Source: Campylobacteraceae bacterium (GTDB lineage: Bacteria > Campylobacterota > Campylobacteria > Campylobacterales > Arcobacteraceae). From it: a stretch of DNA of 64,000 bases. How positions within the stretch are numbered: the stretch's first letter is position 1; each line of letters starts with the position of its first letter. A program made the position numbers and the translations under genes. The notes beneath the pieces were generated by a model. The model ran no database searches, was not told the DNA's origin, and worked only from the letters and a program-made list of their open reading frames with translations. The stretch spans positions 62,001 through 126,000 of the forward strand of contig JABSOM010000004.1 in the NCBI GenBank assembly GCA_013215945.1, in the 5' to 3' direction. Shown here piece after piece: positions 1-64,000 of this stretch.

Positions 1-656
1 GCTTTTTTTAGATTTCTACTTACAAGGACTACAGAAAAACCTGATTTGTGAAGATGTCTTATGGTTAACTCACTCATTTCACCAGCGCCAATAACCAAAG
101 CTTTTATATTTTTAGTTTCAGAAAAAAAAGTTTTGGCTTTAGCTACAGCTGTTGAAGCTACAGATACAGACCCCGTACCTAATTGAGTGGCATTTCTTAC
201 TGCTGCTGAACATTGAAAAGCGTAATTCATGGCTCTTGTTAAACCTTGATCACAATAACCTTTATTTAAAGCCATTCTATAGGCATCTTTTAACTGGCCT
301 ACTATTTGAGTCTCCCCAATTACTAAAGAATCCAAAGCAGAAGAAACAGAAAACAAATGATGAATAGCTCCTGCATTATCATAAATATCAGCGCGCTCAA
401 ATAATTCATCAAATTCAATATTTGAATAGTTTGACAAAGCATTAATAACATATTCTTGCGATTTGGCAATATCAGAAACAGAAGCTATAATTTCAACCCT
501 GTTACAGGTTGATAATAAAATCACTTCATCTATAGACTCTTGGTTTTTTAGTTTTTTTAAAAATTGTTCACTGGCACTTTCATCAGGGAAAGCAAGCTTT
601 TCTCTCATTTCTATGTCAGTATTTTTATGGGTGAAACTAATGCTTAGATAACTCAT
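1..656 (-). CDS. hemA: glutamyl-tRNA reductase, N-terminal part (runs off window start)
   Basis: NADPH-dependent reduction of glutamyl-tRNA(Glu) to glutamate-1-semialdehyde, first step of C5-pathway tetrapyrrole synthesis. About 218 residues are visible, starting MSYLSISFTHKNTD at 656. The catalytic-cysteine motif LSTCNRVE is at about residues 48-55, and VIGETQIVGQLKDAY, which ends the catalytic domain, follows at about 112. The NADPH-binding Rossmann start (ALVIGAGEMSELT) lies at about 190-202, close to the window edge. The 3' end is outside the window. Its start lies two bases beyond the stop of the polyprenyl synthase gene, so the two are almost certainly co-transcribed, an order common in Campylobacterota. 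Identification is firm from motifs. Confidence 0.95.
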   Translation of the reverse strand, partial: MSYLSISFTHKNTDIEMREKLAFPDESASEQFLKKLKNQESIDEVILLSTCNRVEIIASVSDIAKSQEYVINALSNYSNIEFDELFERADIYDNAGAIHHLFSVSSALDSLVIGETQIVGQLKDAYRMALNKGYCDQGLTRAMNYAFQCSAAVRNATQLGTGSVSVASTAVAKAKTFFSETKNIKALVIGAGEMSELTIRHLHKSGFSVVLVSRNLKK

Positions 657-658
657 GT

Positions 659-1555
659 TTAAAAATCACGCTCAATCATTGCTTTCATAATAAGAACTAG
701 GTCCATTGAATTTTCATCTTTTAACGCTTCAATTGCTTCATTTCCCAGTTTTTTTGCCATTAAAATAGAATCTTCTAGCGCTTTTGTTTCTATCATTTGA
801 TTTTTAATCCAAGTAATGTTTTTGTCATCTAAGGGTTTTTTATATAAAGAAACAAGCGCTTCTTTATTCTCTAAACGCTCATGAAGCAATAAATAAGGAA
901 TAGTAACTTTTCCTTCTTCAAAATCATGCATAGCTGGTTTCCCTAGTGTTTTTGAATCTTGTGTAATATCCAAAATATCATCAATCATTTGAAATGCAAG
1001 ACCTAGGTTTTTTCCATATGTGGCATAAATTTTTTCATCTTTATTACTTAAAATTGCAGCTGCTTGAGCACTTGCTTCTATTAAAGAAGCTGTTTTTTTA
1101 TAAATCATATCTAAGTATTTATCATAAGAAGTATTAAACTCTTGTGTTAAATCAACATCAAGCATTTCACCAATACTTAATTTTGTAACAGCAGTTGCTA
1201 CTAAATGAGATATTTTTTTGGGCATTAAAGAAAGTTCTGCAAATGCTTTTGAATATAAAACATCTCCAAACATTATGGCTGTTTTATTATCAAAAAGTGC
1301 ATTTACAGAAGCTTGTCCTCTTCTTGTTGTTGCATCATCAATAACATCATCATGTAATAAAGAAGAAGCATGAATCATCTCTACTACTGCACATAATTTG
1401 ATACTCTCATTGCTAACTCCAGCAATTTTTAAAATTAATTTAGAACGCAACATTTTACCTGTTGCTAATTTGTCTAATAAATAAAGGCTTTTTTCATCCT
1501 CACATTCTATTACATATGTTTTAATTTGTTCTTTTACTAAATTTAATTCTTCCAC
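659..1555 (-). CDS. ispB: polyprenyl (octaprenyl-type) diphosphate synthase
   Basis: Trans-prenyltransferase that elongates allylic diphosphates with isopentenyl diphosphate to make the side chain of respiratory quinone. 298 residues, slightly shorter than typical 320-residue family members. GKMLRSK (residues 33-39) is the IPP-binding region, the first Asp-rich motif HDDVIDDATTRRG spans about 68-80, and the second, QMIDDILD, is near 190. It sits directly upstream of hemA with a 2-bp gap. The product chain length cannot be read from sequence by eye, so the symbol is by analogy; menaquinone side-chain synthesis is the likely role in this phylum. Confidence 0.88.
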   Translation of the reverse strand: MEELNLVKEQIKTYVIECEDEKSLYLLDKLATGKMLRSKLILKIAGVSNESIKLCAVVEMIHASSLLHDDVIDDATTRRGQASVNALFDNKTAIMFGDVLYSKAFAELSLMPKKISHLVATAVTKLSIGEMLDVDLTQEFNTSYDKYLDMIYKKTASLIEASAQAAAILSNKDEKIYATYGKNLGLAFQMIDDILDITQDSKTLGKPAMHDFEEGKVTIPYLLLHERLENKEALVSLYKKPLDDKNITWIKNQMIETKALEDSILMAKKLGNEAIEALKDENSMDLVLIMKAMIERDF

Positions 1556-1631
1556 TTAAAGCCTTATGAATTTAATTGTCTCGATATGAAGCCCTAGGCT
1601 TCACTTTTATCTTCATCTAAACCGCTTTGGT

Positions 1632-2924
1632 TTATTTCTCTAACCTTGCTCTTACAGACTTGGCATGAGCATCCAAACCTTCTGTATCTGCTAAAAGTGC
1701 ACAGGCTTCACCCAGTTCATTAATAGCTTCTTTTGAAAAAGAAATGACTGAAGATTTTTTCAAAAAGTTTTCTACATTTAAAGGGGAATAAAACTTAGCC
1801 GTACTTCCTGTTGGTAAAGTATGATTTGGACCTGCTATATAATCACCAATTGGTTCAGGCGTATTCTCACCTAAGAAAATAGCTCCCGCATGTTTAATTT
1901 TAGGTAAGAGTTCAAATGCATTTTGAGTCATTATTTCTAAGTGTTCTGGTGCAATTTCATTCATTAAATCAATAGCTTCTTGCATCGAAGAAGCTACAAT
2001 AATTGCCCCTCTGTCATCAATAGATTTTTGTGCAATTGCTTTTCTTTTTAAGGTTTTTAAATATTCTTTTATTTCTTTAAAGGTTTCGATTGCTACATTT
2101 TCATCGGTAGTAATTAATAAAGAACTTGCCATTTCATCATGCTCTGCTTGAGAGAGTAAATCAATAGCTAAATATTTAGGCTTAGCAGAAGAATCAGCTA
2201 AAATTCCAATTTCAGAAGGCCCTGCAATCATATCAATATGCACTTCACCAAATACCAGTTTTTTAGCAGTTGCTACAAAAATATTTCCAGGTCCTGTAAT
2301 AACATCTACTTTAGGAATAGTAGCAGTACCATAAGCCATAGCAGCAATTGCAGACGCCCCTCCTACTTTATAAGCTTTTTTGATATCACAAATATGCATG
2401 GCTGCTAATAACAGCTCATTGATTTCATCATTTGGTGTTGGAGTACACACAACAATTTCTTCAACGCCAGCCACAATAGCGGGAATAGCATTCATTAAAA
2501 GTGAGCTAGGATAAGCTGCTTTTCCACCAGGAATATATAAACCAGCACGATCAACTGGACTTACTTTTTGTCCTAAAATGGTTCCATTTTTTTCAAATTC
2601 AAACCATGATTTAGGAATTTGTTTTTCATGATAGGCTTTGATTCTGTCATATGCTATATGCAAAGCTGCTTTTAGTTTTTCATCAATATTATTATACGCT
2701 TCTAACATAGAACTTTGTGAAATTTCTAAATCTTTATCTTCTTTTACGTCCCACTTATCAAATTTCAAAATATGTTTTTTCAAAGCTTCATTACCATCTT
2801 CTATAATTTCATCAATAATAGAAGTAACCACTTTAGAAACGCCTTTGATATCTGTTTTAGCCCTAGCTAAGATATTTGCAAATTCTTCTTTAAAGTTTGC
2901 ATCCTTAGTATTTATAATTTTCAA
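1632..2924 (-). CDS. hisD: histidinol dehydrogenase
   Basis: Zn- and NAD-dependent oxidation of L-histidinol to L-histidine, the last two steps of histidine synthesis. 430 residues, the normal length. Diagnostic segments are ITGPGNIFVATAKKLVFG, the following IDMIAGPSEI, LLSQAEHDEMASS (zinc ligand region) and IAPEHLEIM (catalytic Glu-His). The gene begins within one base of the aroK stop and is likely co-transcribed with it. The organism therefore both makes histidine here and degrades it through the hut genes near 31-39 kb. Confidence 0.95.
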   Translation of the reverse strand: MKIINTKDANFKEEFANILARAKTDIKGVSKVVTSIIDEIIEDGNEALKKHILKFDKWDVKEDKDLEISQSSMLEAYNNIDEKLKAALHIAYDRIKAYHEKQIPKSWFEFEKNGTILGQKVSPVDRAGLYIPGGKAAYPSSLLMNAIPAIVAGVEEIVVCTPTPNDEINELLLAAMHICDIKKAYKVGGASAIAAMAYGTATIPKVDVITGPGNIFVATAKKLVFGEVHIDMIAGPSEIGILADSSAKPKYLAIDLLSQAEHDEMASSLLITTDENVAIETFKEIKEYLKTLKRKAIAQKSIDDRGAIIVASSMQEAIDLMNEIAPEHLEIMTQNAFELLPKIKHAGAIFLGENTPEPIGDYIAGPNHTLPTGSTAKFYSPLNVENFLKKSSVISFSKEAINELGEACALLADTEGLDAHAKSVRARLEK

Positions 2925-2925
2925 T

Positions 2926-3441
2926 TTATTTCCTTAATTTAGAAAAGATTTCAGAAGCAATATCTTTGGGCTCTTTTCTTTCAACATTTATAATAAGATC
3001 AGCTACTTTTCTATAAGCATCAACACGAGAATTAAAAAGTTTTTTTGCTTCTTCTAAGTTCTGTAATAAAGGTCTTTTTTCTAGTTTTTTTTGTGCATTG
3101 GAGGAGCTGTTAATTCTGTATAATATTTCATCAAAAGAAGATTCCAAATAAACAACTGTGCCTATTTCTTTAAGCTGTTCTTGTTTATAAAAACCTCCAC
3201 CCGTTGAAATAACAGTATTATTAATACTCTTAATTAACCACGAAGCACAGTCTTTTTCAAGTGCTCGGAAATGCGCTTCACCCTTACTTTCAAAAATGTC
3301 TTTTATTTTTGTTTTCGTAAGGCTTTCGATAACATCGTCAGTATCAATACAAAAGCTTCCATTTAATGCATATATTGCACGTGCAACAGTACCTTTACCA
3401 ACACCCATAAAACCAATTAATATTATATTATTTTTATCCAT
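2926..3441 (-). CDS. aroK: shikimate kinase
   Basis: Phosphorylates shikimate with ATP in the chorismate pathway. 171 residues, normal length. The Walker A motif GFMGVGKGTVAR is at about residues 10-21, with GKGT in place of the more usual GKST/GKTT. The DTDD shikimate-binding segment is near 34-37, FRALEKD near 58, STGGGFY near 80 and KRPLL (lid region) near 122. It is followed one base later by hisD and preceded by a 65-bp gap with no recognised gene. Confidence 0.92.
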   Translation of the reverse strand: MDKNNIILIGFMGVGKGTVARAIYALNGSFCIDTDDVIESLTKTKIKDIFESKGEAHFRALEKDCASWLIKSINNTVISTGGGFYKQEQLKEIGTVVYLESSFDEILYRINSSSNAQKKLEKRPLLQNLEEAKKLFNSRVDAYRKVADLIINVERKEPKDIASEIFSKLRK

Positions 3442-3506
3442 AAGCGTGATTATATCTAAACATAGGTAAATTTACTGTCATAGGCTGTATATAAATACAA
3501 TGAGTT

Positions 3507-4418
3507 TTACTTATTTTTGGCTGTATTTTTAGGAAATTTTCTTTCATACCGTGCTAACATTGACTCATTTCCTAGTATTCCACCTTGATGAATATACAAA
3601 TAAGTATAAGCCTCATCTTCATGTTTTTTTGCATATTCTTCTAAACATAACCACGCACTTGGATCGTATAAAAGTTCAAATTCAAGCTGTGTTTGTTCTA
3701 AAAGGTTTTGATAGATTTCATAGAACTCTTTATAAAGTTTTCCAAAGTGATATTTTTTCTTTTGAGGCAAAATAAAAGGATGTTCTTTTTCATTCTTATT
3801 TAAAGAAATAAATTGTTCTTTTAAATATTTTTCATCTCCTACACAAACACAAGTTAATACTTCAAAAGCAAGATATTTTTGTAAAAATAAAGAAGTGGTT
3901 CCTGTGCCGCTAGGTAAAACAATCTTTAAATTATTAATCTTGTTTTGTAAAGCCCAAGAAGAGATTTCATCTGCAAGTATTTTAATACCTACTTGTGCTT
4001 CTTTTACTCTGGCACCTTCATCAATAAAAAGCGCAGTAACTTCTGCTTTTAAAATATTCTTAATTAAATATTCTTTTATATTTTCACAATCAATTTCTAT
4101 AATATTAGCACCCAAAACAAGAGCTTCTTTATAATTCCCTTGAATATTGTTTTTCAAGTAAGAAGGAATTTTATAGACATAATAATCTAGCTCTAAATTC
4201 TTTATTTTTGCCAAAGCACTTAAAGAATACAAAGAATTCGCCTGAATGGAACCATAAGATATAATTTTTGTATAAGTACTTAAATCTTTTTGTAAAAAAT
4301 AATAGAGTTTTCTGGCTTTATTTCCAGAAAACTCTTTGTCTAATAAATCATCTCTTTTTATATAAACATCAATATTATTGTATTTGATTTTTTCTATGGG
4401 GGAGTTTATGCATTTCAT
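3507..4418 (-). CDS. PLP-dependent ACC deaminase / D-cysteine desulfhydrase family protein
   Basis: Fold-type II PLP enzyme of the 1-aminocyclopropane-1-carboxylate deaminase / D-cysteine desulfhydrase family. 303 residues. The PLP lysine is expected at K34 in KEFSGNKARKL after the KRDDLL segment. The phosphate-binding loop is LPSGTGTTS in the second half, and the C-terminal DPSAW and IHQGG motifs are also present. The substrate is not deducible: ACC, D-cysteine and other beta-substituted D-amino acids are all used in this family. It stands alone between aroK and a divergent exbB. Family assignment is confident, specific activity is not. Confidence 0.85.
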   Translation of the reverse strand: MKCINSPIEKIKYNNIDVYIKRDDLLDKEFSGNKARKLYYFLQKDLSTYTKIISYGSIQANSLYSLSALAKIKNLELDYYVYKIPSYLKNNIQGNYKEALVLGANIIEIDCENIKEYLIKNILKAEVTALFIDEGARVKEAQVGIKILADEISSWALQNKINNLKIVLPSGTGTTSLFLQKYLAFEVLTCVCVGDEKYLKEQFISLNKNEKEHPFILPQKKKYHFGKLYKEFYEIYQNLLEQTQLEFELLYDPSAWLCLEEYAKKHEDEAYTYLYIHQGGILGNESMLARYERKFPKNTAKNK

Positions 4419-4465
4419 TAACTCTATTATACTAAAATAATGAAAATTATCATAAAAGAGTAAAA

Positions 4466-4942
4466 ATGGACATACTAGATTATATTGATAAGGGTGGTAT
4501 TATTGTTACTGTTCTTATTGTTTTAAATTTTTTTGGTTTTACAATTATTATTTGGAAATTTTTAACACTTCCACGAAAAAATACTATGATTAAAAAAATA
4601 AAAAATAAAATTGATTTTTCTAAAAGCACTACAGTGGAAATTCAAATTGAATATCATACAAAAAAACTAGAAACAGGTCTTACTTATATTAAAAATATTG
4701 CTTCAATTGCCCCATTATTAGGTTTATTAGGAACTGTATATGGGATTTTTAAATCTTTTGAAGTAATGACGTCACAAGGCTTAGGGGATCCAAGTATTTT
4801 TGCTCATGGTATTTCAATTGCTTTAATCACTACTATTGCTGGTTTAATTGTAGCCATTCCCCATCATATTTCGTACAATCATTTTATTGCACTTATTGAT
4901 GAAATAGAATTAAAAGCAAAAAAAGAGATTCTTTCTTTATGA
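4466..4942 (+). CDS. exbB: ExbB/TolQ-type proton channel subunit
   Basis: Inner-membrane subunit of a proton-motive-force-harvesting complex that energises TonB (or Tol) through ExbD. 158 residues, short like the small ExbB proteins of Helicobacter and Campylobacter. Membrane segments lie at about residues 14-32, 75-98 and 112-132. The conserved core APLLGLLGTVYGIFKSF and the following ALITTIAGLIVAIP are characteristic of MotA/TolQ/ExbB. Its stop overlaps the next gene by 4 bp (ATGA), giving an exbB-exbD pair. No tonB is adjacent. A second, larger ExbB-like gene lies at the window end. Confidence 0.9.
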   Translation: MDILDYIDKGGIIVTVLIVLNFFGFTIIIWKFLTLPRKNTMIKKIKNKIDFSKSTTVEIQIEYHTKKLETGLTYIKNIASIAPLLGLLGTVYGIFKSFEVMTSQGLGDPSIFAHGISIALITTIAGLIVAIPHHISYNHFIALIDEIELKAKKEILSL

Positions 4943-5322
4943 AAAGAAGAGAAACACTGGGAATGGATTTAACTCCAATAATTGATATTGTATTTATTCT
5001 TTTGATATTTTTTATGCTTACTTCTGTTTTTAAAAAAGAAGAGTTTGCATTAAAACTAACCCTGCCCTCTGCGCAAGCTAAAGAACTGGAAGTCACTCAA
5101 GAAGAGATATTTATTGAAGTAAGTCAAGATAAACTTGCTATCAAAGGAATAAGTGTTTCGTTTAACTCACTAGAAGATAATCTAAAAGAAATAAAAGATA
5201 AAAACAGAACTATTATTGTAAGAATTGATAAAAAAGTGATGTATGAAAAAGTAATAAAAGTATTGGATTTATTACAAAAATATGAGCTTCATAATTTGGC
5301 GTTAGTAACAAATCCAAATTAA
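4939..5322 (+). CDS. exbD: ExbD/TolR-type biopolymer transport subunit
   Basis: Partner of ExbB that couples proton flow to TonB. 127 residues: a short cytoplasmic start, one membrane segment (about residues 15-33, within LTPIIDIVFILLIFFMLTS) containing the conserved proton-conducting Asp in PIIDIVF, then a periplasmic domain ending LHNLALVTNPN. Translation is probably coupled to exbB through the ATGA overlap. A strong bidirectional terminator hairpin follows immediately. Confidence 0.9.
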   Translation: MKRRETLGMDLTPIIDIVFILLIFFMLTSVFKKEEFALKLTLPSAQAKELEVTQEEIFIEVSQDKLAIKGISVSFNSLEDNLKEIKDKNRTIIVRIDKKVMYEKVIKVLDLLQKYELHNLALVTNPN

Positions 5323-5350
5323 AAAAGCAGCCAAAGCTGCTTTAGTTTTT
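5321..5350. terminator. bidirectional rho-independent terminator between exbD and fbaA
   Basis: Perfect 8-bp stem AAAGCAGC / GCTGCTTT (5324-5331 and 5336-5343) with a 4-base loop, A-rich on the left and T-rich on the right. It overlaps the last codons of fbaA on the minus strand and serves both convergent genes. Confidence 0.85.
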
Positions 5351-6409
5351 GTTTAAACCTTGAAGATCACTGTAAGCAACTTCTAATCTTTCAATCAAAG
5401 TAACTTGACCTGCTCTTAAAAGTTTTCGTGGGTCATAATACGATTTATTAGGCTTATCTTCTCCCTCGGGGTTTCCAATTTGAGCTTGTAGATAATCTCT
5501 ATTTTTTGCCTCGTATTCTTTCACACCTTTCCAAAATGCCCATTGTGTATCTGTATCAATGTTCATTTTAACAACACCATAAGAAATAGCTTCTCTTATT
5601 TCTTCAATATCAGAACCAGAACCACCATGAAAAACAAAACTTACTTCATTTTTAGCAGTAGAAAATTTCTTAGCTATGAAAGCTTGAGAATTTGCTAAGA
5701 TAATAGGAGATAAATGTACATTTCCTGGTTTATAAACCCCATGAACATTACCAAAAGAGGCTGCTATTGTAAAGTTTTTACTAACTTTTAACAATTCTTC
5801 ATAAGCATAAGATACTTCTTCTGGTTGAGTATATAATAAAGAATTATCAATACTTGTATTATCTACTCCATCTTCTTCCCCACCAGTAATCCCAAGTTCA
5901 ATTTCAATCATCATATCAATTTTTGACATACGTTTGAAATACTCAACACAGGTTCCAATGTTTTCATCTAAACTTTCTTCACTTAAATCAAGCATATGTG
6001 AAGTATATAAAGGACGTCCATTTTTTTCAAAAAAGTCTTCCCCAGCTTTTATTAAACCATCAATCCATGGTAATAATTTTCTAGCCGCATGATCTGTATG
6101 CAAGATAACAGGAACCCCGTAAGCTTCTGCCATAGCATGTACATGCATAGCGCCAGCAATTCCACCTAAGATTCCAGCATCTTTGTGTTTTAAACCCTTA
6201 CCTGCGTAAAACGTAGCTCCCCCATTTGAGAACTGAATAATAATAGGTGAATTAACTTTAGCTGCTACTTCTAATACGGCATTTACAGAATCAGTTCCTA
6301 CTACATTAACAGCAGGAATTGCGAAATTGTTTTCTTTTGCATAATCAAAAAGCTTTTTAGCCTCACTACCACTTAATACACCGGGTTTTACAATATCTAA
6401 TACAGACAA
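5342..6409 (-). CDS. fbaA: class II fructose-bisphosphate aldolase
   Basis: Zn-dependent aldol cleavage and condensation of fructose-1,6-bisphosphate in glycolysis and gluconeogenesis. 355 residues, the length of class IIA enzymes. HTDHAARKLLPW holds catalytic and zinc residues near 106-117; EIELGITGGEEDGVD is the second signature; SFGNVHGVYKPG and the phosphate-binding FHGGSGSD follow. It starts 11 bp downstream of the PpiC gene on the same strand, so the two probably form an operon, as PEB4 and aldolase do in Campylobacter. Confidence 0.95.
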   Translation of the reverse strand: MSVLDIVKPGVLSGSEAKKLFDYAKENNFAIPAVNVVGTDSVNAVLEVAAKVNSPIIIQFSNGGATFYAGKGLKHKDAGILGGIAGAMHVHAMAEAYGVPVILHTDHAARKLLPWIDGLIKAGEDFFEKNGRPLYTSHMLDLSEESLDENIGTCVEYFKRMSKIDMMIEIELGITGGEEDGVDNTSIDNSLLYTQPEEVSYAYEELLKVSKNFTIAASFGNVHGVYKPGNVHLSPIILANSQAFIAKKFSTAKNEVSFVFHGGSGSDIEEIREAISYGVVKMNIDTDTQWAFWKGVKEYEAKNRDYLQAQIGNPEGEDKPNKSYYDPRKLLRAGQVTLIERLEVAYSDLQGLNKN

Positions 6410-6420
6410 ATCTGTCTCCT

Positions 6421-7230
6421 TTATTTAATTACTATCTTTGATTTTTTTCTTAAACTATCAGCTGTGTTTTTAAGAAAATCATTAAACTTTTTTGCTAAAA
6501 GATTTTGAGATATTTTAGCTTCTACTTGCTCAAATTTTACAAATCCAGCAGGCATTCTATCGTCTAAGTATATTACATGATATCCAAATTGTGTTTTAAC
6601 AGATTTTTTTGTGTAGTTTCCTTTTTTTAAAGCGTTTGCAGCGTTTGCAAATTCAGGAACCATTTTATCCAAAGTAAATATACCTAAAGCTCCACCATTT
6701 TTTCCAGAAGGACCAACAGATTTACTTTTTGCTAATTTAGTAAAAGTTTCTTTTTTATTTGTAGCTTTGTCTAATTCTTTGATTAGCGCTATTGCTTCAT
6801 CTTGTGTTTTAACTAAAATATGTGAAGCACTTAATTGTAAAGGTGTTTCAAACTTATTTTTATTGTTATTATAAAACTGTTGTTTTTCTTTTTTAGATAC
6901 TTTTATTTCTTTTAACTTTTTTTGTACCCAAAATTCTAATGCTAAGTTCTCTGTTAATTTAGCCAAAGCCATTTTATATTCACTGTTTTTTTTGATTCCA
7001 CTTTTTATAGCTTCTTGAGCAAGTAATTTTTGATCAACCAGTTTATTTAACAATTTGTCTTTTTGTACTTTATCCAAATTATCAAATTTAATCTTTGGGT
7101 TTCTAATAACTAAAGCAATATCTTCTGAAGTAATTTCAGATCCATTTACTGTTGCATATACAGTCCCTGCGTTTAATGAAGCAATACATATTGTAAGCCC
7201 TGTTATAAAACCAATCACACTTTTATTCAT
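6421..7230 (-). CDS. periplasmic parvulin-type peptidyl-prolyl cis-trans isomerase (PEB4/CBF2-like)
   Basis: Periplasmic chaperone/foldase assisting outer-membrane protein assembly. 269 residues with an N-terminal signal peptide (hydrophobic core about 6-20, cleavage near LNAG). A SurA-N-like helical region covers 24-125, and a parvulin domain about 133-230, from LSASHILVKTQDEA through GGALGIF to FGYHVIYLDDRMP. Lysine-rich and exported. The position upstream of fbaA and the size match the Campylobacter PEB4 (CBF2) antigen, which I infer as orthologue. Confidence 0.88.
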   Translation of the reverse strand: MNKSVIGFITGLTICIASLNAGTVYATVNGSEITSEDIALVIRNPKIKFDNLDKVQKDKLLNKLVDQKLLAQEAIKSGIKKNSEYKMALAKLTENLALEFWVQKKLKEIKVSKKEKQQFYNNNKNKFETPLQLSASHILVKTQDEAIALIKELDKATNKKETFTKLAKSKSVGPSGKNGGALGIFTLDKMVPEFANAANALKKGNYTKKSVKTQFGYHVIYLDDRMPAGFVKFEQVEAKISQNLLAKKFNDFLKNTADSLRKKSKIVIK

Positions 7231-7531
7231 AAATATCCTTAGTATTATTAAATTGTGATATTGTATCTATTTTATATTAACAAATAGTTGAGATAAACTA
7301 ATATTTAGCTTAATTTTTACTTTTTAATAATATTATTATCTGTTTTATTTTATGTAATATATAAGACACTTTACAAATTCATTTTTTCTTAGACCGCCGT
7401 TTTTATCGTTCTTAGAGTAAATTTTGAAATTTAGCTTAATTTTCCTTTAAATTTCTTTTAATTTATGTTATAATTCGGAAAATTTAAACTTAATTTAAGT
7501 ATAAGATTAATCAGAATAAAGGGAAATATAA
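7231..7531 (+). promoter_or_regulatory. long leader region of the HsrA-like regulator
   Basis: A 301-bp AT-rich stretch with no gene. It holds a good extended -10 (TATAAT at 7469-7474) for the downstream regulator. The 14-mer TTTAGCTTAATTTT occurs twice (7304-7317 and 7430-7443), and a related TTTAAACTTAATTT lies at 7483-7496 just past the -10. These may be binding sites for autoregulation; nothing else is recognised. Confidence 0.5.
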
Positions 7532-8224
7532 ATGAGAATTTTAATTATTGAAGATGAAATTACTTTAAACAGAACATTACAAGAGGGTCTTAGTGATTTT
7601 GGTTATCAAGTAGATGCAGCTGAAAACTATAAAGATGCTGTTTATTTTATTGATATCAGAAACTATGATCTGGTATTAACTGACTGGATGTTACCAGATG
7701 GTGACGGTATCGAGTTATGTAAACTTGTAAAAAACAGATCTTCAAGAACAGCTGTAGTAGTTGTATCTGCAAGAGATGACAAAGAAAGTGAAATCGAAGC
7801 TTTAAGAGCTGGTGCAGATGATTATATTAAAAAACCATTTGATTTCGATATTTTACTTGCAAGAATAGAAGCAAGATTAAGATTTGGTGGAACGAATGTA
7901 ATTGAAATTGATGAATTAGTAATCAATCCAGATGAAGAAAAAATCACTTACAATGGTGTAGAAATAGAATTAAAAGGGAAACCTTTTGAAGTATTAACTC
8001 ACTTAGCACGTCACAGAGAACAAATTGTTTCTAAAGAACAATTGTTAGACGCAATTTGGGAAGAGCCTGAATTAGTTACTCCGAACGTAATTGAAGTTGC
8101 TATTAATCAAATTAGACAAAAAATGGATAAACCATTAAATATTTCTACTATTGAAACTATTAGAAGAAGAGGTTACAGATTCTGTTACCCAGTAAAAGAT
8201 GAAGAAGCTAAAGCTAAAGCTTAA
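7532..8224 (+). CDS. hsrA: OmpR-family response regulator, HsrA/CosR-like, with canonical receiver
   Basis: DNA-binding response regulator, 230 residues. Receiver at 1-115 with acidic E7/D8/E9, phosphoacceptor D51 (in VLTDWMLPD), S79 and K101, all the residues of a phosphorylatable receiver. Winged-helix domain at about 122-222. The stretch KGKPFEVLTHLARHR...QIVSKEQLLDAIWEEPE through RRRGYRFCYP closely matches, from memory, the effector domain of Helicobacter HP1043 (HsrA) and Campylobacter CosR, which are essential orphan regulators with degenerate or unphosphorylated receivers. Here the receiver is canonical and a histidine kinase begins 11 bp downstream, so this looks like the two-component ancestor. 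RBS AAGGG is upstream of the ATG. Confidence 0.88.
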   Translation: MRILIIEDEITLNRTLQEGLSDFGYQVDAAENYKDAVYFIDIRNYDLVLTDWMLPDGDGIELCKLVKNRSSRTAVVVVSARDDKESEIEALRAGADDYIKKPFDFDILLARIEARLRFGGTNVIEIDELVINPDEEKITYNGVEIELKGKPFEVLTHLARHREQIVSKEQLLDAIWEEPELVTPNVIEVAINQIRQKMDKPLNISTIETIRRRGYRFCYPVKDEEAKAKA

Positions 8225-8235
8225 GTTCTAAAACA

Positions 8236-9531
8236 ATGAACAGTGATCAAAGTATATATAAACAGTTTTATACAAAACTGATTTTAGCTACCTCACTGTT
8301 CATTGCTATTTTATCCCTACTCTTTTATGGATATACGAAATCCACTATTTACGAAAGCATCCAAAACTCTTTATTAAATGATGCAAAACTCATTGTAAAA
8401 ACAAGTAAAAACTCTAAAATTGATATCAATAACTTTTTACTAATACGTAGTTCTGGTGTTACAATTGATTTGATTCAAATTAAAAACTTAGATAGGGTTA
8501 CTTACAGTAGATTCTCTAATGGGCAGGATTATTTTGCGCAGATTTTATATCCCCTTGATTTAAAAAACAAACATTTTATTAAAATTACAAAAAATATTAA
8601 TTCTTATATGCATATGTTAAATCAAATATTCCAAAATTTATTATTTATTTCTTTATTTGGATTATTTTTGGTCGTTTTTTATGCAGTTACAGTATCTAAG
8701 ACTTTGTTAAAACCTATTCTATTAATCAATGACAAACTTTCAAAAATGAATGAAAATTATATGACTCAAATTGATAAAAAATCCTTACCAAAAGAGTTTC
8801 ATCCTTTGGCTGATTCTATTAATGGTTTAACCAATAAAATTCAAACCTTTGTAAAATTTAAAAAAGAGTTGTTCATAGGTGCGGCCCATGAATTAAAAAC
8901 ACCCTTAGCTGTTATGAAATTAAAAAATGAAGTTACTTTGATAAAAGACAGAGATATATCAAGATATAAAGAAACGCTTCAATTATCAATTAAACAAATC
9001 AATGATATGAACTCCATGATTAGCTCAATTTTAGATATTGGAAGACAAGAAGGTGCACAGTTTGAAAAACCTATTGAATTAAACTTGGTTGAGTTTTTGC
9101 AAAGAAAAACCAATGATTATAGAATGTTAAGTTCACAAAAAAATATTACTATTACGTTTTATGCCAATGTTAATAAATATATTACCCTAATCCAACCCAC
9201 CTTATTAATTCAAATTATACAAAATTTTGTACAAAACGCAATTAAATTCACGCAAGATGATGGTTCCATCTCAATACGCTTAGAAAAAAGAAAAGATACA
9301 ATAGAAATATCAATTACAGATAATGGAAGTGGTATTGATGAGAGCATAGATTTATTTGCTCCTTTTAAAAGAGTAGGTACTCAAAGTGGTGCTGGGCTTG
9401 GATTATTTTTAGCAAAAAGTGCAGCAGATGCGCTGGGAGCTCAAATATATTTAAAAAACAGAACAGATACACAAGAAGGAACAATAGCTACATTAACGCT
9501 ATTGGTTAATCCTCGTTGCGATTTATTCTAG
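8236..9531 (+). CDS. membrane sensor histidine kinase partnered with the HsrA-like regulator
   Basis: Sensor kinase of 431 residues. Two membrane segments (about 14-34 and 133-154) flank a roughly 100-residue periplasmic sensor with no domain I recognise. A short HAMP-like linker follows, then HisKA with H218 in AAHELKTPL, and an HATPase domain with N box QNFVQNAIKFT, G1 box DNGSGID and G2 box GAGLGLFLAKSAA. It lies 11 bp after the regulator, so they are co-transcribed and presumably cognate. The signal is unknown. Confidence 0.9.
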   Translation: MNSDQSIYKQFYTKLILATSLFIAILSLLFYGYTKSTIYESIQNSLLNDAKLIVKTSKNSKIDINNFLLIRSSGVTIDLIQIKNLDRVTYSRFSNGQDYFAQILYPLDLKNKHFIKITKNINSYMHMLNQIFQNLLFISLFGLFLVVFYAVTVSKTLLKPILLINDKLSKMNENYMTQIDKKSLPKEFHPLADSINGLTNKIQTFVKFKKELFIGAAHELKTPLAVMKLKNEVTLIKDRDISRYKETLQLSIKQINDMNSMISSILDIGRQEGAQFEKPIELNLVEFLQRKTNDYRMLSSQKNITITFYANVNKYITLIQPTLLIQIIQNFVQNAIKFTQDDGSISIRLEKRKDTIEISITDNGSGIDESIDLFAPFKRVGTQSGAGLGLFLAKSAADALGAQIYLKNRTDTQEGTIATLTLLVNPRCDLF

Positions 9532-9534
9532 GTA

Positions 9535-9963
9535 TTATACTATTTTAGCGTGTTCAATTTTTGTACATTTATCTTGAACAATTTTAATAGAAGCATCATG
9601 TGCTCTTTGGCAAGCTTCATTATTAACAAGACCTAATTGTGTCCAAAGACAATCAATATCACCTCTTTTAATGGCCATATCTACAATAACATCAATTTCT
9701 TTTGCTTTTCTAAAAATATTAACCATATCTATTTTAAAAGGAATATCTGCTAACGATCTATAAACATCTTCCCCTAAGATTTGTTCTTCTTTTGGGTAAA
9801 CAGGCACGATTCTAAAGCCAACACTTTGCAAATATCTTGCAACTCTATTAGAATCTTTTTCCTCTTTAGGAGAACAACCAATTATAGCAATTGTTTTAGT
9901 ATTTTCAAAAATTCTATAAATCTCTGTTTCACTTGAGTTGATACTTGCTTCTTCATAATCCAT
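9535..9963 (-). CDS. CoA-binding (YccU-type Rossmann) protein
   Basis: Small cytosolic protein of 142 residues made almost entirely of a CoA_binding Rossmann domain: nucleotide-binding start KTIAIIGCSPKEEKDSNRVA at about 28-47, then VPVYPKE and a C-terminal DKCTKIEHAKI. It resembles E. coli YccU and the N-terminal part of acyl-CoA synthetase (NDP-forming) families but lacks any catalytic domain. Function is unknown. Convergent with the kinase gene, with 3 bp between the two stops. Confidence 0.8.
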   Translation of the reverse strand: MDYEEASINSSETEIYRIFENTKTIAIIGCSPKEEKDSNRVARYLQSVGFRIVPVYPKEEQILGEDVYRSLADIPFKIDMVNIFRKAKEIDVIVDMAIKRGDIDCLWTQLGLVNNEACQRAHDASIKIVQDKCTKIEHAKIV

Positions 9964-10024
9964 GTTAACTCCTTAATAATATCGGTAATTATTTATTATT
10001 ATACCTTTATTTTTGTCTTTTTAA

Positions 10025-11074
10025 CTAAGAGATTTTATCTAATTTATTTTGCAAGAATGCTCTTGTATCACTTAAATTAATGGATTCTCTGAAATCATCA
10101 AATTTACAACCAGAAGCATTTGGATGCCCTCCACCATTTGCTAGTTTAGTAGCAAGCATTGAAACATCTACTTTGCCATCCGCTCGTAAAGAAGTATTTC
10201 CTTTTCTTGAGATATCAATAAAAAAATCATAATCTGTATTGGCTTTCAAAAAAGCATTTGCAGGAATAGAAATACCCCCTAGTGTATAAGTGAAGATCCC
10301 TTTATGGCCTTTATAAGAAAGCGTTAAATCATCTTTAATAATATTTAAACAATGAACTAAATACTTAGATGATAAATTATCTATAGTGTCATTTTTAGCA
10401 TCTTGTTGTAAGTATTTTTTCTTTAAAAAATAAATCTTTTCATCCAAAACAATGGCTGCATTTTTTTCGTTAATTAATTTTCCCGCTTCTTTTAATAAAT
10501 AAATTCTAAAGTCTCTGTTTTCTTTTGCAAAAAGAATATTATTAATTTCTCGCACCTTAGAAATCATTGTTAAAAGTACTTTTCCAAATTCAAAATTATC
10601 TACTTCATCATCTAACCAAATATCAACAGCATTAATAGCAGCTACTAAAGGATCTAATATTTTTTTTTCATTTTCATCAAAAGCTTGAAATTTATCTTGC
10701 AAATATTCATAAACAATTTTAGTTGCACATCTTTTGGTATCTAAAAAATACCAGTCATATTTATCTGCGCTTTTTTGTCCTGTTCCATGATGATCTAAAA
10801 GCTGAAGTTCAATGTTTTTGCCTTCTTTATTTAAAGCAGATACTTCTTTATCTAAATCTTTAGCTTCCCCTGATGTTAAATTAACATCTGTAATCAAAAA
10901 AAGAACACTCTCGTTGTTTTCATTTTTAATTTCTTCTAAAACTTTTTTAATTGCCAATTTTACTTCCTGACCATAATTAGCATTTAAAAATGTTCCTGTT
11001 TTAAAATGTTCTTGCGTCAACATATGACAACCGTAACCATCTAAATCGGTATGCGAAATATGAAAAAGTTTCAT
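10025..11074 (-). CDS. DHH-family phosphoesterase
   Basis: Putative metal-dependent phosphodiesterase, 349 residues. Motif I is ISHTDLDGYGC (residues 6-16), a second Asp-containing segment is FLITDVN (about 59-65), and LLDHHGTGQ (about 93-101) is the DHH signature. The C-terminal DHHA1-like region has GGGHPNASGC near 313. The family includes oligonucleotide/pAp and cyclic-dinucleotide phosphodiesterases; the substrate here cannot be assigned. Its ATG overlaps the stop of the preceding Rrf2 gene by 4 bp, so expression is probably coupled to that regulator. Confidence 0.82.
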   Translation of the reverse strand: MKLFHISHTDLDGYGCHMLTQEHFKTGTFLNANYGQEVKLAIKKVLEEIKNENNESVLFLITDVNLTSGEAKDLDKEVSALNKEGKNIELQLLDHHGTGQKSADKYDWYFLDTKRCATKIVYEYLQDKFQAFDENEKKILDPLVAAINAVDIWLDDEVDNFEFGKVLLTMISKVREINNILFAKENRDFRIYLLKEAGKLINEKNAAIVLDEKIYFLKKKYLQQDAKNDTIDNLSSKYLVHCLNIIKDDLTLSYKGHKGIFTYTLGGISIPANAFLKANTDYDFFIDISRKGNTSLRADGKVDVSMLATKLANGGGHPNASGCKFDDFRESINLSDTRAFLQNKLDKIS

Positions 11075-11472
11075 GAAGTAAGATCTTTAAGCGTTAATTC
11101 TTCTAAGAAATTATTTACTTTACCTTGTAGGTTACTTAATAAAGGCCAGATAGTGCAAGTGCTTGCTATATCAGTGGGACAATCATGAATTGAGTGAGAA
11201 CACTCAAAAACAGAAGGAATTCGCTCTTCTGCAGCAGTAGTAATCTCTAAAATAGTTAATTCATCGTGTGCTCTTGCTAAAATAAAACCACCGTTAACAC
11301 CTCTTTGAGAAATAACGATTTTATTTTTGGCTAAGTTTTGCATTATTTTTGCTAAAAAAGACTTAGGGATATTGAGCTCTTTTGATAATTCATCTACATT
11401 CTTTGCTTTATCACTTTTAGTAATAGAAACTAAAGAAAGAAGTGCATACTCACTTTTTTTGGTTAATAACAT
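11071..11472 (-). CDS. Rrf2-family transcriptional regulator with three conserved cysteines
   Basis: Winged-helix regulator, 133 residues. The N-terminal helix-turn-helix includes ELSKELNIPKSFLAKIMQNL (29-48) and wing QRGVNGGFILA (56-66). C91, C98 and C106 in a C-x6-C-x7-C arrangement match the Fe-S-cluster ligands of IscR/NsrR-type members, so an iron-sulfur or nitric-oxide/redox sensor is likely. It is the first gene of a two-gene operon with the DHH phosphoesterase. The specific regulator class is not decided. Confidence 0.85.
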   Translation of the reverse strand: MLLTKKSEYALLSLVSITKSDKAKNVDELSKELNIPKSFLAKIMQNLAKNKIVISQRGVNGGFILARAHDELTILEITTAAEERIPSVFECSHSIHDCPTDIASTCTIWPLLSNLQGKVNNFLEELTLKDLTS

Positions 11473-11678
11473 TTTGGTCCTAATTTATATTCTTAAATTT
11501 ATAACATTATAGCGAAACTCAATCAAATTACATAAGTAAACAATATCTAAGGCCATACATGATAAAAACTTGATAACAGAGATATCTTTGATAGGAATAA
11601 CAAAAGAGACTAGAAGGGTACATTAAAGACTAAAGGCTTAGGCCTAAAAAAATCGACTTTCTTCAGGCTTAAGTATAA

Positions 11679-12488
11679 CTAAACAATAGCAATCCATATT
11701 TCTGTTCTTAAATCTTGATCTTTTACATCAGCTACAGTATATTCTTCAATAGGAGCTTCATTTCTTAGTTCTATATTGTTTTCTTTAATCCACGACCCAT
11801 ATATTGATATATACGTAGTAGCTAAACTTTTATAAGAACCTTTATGAAGAAATTTTGCATACTTTCCTCCCCCAATTGTTAAAATCTTAATATCATTTTT
11901 AAGAGCTACATCCTTATTTTTTTGTATACAAGCATCGTATCTTAGTTTATTTATTTCTACAAAATCTGGATCATCGTAGGTAATGCCAAAACATCTAGTA
12001 TCATCATCTAAGACTTTATTACTAACACCAAAATATACCAATTTTTCCCAAGCAGAATCACATTTCATGTAATCCCCAAGGTGACGTAAAGAATATACTT
12101 CAAACTCGTTTATCTTTTCAATTTTGATAGGTTCAATCATTTTAATATCCTGTAAGAATCTATTCGATTCTTTAATATAAGCACTAGGAGAACATGAAAA
12201 CATATTTTTAAAAGCTTTGTTAAAAGACGAAGCGGTATTAAAGCCAGAATTCATTGCAATAGAAGTAATACTTCCTTGTTTTAATTGTAACTTCATTACA
12301 GCTTCCTGCATTCTAAGGCGTTTAATGTATTTTTTAATACTCTCTCCTGTACATCCCAAAAAAATACGATGAAAATGAAAATATGAATATCCAGAAATCT
12401 TTATCAAGTCTTCGATTTCAACATATTCCAAATTTTCTTCAATTTCATTTAACACTTTAAACATAGTCTCTTTATATGTATTTTTCAA
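11679..12488 (-). CDS. AraC-family regulator with GyrI-like effector domain
   Basis: Transcription factor of 269 residues. The AraC double helix-turn-helix is at about 8-107, with EDLIKISGYSYFHFHRIF and the second motif ITSIAMNSGFNTASSFNKAFK. A GyrI-like small-molecule-binding domain is at about 113-269. This Rob/BmrR-type pairing commonly controls drug efflux. It is the 3'-most unit of an efflux locus on the same strand. A 17-bp motif just upstream (12536-12552) recurs in front of the RND operon and of the outer-membrane protein gene, making this protein the obvious candidate for the factor that binds it. Confidence 0.86.
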   Translation of the reverse strand: MKNTYKETMFKVLNEIEENLEYVEIEDLIKISGYSYFHFHRIFLGCTGESIKKYIKRLRMQEAVMKLQLKQGSITSIAMNSGFNTASSFNKAFKNMFSCSPSAYIKESNRFLQDIKMIEPIKIEKINEFEVYSLRHLGDYMKCDSAWEKLVYFGVSNKVLDDDTRCFGITYDDPDFVEINKLRYDACIQKNKDVALKNDIKILTIGGGKYAKFLHKGSYKSLATTYISIYGSWIKENNIELRNEAPIEEYTVADVKDQDLRTEIWIAIV

Positions 12489-12535
12489 TTTCTCTCCTAA
12501 AACTTGATAAATTATAACAAGATAGAAAAATTAAA

Positions 12536-12552
12536 ACTTTTCCAAACTTGCT
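12536..12552 (-). promoter_or_regulatory. copy 1 of shared efflux-locus motif (upstream of AraC gene)
   Basis: Plus-strand sequence ACTTTTCCAAACTTGCT, 48 bp before the AraC-family start. Matches ACTTTTCCAAANNTGCT, also found at 18655-18671 and 19769-19785. Probable operator or activator site. Confidence 0.6.
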
Positions 12553-12582
12553 TTGTTTTAAACATTTTTACGACTATTCTTT

Positions 12583-13755
12583 TTATTCATTATAAGGCTT
12601 TAGTTTTTTATATATTTTGTTTATGATGAGCTTTTTATCTATTGTCAAAATTTTAATTTTCAAGGTATTGATTTTGATAGTATTCAACATTCTATTTACA
12701 TCGTCTACTGTTTTTAAAGAATAGTGATGCATTTCTTTCACTGTTAAAAAAATATTTTCATATTTTCTTAAGATCTTCACACTATTTTTTATTTTGTTAT
12801 TTATTAATTTTATATCTTCTTTGATATATTTATAAAAAAGAATTTCATCTTTTTTTCTTTCTGCTAATTTTTTACCAGCCAATTTAAAAGAGATATTTTT
12901 TACAGCACGTTCTTTTTTACTATTATAATCAAAAGGAATATTAAGTTTTAAACCATAAGAATAAAAAGTATCATTTTTTTCTCTTTCCATATTTTCATAA
13001 CCATAAGTAGCATAGGCTGATATTTTTGGCAAAAATAAAGATGCTGTTATTTCACGATCTAAACCATTTTTTTCGTAGCTTAAAACATCTACTTTAATAT
13101 TAATATTGTTATTCATAAAAATATCAAATGAAACCATTCTGTTTTGACTTACGTCTATATCTTTGTAATTTTCATTAGATATAGATGCAAGTTCTAATAA
13201 TAAGCTGTTTTTTTTAATTAATAAATCTTCTTTTTCATTCTTATGTTCTACTACTTCTATAATACTTTCATCCAAAACAAATAATTCCAATAAACCATTT
13301 TTGTACATATTTTCTTGTTTAAGTATATCTATGTTTTTATTAGAAATAAAATATTCTACTTTTTCTATTTGTAAATCAATTTTACTTAAATTTAATACCA
13401 TTTCATAAATATTTGATTCTAGGATTCTTCGATTTTTTATATATTCCAGAGTGCTTATTTTCTTAAGTATTTTGGCTTTATCTATTGTTTTAGTAATACC
13501 TCCACTTTTATAAATATCTTGTTCAATATTAATAAAAATTTTTTTATTTTTCATGCTTGCACTAGAATTTATATGTTTATTTTTTGATAAATCTACTTCA
13601 AATATCACAGGGTTTATCCAAGAATGTTCTAGTATATCTGCTTGATTTTGTTTGATTTTATTCTTATCGTTTAATATCTCAGTTTGTTGTGGGCTTAGTA
13701 TTTCTTGTGAAAAACAAACAACATTTATAAATAAAAAAAGTATTAATGTTCTCAT
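12583..13755 (-). CDS. TolC-like outer-membrane efflux channel, short and divergent
   Basis: 390 residues with a signal peptide (about 1-16, RTLILFLFINVVCFS). Long helical stretches rich in Lys, Ile and Asn, with two repeated helical halves as in TolC/OEP proteins, for example NRRILESNIYEMVLNLSKID and a second helical pair after SYGLKLNIPFDYNSKKE. Typical OEPs are 420-480 residues, so this one is short. It is the last gene of the RND operon, its start sharing one base with the adaptor stop. OEP family placement rests on architecture and context more than motifs. Confidence 0.72.
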   Translation of the reverse strand: MRTLILFLFINVVCFSQEILSPQQTEILNDKNKIKQNQADILEHSWINPVIFEVDLSKNKHINSSASMKNKKIFINIEQDIYKSGGITKTIDKAKILKKISTLEYIKNRRILESNIYEMVLNLSKIDLQIEKVEYFISNKNIDILKQENMYKNGLLELFVLDESIIEVVEHKNEKEDLLIKKNSLLLELASISNENYKDIDVSQNRMVSFDIFMNNNINIKVDVLSYEKNGLDREITASLFLPKISAYATYGYENMEREKNDTFYSYGLKLNIPFDYNSKKERAVKNISFKLAGKKLAERKKDEILFYKYIKEDIKLINNKIKNSVKILRKYENIFLTVKEMHHYSLKTVDDVNRMLNTIKINTLKIKILTIDKKLIINKIYKKLKPYNE

Positions 13756-14471
13756 TATTTGAACTCCACACTTACTACTTTTCCAAAAGTAGTCTTTTTA
13801 TTACTTTTTTTGTATAAAATAATTTTATGTGTAGAAACTCTTATTTCATCTTTTAATCTAGAAATATGAAAAACCTTATACAGCGATTTTTCTCCATTGA
13901 TAAAAATATTTTTTTCCTTTATGTTGTTTAAAGCCTTAAAACTTAGATACAAAACAATTCTTTCTTTTTTTAGGTCATAGGTTTCATATAATAAATCTCC
14001 TTGTGAAACATAAGATCCTTTTTCAAAATAAATTTTACTTAAATAGGTGTTTTCTAAATAAAAATGTTTTTTTTCTTTAGTTCTTATTTCTATTTCCATT
14101 TCTTTTTCTAAAGTATTTAATTCCTGTAAACTTTCAAAAAAAGCTAGTTTTTCGTTGTTTTTATCATAAATACTGATTTGTTTAATTTTGGATTTTTTTA
14201 TATATTTGTCTTTTTTTATTTCTACAATATTCTTTTGTGTTTTTAAACGTTGTTCTAAAAATTTAATATTTATATTTTGATCTTTATCGTTTATTTTTAA
14301 TATTAATTCCTGCTCTTGAATATTTGAAAATATTTTTTTATCTTGCACATATTCAACCACTCCACTTATTTGAGACCTTACTTCAATTTTTTTATACGCT
14401 TCAATTTTTCCCATATAAATGTTAGCATTACAATACATAACAATAAGTATTAGGCAAAGTATTTTTTTCAT
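13755..14471 (-). CDS. small RND periplasmic adaptor (membrane fusion protein)
   Basis: Exported protein of 238 residues with a signal peptide (about 1-17). The start KIEAYKKIEVRSQISGVVEYV is the classic lipoyl-domain entry of adaptors. A central coiled-coil hairpin runs from about 75 to 135, and the second lipoyl half is ENTYLSKIYFEKGSYVSQGDLLYE. The usual beta-barrel and membrane-proximal domains are strongly reduced: adaptors normally have 350-400 residues. One base is shared with both the upstream RND and downstream TolC-like genes. Role inferred from context plus the lipoyl motif. Confidence 0.78.
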   Translation of the reverse strand: MKKILCLILIVMYCNANIYMGKIEAYKKIEVRSQISGVVEYVQDKKIFSNIQEQELILKINDKDQNINIKFLEQRLKTQKNIVEIKKDKYIKKSKIKQISIYDKNNEKLAFFESLQELNTLEKEMEIEIRTKEKKHFYLENTYLSKIYFEKGSYVSQGDLLYETYDLKKERIVLYLSFKALNNIKEKNIFINGEKSLYKVFHISRLKDEIRVSTHKIILYKKSNKKTTFGKVVSVEFK

Positions 14472-17400
14472 TATTTTTCCTTTTTTATTTTAAATACCAA
14501 AACAAAAAATGTTGGCAAAAAAACCAGTGTTAAAACAGTTCCCCATAAGAGCCCAAAACCAAGAGAAACCGCAATAGGTTGTAATACTTTGGCCTGTCCA
14601 CTTGCAAAAAAGATTAAAGAAATCAAACCTAAGAAAGTAGTAATAGAAGTAATTAAAATGGGTCGTAACCTTAATTTAGCTCTTGTTATGACCTCTTCAA
14701 CTGTTGTACTATGTCGTACAAACTCTAACATCACAATAGCATCGTTTACAACAACACCAGCCAAACCAAGAAGCCCAATTATAGAAGTTAGGGATAAATT
14801 TAAATCAAGTATTAAATGTCCAAAAAGGGAGCCTAAAAAAGAAAAAGGGATTAATGCTAAAATCATAAAACTGAGTCTAAAAGAATTAAAAAGTAATAAC
14901 AAGGTAAAAAATATTAAAAGTAACGCTAGTAAAAAAGCCATACTCATTTCTTCTAACATTCTGTCATTTTGTTCTTTTTCCCCCTCTAGCATAATTTTCA
15001 CACCAAGTTTTTTATATTTATCCAAAGTAGTGTTCAATAAATCAAGCGTTTCTATTGCTGTTATGATTTTATTATTTACATTTGCACTTATTGTTTTTAC
15101 TTCGTATTGGTTTATTTTCTCTATAAACTCAAAGGTATTCTTAAATTCAAAATCGCAGATATCACTTAGAAATATTTTTTTATTTGTATTTGGAATATTT
15201 AGTTCATACGCAATCAACATATTTATATCGTCTTTATTTTCATCATAACTTATAAGATCAAAAATACCTTCTTTGTTTAAGCCCTTATTTTGTACAGACT
15301 TTGAAAAAGAGGGTCTTAAACTATTGAATAATATTTCTTCATTGAACCCCAAACTCTCGCCATAAGAGTTCAATTTTAATTTTAATTCTTTTGTTCCAAG
15401 TTTTGTATTGTTGTTTACAGAACCTACACCTTTTATTTCTTTTAGTTTTTGCTCAATTTCTTTACTTGCTTGATTTAAAAGTTTCTCATTTTTAGAACTT
15501 AATAAGATTTCTATATCATTATCAGTAATACCTGTTTCCGCTTTTGACATTGTAAGTGTTTTTAAAGCATCAGTTTTATGCTCTTTAAAAAGGTTCTTTA
15601 TTTTTTCAATAATTTCTTCATCACTCAAAACTCTTATTTTTTTTCTATCATCTTTGTTTAATGCCAAAAAAGGAGATATATATTCTTCCATAAAATTTTC
15701 AGGTTTTTTGTCATATAGTTCTAATTGAAAGTTAAAAAATGATTCTTTTAAGGTAAAATCATCTTCACTTACTTTATATCCAACCCCATAAGAAATTGTT
15801 TTTATAAACAATTCATTTTTATGCTTTAATAAAATTTCTTCAAATATTTTACTTTTTTCAAATGTTTCATTTACTTTGGTATTCTTTTTAAAACTGCCAT
15901 CTATATTGATTTCATTAGAGTCAAATTCTGGCAGTAAATTATATTTCATGCTACTTGCTAAAAATATTGTTAGAAGAGGAATAAGGACTATAAATAATAA
16001 TAGAAAAGTTTTTTTGTAATCAATGATTTTATGTAAAAAACTTGAATAAAAGTTTAGTGCTTTACTCCAATCTAATTCTTTATCTTCTTTTTTCAAAATA
16101 TGCAAAGCATGTATGGGCAAAAATATATAACTTTCTATTAAAGAAGCAATCATTAGAATAACAACAGATACAGGAATCAATATTAAAAATTGACCCAATT
16201 CATTTGTCAATACCATCATAGGCAAAAAAGCAAAAACAGTTGTTAAAGAGGAAGCCAAAACAGGAAGCATTACTTCTTTGCAGGCCTCTTTTGTAGCTTG
16301 CAATTTATTTTCACCTAAAACAATATGTCTTTGTATATTTTCAGCAATAATAATTGCATCATCCACTAATATTCCTAGTATTAATAAAACACCAATCAAG
16401 GTAATCATATTAATACTATACGAAGTAAAAGACAAAAATACCAATGCAAACAAAATAGCAGTAGGTATTCCTAAAACAACAATAAAAGCAACTCTTTTAT
16501 TTATTAAAATATATAAAGCCAAAGAAACCAAAATCAAACCAAACAAAATCCCTGAGACAATAGTATTAAGCCTATTTTTTATTAATACAGAAGAATCTTC
16601 AATAATTGATATATTAATGTTTTGATGCTTTTGATTTAAGTTATTTACATAGTTTCTGACTTCTTTTGCTAAAATTATTGCATCTGCTTTATTATTCTTA
16701 TACATAGCCAATTGCACATTTGATTTACCATTTACTTTTGAAATAACTTTCTCTTCATTACGTTTATATTCAACTCTGGATATATCTTTTAGATATATTG
16801 TTTTATCATCAATTTTTAATAAGGTATTTAAATAAGCCTCAACACTTTTTTTTCCATTTATATTGGATAAAAAATAACTCTCTTTTTCATCATCAATCTG
16901 GCCAATAGGAAATATATTAGACAAGCGTTTTATTTCTTCAAATAAAATATTTTTATCAAGATTATAGAGTTCTATTTTTCTATTATCAAAAATAACTTCA
17001 AATACTTTTTTCGTATCTTCAAAAAGTATTATTTCTGAAACATTATTTAACAATAAGAGTTTATTTTTAATTTCATCTGCAAAAGTAATTAATTTATCTT
17101 TAGATACTGAATTAGAAGAAAAAATAACATTTAGCAAAGGTGCTTTCCAATCTGTTGTATAAGCACTTGGTTCCTTCATATCTGAGGGCAAATCAGATTT
17201 TGCATTAGAAATAATATTTTTCGTTTTGTCTAAAACTTTAGCTTCATTTGAGTATTCCTCCAAAGTCAAAACAATTGTAAAACTTCCTTGTGAAATATAA
17301 GATTCAATTTTTTGAATTCCGTCTAAGGCTTTTAATTCGTTTTCAAGGGGAATTACAGCCATCTTATTTAAAGCATCGTTACTAATATTTGTATAGAAAC

Positions 17401-17548
17401 CACTTACAATAATTTTATCAATTTTAATAATAGGAAACACATCTTTGGCTATTTTTCCATAGGCAAAAAAACCTGCAAGAATTAAAATTAGAAACAGCGA
17501 ATAATTTAGTTTTGTCCGTTTTAAAAAAAAATCTACTATTCTTATCAC
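14471..17548 (-). CDS. RND-family inner-membrane efflux transporter
   Basis: Proton-driven pump of 1025 residues with the AcrB-type layout: TM1 (about 15-33), large periplasmic loop, TM2-6 (about 328-490), a cytoplasmic linker, TM7 (about 515), a second loop, and TM8-12 at the C terminus. The proton-relay pair D396/D397 is present in LGILVDDAIIIAEN, and the TM10 region reads GVVVNDAIVMLEF. Start ATGs and stops overlap with both neighbours. Substrate is unknown; the sequence looks closer to the uncharacterised RND branch than to AcrB itself. It may export a lipid-like or toxic compound given the exported partner genes upstream. Confidence 0.93.
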   Translation of the reverse strand: MIRIVDFFLKRTKLNYSLFLILILAGFFAYGKIAKDVFPIIKIDKIIVSGFYTNISNDALNKMAVIPLENELKALDGIQKIESYISQGSFTIVLTLEEYSNEAKVLDKTKNIISNAKSDLPSDMKEPSAYTTDWKAPLLNVIFSSNSVSKDKLITFADEIKNKLLLLNNVSEIILFEDTKKVFEVIFDNRKIELYNLDKNILFEEIKRLSNIFPIGQIDDEKESYFLSNINGKKSVEAYLNTLLKIDDKTIYLKDISRVEYKRNEEKVISKVNGKSNVQLAMYKNNKADAIILAKEVRNYVNNLNQKHQNINISIIEDSSVLIKNRLNTIVSGILFGLILVSLALYILINKRVAFIVVLGIPTAILFALVFLSFTSYSINMITLIGVLLILGILVDDAIIIAENIQRHIVLGENKLQATKEACKEVMLPVLASSLTTVFAFLPMMVLTNELGQFLILIPVSVVILMIASLIESYIFLPIHALHILKKEDKELDWSKALNFYSSFLHKIIDYKKTFLLLFIVLIPLLTIFLASSMKYNLLPEFDSNEINIDGSFKKNTKVNETFEKSKIFEEILLKHKNELFIKTISYGVGYKVSEDDFTLKESFFNFQLELYDKKPENFMEEYISPFLALNKDDRKKIRVLSDEEIIEKIKNLFKEHKTDALKTLTMSKAETGITDNDIEILLSSKNEKLLNQASKEIEQKLKEIKGVGSVNNNTKLGTKELKLKLNSYGESLGFNEEILFNSLRPSFSKSVQNKGLNKEGIFDLISYDENKDDINMLIAYELNIPNTNKKIFLSDICDFEFKNTFEFIEKINQYEVKTISANVNNKIITAIETLDLLNTTLDKYKKLGVKIMLEGEKEQNDRMLEEMSMAFLLALLLIFFTLLLLFNSFRLSFMILALIPFSFLGSLFGHLILDLNLSLTSIIGLLGLAGVVVNDAIVMLEFVRHSTTVEEVITRAKLRLRPILITSITTFLGLISLIFFASGQAKVLQPIAVSLGFGLLWGTVLTLVFLPTFFVLVFKIKKEK

Positions 17549-18177
17549 TTATACTCCTCTTTTTTAAGCAGAGAAGCTTGAAAAAAATCATTTTCAAAAT
17601 AAATTAAAACTGCATTTTTAGTATAAACTCTAAGCTCTTTTTCTTTTCTGCTGTTTAATACTTCAAAAGTATAACTTTTGTTATTCTTATTTTTTAAGGT
17701 GTAATGTACTTGCAGTTTTTTTGCTTCAAAAGCATCGTAGGTTTTTATTGTAAATGATTTTTTACCTATATTTCTCGCTAAAAACTCTTTGTTAATTTTA
17801 AAAGCAGATACATCAATACCTTTAATATCTAATATTGTCTCATTTGAATATACAAGGTGATTACCTTTTTTTAAAGCTTTTATTTTTTTTATCTTTCCAT
17901 CATCATTTTCCATAATCTCAAAAGATACTAATTCCTTATTCTTATAAAAAGATTTTTCGATATAAGTATAAAAATAAGTAAAAAAGACAGAAGAAATGTT
18001 AATAGTCATCTTTGTAATCAACTCATTTTCTTTCTCCACTATTGTCATTTTTCCAATTATTTTTCCTTCACTTTGTAATATGTATTCTAAATATTGTTTA
18101 TCTTTAGCTTCGATATGTGTAAAGAAAATAAGTACAAGAAGCAGGTGTTTAAGGCCATATATAGTTTTACACTTCAT
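17545..18177 (-). CDS. exported beta-rich protein of RND operon (DUF3108/DUF6134-like)
   Basis: 210 residues with an N-terminal signal sequence (about 9-24). The mature part is mostly predicted beta-strands; the opening LEYILQSEGKIIGKMTIVEK has the 'YxVxxxGxxIG' feel of DUF3108/DUF6134 periplasmic proteins, a resemblance by eye only. No cysteine pair, lipobox or catalytic motif. The stop overlaps the RND start by 4 bp and its start overlaps the previous gene by 11 bp, so it is an integral part of the operon. A lipid- or substrate-delivery role is possible but inferred. Confidence 0.7.
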   Translation of the reverse strand: MKCKTIYGLKHLLLVLIFFTHIEAKDKQYLEYILQSEGKIIGKMTIVEKENELITKMTINISSVFFTYFYTYIEKSFYKNKELVSFEIMENDDGKIKKIKALKKGNHLVYSNETILDIKGIDVSAFKINKEFLARNIGKKSFTIKTYDAFEAKKLQVHYTLKNKNNKSYTFEVLNSRKEKELRVYTKNAVLIYFENDFFQASLLKKEEYK

Positions 18178-18574
18178 TCTTTATCCAGTTAATTATTAAT
18201 TCTTCATAACCATCAACAAAAGCATCAGTTCCTAATATATTTGGTTTAAATAAAAACCATAAATCATACTTTGTATTTTTGAAATATTTATTTTTGAGCA
18301 TTGCGTGTTGGCTTTTATCAAAAACTTTTAGTGAAAAATTATTAAGATTTATAAGTTCTTTTTTTAATACGCGAATACTTTCATTGATATCTATATTCTC
18401 ATCATCGCTTGCAAATATGCTTAATAAGTTTTTATTTAAAGGCAATATTAATTTACCCTCTATTTTTTCACTCTTGTGAACAAAGTTCAAGTTTCTTATC
18501 TCATAATTGTTTTCTTCTAGTAGTGAGATAAAAATTACAGAGATGAAAATGAATATAATAATTTTGATTTTCAA
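18167..18574 (-). CDS. small exported protein resembling an alpha/beta hydrolase with its core missing
   Basis: 135 residues with an N-terminal signal/anchor (about 3-19). Residues 25-47 (NYEIRNLNFVHKSEKIEGKL) look like the first strands of exported alpha/beta hydrolases. Immediately after comes LLSIFASDDENIDINES (about 51-67), resembling the late strand that carries the catalytic Asp in such enzymes, then LKVFDKSQHAML with a possible catalytic His and a final helix DGYEELIINWIKNEV. The central sheet with the GxSxG nucleophile is absent. It leads the RND operon. It is either an internally deleted, decayed hydrolase or a small protein built from that fold. Confidence 0.6.
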   Translation of the reverse strand: MKIKIIIFIFISVIFISLLEENNYEIRNLNFVHKSEKIEGKLILPLNKNLLSIFASDDENIDINESIRVLKKELINLNNFSLKVFDKSQHAMLKNKYFKNTKYDLWFLFKPNILGTDAFVDGYEELIINWIKNEV

Positions 18575-18653
18575 TTTTATCCTTTAATTAATGTTAATAC
18601 TTTTTTATGTGGGAAATATGTGTTTGATGATTGTATGAAAAAATAACGTTAAA

Positions 18654-18671
18654 TACTTTTCCAAAACTGCT
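18654..18671 (-). promoter_or_regulatory. copy 2 of shared efflux-locus motif (upstream of RND operon)
   Basis: Plus-strand ACTTTTCCAAAACTGCT at 18655-18671, about 80 bp before the first gene of the RND operon. Flanks also match copy 3: CGTTAAAT on the left and ATTAAA on the right. Probable regulatory site. Confidence 0.65.
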
Positions 18672-18744
18672 ATTAAAGTAATATAATAAAAGAAGTAAAT
18701 TAAAAATAGTACAGACCTGCACTATTTTTAAAGAATATTTTTGT

Positions 18745-19683
18745 TTAAAAAGTATAAGCAAGAGAGATAAGAAGAATATCCGTATTACTTTGAAAAAAAG
18801 CTATGTTTGAGTTTCGTGTGTTGCTAATATAGTCTGTATGGAATACTAGGTTTTTATAATTCAAAAAATTGCTTTTAGTATAATTAATTTTTAATGAAAA
18901 AACCTTTTCATCTCTTTCCTTATTAAAATAAGAATTTTTTTTATCATAGGTATAGACTTCATAGATATTTTCTAATGCTATTCTATGAGTATTTAAAAAA
19001 TTTATTTCCATTTCATATTTTAAACCTACTTTTTTATAATCATTACTATTGCCATCAAATATCCCATTTCCTAAAATAAAACCCATAGCACCAAAAGAGT
19101 TTTGATTAAATTGTAATAAGGTGGCCATTACATTTACTTCATTACTATAACCACTTTGTTTCTCACTTTTATTTACTTCATCATTTATGTTTATCTTTTT
19201 AAAATGATACGTTAAATCTAGAAAATTATATATTCCTTTTTTCCCTAAACTTAGTTCTATAAGCTTTGCATTCTTACTTTTTCTTTTAATATTCAGAGAA
19301 TAAGGATTGATATAAACATCTTCAAGCTTGTAATCAAGACTATAAAACATATTATTTTCAAAAGACTGTTTTATACCTAAACCCTTGCTTGTTATATAAA
19401 CTGCATTATCTTTAGTCCAAGAATAACCTATACTTTGTTCGTTAATATTTCCATTTAAATAAAAATCGCCATATTCTAAGTTGAGTAAGGGAAAAATGAT
19501 ATTTTCATCAATTTTTTTGGCTTTTTTATTTAAAGTACTTATTTTGTCATTGTCTTTCGTACTATAAAAATTATCGCGTATACTTACCTTGCCAAGACTA
19601 AGACCTAGGCTTCCACTTACTTCATTTTGAGCAAACAATATATTTGTACATAATACTAAAGCAAAGATACTTTTCTTAATCAT
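18745..19683 (-). CDS. outer-membrane beta-barrel protein, DUF2860-like
   Basis: 312 residues with a signal peptide (about 1-18, cleavage near LFAQ) and a C-terminal strand ending LISLAYTF, an outer-membrane barrel signature. Alternating strands fill the protein. The late segments THRIALENIYEVYTYDKKN, FNKERDEKVFSL and the final NTDILLISLAYTF resemble DUF2860 proteins of Vibrio and Shewanella; this is recall, not a search. It forms its own unit upstream of the RND operon and carries the same upstream motif, so co-regulation with the pump is likely. Function unknown. Confidence 0.72.
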   Translation of the reverse strand: MIKKSIFALVLCTNILFAQNEVSGSLGLSLGKVSIRDNFYSTKDNDKISTLNKKAKKIDENIIFPLLNLEYGDFYLNGNINEQSIGYSWTKDNAVYITSKGLGIKQSFENNMFYSLDYKLEDVYINPYSLNIKRKSKNAKLIELSLGKKGIYNFLDLTYHFKKININDEVNKSEKQSGYSNEVNVMATLLQFNQNSFGAMGFILGNGIFDGNSNDYKKVGLKYEMEINFLNTHRIALENIYEVYTYDKKNSYFNKERDEKVFSLKINYTKSNFLNYKNLVFHTDYISNTRNSNIAFFQSNTDILLISLAYTF

Positions 19684-19768
19684 TATTAATCCTTTTGTAA
19701 TATATTAAGCAAACAAAAACATGCCTGCTGGATATTGAAAATAAGTCTATAATAAAATACGTTTAAAT

Positions 19769-19785
19769 ACTTTTCCAAAATTGCT
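19769..19785 (-). promoter_or_regulatory. copy 3 of shared efflux-locus motif (upstream of DUF2860-like gene)
   Basis: Plus-strand ACTTTTCCAAAATTGCT, about 85 bp before the start of the outer-membrane gene. It is flanked by inverted TTTAAATA-like arms (GTTTAAAT and ATTTAAA), and the full 30-bp context is close to copy 2. Confidence 0.65.
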
Positions 19786-19936
19786 ATTTAAATGAATTAT
19801 ATTAGCGATGTAATTTATTCATATAAAAAGTTTGTTTAATAAGATTCTTTATTCTGTGAGCTTAGATGCAGTGATTTAGAATACGGGATGGTGTAGTATG
19901 AGTTTGCTAGGGAATAAACAGATTTTATTTTTGGCA

Positions 19937-19972
19937 AAAAAAAAGCTTACAAGTTAACTTGTAAGCTTTTTT
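19937..19972. terminator. rho-independent terminator after rpsO
   Basis: Long perfect inverted repeat: A-run, AGCTTACAAGTT / AACTTGTAAGCT, T-run, centred on GTTAAC at 19953-19958. It lies just downstream of rpsO on the minus strand. Confidence 0.85.
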
Positions 19973-19987
19973 ATAAACTAAATAAAA

Positions 19988-20260
19988 TTATTTAGCTCTG
20001 ATTCCTAAATCAGCAACCAGTGCTAAGAATTTAGTATAATCAGTTTTTCTTAAATACTTAAGAAGTCTTTTTCTTTTTCCAACCATTTTTAATAGACCTA
20101 ATCTTGAAGAGTGATCTTTTTTATTGATTTTTAAATGTTCAGTTAATACTGCAACTTGTTTAGTTAAAACTGCAATTTGTACTTCACTTGAACCTGTATC
20201 TTTTTCATTTCTTTGATGCTTAACAATTATACTTGTTTTTACGTCCTTATCTAAAGCCAT
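19988..20260 (-). CDS. rpsO: 30S ribosomal protein S15
   Basis: Small-subunit protein that binds 16S rRNA early in assembly. 90 residues, the usual size. Signatures include the N-terminal [17 protein letters not shown] region, the [23 protein letters not shown] core and the C-terminal LGIRAK. It starts at ATG 20260 after AGGAGG (RBS). Monocistronic, with its own terminator. Confidence 0.97.
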
Positions 20261-20287
20261 AATGACCTCCTAATAGGTATATAATCT

Positions 20288-20302
20288 CACTAAATTTTAG
20301 TG
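20288..20302. other. short palindrome in the rpsO leader
   Basis: CACTAAA-T-TTTAGTG, a perfect 7-bp stem with a single-base centre, in the presumed 5' leader of rpsO, 28 bp before its ATG. It could be a leader hairpin; rpsO is autoregulated through leader structure in other bacteria, but this link is inference. Confidence 0.35.
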
Positions 20303-20342
20303 GAGCGATATTATATCTAAGACAACTTAAATTCTGTTTAAA

Positions 20343-21323
20343 TCATCCTCCCGTTTCGTAAAAAGCTCTTGATGAAACTTCATTGTCATTTCCATCATTC
20401 CAATTGTTTTTTTCTGGTTTATTTGCAAGAACATCTTTTAAAATAGCAGCCGCTTTTTTAATATCTTTGTTTTGAATCGCTTCTTTGATACTTTGAGATT
20501 GTTCAAAAAACAAACAAGGAATTAATACACCACTTGCAGTTAAGCGTATTCTATTACAAGAGTCACAGAAATCACTTTTATGTGGTTCAATAATCCCAAA
20601 GACATAACCATCATCCAAGGCATATCCTTGAGAAGGAGAAGGTCCAGTTCGTGGAACCAGCGTAAAAGAGTATTTTTTCGCAATTATGTCTTGTATTGTT
20701 TGTGAATTTAAACCTTTTGCACCTGTATGGGCATGTTTATTTTCCATAAATTCAATAAAACGAACCTCAAAACCATTTTCTTTACAAAAATCTAAAATAT
20801 CTATGAGTTCTGTTTCATTGTAGCCCCTCATAGGAACACAATTTATTTTAATCTTAAACCCCAAGTCTTTTGCTTTTTGTATTCCTGCTAATACTGTTTT
20901 TAATACATCTTTTTGTGCTATTTTAGCCGCAACATCTGGTTTTAAAGAGTCAAGTGAAATATTGATTCTTTTTAATCCAGCATCTTTTAAGGCTTGTGCC
21001 GCACGTGGTAATAAAAAACCATTGGTAGTTAAAGCCAAATCAATACTGGGATCATAATCATAAATCATTTTTAAAAAAGTATCTAAACCCGTTCTTAAAA
21101 GAGGTTCTCCTCCCGTAATCCGAACTTTTTTTATTCCTTCATCAATTCCGACTTTAATAAACTCAAATAATTCTTCATAGGAAAGTAAGTTTTCTTTAGG
21201 AACCCATGAAAATGGTTTTTCGGGCATACAGTATTGACATCTAAAATTACAGCGCTCTGTAACTGAAACTCTTAAATAATCTACTTTTCTACCATGTCCA
21301 TCTATTAACATCATATTCTCCAT
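20343..21323 (-). CDS. moaA: GTP 3',8-cyclase (molybdenum cofactor biosynthesis protein A)
   Basis: Radical-SAM enzyme converting GTP to the precursor of cyclic pyranopterin monophosphate for molybdenum cofactor, required by NapA encoded nearby. 326 residues. N-terminal radical-SAM cluster CNFRCQYC at about 25-32, GGEPLLR at about 71-77, second cluster [18 protein letters not shown] at about 250-267, and the C-terminal Gly-Gly (YETGG). The ATG at 21323 is used; an in-frame ATG three codons later (21314) is also possible. It is transcribed away from the divergent cobA gene. Confidence 0.95.
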
Positions 21324-21563
21324 ATTCTTTGTATCTTAAGCATATTATAAATTTGCTTAATTAATTTTTATTTTGGTCAATAATTTTTGACTTAATTCTT
21401 TATTTACTATATTTGTTTCATTATAACCATTAAGATTTTTTTATATCTTGATTAAGAGCAATGTTTATTTTTACCCAATAACTTTTTTGTTTACTTTTTA
21501 AACATTTTAGCAAAAACTATGTATAAAAAATAGGCTATAATACAAAAAAACATAGGATGTACA

Positions 21564-22289
21564 ATGGTATATTTAACAGGAGCAGGTCCTGGGGATATTG
21601 ATTTATTAACAGTTAAAGCTTTAAAAATAGTAAAAAAAGCGGATATTATTATTTATGACAGATTGGTAAATATTGAACTATTAGAATATGCAAAAAAAGA
21701 TGTAGTATTAGTATATGTTGGAAAAGAAAAAGACAATCATAAAGTTCCTCAAGATGAAATCAATGAAATCATCTATCAAGCGTCTTTAAAATATGAACAT
21801 GTTGTAAGATTAAAAGGTGGAGATCCTTTTGTATTTGGAAGAGGGGCGGAAGAAGCCTTGTATTTAGTACAAAGAAATCAAAAATTTGAAATAATACCAG
21901 GTATTACCTCAGCTATTTCAGTTCCAGCTTATGCAGGAATTCCGGTAACACATAGAGGAATCACCCCTTCGTTTAGAGTAGTAACAGGGCATACTAAAAG
22001 TTCAAATGATGTTGCCAATATTAATTGGTCTTCTTTTGTTGAAAATGAAACCATTGTTTTTTTAATGGGTTTACACAATATTCAACTTATTGTAAATAAA
22101 TTGCTTGACATAGGAAAACCACCTTCTTATCCCTGTGCTATTATTACAGATGGAACAACTTCTAAACAGCAAGTTTTAGTAGGCACGCTGGAAACAATTG
22201 TACAGCTGTCAAAAAAAGCAAAAAGTCCTTCTATTATAATAGTAGGAGAAGTAGTTAATTTAAGAAAAGAACTTAATTGGTTTAAATAA
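21564..22289 (+). CDS. cobA: uroporphyrinogen-III C-methyltransferase
   Basis: SAM-dependent methylation of uroporphyrinogen III at C2 and C7 to give precorrin-2, towards siroheme, heme d1 or cobalamin. 241 residues, stand-alone SUMT size. VYLTGAGPGDIDLLTVKAL (2-20) is the classic N-terminal signature, followed by IIYDRLVN, VRLKGGDPFVFGRGAEE (about 83-99), PGITSAISVPAYAGIPVTHRG and VTGH. With the precorrin-2 dehydrogenase-like gene at 22913 it can form most of a siroheme pathway. Convergent with the Crp-like gene, with a 6-bp gap. Confidence 0.94.
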   Translation: MVYLTGAGPGDIDLLTVKALKIVKKADIIIYDRLVNIELLEYAKKDVVLVYVGKEKDNHKVPQDEINEIIYQASLKYEHVVRLKGGDPFVFGRGAEEALYLVQRNQKFEIIPGITSAISVPAYAGIPVTHRGITPSFRVVTGHTKSSNDVANINWSSFVENETIVFLMGLHNIQLIVNKLLDIGKPPSYPCAIITDGTTSKQQVLVGTLETIVQLSKKAKSPSIIIVGEVVNLRKELNWFK

Positions 22290-22295
22290 ACCTAT

Positions 22296-22922
22296 TTACA
22301 TATAATAGGTTTTTAAGATCTCAATATTCATTGTTTTTTTACTAATATTAATTAAATTGCTGTCTTTAAATACTTTTAAGGTACGAGATAAGGTTTCTGG
22401 TGTCATATTCAACGTTTGAGCAATCAATACGTTTTTTGTTGTAAAAAAATCTTGTTTATTATCTACTATATACTTAGCAACTTTTTGTTTTGTATCTAAA
22501 ATTAAGTTCATAAAAATAATATTCTGCAAGTTCTTAATTTTAGTTATTAAAGAAGATTGAATTCTCATAACAATGTCCACATTAGATAACATTATTTTTT
22601 TAAATGCTTCAAAATCAATTTTTAAAACATCTGCTTGTGTCATTGCTTCAGTAGTAGCAGGAAAAGTCATATTCTCAAAGTTTGCAAATTCACCTATCAT
22701 TTGATCTTCATGAAAATATTTAAGAACCAACTCTTTATCACTAGAAGTTACTTTATATAATTTAATAGTTCCTTTAAGAACTATATGCAAATACTTAGGT
22801 TCATCTCCTTCATAAAAAAGAATATTTCCTTTGTTTAATTTCTCAATACGTGAAATGTTTTCTATGGATTTGATAGTCTCTTTGCTTAAACCTTCAAATA
22901 AAAAAATATTTTTTAATTCCAT
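22296..22922 (-). CDS. Crp/Fnr-family regulator without cysteines
   Basis: 208 residues: cyclic-nucleotide-binding-like barrel at about 6-115 (EGDEPKYLHIVLKGTIKLYKV, MIGEFANFENMTFPATTEA) and a winged-helix domain with recognition region MTPETLSRTLKVFKDSNLI at about 173-191. There is not one cysteine in the protein, so it cannot carry the FNR [4Fe-4S] cluster; it resembles the NssR/Dnr type that senses NO or heme-bound ligands. It overlaps the siroheme gene by 10 bp and lies 2 kb from the nap operon, whose promoter carries a perfect FNR-type palindrome. Confidence 0.85.
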   Translation of the reverse strand: MELKNIFLFEGLSKETIKSIENISRIEKLNKGNILFYEGDEPKYLHIVLKGTIKLYKVTSSDKELVLKYFHEDQMIGEFANFENMTFPATTEAMTQADVLKIDFEAFKKIMLSNVDIVMRIQSSLITKIKNLQNIIFMNLILDTKQKVAKYIVDNKQDFFTTKNVLIAQTLNMTPETLSRTLKVFKDSNLINISKKTMNIEILKTYYM

Positions 22923-23476
22923 GATTTTAAATACTCCTTAACTTTTTCTTCAAAATAATTCATTCTTTCTTTTCCTTTTGGCATCGAAGTTCTTAAGTTT
23001 TTCATTTCTTTTAAGAACTCTGTTATATTTGAAGGGATTTTATTTCTTATATATACTTTTAGAGCTTTTGCTAAAGCAGGAGAGCTACCTGAAGTAGAAA
23101 TTGCGATAACTAAGTCCTCTTTTTTAACATAAGAGGGGAAAATAAAATCACAATACTTTGCAAAATCTACACAATTACATAAACAAGAAGTATTACGTGT
23201 TTCTTCATAAATACTTTTTTGAACATCAAAATCATCAACTGCTACAATTATGATGTCATAGTTTTTATAATCCCCTACTTCATATTTGTTTTTTTTATAA
23301 GGCAAATCATATTCTTTAATTTTATTCTTCATATCATCATTTAATAATGGAGATATAATATCAATATCTTTTGTAAAATCAAGAAGTTTTTCCAGCTTTT
23401 CATAAGCAATATACCCACCGCCTATTAACAAAATATTTTTATTGTCTAAAGAATAAAACATAGGAAAATAAGACAT
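22913..23476 (-). CDS. precorrin-2 dehydrogenase / sirohydrochlorin ferrochelatase-like protein
   Basis: 187 residues, like the N-terminal half of CysG or yeast Met8p. NAD-binding Rossmann NILLIGGGYIAYEKLEKLLDF at about 14-34, IIVAVDDF in the middle, LVIAISTSGSSPALAKALKVYIR at about 121-143. Catalyses precorrin-2 oxidation and perhaps iron insertion towards siroheme. Start at ATG 23476, one base from the stop of the TrpD2-like gene; the end overlaps the regulator start. The likely order of transcription is TrpD2-like, this gene, Crp-like. Confidence 0.88.
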   Translation of the reverse strand: MSYFPMFYSLDNKNILLIGGGYIAYEKLEKLLDFTKDIDIISPLLNDDMKNKIKEYDLPYKKNKYEVGDYKNYDIIIVAVDDFDVQKSIYEETRNTSCLCNCVDFAKYCDFIFPSYVKKEDLVIAISTSGSSPALAKALKVYIRNKIPSNITEFLKEMKNLRTSMPKGKERMNYFEEKVKEYLKSWN

Positions 23477-23477
23477 G

Positions 23478-24398
23478 TTATTTCTTTAAAAGCATATAGC
23501 CATCTTTAATAGAATCAACTCTATTTGTTGCATACAATAAAATAGCTGCATTTAAATAAGCCAAATTCATTAAGTCCTCACTTGGATTCTTTAATTCTTT
23601 TAACATATCATCAAGTGTAATCGCTTTATATTCCGTCTCATAGCTAATTCCAAAGTCTTCTAATAAAACTTTTTCTTCAACAATTTCCCCGTCTTTTTCC
23701 AACCAATACTTAAAGTTAGAGAATACTTCAGGATTACCTTCATTGCCTTTTAATACCAATAATTTTTCATAATTATCTTTAAACAACATATTGTATTTTC
23801 TTACATAAGGTTTATGAAAAGCAGAAGTAAGTGCATACTTTGAATTGGCTGGATTAAACAATTTTTCTACGGTATTAAAAACAGAACGCATAAAGAGTTT
23901 TTTTCGTAAAGGAGTAAGTGCTGATAACTCTTTAAAATAGTCTTTTCTATCAAAAAAATGAACATTGTCTTCTAAAGTGATTTTTTCTATTAGTTCTTTA
24001 ACCGTAATACCAATATTTGAAGGTTGGGGTTCATCTCCTGAAATAATTAAATCAAAACTTTTATATTCTTTGTTATTGACAAAGAAGTTTTTTAATATTT
24101 TTGAGTATAGAGGGAATAAATAGCTTTGTTTCTTTTTACCATCAAAAGAAAAACCTATTTCAATTGATTCTGGAATATTGTCTTTTTTGATATACGTATT
24201 ACATGCTTGCAAACATCCTTTTAATTCGTCATCACTTTCTAACTTTACTCGCAAACACATTAGAAAAGCAGCACTTTGCTCAGGCTCACATTTTTGGTCT
24301 AAGATCATCTTAATAGCTTCAAAACACTCTTCTTTTTCTAAATCTCTGTTGGATTTAGGTCCTGTTGCTACGGCTTTTAAATATTTAAAAAAACTCAT
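23478..24398 (-). CDS. glycosyltransferase family 3 / TrpD2-like (YbiB-type) protein
   Basis: 306 residues related to anthranilate phosphoribosyltransferase. The helical N-terminal domain has LKAVATGPKSNRDLEKEECFEA and QKCEPEQSAAFLMCLRVK. The catalytic domain departs from TrpD: the usual GTGGD diphosphate loop is replaced by SFDGKKKQSYLFP, as in TrpD2/YbiB proteins, some of which bind nucleic acids rather than anthranilate. So true TrpD activity is unlikely. It is divergent from napA, with the shared 190-bp spacer containing the FNR-type site, and heads the siroheme/Crp operon. Role in nitrate respiration is unproven. Confidence 0.78.
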   Translation of the reverse strand: MSFFKYLKAVATGPKSNRDLEKEECFEAIKMILDQKCEPEQSAAFLMCLRVKLESDDELKGCLQACNTYIKKDNIPESIEIGFSFDGKKKQSYLFPLYSKILKNFFVNNKEYKSFDLIISGDEPQPSNIGITVKELIEKITLEDNVHFFDRKDYFKELSALTPLRKKLFMRSVFNTVEKLFNPANSKYALTSAFHKPYVRKYNMLFKDNYEKLLVLKGNEGNPEVFSNFKYWLEKDGEIVEEKVLLEDFGISYETEYKAITLDDMLKELKNPSEDLMNLAYLNAAILLYATNRVDSIKDGYMLLKK

Positions 24399-24520
24399 CT
24401 TCTTCCCTCTTATATTTTAAATATTTTATCATAATTAAGATTTTTCTATTGATTAAAAAACAGACAATCGAGGAAAATAATGAAATAGGACAAAAATAGT
24501 CTTAATTGAATCTTAAGAAA

Positions 24521-24536
24521 ATTGATTACAATCAAT
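24521..24536. promoter_or_regulatory. perfect FNR/Crp-type palindrome upstream of napA
   Basis: ATTGATTACAATCAAT, a 16-bp perfect palindrome containing TTGAT-N4-ATCAA, 55 bp before the chosen napA ATG. It is the canonical half-site of FNR-family regulators and lies in the divergent spacer with the TrpD2-like gene. The Crp/Fnr-type protein at 22296-22922 is a nearby candidate. Confidence 0.8.
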
Positions 24537-24591
24537 ATTTATGTTACAATTTAGTGATAGAATTTTTAGTATAGAACCAAAAGGAGATAGT

Positions 24592-27387
24592 ATGGCATTA
24601 AACAGAAGAGACTTTTTAAAAAGCTCAGCAGCAGCATCAGCGGCAGCTGCTATTGGAATGAGTGTTCCTTTAGAGCTTCAAGCAAAAGCTAAAACGGCTG
24701 AAACTGGTTGGAGATGGGATAAAGCAGCATGTAGATTTTGTGGTACGGGTTGTGGAATTATGTTAGCAACCAAAGCAGGAAAAATTGTTGCAGTAAAAGG
24801 CGATCCAGCAGCTCCCGTTAATAGAGGGCTTAATTGTATTAAAGGATATTTTAATGCAAAAATCATGTATGGGGCAGATAGGTTAAAAAAACCACTTTTA
24901 AGAGTCAATAAAAAAGGTGAGTTTGATAAACAAGGAGATTTTGCAGAAGTATCGTGGGAACGAGCTTTTGATGAAATGGAAATACACGCTAAAAAAGCCT
25001 TAAAAGAAAATGGTCCTGAAGCTCTTGCGAACTTTGCATCGGGACAATATACTGTTATGGAAGGTTATGCGGCGCAAAAAATGATGAAAGCAGGCTTTAG
25101 ATCAAATGCTATTGATCCAAATGCCCGACATTGTATGGCTTCTGCTGTTGTTGGTTTTTATCAAACCTTTGGAATTGATGAACCTTCTGGATGTTATGAT
25201 GATATTGAAATCACGGATACTGTAGTTTCTTGGGGTTCTAATATGGCAGAAATGCACCCTATTTTATGGTCAAGAGTAACGGATAGAAAATTATCAAATC
25301 CTGATAAAGTAAAAATCATTAACCTAACTACCTATACACATAGAACATCTGATGTGGCAGATATGGAAATTATTTTTAAACCAAATTCTGATTTGGCTTT
25401 ATGGAATTATATTGCAAGAGAAATTGTATATAATCATCCAGAATCAATTGATTGGGACTTTGTTAAACAAAACATTGTATTTGCAGCAAGTCCTGTAAAT
25501 ATTGGTTATGGAATGAAAAATCCAGACAAAGAAAAATCTATGGACAAATACACAGATTTAGAAATAGAAATCATGAATAAAGAAGCTAAGAAAGTTATTT
25601 CTAAAGCTGAGGCACCTGCACTTGCACCTTATGGGTACAAAGAAGGCGATGTGATGGTTAATAAACCAGCTGGTCTTAAACACTGGGAAATTTCTTTTGA
25701 AGAATATAAAAAATTCTTAGCGCCTTATACAGCTGAATATACAACAGAAGTTTCAAAAGGGAATCCTGATGAGAGTGATGAAGAATTTATGCGAAAAATC
25801 AAAGAACTTGCTGCTTTATACATTGAAAAAGGAAGAAAGGTAGTTTCTTTTTGGACAATGGGAATGAATCAACATACACGTGGTACTTGGGTAAATACGC
25901 TTGCTTATAATGTTCACTTTTTATTAAATAAACAAGCAAAACCAGGTTCTGGAGCATTTTCATTAACAGGTCAACCAAGTGCTTGTGGAACTGCAAGAGA
26001 AGTTGGTACTTTTACACACAGATTACCTGCTGATATGATGGTTAAAAATCCAAAACACAGAGATATTTGTGAAAAAGCATGGAAAATTCCTTCAAAAACC
26101 TTAAATGGTATTGGAAATCAACATGTTATGAAAATAATGAGAGATATTGAAGATGGTTTTGTAAAATTTGCATGGATTTCAGTAACCAATATTTTCCATA
26201 CAACAGCATCTGCAAAACATTGGATTAAAGCAGCAAGAGAAATGGATGTATTTATTGTATGTTCAGATGGATATCCAGGAATTTCTGCAAAAGTATCTGA
26301 TTTAATTTTACCAACAGCTATGATTTATGAAAAATGGGGAGCTTATGGTAATGCGGAGAGAAGAACACAACATTGGAGACAACAAGTTCTACCAGTAGGG
26401 GATTCTATGTCTGATACTTGGCAGTGGGTTGAATTTGCAAAACGATTTACTGTAAAAGATTTATGGGGAGCTTCAACATTAAGAAATGGAAGTAAACTTG
26501 AAGATGTACGTTCTGAAGCTTATAAAATGGGCTATTCGGATGATACAACGATGTATGATATTTTATTTGCTAATAAAGCAGCCAAAGCGTTTAAACTGGA
26601 TTTAAATGATCCTATCCAAAAAGGTTATGACAATACTGATGGAGCAGGAGATAAAAGAAACGTTCTTGGTTCTGATGGAAAAGTATTTGACGGTTATGGT
26701 TTTTTTATTCAAAAATATTTATTTGAAGAATATGCTGACTTTGGACGAGGACATGGACATGATTTAGCTGATTTTGATACGTACCACAAAGTAAGAGGAT
26801 TAAAATGGCCAGTTGTTGATGGTAAAGAAACGCAGTGGAGATTTAATGCAAAATACGATCCATATGCTGCAAAAGCAAATCACGGTGATTTTGCATTTTA
26901 TGGAACATTGGCTAAAAAATTAGCTTATGGAGATTTAAAAGGTATTACTAACAAAGATAAAACAAGCTTAAAAAACAAAGCGAAAATCTTTGCTCGCCCT
27001 TATATGGATGCACCAGAAATGCCAGATGAAAGATATCCTTTATGGATGAGTACAGGTAGAGTTTTAGAACACTGGCATTCAGGAACAATGACTATGAGAG
27101 TTCCAGAATTATACCGAGCAGTTCCAGAAGCTTTATGTTATATGAATCCAGATGATGCAAAAAAACTAAACCTTACTCAAGGTGGTTTAGCGTGGATTGA
27201 ATCACGAAGAGGAAGAGTAAAAGCCAGAGTTGAAACAAGAGGAAGAAACAGACCTCCTAAAGGTTTGGTTTTTGTACCTTTCTTTGATGAAAAAGTATTT
27301 ATTAATAAAGTTTGTTTGGATGCTACTTGTCCACAATCAAAACAAACTGACTTTAAAAAATGTGCAGTTAAAGTATATAAAGCTTAA
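24592..27387 (+). CDS. napA: periplasmic nitrate reductase catalytic subunit
   Basis: Reduces nitrate to nitrite in the periplasm. The Mo-bis-MGD/[4Fe-4S] protein is 931 residues from ATG 24592, which follows AAGGAG (24580-24585). An in-frame ATG at 24541 would add 17 residues and place the Tat signal internally, so it is rejected. Tat signal NRRDFLKSS then Ala-rich core and cleavage near LQAKA. Cluster ligands are in [12 protein letters not shown] and NRGLNCIKG; the Mo-ligand cysteine is in [10 protein letters not shown]; molybdopterin-binding blocks continue to the C terminus ([14 protein letters not shown]-type end). First gene of the nap operon. Confidence 0.97.
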
Positions 27388-27389
27388 AA

Positions 27390-28172
27390 ATGGAAATAAC
27401 TAGAAGAGAGTTTTTCTTAAAATCTGCGAGAAGTGCAGGTTTATTAGCCCTTGGGGGTTTGGTTTGGAGTGCTTATGTTGATGAAGTAACAGCCTCTAAA
27501 CTTATTTTACGGCCCCCAGGAGCTCTTAAAGAAAAAGATTTTCTAGCAGCATGTATCAAGTGTGGGCTTTGTGTTGAAGCCTGTCCTTACGATACTTTAA
27601 TGTTAGCAAAACCAGGGGATAATAAACCCTTAGGAACACCTTTTTTTATACCAAGAGACATGCCTTGTTATATGTGTCCTGATATACCTTGTGTTCCTAT
27701 TTGTCCAACCAATGCTTTAGATGAAAAACGTGTTAGTACTAATGGCATATTAGATATCAATACTGCTGATATGGGGCTTGCACTTATTGATGAGAGCGCA
27801 TGTATTGCTTTTTGGGGAATACAATGCGATGCTTGTCACAGCGCTTGTCCACTTTTAAATGAAGCTATTACTTTAGAGTATCGAAAAAATGATAGAACAG
27901 GGAAACATGCTTTTATTGTTCCAATTGTACATGCCGATGTATGTACAGGTTGTGGTTTATGTGAAAGAGCATGTATCACACAAAAAGCTTCTATTTTTAT
28001 TTTGCCACGTGACTTAGTTACAGGACGAGCTGGGGATCATTATATTAAGTCTTGGAGTAAAGAAGATGAAAGTCGTTTAAAAAATGCAAGAGAAATTAAA
28101 ACAAAAACAAAAATAAGCAGCAGACCTGCAATAGATTCATTAAATGATATGAAAGGACTTTTAGATGATTAG
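27390..28172 (+). CDS. napG: NapG quinol-dehydrogenase ferredoxin subunit
   Basis: Periplasmic iron-sulfur protein, 260 residues, that with NapH passes electrons from menaquinol to NapB/NapA. Tat signal TRREFFLKSARSAG at 4-17. Four cysteine groups: CIKCGLCVEACP, CYMCPDIPCVPICP, CDACHSACP and CTGCGLCERACI, consistent with four [4Fe-4S] clusters. Two bp after napA and overlapping napH by 8 bp. There is no napC in the operon, so NapGH is the only visible quinol route. Confidence 0.95.
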   Translation: MEITRREFFLKSARSAGLLALGGLVWSAYVDEVTASKLILRPPGALKEKDFLAACIKCGLCVEACPYDTLMLAKPGDNKPLGTPFFIPRDMPCYMCPDIPCVPICPTNALDEKRVSTNGILDINTADMGLALIDESACIAFWGIQCDACHSACPLLNEAITLEYRKNDRTGKHAFIVPIVHADVCTGCGLCERACITQKASIFILPRDLVTGRAGDHYIKSWSKEDESRLKNAREIKTKTKISSRPAIDSLNDMKGLLDD

Positions 28173-28980
28173 AAAATACAGATATCTCATCTTAAGAAGA
28201 TCGTTACAAGTATCATTAATGTTTTTATATTTTGCAGGAAATGCTTGGGGATTTACTTTTTTACAAGGTAATTTATCTTCCTCGTTGTTACTTGGATTTA
28301 TTCCTTTAAGTGATCCTTATGCTGCTTTGCAAATGTTAGTTGCAGGGGCAGTTTTAAGCAGTGATTTATTAATAGGTGTTTTAATTATTACCCTTTTTTA
28401 CATAAGCATAGGCGGACGTGCTTTTTGTTCTTGGGTATGCCCTATTAATATTATCTCTGATGCAAGTAATTATATAAGAAGAAAATTTGGTTTTAACAAA
28501 ATCCAAAAAAAACAACCCGCAAGTAGAAATTTGCGTTATTTTGTTTTGTTTTTGAGTTTAATACTTTCGTATTTTTTAGGCCTTAGTGCTTTTGAATTTA
28601 TTTCCCCTATTTCTATGGTTCATAGAGGTTTGGTTTTTGGCATGGGCTTTGGTTATGGAGCAATTGTTATTATTTTTTTATTCGATTTATTCGTTTTAAA
28701 AAATGGTTGGTGTGGGCATATTTGTCCTTTGGGTGCTTTTTACTCTATGGCAGCTAAATTTTCACTTATAAAAGTAGCTCATGATGCGCAAAAATGTACA
28801 GCATGTATGGAATGTAAAGATGTTTGTCCAGAATCGCAAGTGTTATTCATGATTAATAAAGAATCAATACCTGTATTAAGTGGAGAATGTACATCTTGTG
28901 CAAGATGTATAGAAGTATGCAATGACGATGCATTAAATTTTACAATTAGAAATTTTAAAGGAGAGAAAAATGAAACTTAG
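28165..28980 (+). CDS. napH: NapH membrane quinol dehydrogenase
   Basis: Integral-membrane partner of NapG, 271 residues, with about four membrane segments (near 14-34, 68-90, 118-138, 158-182) and two cytoplasmic [4Fe-4S] motifs, CTACMECKDVCP and CTSCARCIEVCN, near the C terminus. CSWVCPINI and CGHICPLGAF are the paired CxxxCP motifs characteristic of NapH. Start overlaps napG, end overlaps napB by 11 bp. Confidence 0.95.
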   Translation: MIRKYRYLILRRSLQVSLMFLYFAGNAWGFTFLQGNLSSSLLLGFIPLSDPYAALQMLVAGAVLSSDLLIGVLIITLFYISIGGRAFCSWVCPINIISDASNYIRRKFGFNKIQKKQPASRNLRYFVLFLSLILSYFLGLSAFEFISPISMVHRGLVFGMGFGYGAIVIIFLFDLFVLKNGWCGHICPLGAFYSMAAKFSLIKVAHDAQKCTACMECKDVCPESQVLFMINKESIPVLSGECTSCARCIEVCNDDALNFTIRNFKGEKNET

Positions 28981-29605
28981 AAATATAATTTTAGGTCTTA
29001 GTGTTATAACGGCTGTTTTTATTACTGGATGTACGGATGCAAACAAAACCTATTCTACTGTTAAAGAAGAGTCTTTGGGTTTAAGAAAAACCAACCTTTA
29101 TACAGAAGATACAACAACAGGTGATAAAACTATGTATGGTACAGGTGAACCTATGAGTGGCTATAAAATCAAAAGAGCCTACCAAGATGCACCACCAATG
29201 ATTCCACATAGTACAGAAGGTTTAATGCCTATTACTATTGATAATAATTCATGTGTAGGATGTCATGATCCAGCAGTGGCTGAATCTATGGGGGCAACGC
29301 CTCTTCCTAAATCACATTTTATTAATTTTAGACCAGCTCATAGTTATTCGCTAAAAGAAGGTTTCAAAAAAACCATTGATGTGATGAAAAATGAAGTATC
29401 TATTCAAGAAATACCTACTTTATCAGGAGCAAGATTTTCGTGTACTCAATGTCATGCACCTCAAAGTACTGGAAAACTAGCAGTTGAAAATAATTTTAAA
29501 GCAAGTTTTTTAAGTAAAGATGGAGATAGTAAATCAAGATGGCATGAAGTATTAACAAAAGATTTAGATACATTAAAGAAAAACATAGATAGTTTAGAGA
29601 AATAA
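28970..29605 (+). CDS. napB: NapB diheme cytochrome c subunit
   Basis: Electron-transfer subunit of nitrate reductase, 211 residues. Two heme-binding motifs, CVGCH (about 94-98) and CTQCH (about 158-162). The N-terminal signal ends VFITGC at residue 21, which reads as a lipobox, so the protein may be a lipoprotein rather than a soluble periplasmic cytochrome. It is longer than E. coli NapB. Start overlaps napH by 11 bp and the stop shares one base with the napF start. Confidence 0.94.
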   Translation: MKLRNIILGLSVITAVFITGCTDANKTYSTVKEESLGLRKTNLYTEDTTTGDKTMYGTGEPMSGYKIKRAYQDAPPMIPHSTEGLMPITIDNNSCVGCHDPAVAESMGATPLPKSHFINFRPAHSYSLKEGFKKTIDVMKNEVSIQEIPTLSGARFSCTQCHAPQSTGKLAVENNFKASFLSKDGDSKSRWHEVLTKDLDTLKKNIDSLEK

Positions 29606-30075
29606 TGAACAGAAGAGAGCTTTTTAGCTCTCTTGCTTTTAAAAAGCAAGAGAGTGTTATAAGACCCCCTTATTATAAAGATGATATTTTTTTGAATGAG
29701 TGTATAAGCTGTGAAGGTTTATGTAAGGATGTCTGTCCTACAAATATTATTTTCATTCAAAAGAATAAAACCCCAGCACTAAATTTTGAGCATGCTGGTT
29801 GTACTTACTGTGATGAATGTGCCATAGTTTGTCCCACACAAGCACTTTCTCTGGAGTTTAAACACACAATAAAAGCAAAAATTACTATTAATACAGAAAA
29901 ATGTTTATCTTGGAATCGAACCATGTGTTTTTCTTGTAAAGATCCTTGTTTAGATACAGCCATAGATTTTCTGGCACTGTTTAAACCATCAATTAATGAT
30001 AATTGTACTTCCTGTGGATACTGTATTAAAGCCTGCCCTACAGGTGCAATAGAAATAAGTACTTTAAATGAATAA
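29605..30075 (+). CDS. napF: NapF iron-sulfur protein
   Basis: Cytoplasmic accessory ferredoxin of the nap system, 156 residues, thought to help NapA maturation. It begins MNRRELFSSLAF. Cysteine groups CISCEGLCKDVCP, CTYCDECAIVCP, the atypical CLSWNRTMCFSCKDPC, and CTSCGYCIKACP indicate three to four [4Fe-4S] clusters. The start shares one base with the napB stop and the end overlaps napL by 8 bp. Confidence 0.92.
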   Translation: MNRRELFSSLAFKKQESVIRPPYYKDDIFLNECISCEGLCKDVCPTNIIFIQKNKTPALNFEHAGCTYCDECAIVCPTQALSLEFKHTIKAKITINTEKCLSWNRTMCFSCKDPCLDTAIDFLALFKPSINDNCTSCGYCIKACPTGAIEISTLNE

Positions 30076-31018
30076 GTTAAAAAAACTCTTTTTTATATTT
30101 TTATTCATCACAACATTAGAAGGCAAAGATATAGAAGCTAAGTATAGTTTTACACTTAGTTCTGGTGTTACAGATATGATAAGAGACAAAGAAAAATTAT
30201 ATATCTCTACTCTAGAAGGCACACTCTTTTCTTTTGATATGTATTCAAAAGAATTAAAAAACTTAGTAAAAATGCCCAAAACAAAAGACTTCTTAGACGA
30301 AAAAATGCCTTCAAAAATATACTCTGTAGATATTCTTAAAGATAAAATATTACTTTTAGCACAAGGTTTTAAAGGAGCAAGACAGCTTTTAATTTATGAA
30401 AATCAACAACTTAGAACGGTTCTCTCAGACCAAAAACATTTATTTATTTCTCAAGCAAAATTTATAAATAAAAATCTAATTATATTTGCAAGTCTTGCAA
30501 ATGAGATTTATTTATACAATATTACGAGTAAAAAAACTCTTTATATCAAACAAATATCTGCTTCTAAGTTTTCGCATTTCGTATTAAATGAAAAAAAAGA
30601 TGAGATAATTATTGCAGATGAAAGTGGAGATTTAAAAGTACATAACAGTTTTACTGGTTCTTTTATTAAAATCTATGAAAAACAAAACCTAGACAATGTT
30701 TTTCAAGTGGATATTAAAAATAATGTCATTTTAACAGCAGGTCAAGATCGCCGTGCAGTTGTTTATAATCAAGGAAAAACATTCTATAAAAAGGTAAACT
30801 TCTTAATATATGCATGTGCATTAAGTCCAAGTGGAAAGCTTGCGGCAATTGCCAATGATGAAGAAAACAATGTTTTGATTTTTGATACAAAAACAAAAAA
30901 AGAATTGTTTGAATTAAAAGGCAATAAAATGTTGTTAAACCATATATTGTTTATCAATGAAAAAGAACTTTTTATAAGTAATGATGGTAAAACCATCAAT
31001 TATTATATCTTACCCTAA
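30068..31018 (+). CDS. napL: NapL periplasmic beta-propeller-like protein
   Basis: 316 residues, signal peptide at about 1-20, then repeating strand units consistent with a seven-bladed propeller (repeats such as DEIIIADESGDLKVHNSFTG, NNVILTAGQDRRAVVYNQG, LAAIANDEENNVLIFDTKT). NapL is specific to epsilonproteobacterial nap operons and its mechanism is unclear; assignment rests on position between napF and napD plus the repeat pattern. Confidence 0.88.
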   Translation: MNKLKKLFFIFLFITTLEGKDIEAKYSFTLSSGVTDMIRDKEKLYISTLEGTLFSFDMYSKELKNLVKMPKTKDFLDEKMPSKIYSVDILKDKILLLAQGFKGARQLLIYENQQLRTVLSDQKHLFISQAKFINKNLIIFASLANEIYLYNITSKKTLYIKQISASKFSHFVLNEKKDEIIIADESGDLKVHNSFTGSFIKIYEKQNLDNVFQVDIKNNVILTAGQDRRAVVYNQGKTFYKKVNFLIYACALSPSGKLAAIANDEENNVLIFDTKTKKELFELKGNKMLLNHILFINEKELFISNDGKTINYYILP

Positions 31019-31027
31019 AGGAATAAA

Positions 31028-31423
31028 ATGAATATCTCAAGCATAGTAGTAAAAACCCTAGTAAAGAATTTAGACGCAGTTGTAACAAGTTTAAAAAACT
31101 GTGAGGCCTGTGATTATCACATGCATGATGAAGAAGGTCGTATTATCATTACCATTGAAGGTGCAAATGTAGAAGAAGACTTAAAAAAACTACGAGTGGT
31201 TGAACAACTTCCTTTCGTAATAGCAGCAGAAATGCAAATGGCTTACAGTGAAGATGAACTGGATCAAAATATGGAAGTACTAAAAAACAGTGACGTTATT
31301 CCAAAAGGAATTAATGACAATGATATTAATCCTGAAGATATTTTATACAATGGTGATTTAAAGAAAAAAGATCTAGAAGCTTTTTCAAGACAATTAGATA
31401 CAGCCCAAGTTCAAAAAGCATAA
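31028..31423 (+). CDS. napD: NapD chaperone for NapA
   Basis: Cytoplasmic Tat proofreading chaperone that binds the NapA signal peptide. 131 residues, longer than E. coli NapD. It begins NISSIVVKTLVKNLDAVVTSL and has the ferredoxin-like strand EGRIIITIEGANVEED. A C-terminal extension (about 85-131) with acidic residues is typical of this phylum. Last nap gene, with an RBS AAAGGAA before ATG. Confidence 0.92.
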   Translation: MNISSIVVKTLVKNLDAVVTSLKNCEACDYHMHDEEGRIIITIEGANVEEDLKKLRVVEQLPFVIAAEMQMAYSEDELDQNMEVLKNSDVIPKGINDNDINPEDILYNGDLKKKDLEAFSRQLDTAQVQKA

Positions 31424-31442
31424 AGAAGAATCTCTCTTCTTT
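31422..31442. terminator. bidirectional terminator between napD and hutG
   Basis: AAAGAAGA / TCTTCTTT stem of 8 bp with a 5-base loop, overlapping the napD stop and adjoining the convergent hutG stop. Confidence 0.65.
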
Positions 31443-32397
31443 ATTTTATATGCTCATCAATTAAATGCACAATATCAAAAACAAGTCTTGAAATAATTTT
31501 GGCTCCAATGGTTTTTTCATCAAAATGGGGATTAAACTCTGTTATATCTAGAAGTTTAATTCTATTTTTATATTTTTTGAAACAGTACTTTAAAACTTCA
31601 TAAGTGATTTCTAAACTAATACCTCTTGAAGCAGGCGCTGATACTGCTTCTAGTATATAGGCTGAAAAAACATCTGTATCAATTGTAATATATATATTTT
31701 TTTGTTTTTGCAAAAAAACATCAATGTCTTTTTTAATTTGATCTAAATACAAAAGATTCATTTTTGTATCTTCTATAGAAACAACATTTAAATCTTTTGC
31801 TTTTTTATACAAAGCTTTTGTATTAGAAGCTTTTGATACTCCCAAACACATATACGAAAATTTTCTTTTATCTTTTTTACATAAAGCAGCTATTTGAGCA
31901 AAAGGTGTTCCTGAAGTAGCTTCTTTGTTCACTCGTAAATCAAAGTGCGCATCAAAATTAATGATGGCAATATCTTCTTTTAGATGTTTATGTAAAGCCA
32001 AAAAACTTCCATAAGCTGTTTCATGCCCTCCTCCTAAAACAAGAGGAAAGTGTTTGTTTTTTAATATTTTCTTCAAGGTTTTGGCATAAACCTTTTGAGA
32101 TTTTTCTAAGTCTTCAGTGGCTACAACTTTTCCAGCATCATATAGAATCTTATTTTCTAAATGATAAGCAAAGTTTCCCATGGCTTTTTTCAAAGCATCC
32201 CCTGCTTTTGCAGCTCCAACTCTTCCTTTATTTCTTTTAACACCCTCATCGCAGTCAAAAGAAAAAAGACAAATACCTTTTTTTTTCGTAAAGGGCTCAT
32301 TTATAAATTGTATTTTTTCATGCCAACGTTTTCCTAATTCTTTGTCTTCTACATCAACTCTTCCGCTCCATAAGTCTTTGTTTGCTTTTTTATACAT
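31441..32397 (-). CDS. hutG: formimidoylglutamase
   Basis: Arginase-family Mn enzyme splitting N-formimidoyl-L-glutamate to glutamate and formamide, the last hut step. 318 residues. Metal ligands are in LGGGHETAYG, NFDAHFDLR and ITIDTDVF, followed by the SAPASRG motif. The stop is convergent with napD. The start overlaps hutI by 8 bp, giving a hutI-hutG operon transcribed away from the permease gene. The alternative arginase/agmatinase reading is unlikely given the hut context. Confidence 0.92.
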   Translation of the reverse strand: MYKKANKDLWSGRVDVEDKELGKRWHEKIQFINEPFTKKKGICLFSFDCDEGVKRNKGRVGAAKAGDALKKAMGNFAYHLENKILYDAGKVVATEDLEKSQKVYAKTLKKILKNKHFPLVLGGGHETAYGSFLALHKHLKEDIAIINFDAHFDLRVNKEATSGTPFAQIAALCKKDKRKFSYMCLGVSKASNTKALYKKAKDLNVVSIEDTKMNLLYLDQIKKDIDVFLQKQKNIYITIDTDVFSAYILEAVSAPASRGISLEITYEVLKYCFKKYKNRIKLLDITEFNPHFDEKTIGAKIISRLVFDIVHLIDEHIK

Positions 32398-33607
32398 TTA
32401 CTTTTTCTCCTTGATACACACTAGAATGCAAAGCTGTTGGTCTAAAAGAACAAACTAAATCTCTAATATGATCAATATCCCAAATACAAAAATCAGCATC
32501 ATACCCCAAAGCTAAGAGCCCTTTTGATTCTTGAAGCCCAAGAGCTTGAGATGCATGTTTTGTTACCGCTAAAAATGTCTCATTGACACTTAAAGAAAAT
32601 ATTACAGCGGACATATTCATCATTAATTGCATCGAACATAAAGCAGAGGTTCCTGGATTTAAATCACTAGCAATTGCTATTGGTACTTTATGTTTTCTAA
32701 AAAGATTAATTGCTGGCATTTTGCTTTCTCTTAAAAAATAATACGCACCTGGTAATAAAACAGCAACGGTATTACTTTCTTTCATTCTTTTAATATCTTC
32801 TTCTTGTGTAAATTCTAAATGATCTACACTTAATGCTTTGTATTCACATGCAAGTGTGCTTGCTCCCATTGATGAGAATTGTTCGGCATGAAGTTTTACT
32901 CTTAAATCTAAACTTTTAGCTTTTTCAAAAACTCTTTTGATTTGCTCTACTGAAAAAGCAAGATGTTCACAATACGCATCAACTGCATCTATTAGCCCTG
33001 TATTATGAACCTCATCTAACATTGTGTCGCAAATATAATCAATATAAGCATCTGCATTGTTTTTGTATTCCAAGGGAACAGCATGGGCACCTAAAAATGT
33101 TTTTTCTATATGTATTGGATAATTGTCTTCGAGTTTTTTCATTACTTCTAACATTTTGATTTCACTTTTTGTATCAAGCCCATAACCTGTTTTAATCTCA
33201 ATACAGGTCACGCCTTCTTTAATTAAACAAATTAAGCGTTTTTCACTGCTTTCATAGATTTCATCAAAGCTACTTTCTCTTATGCCTTTAATAGAAGAAA
33301 CAATACCTCCCCCTGCTTCTGCAATTTTGGCATAGGTTTCTCCATTTAGTCTTTTTTCAAACTCATTTGCTCTTGATTTTGCATACACTAAATGCGTATG
33401 ACAATCAATTAAAGAAGTAGAAATCAGTCTGTTTTCAACATTAAAACTTTCTTTAGATGTAAATTTTGACAAATTTTCCATTTTATCTATTTTTACTATT
33501 TTTTTATTTTTTATTGCTAAAAAACTGTTTTCAAGCACCTCTATTTCATTATTCTTATTTAGAACAGTAATTCTTCCATGGGTCCAAACTTTATCAAAAT
33601 CTTTCAT
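32390..33607 (-). CDS. hutI: imidazolonepropionase
   Basis: Metal-dependent amidohydrolase opening imidazolone propionate to formiminoglutamate. 405 residues. Metal-binding HTH in IDCHTHLVYA near 72, the KTGYGLD block, KLHAEQF, LSVDHLEF and ASDLNPGTS are all in family order. First gene of the minus-strand hutIG unit. Its promoter must lie in the 97-bp spacer shared with the permease, where an operator-like repeat sits at 33636-33652. Confidence 0.95.
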   Translation of the reverse strand: MKDFDKVWTHGRITVLNKNNEIEVLENSFLAIKNKKIVKIDKMENLSKFTSKESFNVENRLISTSLIDCHTHLVYAKSRANEFEKRLNGETYAKIAEAGGGIVSSIKGIRESSFDEIYESSEKRLICLIKEGVTCIEIKTGYGLDTKSEIKMLEVMKKLEDNYPIHIEKTFLGAHAVPLEYKNNADAYIDYICDTMLDEVHNTGLIDAVDAYCEHLAFSVEQIKRVFEKAKSLDLRVKLHAEQFSSMGASTLACEYKALSVDHLEFTQEEDIKRMKESNTVAVLLPGAYYFLRESKMPAINLFRKHKVPIAIASDLNPGTSALCSMQLMMNMSAVIFSLSVNETFLAVTKHASQALGLQESKGLLALGYDADFCIWDIDHIRDLVCSFRPTALHSSVYQGEKVNV

Positions 33608-33635
33608 TTTCAGCTCACTTCTAGGTATATATTAT

Positions 33636-33652
33636 TTAATTGTATTGACAAT
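33636..33652. promoter_or_regulatory. hut operator candidate, copy 1
   Basis: TTAATTGTATTGACAAT, identical to 35044-35060. The core TTGTATTGACAA is an inverted TTGT/ACAA with similarity to the TTGTATATACAA type bound by HutC in Pseudomonas (known from memory). It lies between the divergent hutI and permease genes and includes the -35 of the permease promoter. Confidence 0.65.
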
Positions 33653-33673
33653 AAGATTAATTGTGTATATAAT
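33645..33673 (+). promoter_or_regulatory. exact-consensus sigma-70 promoter of the permease gene
   Basis: TTGACA at 33645-33650, a 17-bp spacer, TATAAT at 33668-33673. The -35 lies inside the repeated operator, consistent with repression by HutC. Confidence 0.8.
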
Positions 33674-33704
33674 TGTAACATAAAATATTGGAGGAGACAA
33701 ATTT

Positions 33705-35018
33705 ATGAAAAATACAGAAGAAAAAAACATTTTTGTTTTAGGAAACATTTTAAAGTTTTCTATATTAAGTATGCTTGGAATATTTATATTCTTTATTGCA
33801 ATAGAGTTTAATGGGAAAACTACTATACCTTTAGATCATATGGTAGGTTTTTTCAAAACAAACTTGTCGAGTGTTTTACCTTATTATGCACTTATAGTCA
33901 TTTTTTTAGGTGCCGTTTATCCTTTTTATAAAAAAGAATGGAATAAAGATACTGTTACAATTATTTTCTCAATTGCTAAAGTAATCGGTTTTTTTGTGGC
34001 TGTTATGGCAGTTACAAAAATAGGACCTGATTTTTTATTCCAAAGAGGAATGGTACCTTTTTTGTATGACAAACTTGTAATATCTGTAGGCCTAATTGTT
34101 CCAATAGGCGCAATATTCTTGGCTTTTCTAATTAATTATGGACTCTTAGAATTTATTGGTGTGCTCTTACAGCCTGTAATGAAACCCATTTGGAAAACAC
34201 CAGGCAGATCAGCAATTGATGCTGTTGCTTCTTTTGTTGGTTCTTATTCTATTGGTTTGTTAATTACAAACAGAGTATATATGGAAGGGAAGTATTCAGC
34301 TAAAGAAGCAGCTATTATTGCTACTGGGTTTTCAACAGTCAGTGCTACTTTTATGATAATAGTTGCAAAAACATTGGGATTAATGGAGATGTGGAATTTC
34401 TATTTTTTCTCAACGCTAGTAATTACTTTTATGGTAACTGCAATTACAGTAAGATTGTATCCCTTATCTAAAAAATCCGATTTAAATTATAATAATGAAA
34501 AAATAATAGAAATAAAACAAGAAGGAAATATCTTTAAAAATGCTCTAAAAGAAGGTTTAAGTGGAGCAGCTAAAGCAGAACCCGTACTTAAAAACATAGG
34601 AACAAATTTTGTAGATGGTTTTAAAATGACTATGGCTATTTTACCTTCTATTTTATCTATTGGACTATTGGGATTATTACTTGCTAAATATACGCCCTTA
34701 TTTGATATAGCAGCTTATATATTTTATCCTTTTACGTATATACTTCAATTACCAGATCCTCTAGTTACTGCTAAAGCCATTACCTTAGGAATTGCAGAAA
34801 TGTTTTTACCAGCTCTTGCTTCAAAAGAAGCAGTTGAGATTGTACGTTATGTTGTAGGTGTTGTTTCTATTTCATCTATTTTGTTTTTCTCAGCATCGAT
34901 TCCTTGTATTATGTCTACTTCTATTCCTTTAAGTATGAAAGAGATAATTATTGTTTGGTTTCAAAGAACGGTATTATCTTTAATAATAGCATCTGGAGTT
35001 GCTCATATATTTTTATAA
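33705..35018 (+). CDS. YjiH-like membrane permease (nucleoside-recognition/Gate domain), hut-associated
   Basis: Integral membrane protein of 437 residues with about ten to eleven membrane segments (first at about 18-36). Gate-domain segments include SAIDAVASFVGSYSIGLLITNRVYMEGKYSAKEAAIIATGFSTVSATFM, split by conserved Gly. Such proteins occur in hut loci and are candidate histidine or urocanate transporters; that role is inferred. RBS GGAGGA precedes the ATG. It has its own consensus promoter and terminator. Confidence 0.82.
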   Translation: MKNTEEKNIFVLGNILKFSILSMLGIFIFFIAIEFNGKTTIPLDHMVGFFKTNLSSVLPYYALIVIFLGAVYPFYKKEWNKDTVTIIFSIAKVIGFFVAVMAVTKIGPDFLFQRGMVPFLYDKLVISVGLIVPIGAIFLAFLINYGLLEFIGVLLQPVMKPIWKTPGRSAIDAVASFVGSYSIGLLITNRVYMEGKYSAKEAAIIATGFSTVSATFMIIVAKTLGLMEMWNFYFFSTLVITFMVTAITVRLYPLSKKSDLNYNNEKIIEIKQEGNIFKNALKEGLSGAAKAEPVLKNIGTNFVDGFKMTMAILPSILSIGLLGLLLAKYTPLFDIAAYIFYPFTYILQLPDPLVTAKAITLGIAEMFLPALASKEAVEIVRYVVGVVSISSILFFSASIPCIMSTSIPLSMKEIIIVWFQRTVLSLIIASGVAHIFL

Positions 35019-35037
35019 AATCCGTAAAATTTTATAT

Positions 35038-35070
35038 AAAAGGTTAATTGTATTGACAATTAACCTTTTT
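35038..35070 (+). terminator. rho-independent terminator after the permease, overlapping the hutU promoter
   Basis: 14-bp perfect stem AAAAGGTTAATTGT / ACAATTAACCTTTT with loop ATTG and a following T. The right arm and loop contain operator copy 2 and the TTGACA -35 of the next promoter, so one DNA segment serves three purposes. Confidence 0.85.
35044..35060. promoter_or_regulatory. hut operator candidate, copy 2
   Basis: Exact 17-bp repeat of 33636-33652, 52 bp before the hutU ATG, with its TTGACA forming the -35 hexamer. Confidence 0.65.
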
Positions 35071-35081
35071 GTATGTATAAT
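35053..35081 (+). promoter_or_regulatory. exact-consensus sigma-70 promoter of hutU-hutH
   Basis: TTGACA at 35053-35058, 17-bp spacer, TATAAT at 35076-35081, same geometry as the permease promoter. Confidence 0.8.
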
Positions 35082-35111
35082 AAAGAATCAGAATGAAAAG
35101 AAGGAAATATT

Positions 35112-36770
35112 ATGGAAAATAAAAGAGTAATAAGAGCAAATACAGGAACTACACTTGAAACCAAGTCTTGGCAAACCGAAGCAGTATTAAGAATGTTAAA
35201 AAACAACTTAGATCCTGAAGTAGCTGAAAGACCTGAAGATTTAGTAGTTTATGGGGGCATTGGAAAAGCTGCTAGAAACTGGGAATGTTTTGATAAAATT
35301 GTAGAAGTATTAAAACGACTTGAAGATGATGAAACGCTTCTTGTTCAATCTGGAAAACCAGTAGGTGTTTTTACTACTCATAGCAATGCACCCAGAGTTT
35401 TAATTGCAAACTCTAATATTGTTCCATATAAAGCGACCTGGGAAACCTTTAATGAATTAGATAAAAAAGGTCTAATGATGTATGGACAAATGACAGCAGG
35501 ATCTTGGATTTATATAGGCTCTCAAGGAATAATTCAAGGTACTTATGAAACATTTTTGTCCATGGCTAAAAAACATTTTAATGGAAGTTTAGAATCTAGA
35601 TGGATTTTAACAGGTGGACTTGGTGGAATGGGTGGTGCGCAACCATTAGCATCTACTATGGCTGGTGCTTGTATGTTAGCTATTGAATGTGACGAAACTA
35701 GAATTGATAAAAGACTTGAAACTGGATATTGTGATTATAAAGCAACAAGTTTAGATGAAGCATTAAAATTAATTAAAGACGCAACTGATAAAAAAGAAGT
35801 TATTTCTGTTGGTTTATTAGGAAATGCGGCTGAAATTTTTCCAGAAATTTTAAAAGGTGATTTTTTACCAGATGCAGTAACAGATCAAACTTCTGCGCAT
35901 GATCCATTAAATGGTTATTTACCTATTGGTTGGTCTATGGAAAAAGCAAAAGAATTAAGAATTTCTAATCCTGATTTAGTTGTAGCAGAAGCTAAAAAAT
36001 CTATGGGTGTTCAAGTTGAGGCTATGTTAGGTTTCCAAGCAAAAGGAATAGCTACTTTTGATTATGGTAATAATATTAGACAAATGGCTTTAGAAGTTGG
36101 AGTTAAAAATGCTTTTGATTTTAAAGGTTTTGTGCCTTTATATATTAGAGATTTATTTTGTGAAGGAATAGGACCTTTTAGATGGGTAGCACTTTCTGGT
36201 GATCCTACTGATATTTACAAAACAGATGCAAAAATGAAAGAATTATTCCCTGATAATGTTGGTTTACATACATGGTTAGATGGAGCAAGAGAAAAGATTC
36301 AATTTCAAGGACTTCCTGCAAGAATTTGTTGGATTGGAGCAGGAGATAGAGCAAAAGCAGGACTTGCTTTTAATGAAATGGTTAAAAGTGGAGAGTTAAA
36401 AGCTCCTATTGTAATAGGACGTGATCATTTAGATGCAGGTTCTGTAACAAGTCCTAATAGAGAAACGGAAGGCATGAAAGATGGTTCTGATGTAGTTTCA
36501 GATTGGCCTTTATTAAATGCTCTTTTAAGTACAGCAGGAGGAGCAACGTGGGTGTCTTTACATCATGGTGGTGGTGTAGGAATGGGATTTTCTCAACATG
36601 CAGGTCTTGTAATTGTTGCTGATGGAACAGAAGATGCGGCAAAAAGATTAAAAAATGTTTTAACCAATGATCCAGCGACAGGTGTTATGAGACATGTAGA
36701 TGCAGGATATGATTTAGCCATTAAAAAAGCAAAAGAACAAAATTTAGATTTACCAATGATGAAAGAATAG
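35112..36770 (+). CDS. hutU: urocanate hydratase
   Basis: NAD-dependent hydration of urocanate to imidazolone propionate. 552 residues, normal length. Signatures: [15 protein letters not shown]-type segment (here [17 protein letters not shown]), the [13 protein letters not shown] block, [13 protein letters not shown], and the C-terminal [32 protein letters not shown] before ATG. Followed 8 bp later by hutH. Confidence 0.96.
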
Positions 36771-36778
36771 GAGAAAGA

Positions 36779-38311
36779 ATGTTTACATTAAATTTAGTAC
36801 CAGGAAAGTTAACGCTTCAAGACTTAAGAAGAGTAAAAAATGAGCAAACTTTTGTTACTTTAGACAAAAGTGCGCAAGCGAAAATAAAAGCAGCCAATCA
36901 AACTATTTTAGACATAGTAGAAAAAGACCAAACTGTTTATGGTGTAAATACGGGATTTGGTCTGCTTGCAAATACAAAAATTGCTAAAGAAGATTTAGAA
37001 GATTTGCAAGAAAGAATTGTATTATCACACAGTGCAGGAATTGGTGAATATATTTCAAATGCATCTGTACGTTTAATGATTTTATTAAAAATAAATTCTT
37101 TATCATTAGGCTTTTCAGGAATTAGATTAAAAGTGATTCAAGCGTTGATTGATTTAATTAATAAAGAGGTTTATCCTTGTGTTCCTAAAAAAGGTTCTGT
37201 AGGAGCTAGTGGCGATTTAGCACCCTTAGCACATATGGCGGCTATTTTATTAGGATATGGTTATGTTAGATATAAGAATGAAATACTTCCAGCAAAAGAA
37301 GGTTTAGAAAAAGCAGGCATGACTACAATTGTATTGGGAGCAAAAGAAGGTTTGGCTTTATTAAATGGGACACAACTCTCCACTGCTTTTGCCCTTGAAG
37401 GTTTATTTTATGCAGAAGATTTATTTGCAGCTGCAGTTGTTGCAGGCGCTATGACTACTGAAGCAGTATTAGGAAGTCGTTCTCCTTTTGATAAACGAGT
37501 GCATGAAATAAGAGGACATCAAACGCAAATTGATGCAGCTTCTATGTATGTGGATTTATTAGAAAAAGAAAGTGAGATTTCTTTAACACATGTAAATTGT
37601 GACCGTGTACAAGACCCCTATTCTATTAGATGTCAACCACAAGTAATGGGCGCTTGTTTATCTCAAATCAGAAACACAGCCCACACTTTATTAGTTGAGT
37701 CTAATGGGGTAACGGATAATCCTTTAATTTTTGTAGATGAAGGAGATGTAATTTCAGGTGGAAACTTTCATGCTGAACCTATTGCTTTTGCTAGTGATAA
37801 TTTAGCTTTAGCTATTGCAGAAATTGGAGCCTTAAGTGAAAGAAGAATGGCTTTATTAGTGGATAAACACTTAAGTCAATTACCTGCATTTTTAGTAAAT
37901 AATGGAGGTATCAACTCTGGTTTTATGATAGCCCAAGTTACTTGTGCCGCACTTGCTAGTGAAAATAAGTGTTTGGCTCATCCTTCAAGTGTGGATTCAC
38001 TTCCAACATCTGCAAATCAAGAAGATCATGTTTCTATGGCTACATATGCAGGAAGAAGATTAGCAGATATGGCTGAGAATACAGCTGGTATTGTAGGAAT
38101 TGAATTATTAGCAGCAGCTCAAGGTATGGATTTTAGAGCTCCTCATAAATCAACGAATAAAATAGAAGCTGCTAAAAAAATCATTAGAGAAGAAGTAAGT
38201 TTTTATGAGCAAGACAGATACTTTACCGATGATATAGAAAAAGCTATGGCCGTGGTTCGATCAGGAAAATACAATAATTTTATCAAAAGTGACTTAATGC
38301 CAAGTTTTTAA
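36779..38311 (+). CDS. hutH: histidine ammonia-lyase
   Basis: Deaminates L-histidine to urocanate, the first degradative step. 510 residues. The MIO-forming Ala-Ser-Gly is in [23 protein letters not shown] (near 141-150). VYGVNTGFG (about 56-64) and the [10 protein letters not shown] active-site block are present. Start 8 bp after hutU with RBS GGAG. The pathway products feed to glutamate through hutI and hutG. Confidence 0.96.
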
Positions 38312-38323
38312 GTTTATGCATCT

Positions 38324-38348
38324 ACAAAGATGGTTTTTTACCATCTTT
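38324..38348. terminator. hairpin after hutH, before hutC
   Basis: Perfect CAAAGATGG / CCATCTTTG stem with a T-rich 7-base loop, 13 bp after the hutH stop and not followed by a T-run. Either a weak terminator or a structure limiting read-through into hutC. Confidence 0.6.
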
Positions 38349-38383
38349 GTGATAAAATAAATAAAAAATCTGTCAAGGCCCAC

Positions 38384-39103
38384 ATGAAACAACCTCTGTT
38401 TAAAATCATAAAAGAACATATTATAAAACAAATTCTAAACCATGAATACAAAGAGGGAGAAAAAATACCCACTGAAATGCAACTGCTTCAAGAATTTAAA
38501 ACAAGTAGGCCTACAGTTAATAAAGCTATTTCAGAATTAGTAATAGAAGGATATGTTGAACGTTTTGCTAGACTTGGAACGTTTGTAAAAAAACAAATAT
38601 CACAAAGTTCTATTTTGGATTTAAAAAACATCGCAGATGAAATCAAAGACAGAGGGAATAACTACTCAAATGTTTTACTTTGTTTAGAAGAAATTAAAGC
38701 AAATGAAGAGATATCAAAAATTTTACATGTTGTAAAAGATCAGAAAATATTTATTTCTAAAATAATTCATAAAGAAAATGATGTTCCCGTGCGTTTTGAT
38801 ATTCGTTATATTAAACCTTCTTGCGTACCACATTATATAGAACAAGATTTTACGAATACTACTCCTACTCAGTACTTACAAAAAGTATGTCCTATTGATA
38901 AAGTAGAAAATACCATTGAAGCCAAATTAGTAAATAAAACGATTCAAGAATATTTAGATATAAGTGAGTTTGAACCTTGTTTATTAATATCAAGAACGGT
39001 TACTTCAAATAACGAAATTGCCTCTTATTCAAAACTGTATTACCCAAGTTCACGTTATAAATTAAACTCATCCTGGGAAAATGCAAAACATACTTTTTTA
39101 TAA
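38384..39103 (+). CDS. hutC: HutC-type GntR-family repressor
   Basis: Regulator of histidine utilisation, 239 residues from ATG 38384 (MKQPLFKIIKEHI). An earlier in-frame start at 38330 lies inside the post-hutH hairpin and is rejected. Winged-helix domain at about 3-70, with EGEKIPTEMQLLQEF and TSRPTVNKAISELVIEGYVERFARLGTFV, then a UTRA ligand-binding domain at about 88-235, likely sensing urocanate as in HutC of Pseudomonas. Last gene of the hut locus. It is the obvious ligand for the two TTGTATTGACAA operators. Confidence 0.88.
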   Translation: MKQPLFKIIKEHIIKQILNHEYKEGEKIPTEMQLLQEFKTSRPTVNKAISELVIEGYVERFARLGTFVKKQISQSSILDLKNIADEIKDRGNNYSNVLLCLEEIKANEEISKILHVVKDQKIFISKIIHKENDVPVRFDIRYIKPSCVPHYIEQDFTNTTPTQYLQKVCPIDKVENTIEAKLVNKTIQEYLDISEFEPCLLISRTVTSNNEIASYSKLYYPSSRYKLNSSWENAKHTFL

Positions 39104-39116
39104 AAGTCCCATTTTT

Positions 39117-39299
39117 CTAAGGTTTTTTATTGTTATCATTTAAAAGTGTTTTTAATTTTTTAGAAATAAAATATAAAAATATTACAGATACTAAAATCAT
39201 CGCATCAAATTGAATATTGTTATAATCTTCATGTAAATACGATGATACCATACTTCCAAGTAAAAAAATAACGATAAAAATAACGATATTTTTAATCAT
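39117..39299 (-). CDS. small two-helix membrane protein downstream of the Zur-like gene
   Basis: 60 residues with two hydrophobic segments (about 4-20 and 32-46), a short polar loop SYLHEDYNNIQFD and a basic C-terminal tail. No family recognised. It overlaps the Fur-type repressor by 8 bp on the same strand, which argues for a real, co-transcribed gene. A cytoplasmic C terminus with many Lys fits the positive-inside rule. Confidence 0.5.
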   Translation of the reverse strand: MIKNIVIFIVIFLLGSMVSSYLHEDYNNIQFDAMILVSVIFLYFISKKLKTLLNDNNKKP

Positions 39300-39672
39300 T
39301 AAGTTCTTTCATACAGAATTGGCAAATACCTTTTATGATGACATTTTCAATTTTATATCCAGGTAAAGAGATATTGGATTTTTCACTTAAACATTCAATT
39401 TTAGAACAAGTTGAACAAACAAAATGAGAATGGGCATTTTTTTTAATTTCAAAATATCTTTTTTTATCATTGCTTTCAAAAGAATTAACAATGTTTTCTT
39501 CTTCAAATTTTGAAATATTTCTATAAAATGTGGCTTTGTCCATTAATAAGTTTTCTTTGATATCTTCATAAGACAGTGGTTTGGTGCTTTTTGCAAATAT
39601 TTCTAGAATTGCGACTCTTGCAGAGGTTAACTTTATATTTGTATTTAATACTAGTGCTTCAATATTTTTCAT
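39292..39672 (-). CDS. zur: Fur-family repressor, probably Zur
   Basis: 126 residues. N-terminal winged helix at about 8-75 (LTSARVAILEIFAKSTKPLSYEDI, DKATFYRNISKFEEENIV), then the dimerisation part with two CxxC zinc sites: CSTC (about 94-97) and CQFC. HSHFVCSTCSKIECL is the characteristic block. Its operator-like palindromes stand in front of its own gene and of two znu units, so a zinc-sensing role is inferred rather than iron or peroxide. Divergent from znuA with two operator copies between. Confidence 0.82.
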   Translation of the reverse strand: MKNIEALVLNTNIKLTSARVAILEIFAKSTKPLSYEDIKENLLMDKATFYRNISKFEEENIVNSFESNDKKRYFEIKKNAHSHFVCSTCSKIECLSEKSNISLPGYKIENVIIKGICQFCMKELND

Positions 39673-39697
39673 AAAGAATTATATCATAAATAACACT

Positions 39698-39712
39698 TGC
39701 AACTAAGTTGCA
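39698..39712. promoter_or_regulatory. Zur-box candidate 1
   Basis: TGCAACTAAGTTGCA, a perfect 7-1-7 palindrome in the zur-znuA spacer, 26 bp before the zur start. Confidence 0.78.
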
Positions 39713-39746
39713 TCAAAGCTAAGTTTTTATATTATTCACTTAACAA

Positions 39747-39761
39747 TGCATCTTAGTTGCA
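39747..39761. promoter_or_regulatory. Zur-box candidate 2
   Basis: TGCATCTTAGTTGCA, one base off the perfect 7-1-7 palindrome, 14 bp before the znuA GTG, so positioned to block its transcription. Confidence 0.72.
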
Positions 39762-39774
39762 AAAAAGGAAAAAA

Positions 39775-40650
39775 GTGAAAATATTTTTAATTTCAATATT
39801 TTTAATCATTCAAAGTTATGCTTATGAAGTAACAGTAAGTATCTTACCTCAAAAATATTTTGTAGAAAAAATAGCAAAAAATAAAGTAAATATCAATGTT
39901 ATGGTCAAACCCGGTTTCTCCCCAGCAACCTATGCACCAAGAACATCACAAATGAGAAAATTAAGTAAGTCCTCAATATATTTTTACATAGGCGTTCCTT
40001 TTGAAAATGCATGGTTAGATAAGTTTGCTTATTCAAATAAAAAAATGCTTATGATCGACTCTTCCAAAAACATTAAAAAATTAGAAATGCTTGCACATGA
40101 GCATCATGAAGAAGAACATGAAGAAAACCACGAAGAAGAAAATCATCATGAAGATGATGAAGAACACACGGGACTTGACCCTCATACATGGACAGACCCT
40201 TCTTTAGTAAAAATTCATGCAAAAAATATCTTAGAAGCATTGATTAAAGTAGATGAAAAAAACACTTCCTTTTATACAAAAAATTACAATTCTTTTATAG
40301 AAGAATTATCCTTACTTGATAATAAAATAAAAGATATTTTAAAAGATAAAAAAGAGAGTGCTTTTATGGTTTTTCATCCTTCATGGAGTTATTTTGCACG
40401 AGCCTATCATTTAGAGCAAATTGCAGTTGAGAAAGAAGGAAAAGAACCCAAAGTTAAAGAAATTATTGCTTTAGTAAAAGAAGCAAAAGAACATAAAATA
40501 AAAACACTTTTCGTAAGCCCTCAGTTCTCACAAAATGCAGCAAGAAAGATTGCAAAAGCAATTAATGGAACAGTACTTAGTGTAGATTCCCTAGCCTATA
40601 AATGGGATGAAAACTTACTAAATATCGCTAAAACCATCAAAAATCAATAA
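39775..40650 (+). CDS. znuA: ZnuA-type zinc-binding protein 1, lacking the first His ligand
   Basis: Periplasmic binding protein of a zinc ABC importer, 291 residues from GTG 39775, chosen because AAGGAA sits 9 bp upstream and the signal peptide (about 1-16) starts there; a TTG at 39757 inside the Zur box is rejected. A His/Glu-rich loop (HEHHEEEHEENHEEENHHEDDEEH) follows about residue 104. The usual first zinc ligand in DPHTYEP reads SPATYAP (A51). The second (LDPHTW), third (VFHPSWSYF) and the C-terminal Asp (SVDSLA) are kept. Start of a two-gene unit with the NicO-like gene. Confidence 0.85.
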   Translation: MKIFLISIFLIIQSYAYEVTVSILPQKYFVEKIAKNKVNINVMVKPGFSPATYAPRTSQMRKLSKSSIYFYIGVPFENAWLDKFAYSNKKMLMIDSSKNIKKLEMLAHEHHEEEHEENHEEENHHEDDEEHTGLDPHTWTDPSLVKIHAKNILEALIKVDEKNTSFYTKNYNSFIEELSLLDNKIKDILKDKKESAFMVFHPSWSYFARAYHLEQIAVEKEGKEPKVKEIIALVKEAKEHKIKTLFVSPQFSQNAARKIAKAINGTVLSVDSLAYKWDENLLNIAKTIKNQ

Positions 40651-40652
40651 AA

Positions 40653-42065
40653 ATGAAAAAAGTAATATTTCTCTTACTTTTTTTACAAGCTTTTCTTTTA
40701 TCTTGTGAGATTTGTGTTTTATCTACCCCTAAAACATCCGTTTTAGTAAACGTAGTCTCTAGTAAAACACATATACAAAAGATTGACTTTATCTGGATTG
40801 TATCAAAAGAATTCACCTCTAGTTTAAATCAAATTTATGATCAAAATACCAATAAAATATTGGATGAAAATGAGATAGAGAATATCTATAATGCTTTTAT
40901 TTCTTATGTTAGACCTAAAGATTATTTAACAAAAATTTTTTATTATGAAAATAAAGAAACAAAAGTACTTGAAAAAAACATCATCTTAGCCGATGATGTT
41001 TATATAAAGAATGAGCGTTTACACTTAAGTTATAGTATAGAACTAAAAAAAGAGATTAAAAATAATTATAAATTGGATATCGAAGTTTTTGATGAAAATC
41101 AATATTTTGACTTAAAAATAAGCAAAGAATATTCAAGTTTCAAACAAGTTAGTACAGAAAAAGAAAGTGATTTAAGTGGCATTCTTTTTACAATTTCTAC
41201 AAGAAATACAATCAAACCCCAAGTAGAAAATGAAGAAATAAAAATCACAGTAAATAAAGAAGAGAAAAAAGAACGTTCTTATCTGCAAAACTATTCTTTA
41301 AAAATCAAAAAATATTTACAAGATATAAAAGAAGGAAAAGACAATCTTGCTCTCGTATTTTTACTCTTTGTTTCTTTTATTTATGGAATAATTCATGCCA
41401 TTGGTCCAGGGCATGGAAAATCTTTAGCTTTTTCATATTTTTTAATTAATAAAACTTCTGTATCAAAAGCGTTTGCGATATCTCTAGCTACTGCTTTCAT
41501 TCATATTTTAGGAGCTTTTATTTTAGTATTGATTTCTGTTTTTATTTTAGATTCTTTTTTAAATTCGTTTGTAAATGACTCAATTTATATGCTTACTAAA
41601 ATCTCAGCAGTTTTAATTATTTTACTGGCTTTTTTTATACTTTATAATAAAATATACAAAAAATCTTGTTTTTGCAGGTCTTGTCAAACTCCCAAAAAAG
41701 AGAATAATCTTATACAGGCAAATGATTTTAATAAAATGTCATGGTCAAATGTAAAAATAGATAAACAACAAAAAAGCAAAACAAATAAACAAGAGCTATA
41801 TTTTGTATTAACAGCGGGATTAATACCCTGCCCAGGAACTGTTATTTTATTTATTTATGCTTTTGTATTAAAAACTTATTTTGCTGTAATCTTAGCTAGT
41901 ATTTTCATTTCTTTAGGAATGGGATTGGTTATTTTTGCCTCAGCTTTTATGGGCTTGGGATTCAAACAATTATCACATAATTCTCACAAAATATCCTCTG
42001 TTTTAGAGTATGTAGCAATTCTAGTAATGTTAATACTTGGAATAGTATTATACTTCTCATTTTAA
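40653..42065 (+). CDS. DUF1007-NicO (RcnA-type) membrane protein
   Basis: 470 residues. Signal/anchor at about 4-17, a DUF1007-like periplasmic domain (about 25-190), then a membrane domain (about 228-468) with NicO/RcnA-type segments HAIGPGHGKSLAFSYF, then IHILGAFILV and AGLIPCPGTVILF. NicO proteins usually export nickel or cobalt; here the gene is directly behind znuA, 3 bp away, and under the same operator, so a zinc-related transport role is suggested by context. About seven membrane helices. Confidence 0.8.
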   Translation: MKKVIFLLLFLQAFLLSCEICVLSTPKTSVLVNVVSSKTHIQKIDFIWIVSKEFTSSLNQIYDQNTNKILDENEIENIYNAFISYVRPKDYLTKIFYYENKETKVLEKNIILADDVYIKNERLHLSYSIELKKEIKNNYKLDIEVFDENQYFDLKISKEYSSFKQVSTEKESDLSGILFTISTRNTIKPQVENEEIKITVNKEEKKERSYLQNYSLKIKKYLQDIKEGKDNLALVFLLFVSFIYGIIHAIGPGHGKSLAFSYFLINKTSVSKAFAISLATAFIHILGAFILVLISVFILDSFLNSFVNDSIYMLTKISAVLIILLAFFILYNKIYKKSCFCRSCQTPKKENNLIQANDFNKMSWSNVKIDKQQKSKTNKQELYFVLTAGLIPCPGTVILFIYAFVLKTYFAVILASIFISLGMGLVIFASAFMGLGFKQLSHNSHKISSVLEYVAILVMLILGIVLYFSF

Positions 42066-42075
42066 TGTAAGTTTG

Positions 42076-42105
42076 TTTTGTAAGTAGTTAAATCTACTTA
42101 CAAAA
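42076..42105. terminator. bidirectional terminator between NicO-like gene and znuB
   Basis: 12-bp perfect stem TTTTGTAAGTAG / CTACTTACAAAA with a 6-base loop, between convergent stop codons. Confidence 0.8.
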
Positions 42106-42921
42106 CTATTTAAAAATTTTTGTATATATTTTTTCAACAATAATTTGTACAAACATACATAAAGATGAGATTAAGATGATAGAAGGACCTGAACTTAAAT
42201 CATAACTATAGGATACAAACAGACCTAATATTGTGAAAACAGAAGAAAAAGAAGCAGAATAAATCATCATTTCTAATAAAGAATTAGCAAATCTTGATGC
42301 TATATAAGTAGGAATACTTAAGAGTGCAATCACCAATATAAGTCCAACTATTTTAATAGCAATAACTATACTAATCGAAGCCATTAAAAGTATTATTGTA
42401 TAAAATACTCTTGTTCTTATTCCTCTTAACTTTGCATATGTTGTATCATATGAGACAGCCAGAATATCTCTGTAAAAACAACTCAAAATAATTAGTATTA
42501 CAAAAAGTATGCTTGACATAAAAATAATATCATCAGAACTAACGGCTAAAATAGACCCAAATAAATACGAAATCAAATCCGCATGATAACCAGGCGTAAT
42601 ATCAACTAATAAAATACCAAAAGACATTCCAAGAGCCCAAGTAAGACCAATAACGCTATCAAGTTTTTCTCTATTTTTATAAGTTAACATTGCAATAAAC
42701 AAAGTAACTACAATTGAAAATAAAGACGTAGTTAATAACATAGGAAGTGAAAAATAAATAGATAATCCAATTCCACCATAAGCACTATGTGCAATTCCTC
42801 CTGATAAAAATACCATTCTATTAACAACTATTAAGGAACCAATTATCCCAGAAATTATACTTATAATAAATCCTGAAATAAGCGCATTTTGAATAAAAGT
42901 ATATTCCAGAGCTTCTAACAT
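42106..42921 (-). CDS. znuB: zinc ABC transporter permease
   Basis: Membrane permease, 271 residues with about eight hydrophobic segments. Family features are GSLIVVNRMVFLSGGIAHSAYGGIG near 27-51 (the conserved Gly/Ala/His region of ABC-3 permeases) and GIRTRVFY. It overlaps znuC by 7 bp. Part of a znuA-znuC-znuB unit. Confidence 0.92.
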   Translation of the reverse strand: MLEALEYTFIQNALISGFIISIISGIIGSLIVVNRMVFLSGGIAHSAYGGIGLSIYFSLPMLLTTSLFSIVVTLFIAMLTYKNREKLDSVIGLTWALGMSFGILLVDITPGYHADLISYLFGSILAVSSDDIIFMSSILFVILIILSCFYRDILAVSYDTTYAKLRGIRTRVFYTIILLMASISIVIAIKIVGLILVIALLSIPTYIASRFANSLLEMMIYSASFSSVFTILGLFVSYSYDLSSGPSIILISSLCMFVQIIVEKIYTKIFK

Positions 42922-43664
42922 TTACATCTTCCTAACATTTGTAATAATTCAATTTCACAGGTATTTGAATTAAGATTGACAAACTCGTCTTTCATTTTAC
43001 CAAGGTCGTGAAAAGTGAGTTCTTTATTAATATAAACAGCTTTATTTGCATATTTTAAAACCAAAGCTAAATCATGGGAGATTACAATTATTGTGATTGT
43101 TTCATTTAATTTTTTTAGTATTTTATAGATTTGTTCACAGGCTAAAATATCTAAACTTGATGTTGGTTCATCTAATAAAATAATTTTAGCATTTCCAAAT
43201 AAAGCCCGTGCAATAAGAACTTTTTGTTTCTGTCCACCTGAAAGTTCTCCCATCTTTTTATTACAATAGTCTTGCATATTAACTTTTTTCAAAGCATTCA
43301 AAGCTTCTGTTTTTTCCTCTTTAGAATAAAAAAAGAATCTTTTTTTCATAGAATTTTGAGCCATCATAACAACTTCTAGTACCTTTATTGGAAAATGAGT
43401 ATTTACATTGGTATTTTGGGGAACATAAGCTATATTTTGTGTTTCTTTAAAAAGCTCCTTATTAAAAATATGGATAGAACCACCTTGAAGTTTTTCAATA
43501 CCCAAAATTAATTTAATCAAAGTACTTTTCCCTCCACCATTGGGGCCTAAAATTGTTAAAAAGTCTTTTTCTTTAACCTCAAGATTTATATTTTTTAATA
43601 CGAAATCTTGATCGTATTTAAAATATAAATCTTTAATATTTATTGCATTATTTATAGTCTGCAA
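42915..43664 (-). CDS. znuC: zinc ABC transporter ATPase
   Basis: 249 residues. Walker A GPNGGGKSTL (about 39-48), Q-loop VPQNTN, signature LSGGQKQK, Walker B KIILLDEPT and H-loop VISHD. It overlaps the znuA2 end by 17 bp and the znuB start by 7 bp. The C-terminal CKC end is unusual and may bind metal. Confidence 0.93.
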   Translation of the reverse strand: MQTINNAINIKDLYFKYDQDFVLKNINLEVKEKDFLTILGPNGGGKSTLIKLILGIEKLQGGSIHIFNKELFKETQNIAYVPQNTNVNTHFPIKVLEVVMMAQNSMKKRFFFYSKEEKTEALNALKKVNMQDYCNKKMGELSGGQKQKVLIARALFGNAKIILLDEPTSSLDILACEQIYKILKKLNETITIIVISHDLALVLKYANKAVYINKELTFHDLGKMKDEFVNLNSNTCEIELLQMLGRCKC

Positions 43665-44943
43665 TTGCTTTTGCCATATTAATTAGGTTTTCACTCCAGT
43701 TAGAAGCTAAAGGCGTTTCTTTTATAACTTGAATATTTAATTGATCTGCTATAGTTTTCGCACTTTTATCTGAAAATTCTTTTTGAGCAAAAATTGCATT
43801 TACATTTAGCTTTCTGGCTTCATCAATAATTCTTTTTAAGGTTTTTGGTTTTGGTTCTTTTCCTTCAATTTCAATAACAAATTGTTTTAATGAATAGTCT
43901 TTTGCAAAATATCCCCATGATGGATGAAAAACCATAAAGTTAGATGCTAATGGCAAGTCAAGGAAGATTTCTCTAATTTTATTATCAGTATATGAAATTT
44001 CATTTAAGAACTTAACATAATTCTTTTTGTAATATTCTTTATTTGTTGAATCCATTTTCACTAAAGCATTATAAATATTTTTTGCGATTAGTTTTACTCT
44101 AGAGGGACTGGTCCATATATGAGGGTCTTTATTTCCAGCATGATTATGCGCATCATGAGTAGCTGATTCAGGTTCTTGATGTATTGCTTCAATATCTGCG
44201 TTTTTATTATTTTTAAAAAAATGCGCATTATTTTCAAATTCACTAGGAAGATGTTGAGTAAATATTACATAATTTCCTTCTTTTTTAATCTCAATATTTA
44301 TTTTTGTGATATCTTTATTTTGATTAAATTCAATATCATATAAAGTGTTTATTTTATTTAATACCGTTAAATCATGTTTTACAAGTGCTTTTTCATTAGA
44401 GAATATTTTATTGGCTTTTTTTTCTAATTTTTCAATTCCTTTTTCACTCTTATCATCTGTTCTTAAAATTAGCATTTTCACTTTATCATCTGCATATTTT
44501 GAATCAATTTTTGCAAAACTCCATGTATATGTAGATTTTTTAAGATTAAATAAACCCGCCCATTCATAAGAATTTTCTTCTTCATGCAGAGCATGTTCAT
44601 TATGATGTTCGTTGTGTTTTGGCATTTGTATATAAGAAATCCCTTTAGTTATATCAATAACATTCATTTTTTTGTTTAGTTCAATAAACTTAGGTAACCA
44701 TACATTTTCAAATTCAATTCCGATTGGAAAATAAATATCTGCTTTTGAAACTTTAATCATTTGAGAAGGTTTTGGTTCATAGGTATGAGGATCAAAACCT
44801 GGTTTTACCATTGAAGTTACATTCACTTTATTTCCTCCAATTTTTTCAACAAATGTTTTTTGAGGCAAAATACTCACAACTACGTTTGTTTTAGCGTATG
44901 CAAACGTTGAGATTAACAATACTACTGTAATTATATTTTTCAT
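43648..44943 (-). CDS. znuA: ZnuA-type zinc-binding protein 2 with an inserted domain
   Basis: 431 residues from ATG 44943 (signal peptide to about 17, FAYAK); an earlier in-frame ATG at 44979 is less likely. First zinc ligand H53 in FDPHTYEP, second in DPHIWTSP (about 275) and third in VFHPSWGYF are all kept. Between ligands one and two sit a His-rich stretch (about 110-121), an inserted domain (about 126-244, starting YEWAGLF and with TWSFAKIDSKYADDKVKMLI), and another His-rich stretch (about 263-274). The insert is not from any domain I can name. Confidence 0.88.
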   Translation of the reverse strand: MKNIITVVLLISTFAYAKTNVVVSILPQKTFVEKIGGNKVNVTSMVKPGFDPHTYEPKPSQMIKVSKADIYFPIGIEFENVWLPKFIELNKKMNVIDITKGISYIQMPKHNEHHNEHALHEEENSYEWAGLFNLKKSTYTWSFAKIDSKYADDKVKMLILRTDDKSEKGIEKLEKKANKIFSNEKALVKHDLTVLNKINTLYDIEFNQNKDITKINIEIKKEGNYVIFTQHLPSEFENNAHFFKNNKNADIEAIHQEPESATHDAHNHAGNKDPHIWTSPSRVKLIAKNIYNALVKMDSTNKEYYKKNYVKFLNEISYTDNKIREIFLDLPLASNFMVFHPSWGYFAKDYSLKQFVIEIEGKEPKPKTLKRIIDEARKLNVNAIFAQKEFSDKSAKTIADQLNIQVIKETPLASNWSENLINMAKAIADYK

Positions 44944-44963
44944 AAAATTCCTTTTCTTTTTTT

Positions 44964-44978
44964 TGCAACTTAGTCGCA
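44964..44978. promoter_or_regulatory. Zur-box candidate 3
   Basis: TGCAACTTAGTCGCA, one mismatch from the 7-1-7 palindrome, 21 bp upstream of znuA2. Confidence 0.72.
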
Positions 44979-45009
44979 TATTTGGAAGAATAGCTACTTT
45001 TTTCTTTAA

Positions 45010-45024
45010 TGCAACTTAGTCGCA
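45010..45024. promoter_or_regulatory. Zur-box candidate 4
   Basis: TGCAACTTAGTCGCA, identical to candidate 3 and 46 bp away, in the znuA2 / ribA-like spacer. Confidence 0.72.
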
Positions 45025-45076
45025 AAAATATTCTGTTTTAATTTATTTTTCAGCAATAATGTTTTATCATTACATA

Positions 45077-45091
45077 TGCAACTAAGTTGCA
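45077..45091. promoter_or_regulatory. Zur-box candidate 5
   Basis: TGCAACTAAGTTGCA, a perfect palindrome identical to candidate 1, 22 bp before the ribA-like ATG. Confidence 0.78.
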
Positions 45092-45113
45092 AATAAATAT
45101 TAGAAGCATAAAT

Positions 45114-45689
45114 ATGGAAATCAAACAATCAGAAATAGCCAAACTACCCACTAAGTTTGGAGACTTTTTAATAAAAGCATATAATTATAATAATCAAGAA
45201 CATTTTGTATTAATGAGCAAAGATTACAGTAAAAAGGAAAACATCAATGTAAGAATACACAGCGAATGTTTAACTGGAGATATTTTTTCTTCCCTTAAAT
45301 GTGATTGCCAAAATCAATTAAACCAAGCCATAGAGTTTATTTCAAAAGAAAGTGGAATAATAATCTATCATAGACAAGAAGGAAGAAATATTGGTTTAGT
45401 AAATAAAATAAACGCTTATGCACTTCAAGATAAAGGACGCAATACAATTGAAGCAAATTTGGAACTTGGATTTAAAGAAGATGAAAGAGATTATTTTATT
45501 ATTGGGTATATTTTTGAAGATTTAGACATAAAAAATATAAATTTGATTACCAATAATCCAAAAAAGATTTCTTATGTGGAATCCTTAGGAATTAATATAA
45601 ATAAGATTCTTCCTTCGATTACAAAAATAAATCAATACAACAAAGAATACTTAAATACGAAAAAAGAACATTTTGGACATTTTTTGTAA
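45114..45689 (+). CDS. GTP cyclohydrolase II paralogue under Zur-type operators
   Basis: 191 residues from ATG 45114 (a TTG at 45087 lies in the operator and is rejected). The GTP cyclohydrolase II core has zinc ligands C52, C63 and C65 (HSECLTGDIFSSLKCDC), HRQEGRNIGLVNKINAYALQDKG and LITNNPKK. GCH II opens GTP at the start of riboflavin synthesis. Divergent from znuA2, with a Zur-box 22 bp before its start. The zinc cysteines are intact, so it is not a simple zinc-free replacement. Confidence 0.82.
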   Translation: MEIKQSEIAKLPTKFGDFLIKAYNYNNQEHFVLMSKDYSKKENINVRIHSECLTGDIFSSLKCDCQNQLNQAIEFISKESGIIIYHRQEGRNIGLVNKINAYALQDKGRNTIEANLELGFKEDERDYFIIGYIFEDLDIKNINLITNNPKKISYVESLGININKILPSITKINQYNKEYLNTKKEHFGHFL

Positions 45690-45714
45690 AATAAGGAAAG
45701 AACCCTTATTTTAC
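45686..45714. terminator. bidirectional terminator between ribA-like gene and serS
   Basis: 11-bp perfect stem GTAAAATAAGG / CCTTATTTTAC with a 7-base loop; both stop codons lie within it. Confidence 0.82.
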
Positions 45715-46955
45715 ATATATTTTTTTAATACTTCTGGAATAGAAATACTTCCATCCTCATTCTGATAGTTTTCCATAATAGCAACAAGCGTTCGTCCTAC
45801 TGCTAAAGAAGAACCATTTAAGGTATGAGTTAATACATTCTTCTTTCCATCTTTATATCTGATTTTTGCACGTCTGCTTTGGAACTCTTTAGTATTTGAA
45901 ATAGAAGATATTTCTCTGTATTTATTTTGACCTGGTAACCATACTTCTAAATCTATTGTTGTAGCAGCTGAAAAACCTAAATCTCCTGTACACAACTGTA
46001 CTTTTTGATGAGAAAGACCTAAAGAAGTTAATAAATCACTGGCACAAGCAACCATGTTTTCAAAAACTTCAGCACTTTGAGAAGGCGTTGTAATTGCAAC
46101 CATTTCAACTTTATCAAATTGATGTTGTCGGATTAATCCTCTGGTATCTCTTCCAGCACTTCCTGCTTCTTTTCTAAAACAAGGAGTATAAGATGTTAAT
46201 AACATTGGTAATTCTTGCTCTTCTAAAATTTCGTCATTATAAAGATTGGTTAAAACAACCTCAGCTGTTGGAATTAAATATAAATCTTCACCCTCAATTT
46301 TAAATAAATCATCTTCAAATTTTGGTAATTGTCCTGTACCTTGAAGTGCATTAGAATTTGCCATAAAAGGAACGTACCATTCTTCAAAACCTCTTTTTGA
46401 ATTAAAATCAAGCATATAATTAATTAAAGCTCTCTCCATTTTAGCAGCCTGCCCACGCATAGCTACGAATCTTGTTTTAGCCAATTTAACACCACGTACA
46501 AAATCTAAGGTTCCATCTTGTTCACCTAAATCCCAGTGTTCTTTTGGTTCAAAAGAAAATGATGGTTTTTCACCAATAGTTTCTAAAACTACATTATCAT
46601 CTTCACTTTCACCATTTGGAACACAATCATCTGGCATATTAGGAATAGCTAAAGCAATTGAGATTAATTCTTCTTCTAATACTCTAACTTCATCTTCAAG
46701 AGCTTGTTTCGAGCTTTTACAAGTAGCAATTTCTGCTTGTAAAGGAGCTATATCTAAACCCTCTTTTTTATATCGTCCAAACTCGCGTGAAAGTTGGTTT
46801 TGTTTTGCTGTTATTTCTTCCATGCTCATTCGCTTAGCTTTTGCATCTTGAGTCAGTGCTTTTAAATTATCTAAAGTAGCAGCATCTACTCCTTTTCTAA
46901 TAAGGGCTGCTGATACTGTATCAAAATCTTTTTGTAATAATTTTATATCAATCAT
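45711..46955 (-). CDS. serS: serine--tRNA ligase
   Basis: Class II synthetase charging tRNA(Ser). 414 residues from ATG 46955 ([18 protein letters not shown]); an in-frame ATG upstream adds an unlikely hydrophobic leader. The N-terminal coiled-coil arm is at about 27-105. Class II motif 2 is [24 protein letters not shown] and motif 3 reads [18 protein letters not shown]. Monocistronic, convergent with the ribA-like gene. Confidence 0.96.
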
Positions 46956-47077
46956 AGCTATACTTTCTGTTAATTTTTTGAGATTATATCTAAGATATCC
47001 TAGAAAATAGATTTGTAATACTATAAGCAACTTGGCTATAATAAATGCTATTCATACTTAAACTACTAGGAACAATC

Positions 47078-48370
47078 GTGAAAAGTAACTTCTTTAAAGT
47101 ATCTGTCCCCGTAATCTTATTAATCATATCTTTGTTTTACATCACAAGTAAATTTATAGAACCCCCTGTTAAAAGAGAACTGACTATTGCAGCAGGAAGC
47201 AAAAATGGAACCTATTATAAAATGGCTATGAAATATAAAGAACTCTTAAAAGAACAAAAAGTTGAACTTAGAGTTTTAGAGACAAAAGGATCTCTTGAAA
47301 ATATTCAATTGCTTAAAGAGAAAAAAGCGGACCTAGCGTTTATGCAAAATGGTATTGATGAATTAAAAGAACTAAAGAATATTTCTTCTTTGGGTAATAT
47401 CTATTATGAGCCTTTATGGGTTTTTTATAAAGCAGAAAGTTTTGATGTTTCTTATTTAATAGAACTTATGAGCAAAAACATTTCGGTAGGACTTAATCAT
47501 TCTGGTACTAGTAATTTAGCTTTAAAACTCTTAGATGCTAATGGTATAAATGAAACAAACTCAAATATTGTCTATATGAATTCACAAGACTCAAAACAAT
47601 CTCTTTTAAAAGGGGATATTGATGCAATGTTTGTAGTAAGCTCTCAGCACTCAAAAATTATAAAAGAGTTATTAGAAAATCCAAGTATTAATGTATTAAA
47701 TATAAAACGAGCAAAAGCCTATAGTAGGAAATATGCTTTTATTGAAGCCCTAGATTTATATGAAGGATCATTAGATTTATTCTCAAACATTCCAAATTCT
47801 AATATCAAATTATTAGCTACAACGGCTACGTTAGTTACCAATAATGATGTACCCCATGAGCTTATTAGAATATTTTTAAAACAAGTAAAAAACCAACATA
47901 CACAAAAAGGGCTTTTTCAACAAGAAAACCAATTCCCTGATTTATTAAATATAAATATAGATATTAATGAAGAAGCAAAACAATATCTCACCTATGGAGA
48001 TAATTTTTTAGAAAAAATCTTTCCTTATTGGATTGCCTCTAATATTGATAGATTAAAGATTTTATTAATTCCTTTAATTACCTTGGGAATTCCTTTATTA
48101 AAAGGTTTTTTTCCTTTATATATCTGGTCTATGCGTTCAAAGATTTATAAATGGTATAAAGAACTTAAGAAATATGACAGTAATTTAGAAGAAAGTTCTA
48201 TAGAAGAATTAGAGGAAAAATTAAAACTTTTGAATGCTCTTAAAAATGAGATACAAGAAGAAACCTCTGTTACCTCATCTTTTATGGGGGAGTATTATAA
48301 CTTGATTTTGCATATAGACTTAATTGATAGGAAAATACGAAAACGCATCAAAAATAAGAAGCTTATTTAA
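47078..48370 (+). CDS. TAXI-type solute-binding protein anchored at both ends
   Basis: Member of the TRAP-associated TAXI binding-protein family, about 430 residues. GTG 47078 follows AGGAAC; an ATG at 47045 would add 11 residues without a clear RBS. N-terminal membrane segment (about 7-25), then ELTIAAGSKNGTYYKMAMKYKELL, and further FMQNGIDEL and GDIDAMFVVSS. A second membrane segment follows near 325-355, then a charged coiled-coil tail with KLKLLNALKNEIQEE. No TRAP membrane subunit is adjacent, so transport is not assured. Confidence 0.82.
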   Translation: MKSNFFKVSVPVILLIISLFYITSKFIEPPVKRELTIAAGSKNGTYYKMAMKYKELLKEQKVELRVLETKGSLENIQLLKEKKADLAFMQNGIDELKELKNISSLGNIYYEPLWVFYKAESFDVSYLIELMSKNISVGLNHSGTSNLALKLLDANGINETNSNIVYMNSQDSKQSLLKGDIDAMFVVSSQHSKIIKELLENPSINVLNIKRAKAYSRKYAFIEALDLYEGSLDLFSNIPNSNIKLLATTATLVTNNDVPHELIRIFLKQVKNQHTQKGLFQQENQFPDLLNINIDINEEAKQYLTYGDNFLEKIFPYWIASNIDRLKILLIPLITLGIPLLKGFFPLYIWSMRSKIYKWYKELKKYDSNLEESSIEELEEKLKLLNALKNEIQEETSVTSSFMGEYYNLILHIDLIDRKIRKRIKNKKLI

Positions 48371-49514
48371 CGGCTTCTTTTAGAATCTTAATCGCTTTAT
48401 TTTCTGTTTTTAAATGTTTGGTAGCTTCATTGATTCTTCTTCCAATATTGCCTTTCATTTTTTCTTCTGCTGCGATTTTATGTACATTAGAATTATTAAG
48501 TTTTAAAATCAGGGAATCAATTACATTTTTAAATAACTGCGTAAAAGCATAAGGTATGCTCTCATATAAATCAAAGTTTAATTTAAAGCGTAAAACAGTC
48601 ACTTTGTCATCATTTGCTTTAATTGTGGCTTTTCTTTTTTCACCTGTAATTGAAGAGAACTCACCAAAAATATTACCTTGTTCAATTACTGCTAAAGCAT
48701 TCGAACCAACGATTACTCTTGCAACTCCACTTAACAAATAATATATCTCACTGCTGTCATCAAATTCTTCTAAAATAGTTTCATGTTTTTTAAATTTTAT
48801 AAAATTAATATCTGTAATAATCTCTTTCATATCATCATCAAACATACCTTTAAAAAAAGCAATAGAATCTTTTGAAGATATTAGTTTTTGCAATAAAGGA
48901 TTGGTATTTTTATCACTTTCATTGGGTAAGTTTTTAATATACTTAAGAATATTAGGCTCGTATATTGTTTTAACATTTTTATTTAAAGAGTTGTACGTAA
49001 CTCTGACTTTACTTTTATTTTTAGAAGCTTTAAAAAACTCTTTAGTGGAAGTAATTAGTATTGGATTTTTTTGTTTTAAAAAGAATAAAATTGAACGTGA
49101 TTTTGAAGCTTCTTTCCATATAAAAATATCTAACAAATACAGTTTGGTATTAATAAGTCCAATTACTTTCATTTTTAGGATTTTAAATTTTTTGGAATAG
49201 AGTTGATCAAAGTTTTCATAAGAGCCAGAGATGGTACTTGGTTTTTTAGCGTACAAGTTTATCAAAACTTCACTTGTTAATTTAAACTTATCAAAATAGT
49301 CTAAAATAGTAACTACATCTTCAAACAATAACAAAAGTTCTGCTTTGGCAAATTTTTGATCTAAAGAAGAGAATATCTGAATTAAATCAAAAATCTGAAT
49401 TCTTAGATTTAAATAAGAAGTTGTAGAAATACTCTCATTTACTCCAAAAATACCTTGATGATGTTGCACTGTTTTATTTAAATCTTCAAGTAAAGCATTT
49501 ACATATTTTTCCAT
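48363..49514 (-). CDS. cyclic-nucleotide-binding-domain protein, paralogue A
   Basis: 383 residues. A mostly helical N-terminal region (about 1-225) with no recognisable domain, then a cNMP-binding barrel at about 230-345 with the phosphate-cassette pattern FGEFSSITGEKRKATIKA, which keeps the family Gly-Glu and Arg. A short helical tail follows and there is no DNA-binding domain, so it is not a Crp-type regulator. Its neighbour at 49703-50857 is a paralogue on the same strand. Ligand and output unknown. The 3' end overlaps the TAXI gene stop by 8 bp. Confidence 0.8.
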   Translation of the reverse strand: MEKYVNALLEDLNKTVQHHQGIFGVNESISTTSYLNLRIQIFDLIQIFSSLDQKFAKAELLLLFEDVVTILDYFDKFKLTSEVLINLYAKKPSTISGSYENFDQLYSKKFKILKMKVIGLINTKLYLLDIFIWKEASKSRSILFFLKQKNPILITSTKEFFKASKNKSKVRVTYNSLNKNVKTIYEPNILKYIKNLPNESDKNTNPLLQKLISSKDSIAFFKGMFDDDMKEIITDINFIKFKKHETILEEFDDSSEIYYLLSGVARVIVGSNALAVIEQGNIFGEFSSITGEKRKATIKANDDKVTVLRFKLNFDLYESIPYAFTQLFKNVIDSLILKLNNSNVHKIAAEEKMKGNIGRRINEATKHLKTENKAIKILKEAVK

Positions 49515-49702
49515 AATAACTCTTTGTGATTTATTTAGATAATAATATTACTATGAAATATTATTTTAATAAATTACTATGAAATTTACTCAGTAAAATT
49601 AAGTTAAAATTAAGTTAAAACTACTACTTCTCCCTATTTTAAGCTTATGTATATATATTTTTCACTTGAAATAGATTATGAGTAATAAATTATTTTATTA
49701 AT

Positions 49703-50857
49703 TTATACTTCTGACAATGCTTTTTTGTTTCGTTTTATTTCGGCATTGGTTTTTTCAAGTAAGCCTTTTGCTTTATTAATACTTGCATTAATGTCTGTTA
49801 ACATCGTTCTTTCACTTTGTGTTTTATGTTTATTAGATGTTGTAATTTTATTAACCAATGAGTTAATTATATTTTGGTATAAAGTAGTAAAAGACTTAGG
49901 AATTTCATCTACTTTATCAAAAGTAAAATCAAATTTAATTACTGTTACATTATTATCATGGGCTTTTACTGTTGCACTTCTTCGCTCAGCCGTAATAGAA
50001 GAAAATTCACCAAAAATACTGCCTTTTTCCAAAGTAGAAACAGTATTCGTACCTACAATAACTCTTGTTTTTCCACTTAATAAATAATAAATCTCTCTGC
50101 TGTCATCATTTTGAGTAATAATAGTTTCATGCATTTTATATTTTATAAAACTTATATTTGTAACAATTTTTTTTATGTCATTGTCTGGCATATTTTTAAA
50201 AAAAGCAATTGAATTTTTTGCAGCAACAAGTTTTAACAATAAAGGATTTTCTTTTGTTTCTTCTGTATCTACTAAACTTACAAGATATGAAGAGAAATTG
50301 TCTTCATATTTAACTCTTGTATTTTTACTTATCGCAGAATAGCTAGTATTTAGGCTTTTTTCGACTTTTGTTTTAAAAAAAGTTTTTGTATTATTAATTG
50401 TTTCTTCACTTTTTTGTCTTAGATAAAAGTTTATAGAACTTGATTTATGTGCTTCATTCCAAATATAAAGATCCAAATAATACAATTTTGTATTTACCAA
50501 AGAAATTACCTTCATTTTTAATTCTTTAAAGGTTTTTGAATAGGCTTTTGTAAATTCTTCTTCTGCACAATTTACGCTTACTGGTTTCTTTTTATAAAGG
50601 TTTTGTGTAACATCAGAAGTAAGAGTAAAACTCCCAAAATATTCAATAATACTTAAAGCATCTTGAAGCAATAATCTCATTTCACTTTTTGCAAAATCTT
50701 TATCCAAAGAAGAAAATATTTCAAAAACACAAAAAATATCATCTCTTATATTTAAATACGAAGAGACTGCTAAATCGTCTTTAATTCCAAAAACATTTTG
50801 ATGAAAAAGTACTGTTTCGTTCATTTCTTTTAATAATAAATCCACATAATTTTGCAT
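49703..50857 (-). CDS. cyclic-nucleotide-binding-domain protein, paralogue B
   Basis: 384 residues, aligning over its whole length with the preceding paralogue: shared NLRDDIFCVFEIFSSLDKDFAKSEMRLL-type start, NTKLYYLDLYIWNEAHKS block and a CNB barrel with IFGEFSSITAERRSATVKA. It ends in a Lys-rich helix and has no DNA-binding domain. A tandem duplication in a strand-consistent pair, separated by 190 bp. Confidence 0.8.
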   Translation of the reverse strand: MQNYVDLLLKEMNETVLFHQNVFGIKDDLAVSSYLNIRDDIFCVFEIFSSLDKDFAKSEMRLLLQDALSIIEYFGSFTLTSDVTQNLYKKKPVSVNCAEEEFTKAYSKTFKELKMKVISLVNTKLYYLDLYIWNEAHKSSSINFYLRQKSEETINNTKTFFKTKVEKSLNTSYSAISKNTRVKYEDNFSSYLVSLVDTEETKENPLLLKLVAAKNSIAFFKNMPDNDIKKIVTNISFIKYKMHETIITQNDDSREIYYLLSGKTRVIVGTNTVSTLEKGSIFGEFSSITAERRSATVKAHDNNVTVIKFDFTFDKVDEIPKSFTTLYQNIINSLVNKITTSNKHKTQSERTMLTDINASINKAKGLLEKTNAEIKRNKKALSEV

Positions 50858-51183
50858 GTTTTCTTCTTTTTATTTAGTATAACAAAATAGATAAAAATAA
50901 TGCTGTATTAGTAAATAATATTATAAATATTTCATATAAATTATTATTTTTAAGTATTTTTTCTCATATAGTCCTAAACTTAGCCTTTTAAAAATTTATT
51001 TTATTTTTATCTTCTGAAGCTATTTTAAATTTCTTATATATATGCTTAATTAAAACTTCAATTTATAGTCTTTTTCTTTTACTGATTGTCTAGTGAAGTC
51101 AACAAATAATATTTTCTTTATATAAATTTGATTATCATTCTCAAAATTATAATTTTAAAGAAAATTATCAAAAGGAATGTTTT
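50858..51183 (+). promoter_or_regulatory. spacer upstream of TonB-dependent receptor with Fur-like box
   Basis: AT-rich 326-bp spacer. A Fur-like site TGATTATCATTCTCA lies at 51129-51143 (13 of 15 bases of TGATAATCATTATCA), 41 bp before the receptor ATG. Nothing else recognised. Confidence 0.6.
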
Positions 51184-53418
51184 ATGAAAAAAACAAATTT
51201 AAATAAATTATTATGCGCAAGCATTTTAAGTTTATGTACGGTTAATGTACTTTTTGCTCAAAGTACAAAAACAGATTTTACGCAAGAAGTAACATCATAT
51301 GAAGAAAGTGCCTATGGAGAACTAAAAGGTTATGTAGCTACAAAAAGTTCAACTGGCTCTAAAATGGATCTAGATATTACAGATATTCCTCAAAGTGTAT
51401 CTGTTATTACAAATGATATGATTGAAGATAGAAATGCAAAAACTATTATGAATATCACGTCATATACCGCTTCAATATTTCAGCCCTACAGTGAAAATTC
51501 TGAAAAACGAGCTAACTACGGAAATATCAGAGGTGTTGGTTCACTATATCGATCATCATTTTTAGATGGTTTAAAATTATTGTATGGAGGACATTTAATA
51601 CCTAGCATTAATCCTTATGCACTTGAAAGAGTTGAAGTATTAAAAGGTCCTTCTTCTGTATTATATGGAGCAAGTGGGGTTGGAGGATTATTAAACCTGC
51701 AAAGCAAAAAAGCAAATACTAGCAATGAAAAAGAAGTTGGTATTTCTTATGGTACACATAAAAACAAGTCTGTATTTGCAGATGTTAATCATACAATCAA
51801 TGAAAGAGTTTCTGTAAGGTTAACTTCTAAATTTAATAAAGGAGATAATGCATTAGACAAGTCATCTCATAATTCCTATTTTTTTAACCCTGCAATTAAA
51901 TACAACATCAATGATACGACAAGTTTAGATATTTTATTATCCACTTCAAAAGATGAAATTAATGGTTTAGGATATGGGTTTTCGGGGACAAAACAAAAGA
52001 TAAATATATTCAAGAATTTTTCATCTGCATACTCACATGTCCCAGGAATGGCTGCACAATATGCGCAAATTGTTAATGCAAATCTTTCTAGTTCAATGTA
52101 CGTAGGTTTACCAGATAAAGAAAACTATGATAAAAAAAGAAAAGCAGTCACGTTATTATTACAAAAGCACATCAATGAAGATATGAAATTTAGTTCTTCT
52201 TTTAATTATACTAAAATGGATGGGAGTAATGGATATTCTGTACCTAATGCAGCTGGATTAACTGCTCTTGCTACAGATTTATCTGATTTACCTTTAACAT
52301 TCATTCAGACTAAACATAAAGTAGATAGCATTGCTTTAGATAATTCTTTCCAATATAAATGGGATACTAAAAATACAACGAACACTAGTTTATTTGGTCT
52401 AGATATTCAAAAAATGAATCATGAAGAAAGAAATTCTACAGGAGTTAATTATAAATTTGATGTTTTAAACCCAGATTATTCCCAAAGAATAACGGATGCA
52501 ACAACTCTTTCTTCTAATACAGATAATTCAAGTACTCAAATTGGTTTTTATGCACAAAATCAAATGACAATCAATGAAAAATTAATTTTATCTTTGTCTT
52601 TACGATATGATAAATTAAAAGAAGAAGTAGATAATAATTTAACAAATACTTCAAAGTCGTATAAACATTCAAAAGTATCAAATAGAATGGGGCTTACGTA
52701 CAAGTTTGATAATGGCCTAGCACCTTATGTTTCTTACTCCACCTCTTTTGAAGGTAACCCAGGTTCAGCAACAGTTTCTGGAAAAAAATTCAAACCCTCA
52801 ATTGGAAAACAATATGAAGCAGGTCTTAAATTCAAACCAAAAAATATAAATGCTTTTTATACCCTTGCTGTATTTGAAACTACACAGTCTGATAAAATCA
52901 CACGAGATACATCTAGTACCGATGCAAGTGCAAGAATTCAAGAAGGTGGAGTAAAAGTTAAAGGAATAGAATTTGATGCAGTTTTTAAGCCTCTTGAAAA
53001 CTCCAATCTTGTTTTTTCAATTGCAAAATTAAAAGGAGAAGAAATTGATATGCCATCTTCTGCTGATAATGGTAGAAAGCTTTCTAACCTTCCTAAATTA
53101 AATGCTTCTATTTGGGCCGATTACATCTTTAAAAATACAAGTATTGGTGATTTAAAATTAGGAACTGGAATTAAATATATTGGAAAAAGCAAATTGTTAG
53201 ATACTAATTATTTTGCTGCTGGAACTCCACAAGAATTATATGAAAACCCTTCTTATACACTTGTGGATACAGTAATATCAACGGTATACAAAGATGTGAA
53301 AATTGCTTTAAATATTAATAACTTATTTAACAAAGAAGTTAATATTGCAAACAATGCTATATCAAGTACAGAAACAGAAGGTAGAACATATAATATAGCC
53401 CTTTCTTTCAAGTTCTAA
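51184..53418 (+). CDS. TonB-dependent siderophore receptor without signalling domain
   Basis: Outer-membrane receptor, 744 residues. Signal peptide about 1-25 (LFAQS). Plug at about 60-180 with DITDIPQSVSVITNDMIED, LDGLKLLYGG and VEVLKGPSSVLYGASGVGG. Barrel to the C-terminal strand ending NIALSFKF. No N-terminal STN domain, unlike the two receptors downstream. It uses TonB with ExbBD to import a ferric siderophore, whose identity is unknown. Stands alone with a Fur-like upstream box. Confidence 0.92.
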   Translation: MKKTNLNKLLCASILSLCTVNVLFAQSTKTDFTQEVTSYEESAYGELKGYVATKSSTGSKMDLDITDIPQSVSVITNDMIEDRNAKTIMNITSYTASIFQPYSENSEKRANYGNIRGVGSLYRSSFLDGLKLLYGGHLIPSINPYALERVEVLKGPSSVLYGASGVGGLLNLQSKKANTSNEKEVGISYGTHKNKSVFADVNHTINERVSVRLTSKFNKGDNALDKSSHNSYFFNPAIKYNINDTTSLDILLSTSKDEINGLGYGFSGTKQKINIFKNFSSAYSHVPGMAAQYAQIVNANLSSSMYVGLPDKENYDKKRKAVTLLLQKHINEDMKFSSSFNYTKMDGSNGYSVPNAAGLTALATDLSDLPLTFIQTKHKVDSIALDNSFQYKWDTKNTTNTSLFGLDIQKMNHEERNSTGVNYKFDVLNPDYSQRITDATTLSSNTDNSSTQIGFYAQNQMTINEKLILSLSLRYDKLKEEVDNNLTNTSKSYKHSKVSNRMGLTYKFDNGLAPYVSYSTSFEGNPGSATVSGKKFKPSIGKQYEAGLKFKPKNINAFYTLAVFETTQSDKITRDTSSTDASARIQEGGVKVKGIEFDAVFKPLENSNLVFSIAKLKGEEIDMPSSADNGRKLSNLPKLNASIWADYIFKNTSIGDLKLGTGIKYIGKSKLLDTNYFAAGTPQELYENPSYTLVDTVISTVYKDVKIALNINNLFNKEVNIANNAISSTETEGRTYNIALSFKF

Positions 53419-53457
53419 CATAGGCATATTTTAAATTTTACAATTTTTAATACTAAG

Positions 53458-53488
53458 ATATTTGCCATTTTAAAAAAGTGGCAAATAT
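53458..53488. terminator. hairpin after the first TonB-dependent receptor
   Basis: 10-bp stem ATATTTGCCA / TGGCAAATAT with an extendable T/A-rich inner pairing, 40 bp after the stop. No clear T-run follows, so it is terminator-like. Confidence 0.6.
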
Positions 53489-53672
53489 GATAATTAATAA
53501 GATTAATTATCACTGTCATTTACATTTAGGTATCGTATATTCTAAGACTCAATACATACACCTCACTCTCTAGTATTAAGAACTATTTTTAAATTTTATA
53601 GCATGCTTTAAGCACAATACGATTACAATAACAATTGTAAGAACTGATATCAATATATAAAGTAAAGGCACT

Positions 53673-54140
53673 ATGTTAGCGTATTATAAAGAACTTATTT
53701 ATTATGTACAAAGAATGGTCGGAGATAAGGACAATGCAAAAGACGTTGTGCAAGAAGCCTATTCCAGAGTCATTCATGTTGATAATAAAACTACTATTTC
53801 TAATAAACGCGCTTATTTATATAAAATGGTTAGAAATATAGTTATTGATGATGTACGAAAAAACAAAAACATTGCTAAAATAGCCTATGAAGAAGAACAA
53901 TTCGTAATTCCTAGCAATGAACAACCAGATGAGCTTACCGTTCAAGACAATACTCAGCAAGTATTAATGAGCATAGTACAAAACCTTCCTACACGTAGCA
54001 AACAAGCTTTTATTTTTCATATTTTAGAAGGTTACAGCAGAAAAGAAATTGCACTTAAAATGGGGATTAATATTAGTACAGTAGACAAACATATTACTCA
54101 TGCTACACTTAAAATCAAAAAAGAATTAGAAGAACAATGA
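53673..54140 (+). CDS. FecI-like ECF sigma factor, cassette 1
   Basis: Extracytoplasmic-function sigma factor, 155 residues. Sigma2: YYKELIYYVQRMVGDKDNAKDVVQEAYSRV (5-34), Sigma4: IVQNLPTRSKQAFIFHILEGYSRKEIALKMGINISTVDKHI. RBS AAAGG before ATG. Its stop overlaps the fecR-like start by 4 bp. Cassette of sigma factor / anti-sigma / receptor as in ferric citrate signalling. Very like the second copy at 57829. Confidence 0.9.
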   Translation: MLAYYKELIYYVQRMVGDKDNAKDVVQEAYSRVIHVDNKTTISNKRAYLYKMVRNIVIDDVRKNKNIAKIAYEEEQFVIPSNEQPDELTVQDNTQQVLMSIVQNLPTRSKQAFIFHILEGYSRKEIALKMGINISTVDKHITHATLKIKKELEEQ

Positions 54141-55123
54141 AAAGGCTAAATAATATGCAAACAATAAACGAACAAGCCTCTATTTGGATTTCAAAAGAAC
54201 AAGATGGTTTAAATGAGCAAGAGAATAAACTCTTCCTTAAGTGGTTAGAAAACTGCACTCATCAAGAAGCCTATGATTCTATTATAAATATAAGAAATGT
54301 TTTTAAAACCTTGCCTTCATCCTGTCAAAATCAATTAAAATTTGAAGCAAAAAAAGAACTAAGAATGACTAAGATATTAGAAAAACTGAAACCTTTGGCT
54401 TTTGTAGCTATGTTTTTATTGACTGTATCTTTTACAATATTTCAAATGACTTCATCTTCTAATCCTCTTTATTCAGAAGAATTTGTAAGTGAATATACTC
54501 TTAATACAGTAATTAATTTACAAGATGGTTCCAAAATAATACTTGATGCTAATTCAAAAATAAAAGTGGATTTTTTTAAAAATACTAGAAAAGTAGCATT
54601 TTTAAAAGGAAAAGCAATCTTTGAAGTAAAAAAAGACATTACTCGTCCTTTTATTATTGATTCTAATAATGTGCAAATTGAGGTAGTAGGAACAAAATTT
54701 GAAGTTACCAATATTAAAAATATCAGCGCCATTCAAGTAAAAGAAGGAACAGTAAAAGTTTCACGACAAATTTCTGATAATAAATACAAAATACTTTCTT
54801 TACTTACAAAGGGTCAAAATATCTCTATCAATACAAAAGGAGAAATTCTTACTTATGGTGAAATAGAACCAAGCGAAATTGCCACATGGCAAAAAGGGTA
54901 TATAGTTTTTAATAAAACTTCTTTAAAAGATGCTTTAGATGAGTTTTCAAGATATGTAGATATAAATGTAGCATATGAAGATTTTGAACTATCAAAGCTT
55001 CCTATTGCAGGTAAATTCTCTATTAATGAATTTGATAAATTTTTAAGCGCACTTCCTAAAATTTACCCCATTAAAATTAAAGACTTGAATAAAACTATAA
55101 CAATAAGCAATAAAATCAATTAA
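54137..55123 (+). CDS. FecR-like anti-sigma/transducer, cassette 1
   Basis: 328 residues: cytoplasmic N-terminal sigma-binding segment (about 1-80, with ASIWISKEQDGLNEQENKLFLKWLEN), one membrane segment at about 85-105 (PLAFVAMFLLTVSFTIFQM), then a periplasmic beta-rich FecR domain (LQDGSKIILDANSKIKVDFF, RKVAFLKGKAIFEVKKD, VVGTKFEV). The C-terminal part (AIEPSEIATWQKGYIVFNK-type region) belongs to the DUF4974-type end. Relays the receptor signal to the sigma factor. Confidence 0.9.
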   Translation: MKRLNNMQTINEQASIWISKEQDGLNEQENKLFLKWLENCTHQEAYDSIINIRNVFKTLPSSCQNQLKFEAKKELRMTKILEKLKPLAFVAMFLLTVSFTIFQMTSSSNPLYSEEFVSEYTLNTVINLQDGSKIILDANSKIKVDFFKNTRKVAFLKGKAIFEVKKDITRPFIIDSNNVQIEVVGTKFEVTNIKNISAIQVKEGTVKVSRQISDNKYKILSLLTKGQNISINTKGEILTYGEIEPSEIATWQKGYIVFNKTSLKDALDEFSRYVDINVAYEDFELSKLPIAGKFSINEFDKFLSALPKIYPIKIKDLNKTITISNKIN

Positions 55124-55200
55124 TTATTCATTCAAGAAAAGAACTTTATTAGAACTTATTTTCCTTTTAAAAGAGATTTCAAAAAAAATTAGATTTTTAT

Positions 55201-55229
55201 ACCGTTTTTTTTTCTTCTTACGTCTTATT
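55201..55229 (+). promoter_or_regulatory. ECF-type promoter candidate 1 (receptor 1)
   Basis: ACCG, a 16-base spacer and CGTCTTATT (55221-55229), shared with sites at 57699, 59258 and 61878. The -10 CGTC is typical of iron-starvation ECF promoters. Confidence 0.5.
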
Positions 55230-55236
55230 AGTATAG

Positions 55237-55260
55237 AGAATGATTATCAAAATTATTCTT
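55237..55260. promoter_or_regulatory. Fur-like box before receptor 1
   Basis: AGAATGATT / AATTATTCT arms (one mismatch) around TATCA, 16 bp before the receptor ATG. Likely iron repression. Confidence 0.6.
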
Positions 55261-55275
55261 ATCAAAAGGAAAAAA

Positions 55276-57588
55276 ATGAACTTACTAAAATCATCGTTTA
55301 TTGCAGTTAATCTATGTGCTTTATTAAGCCTTAGTTTATCAGCACAAACATTCAGCATACAAAATAAAACTCTAATTGAAGCCATAAAAGAAATATCAAA
55401 AAATGCAAATATTCCTTATTTGGCAAACAGTACTTTATTAGAAAATAAAAAAGCTCCTAATATTAAAAATATTGAAGGACTTGAAAATGCTTTAAAAAAA
55501 GTACTACAAGGAACGAATCTAGAAGCGGTAATTGAAGACGGTACTATTTTAATCAGAAAAAAAACAATAAAGTCCAACTCTTCCTCACATATTGGCTCAA
55601 TAGATGTAATTGAACGTTCTAACATCACTGAAGGCAGTAAATCATATACAATTGGCTCGATGTCAACAGCAACAAAAATGAATCTATCCATAAAAGAGAC
55701 ACCTCAAAGTGTATCTGTAATCACAAGGGAACAAATCAATGATTTAAATATCACTTCCATAGCTGACATAGTGAGAGCTTCTACTGGTTTATATGCAGAA
55801 TCTATAAATACTGATATCTCGAACTATTACGCCAGAGGATTTTCCATCAAGAATTTCCAAATTAATGGTGTACCTACTAATCTTAAAACAGGATACAAAG
55901 GGGATACGTATCAAGACTTAGGAATTTATGATAGAGTTGAAGTTGTTAGAGGATCTACTGGTTTGCTTTCTGGCTCTGGTGAACCCTCTGCTACTATTAA
56001 CTTTGTAAGAAAAAAAGCAAATTCAAAAGAATTTAAAGGACAAATAGATTTAGAAGTTGGCTCTTGGAACAAAAAGAAAGCCAGTGTTGATTTAAGCTCT
56101 GCTTTAAATGCAAAAGGAAGTATAAGAACAAGAATATTTGCTAGTAAAGAAAATAAAGAAGCAGCACAAGATTTTTATGAAAAAGATACCAATGTTTTTT
56201 ATTCTTTATTTGAAGCAGATATCACAGACAATACTCTATTAAGTCTGGGATTTTCCTACCAACAAGATGATGCAAAAGGTGTAACTTATGGCGAAATACC
56301 TGCACTTTTTAGTGATGGAAGTAAAACAGACTTTGATGTAAGCAAAACTACATCAAGCCCATGGACATTTAGAAAAACCACACAAAAAAGATATTTTGCC
56401 AGTTTAGAACATACTTTTATGAATGATATTAAAATTAATACCTCATATGCTCATGCCATAATTGACACAACTGCAAAATTAGCAAGATTAACTGGTACAG
56501 TAAATAAAACAACAGGTTTGGGATTAACAAGTAAAGCAAACTATTATCCCTCAGATAAAGTAACACAAGATACTTTAGATGTGTATGCAAACATACCCTT
56601 TGAAGCATTTTCTAATGAACATGAGATAATTGCTGGTTTTTCTTATAGTAAAATGAAAACAAATACAGACTCTATTACGGGTACAAATAGTGCAGCAAAT
56701 TCATTCTATACTTGGAATGGAGCTACTGAACCTACTTGGGGAAGTGCCTCAAATAAAACTCAAGAAGTTAGTGAAAGTGGTATTTACACTGCCGCACGCA
56801 TTAATGTTAGCAATGATTTAAAACTAATATTTGGTTCACGTTTAAGTAATTATTCTTACAATGAGAACAATGCAGGAATCAAAAAAAGTAGAGAAGATAA
56901 AAATGTTATTACTCCCTATGCAGGAATAGTTTACAATATAAACGACACGTACTCAGCTTATGCAAGTTATACCAATATTTTTACACCCCAAAGTAAAAAA
57001 ACAAAAAATGGTGATACCTTACAGCCAATTAGAGGAAATAGTATTGAAGTAGGAACAAAAGCATCGTATTTTGATGATAAATTAAATGCAAGTCTTAGTA
57101 TATACAAAATGCAACAAGAAAACCTTGCAAAAAGAGACCAAGGACAAACAGTATTGTTAACATCAGAAAATGCTTATACCGAAAGTAAAGGAACAATGAG
57201 TAGAGGAATAGAGTTTGAAGTAGCAGGAGATATTACTCAAAACCTAAATCTTTCAATTGGAATGTCAAAAAATACAACAAAATATTCGGATGGAAGTAAA
57301 GATGAGTACACACCAGATAGATTATTAAAAATATATGCGAAATATAATATTAACAAACTAACACTAGGAACTGGTCTTAATTGGCAAAGTGATAGAAAAG
57401 ATGGTGTTGAACAAGCGTCATATGCGATTATAAGTGCTATGAGTAAATATGATTTTACTAATGACTTATCTCTTCAAGTAAATGTTACAAACTTATTTGA
57501 CAAAAAGTACTACAGTACATTTTGGGTAAATGGCTACAACTATGGAGAAGCACGAAAAATCACAGCAAAACTCAGCTATAAATTTTAA
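55276..57588 (+). CDS. FecA-like TonB-dependent receptor with STN signalling domain, cassette 1
   Basis: 770 residues from ATG 55276 (after AAAGGA); an ATG at 55240 adds a Lys-rich 12-residue stretch without signal features and is rejected. Signal peptide about 1-23 (LSLSAQ). STN domain about 24-96 (FSIQNKTLIEAIKEISKNAN, LENALKKVLQGTNLEAVIEDG). Plug about 128-260 (KMNLSIKETPQSVSVITREQ, VEVVRGSTGLLSGSGEPSA), barrel to the terminal RKITAKLSYKF. STN signals ligand presence to FecR. Two residues of the STN block are almost identical in DNA to cassette 2. Confidence 0.93.
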   Translation: MNLLKSSFIAVNLCALLSLSLSAQTFSIQNKTLIEAIKEISKNANIPYLANSTLLENKKAPNIKNIEGLENALKKVLQGTNLEAVIEDGTILIRKKTIKSNSSSHIGSIDVIERSNITEGSKSYTIGSMSTATKMNLSIKETPQSVSVITREQINDLNITSIADIVRASTGLYAESINTDISNYYARGFSIKNFQINGVPTNLKTGYKGDTYQDLGIYDRVEVVRGSTGLLSGSGEPSATINFVRKKANSKEFKGQIDLEVGSWNKKKASVDLSSALNAKGSIRTRIFASKENKEAAQDFYEKDTNVFYSLFEADITDNTLLSLGFSYQQDDAKGVTYGEIPALFSDGSKTDFDVSKTTSSPWTFRKTTQKRYFASLEHTFMNDIKINTSYAHAIIDTTAKLARLTGTVNKTTGLGLTSKANYYPSDKVTQDTLDVYANIPFEAFSNEHEIIAGFSYSKMKTNTDSITGTNSAANSFYTWNGATEPTWGSASNKTQEVSESGIYTAARINVSNDLKLIFGSRLSNYSYNENNAGIKKSREDKNVITPYAGIVYNINDTYSAYASYTNIFTPQSKKTKNGDTLQPIRGNSIEVGTKASYFDDKLNASLSIYKMQQENLAKRDQGQTVLLTSENAYTESKGTMSRGIEFEVAGDITQNLNLSIGMSKNTTKYSDGSKDEYTPDRLLKIYAKYNINKLTLGTGLNWQSDRKDGVEQASYAIISAMSKYDFTNDLSLQVNVTNLFDKKYYSTFWVNGYNYGEARKITAKLSYKF

Positions 57589-57641
57589 AAATCAAAGGTT
57601 CTCCTATAACACTTGATTCGATTTAGTTACAGACATAATAT

Positions 57642-57664
57642 CCATCATTTTTCGAAAATGATGG
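57642..57664. terminator. hairpin after receptor 1
   Basis: 10-bp perfect stem CCATCATTTT / AAAATGATGG with loop TCG, 54 bp after the stop. Confidence 0.65.
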
Positions 57665-57698
57665 GTATTAATTTAAAACAATAAACTTTTCAAATATA

Positions 57699-57727
57699 TT
57701 CTCCAGCTTCAAAGTTTTCGTCTTATT
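57699..57727 (+). promoter_or_regulatory. ECF-type promoter candidate 2 (upstream of sigma factor 2)
   Basis: CGTCTTATT at 57719-57727 with a less clear TTCT -35 and the same spacing, about 100 bp before the second sigma gene. Suggests autoregulation or cross-talk between cassettes. Confidence 0.42.
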
Positions 57728-57828
57728 TACTAAAGATCAGTAATTAAAATATTATTTTAAGCTAAATATAATTACAATATCAATTCTGATAACAAATATC
57801 ATTTAAATTATATTTTGATAAAGGCACT

Positions 57829-58293
57829 ATGTTAAGCTATTACAAAGAACTCATTTATTATGTACAAAGAATGGTGGGAGATAAAGACAATGCAAAAGAC
57901 GTTGTTCAAGAAGCCTATTTCAGAATGTTAAAAGTAAATCAGGATATTAACAATGAACGTGCGTATTTATATAAACTCTCAAGAAATATTGTAATTGACC
58001 AAGCTAGAAAACATAAAATCACTGCACAAACTGTTTATGAAGAAGAACAGCACACTATTCCACATGAACAACAACCTGATGAACTGGCGTATAAATCTAA
58101 CCAGCATAAAGTTTTAATGGAAATTGTATTATCCTTGCCTACTAAAAATCAACAAGCATTTATTTTACATGTAATTGATGGTTTCTCAAGAAAAGAAATA
58201 TCAATTAAAATGGGGATTTCAATTGCTGCTGTCGAAAAACACATTATTAGAGCCAGTGAAAAAATAAAAGATAAATTGAGTGACATACAATGA
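57829..58293 (+). CDS. FecI-like ECF sigma factor, cassette 2
   Basis: 154 residues, close paralogue of the cassette 1 sigma: YYKELIYYVQRMVGDKDNAKDVVQEAYFRM (5-34) then LPTKNQQAFILHVIDGFSRKEISIKMGISIAAVEKHI. Same AAAGGCACT ATG leader. Overlaps the following fecR-like gene by 4 bp. Confidence 0.9.
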   Translation: MLSYYKELIYYVQRMVGDKDNAKDVVQEAYFRMLKVNQDINNERAYLYKLSRNIVIDQARKHKITAQTVYEEEQHTIPHEQQPDELAYKSNQHKVLMEIVLSLPTKNQQAFILHVIDGFSRKEISIKMGISIAAVEKHIIRASEKIKDKLSDIQ

Positions 58294-59255
58294 AAAATAT
58301 TAAACAAACAGCAGCATCATGGGTGATAAAAGAAACAGAAGGCTTAAATTCCTGTGAACAGAATAACTTAGATTCTTGGTTAAAACAAAATCCTACACAT
58401 CAAAAAGCATATAGCCAAGAACAAGATATAAGAGAATCTTTTAATACTATGCCCAAAGGAATGCGAGATATTTTAAGTAAAAAAGCCTCAAAAGGGATAA
58501 AAAGAACAAATAGTATTCAAAAAATAAAACCTATGTTAATAGCAGCACTTTTTTTATTAAGTATTTCTTTTTCTTATTATAAATATCAAGATTATTCTAA
58601 ACCTATTTTTTCTAATACCTATGTTTCTTCTACTTTAAAAGAAAACAGCATTATACTTCCAGATGGTTCACATATTGTTTTGGATGTAAAAACAAGCATA
58701 AAAGTAAGTATATTTCAAAATAAAAGAGAAGTTAATTTCTTAAAAGGAAAAGCTTTATTTACAGTAGCTAAAGATAAAAATAGACCCTTTATTATTCATT
58801 CACTTAATACACAAATAGAAGTTGTAGGTACGATCTTTGAAGTAAGTAAAATAAATGAACAAACCCAAGTAAATGTAAAAGAAGGTATCGTAAAAATAAG
58901 TCAAACGTATTCTAATAAAACCTCTAAAGTTATTACTCTTTTAACTAAAGCCCAAAGCATTACTATCAATAAAGCAGGAAAAGTCTTAAACTATGGGAAT
59001 AAAGATATAAATATCATGGCTTCGTGGGAAAAAGGTTATTTGTTGTTTAATCAAACCTCTTTAAAAGAAGCCATAACTACTTTTTCCAGATACTCCACTA
59101 AAACTATCCTCTTAGAAAATGAAACTGTAAAAAATACTCAAATTACAGGTAAATTCTCAATCCAAGAATTTGATAAATTCTTAAATGCTCTACCTGAAAT
59201 TTATGCTTTAAAAATAGAAGAAAAAAACAAAGTTTTCAACATTCTTGAAAAATAG
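58290..59255 (+). CDS. FecR-like anti-sigma/transducer, cassette 2
   Basis: 321 residues. N-terminal sigma-interacting domain (AASWVIKETEGLNSCEQNNLDSWLKQNP), membrane segment at about 78-97 (KPMLIAALFLLSISFSYY), periplasmic FecR domain (LPDGSHIVLDVKTSIKVSIF, REVNFLKGKALFTVAKDK, VVGTIFEV) and a C-terminal region like that of cassette 1. Very similar to 54137-55123. Confidence 0.9.
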   Translation: MKNIKQTAASWVIKETEGLNSCEQNNLDSWLKQNPTHQKAYSQEQDIRESFNTMPKGMRDILSKKASKGIKRTNSIQKIKPMLIAALFLLSISFSYYKYQDYSKPIFSNTYVSSTLKENSIILPDGSHIVLDVKTSIKVSIFQNKREVNFLKGKALFTVAKDKNRPFIIHSLNTQIEVVGTIFEVSKINEQTQVNVKEGIVKISQTYSNKTSKVITLLTKAQSITINKAGKVLNYGNKDINIMASWEKGYLLFNQTSLKEAITTFSRYSTKTILLENETVKNTQITGKFSIQEFDKFLNALPEIYALKIEEKNKVFNILEK

Positions 59256-59257
59256 TG

Positions 59258-59286
59258 TCTGATTTTGTTTTCTAGTTCGTCTTATT
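59258..59286 (+). promoter_or_regulatory. ECF-type promoter candidate 3 (receptor 2)
   Basis: TCTG, a 16-base spacer and CGTCTTATT (59278-59286). The wider block ATAGTGTCTG shares ATAGTGTC with site 61878. Confidence 0.5.
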
Positions 59287-59292
59287 TTTGAA

Positions 59293-59317
59293 AAGAATGA
59301 TTATGAGAATTATTCTT
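59293..59317. promoter_or_regulatory. Fur-like box before receptor 2
   Basis: AAGAATGATT / AATTATTCTT arms around ATGAG, one mismatch, 19 bp before the receptor 2 ATG. Confidence 0.6.
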
Positions 59318-59336
59318 AATAATTTAAGGAAAATGA

Positions 59337-61670
59337 ATGAATTACATTAAATCAACATTAATTGCACCAGCATTAGCTGTTCTTTTATCAACAACTTTGC
59401 TTGCGGCAGAGTCTTATACAATTGAGAATCAATCCCTAAAAGAAGCGATTGAAGTTCTATCAAAAAAATCAAATATCCCTTATATGGTAGATGGAAAACT
59501 CTTACAAGGAAAAAAATCTCCCAATATCAAAAATATTGAAGGACTTGAAAATGCTTTAAAAAAAGTATTACAAGGAACAAATCTAGAAGCAGTAATTGAA
59601 GACGGTACTATTTTAATCAGAAAAAAAGCAATCAAAAATGAATCATCATCAAACTTAGGTCAAGTAGAAGTTATTGCAAACGCTAGTAATATAACAGAAG
59701 GAAGTGGTTCTTACACAATAGCTTCAATGAATACAGCTACAAAAATGAATCTATCCATTAAAGAAACTCCCCAATCAATTTCAGTAATAACCAGTGAACA
59801 AATAAATGATCAAGGCATTGATTCAATAGATGATGTATTGGAAGCTACTACTGGAGTTTTAGTTGAAAAAAAAGATACCCAGCGTACTAGATTTTATGCA
59901 CGTGGTTTTAGAATAAGAAACTTTCAAATTAATGGTATTCCATCAAATTTAAAAGCCACCTCTACAGAAGAATATCAAGATATGGCTATTTACGATAGAG
60001 TAGAAATAGTAAGGGGAGCTACAGGATTACTTGTAGGAGCAGGTGACCCCTCAGCAGCAGTTAATCTTGTAAGAAAAAGAGCCTCTAGTAAAGAGTTCAA
60101 AGGAACAATAAATCTCGAAGTAGGTTCATGGAATAAGAAAAAAGCAACGCTAGATTTATCCGGTGCGCTTAATGAAGAAGGCTCACTTAGAGCAAGAGTT
60201 GTTTTTAAAAAAAGCACGAGTGATTCTTTTAGAGATTTTGAAACTCAAGAAACAGATGTATTTTATACCGTTTTTGAAAATGATATTTCTGATAATACCT
60301 TACTTACAATAGGCGCTTCTTACCAAAAAGTTCTTGCAAAAGGTGCAATATGGGGAAGACTACCAGCATTTTATAGTGATAATAGTCCTACCAACCTTGA
60401 TAGGTCTACAACAATTGCAAGTCCCTGGAGCTTTAGAGAAATAATTCAAAAAAAGTATTTTACAAATCTTGAACATATCTTTAATAATGATGCAAAAATA
60501 AATCTATCTTACTCGCATGGCATTGTAAATTCACAAGGAAAAATATCAAGCTGGTATCCTTATCCAGCATGGGATAAAAATACTGGTCTTGGTTTAGAAG
60601 ATAAAGCAATTAAATATACTCCTGATGACAAGACTCAAAATACGCTTGATTTATATACATCTGTTCCTTTCGAAGCTTTTAATTTAGAGCATGAATTTAT
60701 TGCTGGTTTATCTTATGATAAAACAAAAATTTACACTAAAAGATCTATCGGTGCATATACAACACTAGGGGCAACACAAAGAACGACAGAAGAACCAACT
60801 ATTTGGCCTGAAGCAACAGTTATAAATGATGAAGAAATTGAACAAACAGGAATATATCTTGCTACAAGATTATCTTTAAGAGATGACCTAAAACTTATTT
60901 TAGGAAGTAGATTAAGCAATTATAAAGTGAAGGATAAAAAAGAAGCATTAGAAAGAAAAGAACAAAATATTATAACTCCATATGCAGGAATAGTATATGA
61001 TTTAAATGAGACATACTCATTTTACGCTAATTATTCAGATATTTTCAACCCGCAATCACAACAAGATACCCAAGGTAAAACATTGGATCCAATAATTGGT
61101 AAGAATTTTGAAATAGGTTCAAAAGCTTCATTTAATGACGACAAATTAAATGTAAGTCTTAGTATATTTAGAATCGAACAGGATAATCTTGCGCAAAAAG
61201 ATGCTGGTAAAAAAATACTTAATACAACGGATGATGCTTATTATGGAGCTAAAGGTACCGTAAGTAAAGGTTTTGAAGCAGAAGTATCAGGAGAAGTAAA
61301 TGATAGTTTATGGCTTTCTTTAGGTATTTCAAAAGCAATAATTAAAGATCATAAGGGAGAAGAACTTAATACACATAATGCCTCAACACTTATTAATTCT
61401 TATGCAAAATATAAATTTCAAAAACTAAGTATAGGCGCAGGTCTAAACTGGAGAAATTCCGCTCATAAAGGAGAAGGAGTAAAAAAGGTTGAACAAAAAG
61501 CTTACTTTATAACAAGCGCAATGGTTAAATATGACTTTTCTAAATATTTATCTTTACAAGTAAATATTAACAACCTTTTTGATAAAACATACTACGTATC
61601 AATTGATACAGAAGAATACAATTATGGTGCACCACGAAATGCCACTGTAAAACTAAAATACACATTTTAA
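59337..61670 (+). CDS. FecA-like TonB-dependent receptor with STN signalling domain, cassette 2
   Basis: 777 residues. RBS AAGGA precedes ATG 59337; signal peptide about 1-23 (LLAAES). STN domain about 25-96 (TIENQSLKEAIEVLSKKSN, same LENALKKVLQGTNLEAVIEDG block). Plug about 130-260 (LSIKETPQSISVITSEQ, VEIVRGATGLLVGAGDPSA), barrel to RNATVKLKYTF. Signals to the adjacent FecR-like protein; substrate unknown. Followed by a strong terminator. Confidence 0.93.
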   Translation: MNYIKSTLIAPALAVLLSTTLLAAESYTIENQSLKEAIEVLSKKSNIPYMVDGKLLQGKKSPNIKNIEGLENALKKVLQGTNLEAVIEDGTILIRKKAIKNESSSNLGQVEVIANASNITEGSGSYTIASMNTATKMNLSIKETPQSISVITSEQINDQGIDSIDDVLEATTGVLVEKKDTQRTRFYARGFRIRNFQINGIPSNLKATSTEEYQDMAIYDRVEIVRGATGLLVGAGDPSAAVNLVRKRASSKEFKGTINLEVGSWNKKKATLDLSGALNEEGSLRARVVFKKSTSDSFRDFETQETDVFYTVFENDISDNTLLTIGASYQKVLAKGAIWGRLPAFYSDNSPTNLDRSTTIASPWSFREIIQKKYFTNLEHIFNNDAKINLSYSHGIVNSQGKISSWYPYPAWDKNTGLGLEDKAIKYTPDDKTQNTLDLYTSVPFEAFNLEHEFIAGLSYDKTKIYTKRSIGAYTTLGATQRTTEEPTIWPEATVINDEEIEQTGIYLATRLSLRDDLKLILGSRLSNYKVKDKKEALERKEQNIITPYAGIVYDLNETYSFYANYSDIFNPQSQQDTQGKTLDPIIGKNFEIGSKASFNDDKLNVSLSIFRIEQDNLAQKDAGKKILNTTDDAYYGAKGTVSKGFEAEVSGEVNDSLWLSLGISKAIIKDHKGEELNTHNASTLINSYAKYKFQKLSIGAGLNWRNSAHKGEGVKKVEQKAYFITSAMVKYDFSKYLSLQVNINNLFDKTYYVSIDTEEYNYGAPRNATVKLKYTF

Positions 61671-61714
61671 AATAATATACACAAACATGATACTTCTCTC
61701 CTAAAAGAAATATA

Positions 61715-61746
61715 AAAAACCTAAGATTAATACTTAGGTTTTTTAT
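61715..61746 (+). terminator. rho-independent terminator after receptor 2
   Basis: Stem AAAAAACCTAAG / CTTAGGTTTTTT (12 bp) with an ATTAATA loop. Confidence 0.85.
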
Positions 61747-61877
61747 TTTAAACTTTTTTTAATCCTAAGAAATCAAATTAAGAAGTATTATCTTGCTTTA
61801 AAAAAATTACTTTTTAACTTAAAAAATATAAATAATATATAAAAACAAGAAACTTTTCAAATTTGTAAAATATAGTG

Positions 61878-61906
61878 TCCGTTTTTTGCTAGTTTTTCGT
61901 CTTATT
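61878..61906 (+). promoter_or_regulatory. ECF-type promoter candidate 4 (energiser operon)
   Basis: TCCG, a 16-base spacer and CGTCTTATT (61898-61906), preceded by ATAGTG as at candidate 3. Confidence 0.5.
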
Positions 61907-61914
61907 TAGTAGAG

Positions 61915-61934
61915 AACGATTATCATAATCAATG
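61915..61934. promoter_or_regulatory. Fur-like box of the energiser operon
   Basis: GATTATCATAATC at 61918-61930, a perfect palindrome about the central C, resembling TGATAATCATTATCA, immediately after the ECF-type element. A second partial repeat (ATTATTATTATGAG, 62027-62040) lies closer to the gene. Confidence 0.6.
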
Positions 61935-62079
61935 GTTTTAAACGGGAATATTTGTTATCTTTTTAATAAATCTTTCTTTACTTGTCATGTTTAATCAAGA
62001 TATAAGTGCTTATTCAGTCAGTTTTAATTATTATTATGAGAATTATTATTATAAACAAATTTAAATAACAAGGAAAAAA

Positions 62080-62829
62080 ATGAACCCCTTTTTAAAAGTG
62101 GCTTTACTTATGGCAATTATTATTAATACTGCCTTATCAAATACACTAGAACCAACGATTAAAGTTATTGAAAAGACAAATTCAAAACTTAATACTTTAC
62201 AAAAAAAGATTAACAAATCTGAGGACAAACGTTTGGATTTATTTAATGAATACAAATATGTTAATCAGTCTTTAAAAAATACAAAAAACTACAATGCACA
62301 ACTGCAAAAAATTCTTGATTCACAAAATAAAGAATTAAACAGTATTGATGAGCAAATAACAGACATATCTCAAACACAAAAACAAATCTTTCCTTTAATG
62401 AAAGATATGATTATTTCATTAAAAATGCTTCTAAAAGAAGATACTCCTTTTTTATTGACTGAGCGAAAAAACAGAGTTACAAGAATTGAAAAAGCTCTTG
62501 AAGCTGGTGATATTAAAACTCATGAAAAATATAGAATTATTTTAGAAGCTTTTAAAATCGAATACGATTATGCTAAAACAATTGAATCTTACCAAGAAAA
62601 TATCAACGATATAACTTATAATATTTTACGTTTAGGTCGAGTGGCACTTTATACTCAAACGCTTGATTTAAAAGAATATGCATATTTTAATAAAGAAACA
62701 CAAATTTGGGTAGCCATCACAGATTCATCTGCTAAATCAAATATTAGAAAAGCAATTAAAATAGCTAAAAAACAACAAAATGTTGATTTATTAAGCCTAC
62801 CATTTTTAGCACTTAAGGATATAAAATGA
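62080..62829 (+). CDS. DUF3450 periplasmic coiled-coil protein
   Basis: 249 residues: signal peptide about 1-20 (TALSNT), then extended coiled coil at about 25-105 (TNSKLNTLQKKINKSEDKRLDL, LQKILDSQNKELNSIDEQI) and a C-terminal helical/strand region. DUF3450 proteins sit at the head of TonB-system operons with TtpC-type ExbB proteins in marine Gammaproteobacteria. The next gene here fits. It overlaps that gene by 4 bp (ATGA). Role: periplasmic component of an alternative TonB energising system (inferred). Confidence 0.82.
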   Translation: MNPFLKVALLMAIIINTALSNTLEPTIKVIEKTNSKLNTLQKKINKSEDKRLDLFNEYKYVNQSLKNTKNYNAQLQKILDSQNKELNSIDEQITDISQTQKQIFPLMKDMIISLKMLLKEDTPFLLTERKNRVTRIEKALEAGDIKTHEKYRIILEAFKIEYDYAKTIESYQENINDITYNILRLGRVALYTQTLDLKEYAYFNKETQIWVAITDSSAKSNIRKAIKIAKKQQNVDLLSLPFLALKDIK

Positions 62830-64000
62830 TTAGATATATTGTAGCTTTAAGCCTTATTTTTTCATTTTCATTTTCACTTGATCTTGAATCCTTATTAAAA
62901 AGCGTTAAAAACGAGTCACAAGTTGAAGTAGCACTTGAGAAACAAAGATTAAATGATTTTATTAACAACAAAGAACAACAAGCTAAAGTTTTAGCCGGCA
63001 CGAAAAAAGCTTTAAAAAAAGCAGAAAAAAGAAGTATTACTCTTAAAAATGCAATAGAAGAAAAAGAGTTAGAGCTTATTGAAAAAGAAGCAGAACTTGA
63101 AAAAAAAGCAGCTAACTTAGGAGAAATGTTTGGAAGTGTTAGACAAAGTTCATCTGATTTTTTAATTAATTTTCAGCACTCCTTAACTGCCTCACAAGAT
63201 GTATCAAAAGAAATGTTCTTTTATAAACTTGCCAATTCAAAAAAACTAGCAAATATTAGTGAACTGACTTTATTTTGGCATGAAATGTTAGATGAAATTA
63301 TCAAAAGTGGTTCTATTTCACAATACGATGCAAAAGTAATTTTAAACTCAGGACAAAGAGCAGAGCAACGTATTACAAGAATAGGACTATTTTCAGCTAC
63401 GAGTAATGGAAAATACTTAAATTATTCTAATGAAATGAAATCGTTAGTTGAATTAGCAGTACAACCAAGCTCAAGTGTTCAAAACAATGCAAAAAACTTT
63501 GAAAATTCATCTGATATTCAAAGTATTTTAATCGATCCTACAAGAGGAACACTCTTAGTAATGCTTGAAAATAACCCAAGCATTCTTGATAGAATAAATC
63601 AAGGTGGAATAGTTGGTTTTATTATTTTAGTACTTGGGGGATCAGGACTGTTATTTGCATTGTATAAGATATTGGTACTAAATATGTATTCACGTAATAT
63701 TAAAAAACAAATTAAAGATTTAGAAAATGCGAATGATAATAATGCTTTAGGAAAAATTGCAAAAGTATTTTATAACAATTTAAATGATTCATTAAATGAT
63801 TTAGAAATTAAAGTGGGGGAAGCCATTTTAAAAGAAAGTAATAAAATACAAAAAGGTCAAAGTTTTGTAAAACTTCTTGCAGCAGTTACACCTTTATTGG
63901 GATTATTAGGAACGGTTACAGGAATGATTACTACTTTTCAAGCCATTACATTATTTGGAACAGGTGATCCTAAACTTATGGCAGGAGGAATATCAACTGC
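62826..64000 (+). CDS. TtpC-type large ExbB/MotA-TolQ protein, partial at window end
   Basis: About 391 visible residues without a stop. Signal peptide (about 1-17, SFSFSLD), coiled-coil periplasmic region (about 25-115, ALKKAEKRSITLKNAIEEKELELIEKEAELEKK), a long periplasmic part, membrane segment at about 262-283 (GIVGFIILVLGGSGLLFAL), cytoplasmic helical part, then the ExbB core KLLAAVTPLLGLLGTVTGMITTFQ near 350-373. This layout matches TtpC of TonB2-type systems. Reading continues beyond base 64000. Confidence 0.85.
   Translation, partial: MIRYIVALSLIFSFSFSLDLESLLKSVKNESQVEVALEKQRLNDFINNKEQQAKVLAGTKKALKKAEKRSITLKNAIEEKELELIEKEAELEKKAANLGEMFGSVRQSSSDFLINFQHSLTASQDVSKEMFFYKLANSKKLANISELTLFWHEMLDEIIKSGSISQYDAKVILNSGQRAEQRITRIGLFSATSNGKYLNYSNEMKSLVELAVQPSSSVQNNAKNFENSSDIQSILIDPTRGTLLVMLENNPSILDRINQGGIVGFIILVLGGSGLLFALYKILVLNMYSRNIKKQIKDLENANDNNALGKIAKVFYNNLNDSLNDLEIKVGEAILKESNKIQKGQSFVKLLAAVTPLLGLLGTVTGMITTFQAITLFGTGDPKLMAGGIST

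Follow-up and report, generated by a model that had tools for sequence, protein, structure and literature searches.

An 8.4-kb DNA island in the genome of an Arcobacteraceae bacterium probably represents a horizontally gained, self-regulated efflux unit. The island spans positions 11551–19921 (8.37 kb, no strand assigned) of the window, the 64,000-nt stretch of DNA that was analyzed and whose numbering is used unless another locus is named, and comprises seven genes in three transcription units and nothing else. It is flanked by the gene of an Rrf2-type regulator (11071–11472) on one side and by rpsO (19988–20260) on the other. A contig of a congener (G001, contig C34, locus L185) matches the window at 95% over 6865–11550 and at 93% over 19922–35220, and only ~26 bp separate the two matching blocks; the segment 11551–19921 is thus extra relative to this empty site, where the Rrf2 gene directly follows rpsO at a distance of ~180 bp. 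Its GC content is 24.8% versus 30.0% in the flanks. Presence in this genome, absence from a close relative with preserved flanks and deviating composition together identify the segment as a genomic island. Comparison of the two island ends revealed no common repeat of at least 10 bp that could represent a target-site duplication or a terminal inverted repeat, the ORF list includes no integrase or recombinase within the island, and a plasmid search returned no near-identical copies of it. Since the three congeners have neither an RND protein more than ~38% identical to that of the module nor a DUF6134 protein, gain is favored over loss, and we infer that the island was gained here rather than lost elsewhere, a deletion in G001 being formally possible. 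The first-pass annotation of this DNA had reported six ORFs, all of which are confirmed, on the minus strand, by the ORF list; the extent of the island (~11551–19921), the gene of its AraC-family regulator and the promoter motif shared by its transcription units lie beyond that annotation. Further along the window, positions 24541–31018 hold a run of plus-strand genes with the opposite GC skew, which is nap (periplasmic nitrate reductase)-like by gene sizes and order.

The island carries its own regulator gene (11679–12488, minus strand, with a TTG start after AGGAGA), which encodes an AraC-family protein with a GyrI-like ligand-binding domain. The protein matches the Pfam profiles HTH_18 (69.9 bits) and GyrI-like (111.6 bits), and its nearest NCBIfam model is RobA, with a score far under the cut-off. 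Each of the three transcription units is preceded by a copy of a 19-bp motif, likewise on the minus strand. Copy 1 (GCAATTTTGGAAAAGTATT, 19766–19784) lies 5′ of the DUF2860 gene, copy 2 (GCAGTTTTGGAAAAGTATT, 18652–18670) 5′ of the five-gene pump operon, and copy 3 (GCAAGTTTGGAAAAGTTTT, 12533–12551) 5′ of the AraC gene itself. The block TTTTGGAAAAGTATTTAA is identical in copies 1 and 2 and has no other exact match in the genome; copy 3 differs slightly from both. The pattern GCARNTTTGGAAAAGTWTT, which copy 3 matches perfectly, occurs exactly three times without mismatch in the 3.24-Mb genome, each time in the island and once per transcription unit; as the motif was defined from these same three copies, this number is no independent test and expresses exclusiveness rather than a p-value. 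The reversed motif, used as a control, has no matches genome-wide. Moreover, −10-like hexamers (TAGACT, TACAAT and TATAAT) start exactly 16 nt past the motif at the three sites, the hexamer of copy 2 being TACAAT, at the same offset as that of copy 3. The AraC protein is the candidate binder, because it is the sole regulator in the island and one of the sites lies at its own promoter. It would bind the 19-bp motif and activate transcription, and regulation appears to be local to the island. A marbox was also considered as the identity of the motif and was rejected: the fit to the E. coli consensus, at 9–10 of 13 positions, is no better than chance, and marbox-like sites with at least 10 of 13 matching positions number 1003 in the window versus 1116–1185 in shuffled sequences.

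The pump operon lies entirely on the minus strand and reads 135-aa ORF, DUF6134, RND, adaptor, OEP, with successive overlaps of 11, 4, 1 and 1 nt. These five genes look like one operon, in agreement with the earlier proposal that overlapping genes mark a single transcript; the DUF2860 gene is probably outside this transcript, since the next gene is 170 nt away and a separate copy of the motif precedes each of the two. The RND permease (14471–17548, 1025 aa) is a full-length match to ACR_tran over residues 4–1018 (PF00873, 439 bits). Downstream of its gene lie those of a short periplasmic adaptor of 238 aa (13755–14471) and a short outer-membrane factor of the TolC/OEP family with 390 aa (12583–13755; PF02321, 38.7 bits, cut-off 22). 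Judging from sequence and gene order, the three proteins would form a tripartite pump. The permease retains the Asp pair in TM4 (D407 D408) and the Arg in TM11 (R971) of the AcrB proton relay. The position of AcrB K940 in TM10 is taken by Asn, then Asp, in the RND of the window and in all close family members, so that the details of proton coupling may not be those of AcrB. Against the HpnN model, which describes lipid/hopanoid RND exporters, the permease scores just 10.5 bits (cut-off 751.85).

Similar trios are widespread in the family. Among the best 29 family RND loci, the adaptor gene lies directly 3′ of the RND gene in 18, and 17 of the 29 also have the OEP gene, which keeps its position 3′ of the adaptor in relatives; the remaining loci are solo RNDs or are cut by contig ends. 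Where family loci could be read fully, adaptors are 232–241 aa and OEPs 383–399 aa long. The RND of the module is 52–56% identical to those of its four closest genomes, which belong to other genera, and mostly 38–40% identical to those elsewhere in the family. Adaptor and OEP had been described as much smaller than usual, which is true in comparison with AcrA and TolC and does not apply within the family; because the compact trio is so common there (17/29), small size is a lineage trait rather than a sign of special function. The proposal of a separate envelope export system holds in part: an atypical, self-contained envelope module is present, but its small components are usual for the family.

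The adaptor itself is only weakly recognized by profiles, with HlyD_3 at 20.9 bits against a Pfam cut-off of 22.2 and otherwise weak HlyD matches. NCBIfam models miss the adaptor type as such, their scores falling short of the cut-off, and Pfam recognizes it only marginally. Its layout consists of a signal peptide, a half-lipoyl segment, a helical hairpin (residues 46–140), a second half-lipoyl segment and a short beta part. Lipoyl halves around a hairpin, together with the adjoining transporter gene, place it in the MFP/HlyD group. A structure prediction of the adaptor had been suggested as a check. In the resulting model, which derives from a two-sequence alignment and has an overall mean pLDDT of 59 with a low-confidence C-terminus, the hairpin (46–94/101–140) is confidently predicted, with block mean pLDDT values of 77–95 over residues 61–130. 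The best fold matches in the PDB are the MacA and AcrA adaptors (best E 0.005), which is no more than supportive, since only the hairpin is confident in the model. Both alignment and model leave only ~70 residues after the second lipoyl half, and thus the adaptor apparently has no room for the membrane-proximal domain expected of RND adaptors. This domain goes with adaptors of transporters that have large periplasmic domains (PMC4446572). A search of IMG/VR with the adaptor as query returned no relatives. In the pump encoded on an Arcobacter cloacae plasmid (L115, NZ_CP053834.1, 134809–149826), the short adaptor is annotated as ‘hypothetical protein’. A stand-alone adaptor-like protein of 235 aa, 24–27% identical to the RND-linked one, is found in at least three Arcobacteraceae genomes, that of the window included (L035, 7234–7941; L036, 7253–7960; L039, 6966–7673); its gene adjoins flagellar-type genes (FlhA- and FlgL-like by eye), with no transporter gene next door. 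Another member of the order (G043; L034, 7334–8041) has an adaptor 34% identical to that of the window, the gene of which adjoins an ispG-like gene (by eye), with no RND gene nearby.

The first two genes of the operon are far more restricted in distribution. One of them (17545–18177) encodes a 210-aa exported protein with a signal peptide, which had been annotated as DUF3108/6134-like. The DUF6134 half of this label stands (PF19630, 37.3 bits, cut-off 27.9, residues 36–112), and Pfam gives no match to DUF3108. No DUF6134 homologues were found in 104 family genomes or, by profile search, in 397 phylum genomes; relatives were likewise absent from GTDB contigs, IMG/VR and plasmids, and from nine other genomes in a search run without a positive control. 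Structure prediction from the single sequence gave a pLDDT of 40 and no usable fold. The literature search returned nothing on DUF6134, nor on DUF3108 together with RND. The other gene (18167–18574, TTG start) is a 135-aa ORF with a hydrophobic N-terminus, for which a hydrolase origin had been proposed. Its best Pfam match, to the C-terminal region of the hydrolase family Peptidase_S9, has E=0.02 and 14.8 bits, under the cut-off of 22.6, and the GxSxG motif is absent from the sequence, so the hydrolase label is unsupported; NCBIfam and PDB matches are also lacking. No full-length relatives were found, plasmids included, and the single, doubtful partial match (27% identity) lies inside a large ORF. 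These features would suit a decaying, non-functional island in which the 135-aa ORF, with its faint match to a hydrolase C-terminus, would be an enzyme with an internal deletion and the rest would be on its way out. We regard this as very improbable, since all other genes are full length relative to their relatives and free of stops and frameshifts, and the conserved TM4 and TM11 residues of the RND permease are kept. The idea of joint conservation of all six genes, for which the absence of the partners from RND loci elsewhere was to be the counter-evidence, divides by gene: adaptor and OEP accompany the RND gene in other genomes, DUF2860 does so in part, and the DUF6134 protein and the 135-aa ORF are, by these sequence searches, not conserved partners of the pump. 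That the latter two bind the substrate or modulate the pump are guesses.

The remaining gene (18745–19683, minus strand) encodes a 312-aa outer-membrane beta-barrel of the DUF2860 family (PF11059, 93.1 bits, residues 23–310), confirming the barrel that the first-pass annotation had placed near the pump. PF11059 is found in 19–20 of 104 family genomes. Of 16 independent DUF2860 loci, 6 have an RND gene no more than 7 kb away, namely those in the window, G110, G019, G036, G064/G074 and G080, as against 0.8 expected (P ~6e-5, with 5–13 RND genes per genome in the expectation and with kinship beyond collapsed pairs ignored), so the link exceeds chance. In G064/G074, DUF2860 directly follows an operon of OEP, 229-aa adaptor and RND, and in G080 it stands beside an AcrAB-type operon. 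The closest relative of the island barrel is a paralogue on contig C14 of the same genome (54% identical), and this second DUF2860 gene is also ~2 kb from another AraC/GyrI gene. By contrast, the island barrel is only 22–24% identical to those of G110, G105 and G019, where DUF2860 is found beside related RND genes, implying that the barrels were recruited separately. DUF2860 thus seems to have become associated with RND repeatedly, a pattern that speaks for a functional link and not for descent of one module. The plasmid search yielded no DUF2860, and in the literature search the family appeared only in a barrel database and in two papers that are, by title, antigen screens. The HefABC-ordered operon that precedes DUF2860 by 120 bp (L150, 1782–7746; L151, 1496–7460) encodes an OEP of 406 aa, an adaptor of 229 aa and an RND of 1008 aa, and is present twice in G064. 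In addition, a 7TMR-DISM histidine kinase and a response regulator are encoded near DUF2860 in ~12 of 19 family loci, whether or not RND is nearby (L077, L078, L081, L140, L141, L143, L145–L148 and L151 among them).

The place of the barrel bears on how the module as a whole is to be read. If DUF2860, the DUF6134 protein and the 135-aa ORF were chance passengers of the insertion, what remains would be an ordinary multidrug pump of a kind common in the family, and the two small genes indeed do not travel with it. We consider this unlikely, because DUF2860 and the pump operon have the motif in common and DUF2860 recurs near RND at the 6/16 loci, and the two small genes have open reading frames that overlap within the operon. 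Doubtful, too, is a system dedicated to exporting a lipid or lipid-like component of the envelope, with DUF6134 as a periplasmic carrier, the RND and short adaptor as the engine and DUF2860 as the receiver at the outer membrane. Such a reading could draw on the 4-nt overlap of the exported DUF6134 gene with the pump gene, which suggests translation together with the pump, on the promoter motif that the barrel shares with the pump operon, and on scores that some DUF2860 relatives also obtain against SlipAM, a family of surface-lipoprotein barrels. However, the DUF6134 protein is missing from all trio-bearing relatives and gave no usable structure, the RND belongs to ACR_tran and not to HpnN, and confinement to an accessory island in one lineage speaks against an envelope-building role. 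Nothing directly supports the initial suggestion of lipid rather than drug export; the attached GyrI-type AraC regulator fits an inducible small-molecule response better. A broader proposal, which we regard as rather unlikely, is that RND-driven export in Campylobacterota has a dedicated outer-membrane component in DUF2860, repeatedly and independently recruited beside pumps to give a four-part efflux architecture. Its pumps would mostly use short adaptors without the membrane-proximal domain, and would be under local regulators, AraC/GyrI here and the 7TMR-DISM kinase with its response regulator elsewhere.

Returning to the self-regulated efflux unit, its most likely function is inducible efflux of amphiphilic toxicants. 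The AraC/GyrI protein would sense a small amphiphilic molecule and, in its ligand-bound form, bind the 19-bp motif, located a short distance 5′ of the −10 element at the three promoters, switching on its own gene, the DUF2860 barrel and the operon from the 135-aa ORF through DUF6134, RND and adaptor to OEP. Powered by the proton gradient, the RND trimer would take up substrate from the periplasm or from the outer leaflet of the inner membrane, and the short hairpin adaptor would couple it to the short TolC-like channel, through which the substrate would exit the cell. The DUF2860 barrel may serve as a co-induced outer-membrane partner, and any part played by the DUF6134 protein and the 135-aa ORF is likewise conjectural. 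If this is right, an entire RND pump can be mobile as a single self-regulated unit of 8 kb that also brings a sensor, an operator set and an additional outer-membrane barrel, and the unexplained DUF2860 family gains a testable context, efflux. Furthermore, RND pumps of this family would commonly run with adaptors that seemingly lack the presumed RND-docking domain, which bears on tripartite assembly.

Among known systems, the closest to the island are other Arcobacteraceae trios, such as that of the Arcobacter cloacae plasmid pACLO (NZ_CP053834), which share its gene order, overlapping genes, adaptor and OEP sizes (232–241 and 383–399 aa) and the Asn at the AcrB K940 position, but are devoid of DUF6134, the 135-aa ORF and the AraC/GyrI gene. 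In the same family, AreABC, AreDEF and AreGHI of Aliarcobacter butzleri are characterized RND pumps, whose exported substrates are antibiotics, bile salts and biocides (PMC8300790). At the level of the RND fold class, the island pump is the same as AcrAB-TolC and MexAB-OprM. CmeDEF of Campylobacter jejuni and HefABC and HefDEF of Helicobacter pylori are, like the island pump, tripartite RND pumps of Campylobacterota, although their gene order is reversed relative to the island trio. The adaptors CmeE and HefB are also ~235–246 aa long. MacA/AcrA-type adaptors resemble that of the island in their hairpin and lipoyl parts, whereas no membrane-proximal domain is apparent in the latter. A reduced adaptor in an RND pump is also known from BesABC of Borrelia, in which BesA is cited as an odd case that has no hairpin (PMC4446572); the reduction is opposite in the island adaptor, where the hairpin is kept and the membrane-proximal domain seems to be missing. 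As in the MarA/SoxS/Rob regulons, an AraC regulator with the Rob-type arrangement (HTH first, GyrI-like second) is found beside efflux genes; unlike in those regulons, the island site fits the marbox no better than chance. Overall, the module is an unusual variant of a known tripartite pump rather than a new export system.

Follow-up and report, generated by a model that had tools for sequence, protein, structure and literature searches.

The 470-aa DUF1007-NicO fusion protein encoded behind znuA1 probably serves as a second importer of zinc and not as a nickel pump. Judged from its sequence and genomic context, it would be a one-chain zinc permease of the ZevA-ZevB type, made under zinc starvation and working in parallel to ZnuABC, a reading that we consider reasonably probable. 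The window (the whole stretch of 64,000 nucleotides that was analysed) belongs to a genome of 3.24 Mb in 28 contigs. Its zinc cluster spans positions 39292-45689 and comprises zur, znuA1, the fusion gene, znuB, znuC, znuA2, a GTP cyclohydrolase II gene and five Zur boxes (Table 1). zur is located on the minus strand and followed by two Zur boxes, by znuA1 and the fusion gene on the plus strand and by znuB, znuC and znuA2 on the minus strand. Three further Zur boxes and the GTP cyclohydrolase II gene (+) form the right end. The original prediction, a DUF1007-NicO gene that follows znuA under a Zur-type operator, was borne out: One 470-aa ORF contains both Pfam domains, and two palindromic boxes are present. 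The proposed gap of 3 bp has to be corrected to 2 bp, since znuA1 ends at 40650 and the fusion starts at 40653. A profile search of the genome detected the fusion as the sole DUF1007 protein. The second NicO match is weak and concerns a 222-aa protein encoded at another location.

Table 1. Features of the zinc cluster and of the fusion protein (positions in the window).
Feature	Position	Strand	Remarks
zur, Fur-family regulator, divergent from znuA1	39292..39672	-	PF01475, 59.1 bits
Zur box 1, TGCAACTAAGTTGCA, perfect palindrome	39698..39712		27.0 bits
Zur box 2, TGCATCTTAGTTGCA	39747..39761		18.2 bits; 13 bp upstream of likely GTG start of znuA1
znuA1, periplasmic zinc-binding protein	39757..40650	+	PF01297, 217.6 bits
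DUF1007-NicO fusion (ZevA-ZevB type)	40653..42065	+	Single ORF, 470 aa
Signal sequence, aa 1-17	40653..40703	+	Helix 2-24 in model
C18-x-x-C21 at expected mature N-terminus	40704..40715	+	Both invariant, 73/73 fused proteins
DUF1007 domain, aa 34-159, periplasmic beta-sandwich	40752..41129	+	Pfam; AlphaFold2
EF-hand-like loop, aa 63-74 (D63, N65, E74)	40839..40874	+	D63 and E74 invariant, 73/73
NicO domain, aa 235-470	41355..42062	+	Pfam; model: six long helices, two broken-helix repeats
HAIGPGHGK motif, aa 248-256 (H248, H254)	41394..41420	+	H248, H254, H284 invariant, 73/73
C339-x-C341-x-x-C344 loop between NicO repeats	41667..41684	+	Three Cys in 67/73
PCPGT motif, aa 392-396 (C393)	41826..41840	+	C393 invariant, 73/73
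znuB	42106..42921	-	PF00950, 222.8 bits
znuC	42915..43664	-	PF00005
znuA2, retains first zinc-ligand His (DPHTYEP)	43648..44979	-	PF01297 in two stretches
Zur box upstream of znuA2	44964..44978		Matrix and genome scan
Zur box between znuA2 and ribA	45010..45024		Matrix and genome scan
Zur box upstream of ribA paralogue, perfect palindrome	45077..45091		Matrix and genome scan

The Fur-family gene was named zur from its context. Its orthologues are 56-98% identical and occupy the same position beside znuA in the family loci; the NCBIfam models for Zur, Fur and PerR all scored its product far under their cut-offs. Although znuA1 is listed to start with the TTG at 39757, the GTG at 39775, which is preceded by AAGGA, is the likelier true start. 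Boxes 1 and 2 are 15-bp palindromes that lie between the divergent zur and znuA1 genes and are common to both, and 15-base palindromes of the type TGCAACTWAGTTGCA recur 5' of znuA in relatives. On a Zur matrix comprising 111 sites from intergenic regions of the family, the two perfect sites of the window reach 27 bits each; the best control score over any of 20 first-order Markov windows was 17.7 bits. With at most one mismatch in the 13-base core, GCAACTWAGTTGC occurs five times in the whole 3.24-Mb genome, and all five sites are inside the zinc cluster, two before znuA1 and three before znuA2/ribA. At least one Zur box was found in 69 of the 72 family loci with a fusion; the three others are short contigs ending early. 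Zur boxes are the only metal-operator found for the fusion, which is probably switched on as zinc runs out. This agrees with the control by zinc starvation proposed originally, as does a lone fusion copy in Sulfurovum with a perfect Zur box beginning 56 bp before the ORF.

Some neighbouring genes have features of their own. The His-rich loop of ZnuA2 carries an additional insert of ~130-150 aa without a Pfam match. When the insert region was compared with PDB sequences, the sole significant match was a ZnuA-type sequence at the edge of the insert. ZnuA frames of similar length (about 430-470 aa) are present in several relatives. The RibA (GTP cyclohydrolase II) paralogue (45077-45689, plus strand) begins right behind a perfect Zur box. 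Contig 15 of the same genome carries one more full ribA copy, and contig 5 a partial match. In Vibrio cholerae, the Zur regulon includes ribA according to the available passages of PMC6103462. Contig 3 (L098, 6349-7167) encodes a ZnuA-like protein of 272 aa that lacks the usual His ligands and is not adjoined by ABC genes. Similar low-scoring ZnuA-like proteins of 262-290 aa are encoded in many relatives.

In the fusion protein, Pfam recognized DUF1007 (PF06226) with 32.2 bits (cut-off 27) and NicO (PF03824) from aa 235 onwards with 63.6 bits (cut-off 27.7). The two domains are encoded by one ORF throughout, in the window as well as in the 73 aligned rows. Invariant among these 73 fused proteins are C18, C21, D63, E74, D147, H248, H254, H284 and C393. 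Signal cleavage before C18 is likely, since the preceding residue is G, A or S in all 73 homologues. A lipobox-like core, whose pattern we take to be that of PROSITE PS51257, is matched by 50 of the 73 proteins, so that C18 may be lipidated and serve as lipid-anchor cysteine. Lipidation of C18 leaves C21 unexplained. Among the matches listed with an EF-like loop, 22 of 24 stand-alone DUF1007 proteins from the same clade carry an N-terminal HxH (HPH). The two others are L022 (HPDY) and a 217-aa ORF in L264, which possibly contains no DUF1007. The fused proteins do not have this His-Pro-His mature N-terminus, but C18 and C21.

For the DUF1007 domain alone, AlphaFold2 yielded a confident beta-sandwich (pLDDT 90.3). 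The NicO part was modelled as two repeats, and in both of them a helix is interrupted at the conserved motif. The C-x-C-x-x-C loop is probably on the cytoplasmic side, because the N-terminal domain is periplasmic and three membrane crossings precede the loop. Foldseek and VIA-align gave no clear match to the DUF1007 fold: The best one, 3igq (Z 8.4, rmsd 4.1, 144 aligned), was tied with other ligand-gated channel ectodomains. The lack of a match carries no weight either way. A phmmer search against PDB sequences returned no match, a plasmid search five records matching the NicO part only, and a PHROGs search a single weak match of not known function. For the full fusion model, ZrgA of V. cholerae was found at rank 7 with an E value of 0.12, which is no demonstrated fold match. 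ZrgA is described in the accessible part of PMC9820375 as a periplasmic zinc protein from a zinc-regulated operon that works with an ABC pump.

As to the metal, the direction of import and the path, we infer the following. On a fall in zinc, Zur would be released from both boxes, allowing expression of zur, znuA1 and the fusion gene. The signal sequence would take the DUF1007 domain to the periplasm, where the Cys-x-x-Cys of the mature N-terminus and nearby residues may pick up Zn2+. On a flexible linker, the domain would hand zinc to the NicO permease. The putative zinc path is lined by H248, H254, H284 and C393. From there, zinc would pass on to the Cys-x-Cys-x-x-Cys loop, which probably faces the cytoplasm. 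The originally suggested periplasmic DUF1007 domain that serves the membrane part is supported. The fusion would work beside ZnuABC and not in its place, and we expect ZnuA1 to be the binding protein of the ZnuBC pumps whose genes lie nearby and on another contig.

The genomic context was surveyed in the family of the window genome. PF06226 was found in at least 66 of 104 family genomes, where this count and the one for the class are lower bounds, since the Pfam DUF1007 model overlooks many fused proteins at the znuA locus. In total, 86 family loci were considered, i.e. PF06226 matches with a long open frame and the znuA loci of some genomes without a match. As they were picked for holding the fusion or znuA, they measure context and not prevalence. 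A fusion of >380 aa is encoded at 72 of these loci, a broken fusion at two and none at 12. Interrupted fusion genes consist of two ORFs in L064 and a shortened ORF in L052, due to decay or assembly error. DUF1007-NicO genes beside znuA recur in other genomes: znuA is located directly 5' of the fusion at 63 of the 72 loci, with gaps between -55 and +3 (commonest -4). The order is znuA-znuC-znuB-fusion at five loci, and at the remaining four, znuA is divergent, absent or beyond the contig.

This two-gene order, mostly with overlapping ends, would suit the original idea of a non-ABC uptake pair in place of ZnuBC, with DUF1007 as the docking site from which ZnuA1 passes zinc to the NicO part. The first zinc-ligand His points in the same direction. 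In ZnuA1 of the window, it is replaced by Ala (SPATYAP). Among 62 readable ZnuA proteins beside an intact fusion, 39 have Ala, one Thr and 22 His, whereas without an intact fusion, His is kept in nine of ten readable rows. However, several results make such a pair unlikely. A ZnuB-type permease (PF00950) is encoded in 71 of the 72 fusion-bearing genomes, and the exception, G020, is a 76%-complete assembly. In the family, PF00950 was found in 98 of 104 genomes (with a weak match in G100) and ZIP-family matches in 38 of 104. znuCB lacking an own znuA is present elsewhere in the genome at 40 loci from 39 genomes (one counted twice). A Zur box lies just before znuC at 26 of these 40 loci; 14 lack a box, and one of them is the znuA-less znuCB of the window genome (contig 7, L160). 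Furthermore, zur-znuA with Zur boxes but without the fusion was found at eight of the 86 loci (L175 and seven others from genus g2). The other fusion-less loci comprise two with znuA without adjoining zur and two without classified znuA. In the seven g2 loci, no fusion remnant was detected by tblastn. ZnuA1 therefore remains useful where the fusion is lacking, and its simplest role there would be that of binding protein for trans-encoded ZnuBC.

The ligand loss in ZnuA1 was also rejected as proof of a partnership with the fusion. For 117 ZnuA proteins, a quick maximum-likelihood tree with long branches (L282, L285) requires at least three changes of the His/Ala state and at least six of fusion presence, and the two showed no association in five independent pairs. 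In this tree, fusion-less zur-znuA of genus g2 are nested among fusion-bearing relatives. In addition, Ala-type ZnuA occurs with znuCB in the same operon (L283).

Patterns of the fusion matched 301 stretches of a one-genome-per-species collection; 235 of them encoded relatives, and the best 80 of these 235 were kept. This set overlaps with the 86 family loci, and many genomes are common to both. The titles in the best 80 of 235 are nearly all Campylobacterota; the few metagenome titles that name others, e.g. Desulfosporosinus, look misbinned. The fusion directly follows znuA or znuB at 54 of the best 80 loci, with ZnuA as upstream neighbour in 29 cases, ZnuB in 25, another NicO in one and none in 17. 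The rest are contig starts (five) and broken or incomplete fusions (three). Among the 17 loci without upstream neighbour, L247 is actually a znuACB-fusion locus with a long overlap, and at L224, L227, L233, L250 and L257, zur or znu genes lie no further than ~4 kb away. At the class level, PF06226 was found in at least 130 of 397 genomes and at least 27 of 69 genera. A picked sample of 20 further class-level loci contains 13 with the order znuA-fusion-znuC-znuB, two with znuACB-fusion, one znuA-fusion without znuCB, one fusion-znuC-znuB at a contig start, one fusion beside zur opposite znuACB and two without znu genes. Zur boxes are present in 18 of these 20 picked loci. Most of them come from one family with 1.5-2.6-Mb genomes, probably the Campylobacteraceae. 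Since gene order varies and gene content is constant, the fusion would belong to the zinc system and not to ZnuA1 in particular. Its occurrence as one gene of a znuABC operon in other Campylobacterota also speaks against the pair. By contrast, the choice of zinc over nickel or cobalt in the original prediction is strengthened by fusions that follow zur, znuA or znuACB in several orders across the phylum.

Where the fusion gene lies inside a znuACB operon or closes it, and the reading frames overlap, this would also be compatible with a non-transporting accessory of ZnuABC that loads or protects ZnuA or ZnuB. Such a role is very unlikely: At other loci, no znu genes lie nearby and the fusion is either alone or accompanied by zevA/zevB, and the NicO motif residues H248, H254, H284 and C393 are kept in all 73 proteins. 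In a Sulfurospirillum-type operon (L239, L244, L254), genes for two stand-alone proteins flank that for the Cys-type fusion, NicO (zevB) on one side and HPH-type DUF1007 (zevA) on the other, with a Zur box in L244. On a Fusobacterium plasmid (L265, 4080-5705), genes for a DUF1007/DUF6702 protein and a NicO protein are divergent from nikBC. This suggests a nickel version of the DUF1007 and NicO pair and, as it adjoins nikBC, a family that is not zinc-only.

Export of Ni/Co is the best-known function of NicO/RcnA proteins. The fusion shares with them the NicO domain and H-rich/GPGHGK and PCPGT-type motifs, which we take to be kin to the RcnA/NicO motifs. The RcnA-type NCBIfam model PRK10019 scores 46.6 bits on the fusion, below its cut-off of 195. 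This kinship and the place in zinc-importer operons would fit a protective exporter whose NicO part expels wrongly imported Ni2+/Co2+ during induction of zinc uptake, with DUF1007 as periplasmic acceptor. We regard this as rather unlikely. Unlike RcnA, the fusion has a periplasmic domain in front, which would suit uptake better, and a Cys-rich instead of a His-rich loop: In none of the 73 fused proteins does the inter-repeat loop contain four or more His. RcnA is under Ni/Co control, whereas Zur boxes are the sole metal-operator found for the fusion, and the lone Sulfurovum copy keeps its box without an importer beside it.

For the preferred zinc permease, ZevAB of Haemophilus influenzae, reportedly described by Rosadini in 2011, is a relevant comparison. 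We take ZevA to be a DUF1007 protein and ZevB to be NicO-like. Both systems would then combine a periplasmic DUF1007-type and a membrane NicO-type component with a link to zinc limitation. However, ZevAB presumably comprises two genes, zevA and zevB, whereas the fusion is one polypeptide, sits in a zur/znu locus and has Cys-x-x-Cys in place of the His-Pro-His start of stand-alone DUF1007 proteins. ZevAB is a zinc-binding system that aids growth of non-typeable H. influenzae in low zinc, as stated in an excerpt of PMC3872050, and appears in passages of further reviews (PMC8000910, PMC10563805). In Bordetella pertussis, BP3077-BP3082 comprise NicO and DUF1007 genes and a metal ABC importer in one operon, and the authors liken the ABC genes to a manganese importer (PMC9858536, in part). 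This operon differs from the fusion by separate genes and a TonB receptor.

The idea of a tethered catcher has been put forward for HupE/UreJ permeases with the anglerases Ang-1 and Ang-2 (2025; excerpts of PMC12537917). It provides a precedent for a permease with a tethered N-terminal metal catcher. The fusion resembles anglerases in having a periplasmic beta-sandwich, the putative metal catcher with a presumably metal-binding mature N-terminus, and an inner-membrane permease in one chain. By contrast, the mature N-terminus of anglerases is His and that of the fusion Cys18 in all 73 proteins. The anglerase permease is HupE/UreJ (PF13795), whereas Pfam found NicO and no PF13795 on the fusion. 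Furthermore, the fusion has Zur boxes, whereas Cu and Ni were the metals bound by the Ang domains tested. A word search in the available text of PMC12537917 found none of the terms DUF1007, NicO, ZevA and Zur. By analogy, the fusion may act like ZevAB or an anglerase, but it lacks the two-gene feature of the former and the His and HupE features of the latter. NikH of Helicobacter mustelae (nickel import) was discarded as a candidate, since the accessible literature passages call it a TonB-dependent receptor. In the open-licence PMC literature, no paper was found on the DUF1007-NicO fusion or its place in Campylobacterota znu operons.

A more specific reading is possible, though doubtful: The fusion could be a zinc-dedicated Cys-tipped 'anglerase' that imports zinc as a single chain and independently of ABC proteins across Campylobacterota. 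The tethered DUF1007 domain would then catch Zn2+ with its mature N-terminal Cys-x-x-Cys and feed a NicO channel turned from Ni/Co export to zinc import. In the Arcobacteraceae, its flux may be large enough for ZnuA1 to tolerate the loss of the zinc-ligand His.

Family models that match such proteins label them nickel/cobalt transporters. If the fusion is the one-chain zinc permease favoured here, a NicO protein would act as zinc importer, and DUF1007 would be explained as a tethered metal-catching domain. The phylum with Arcobacter-type, Sulfurimonas-type and probably Campylobacter-type bacteria would then possess a second, non-ATP zinc route, which would blunt znu mutants.
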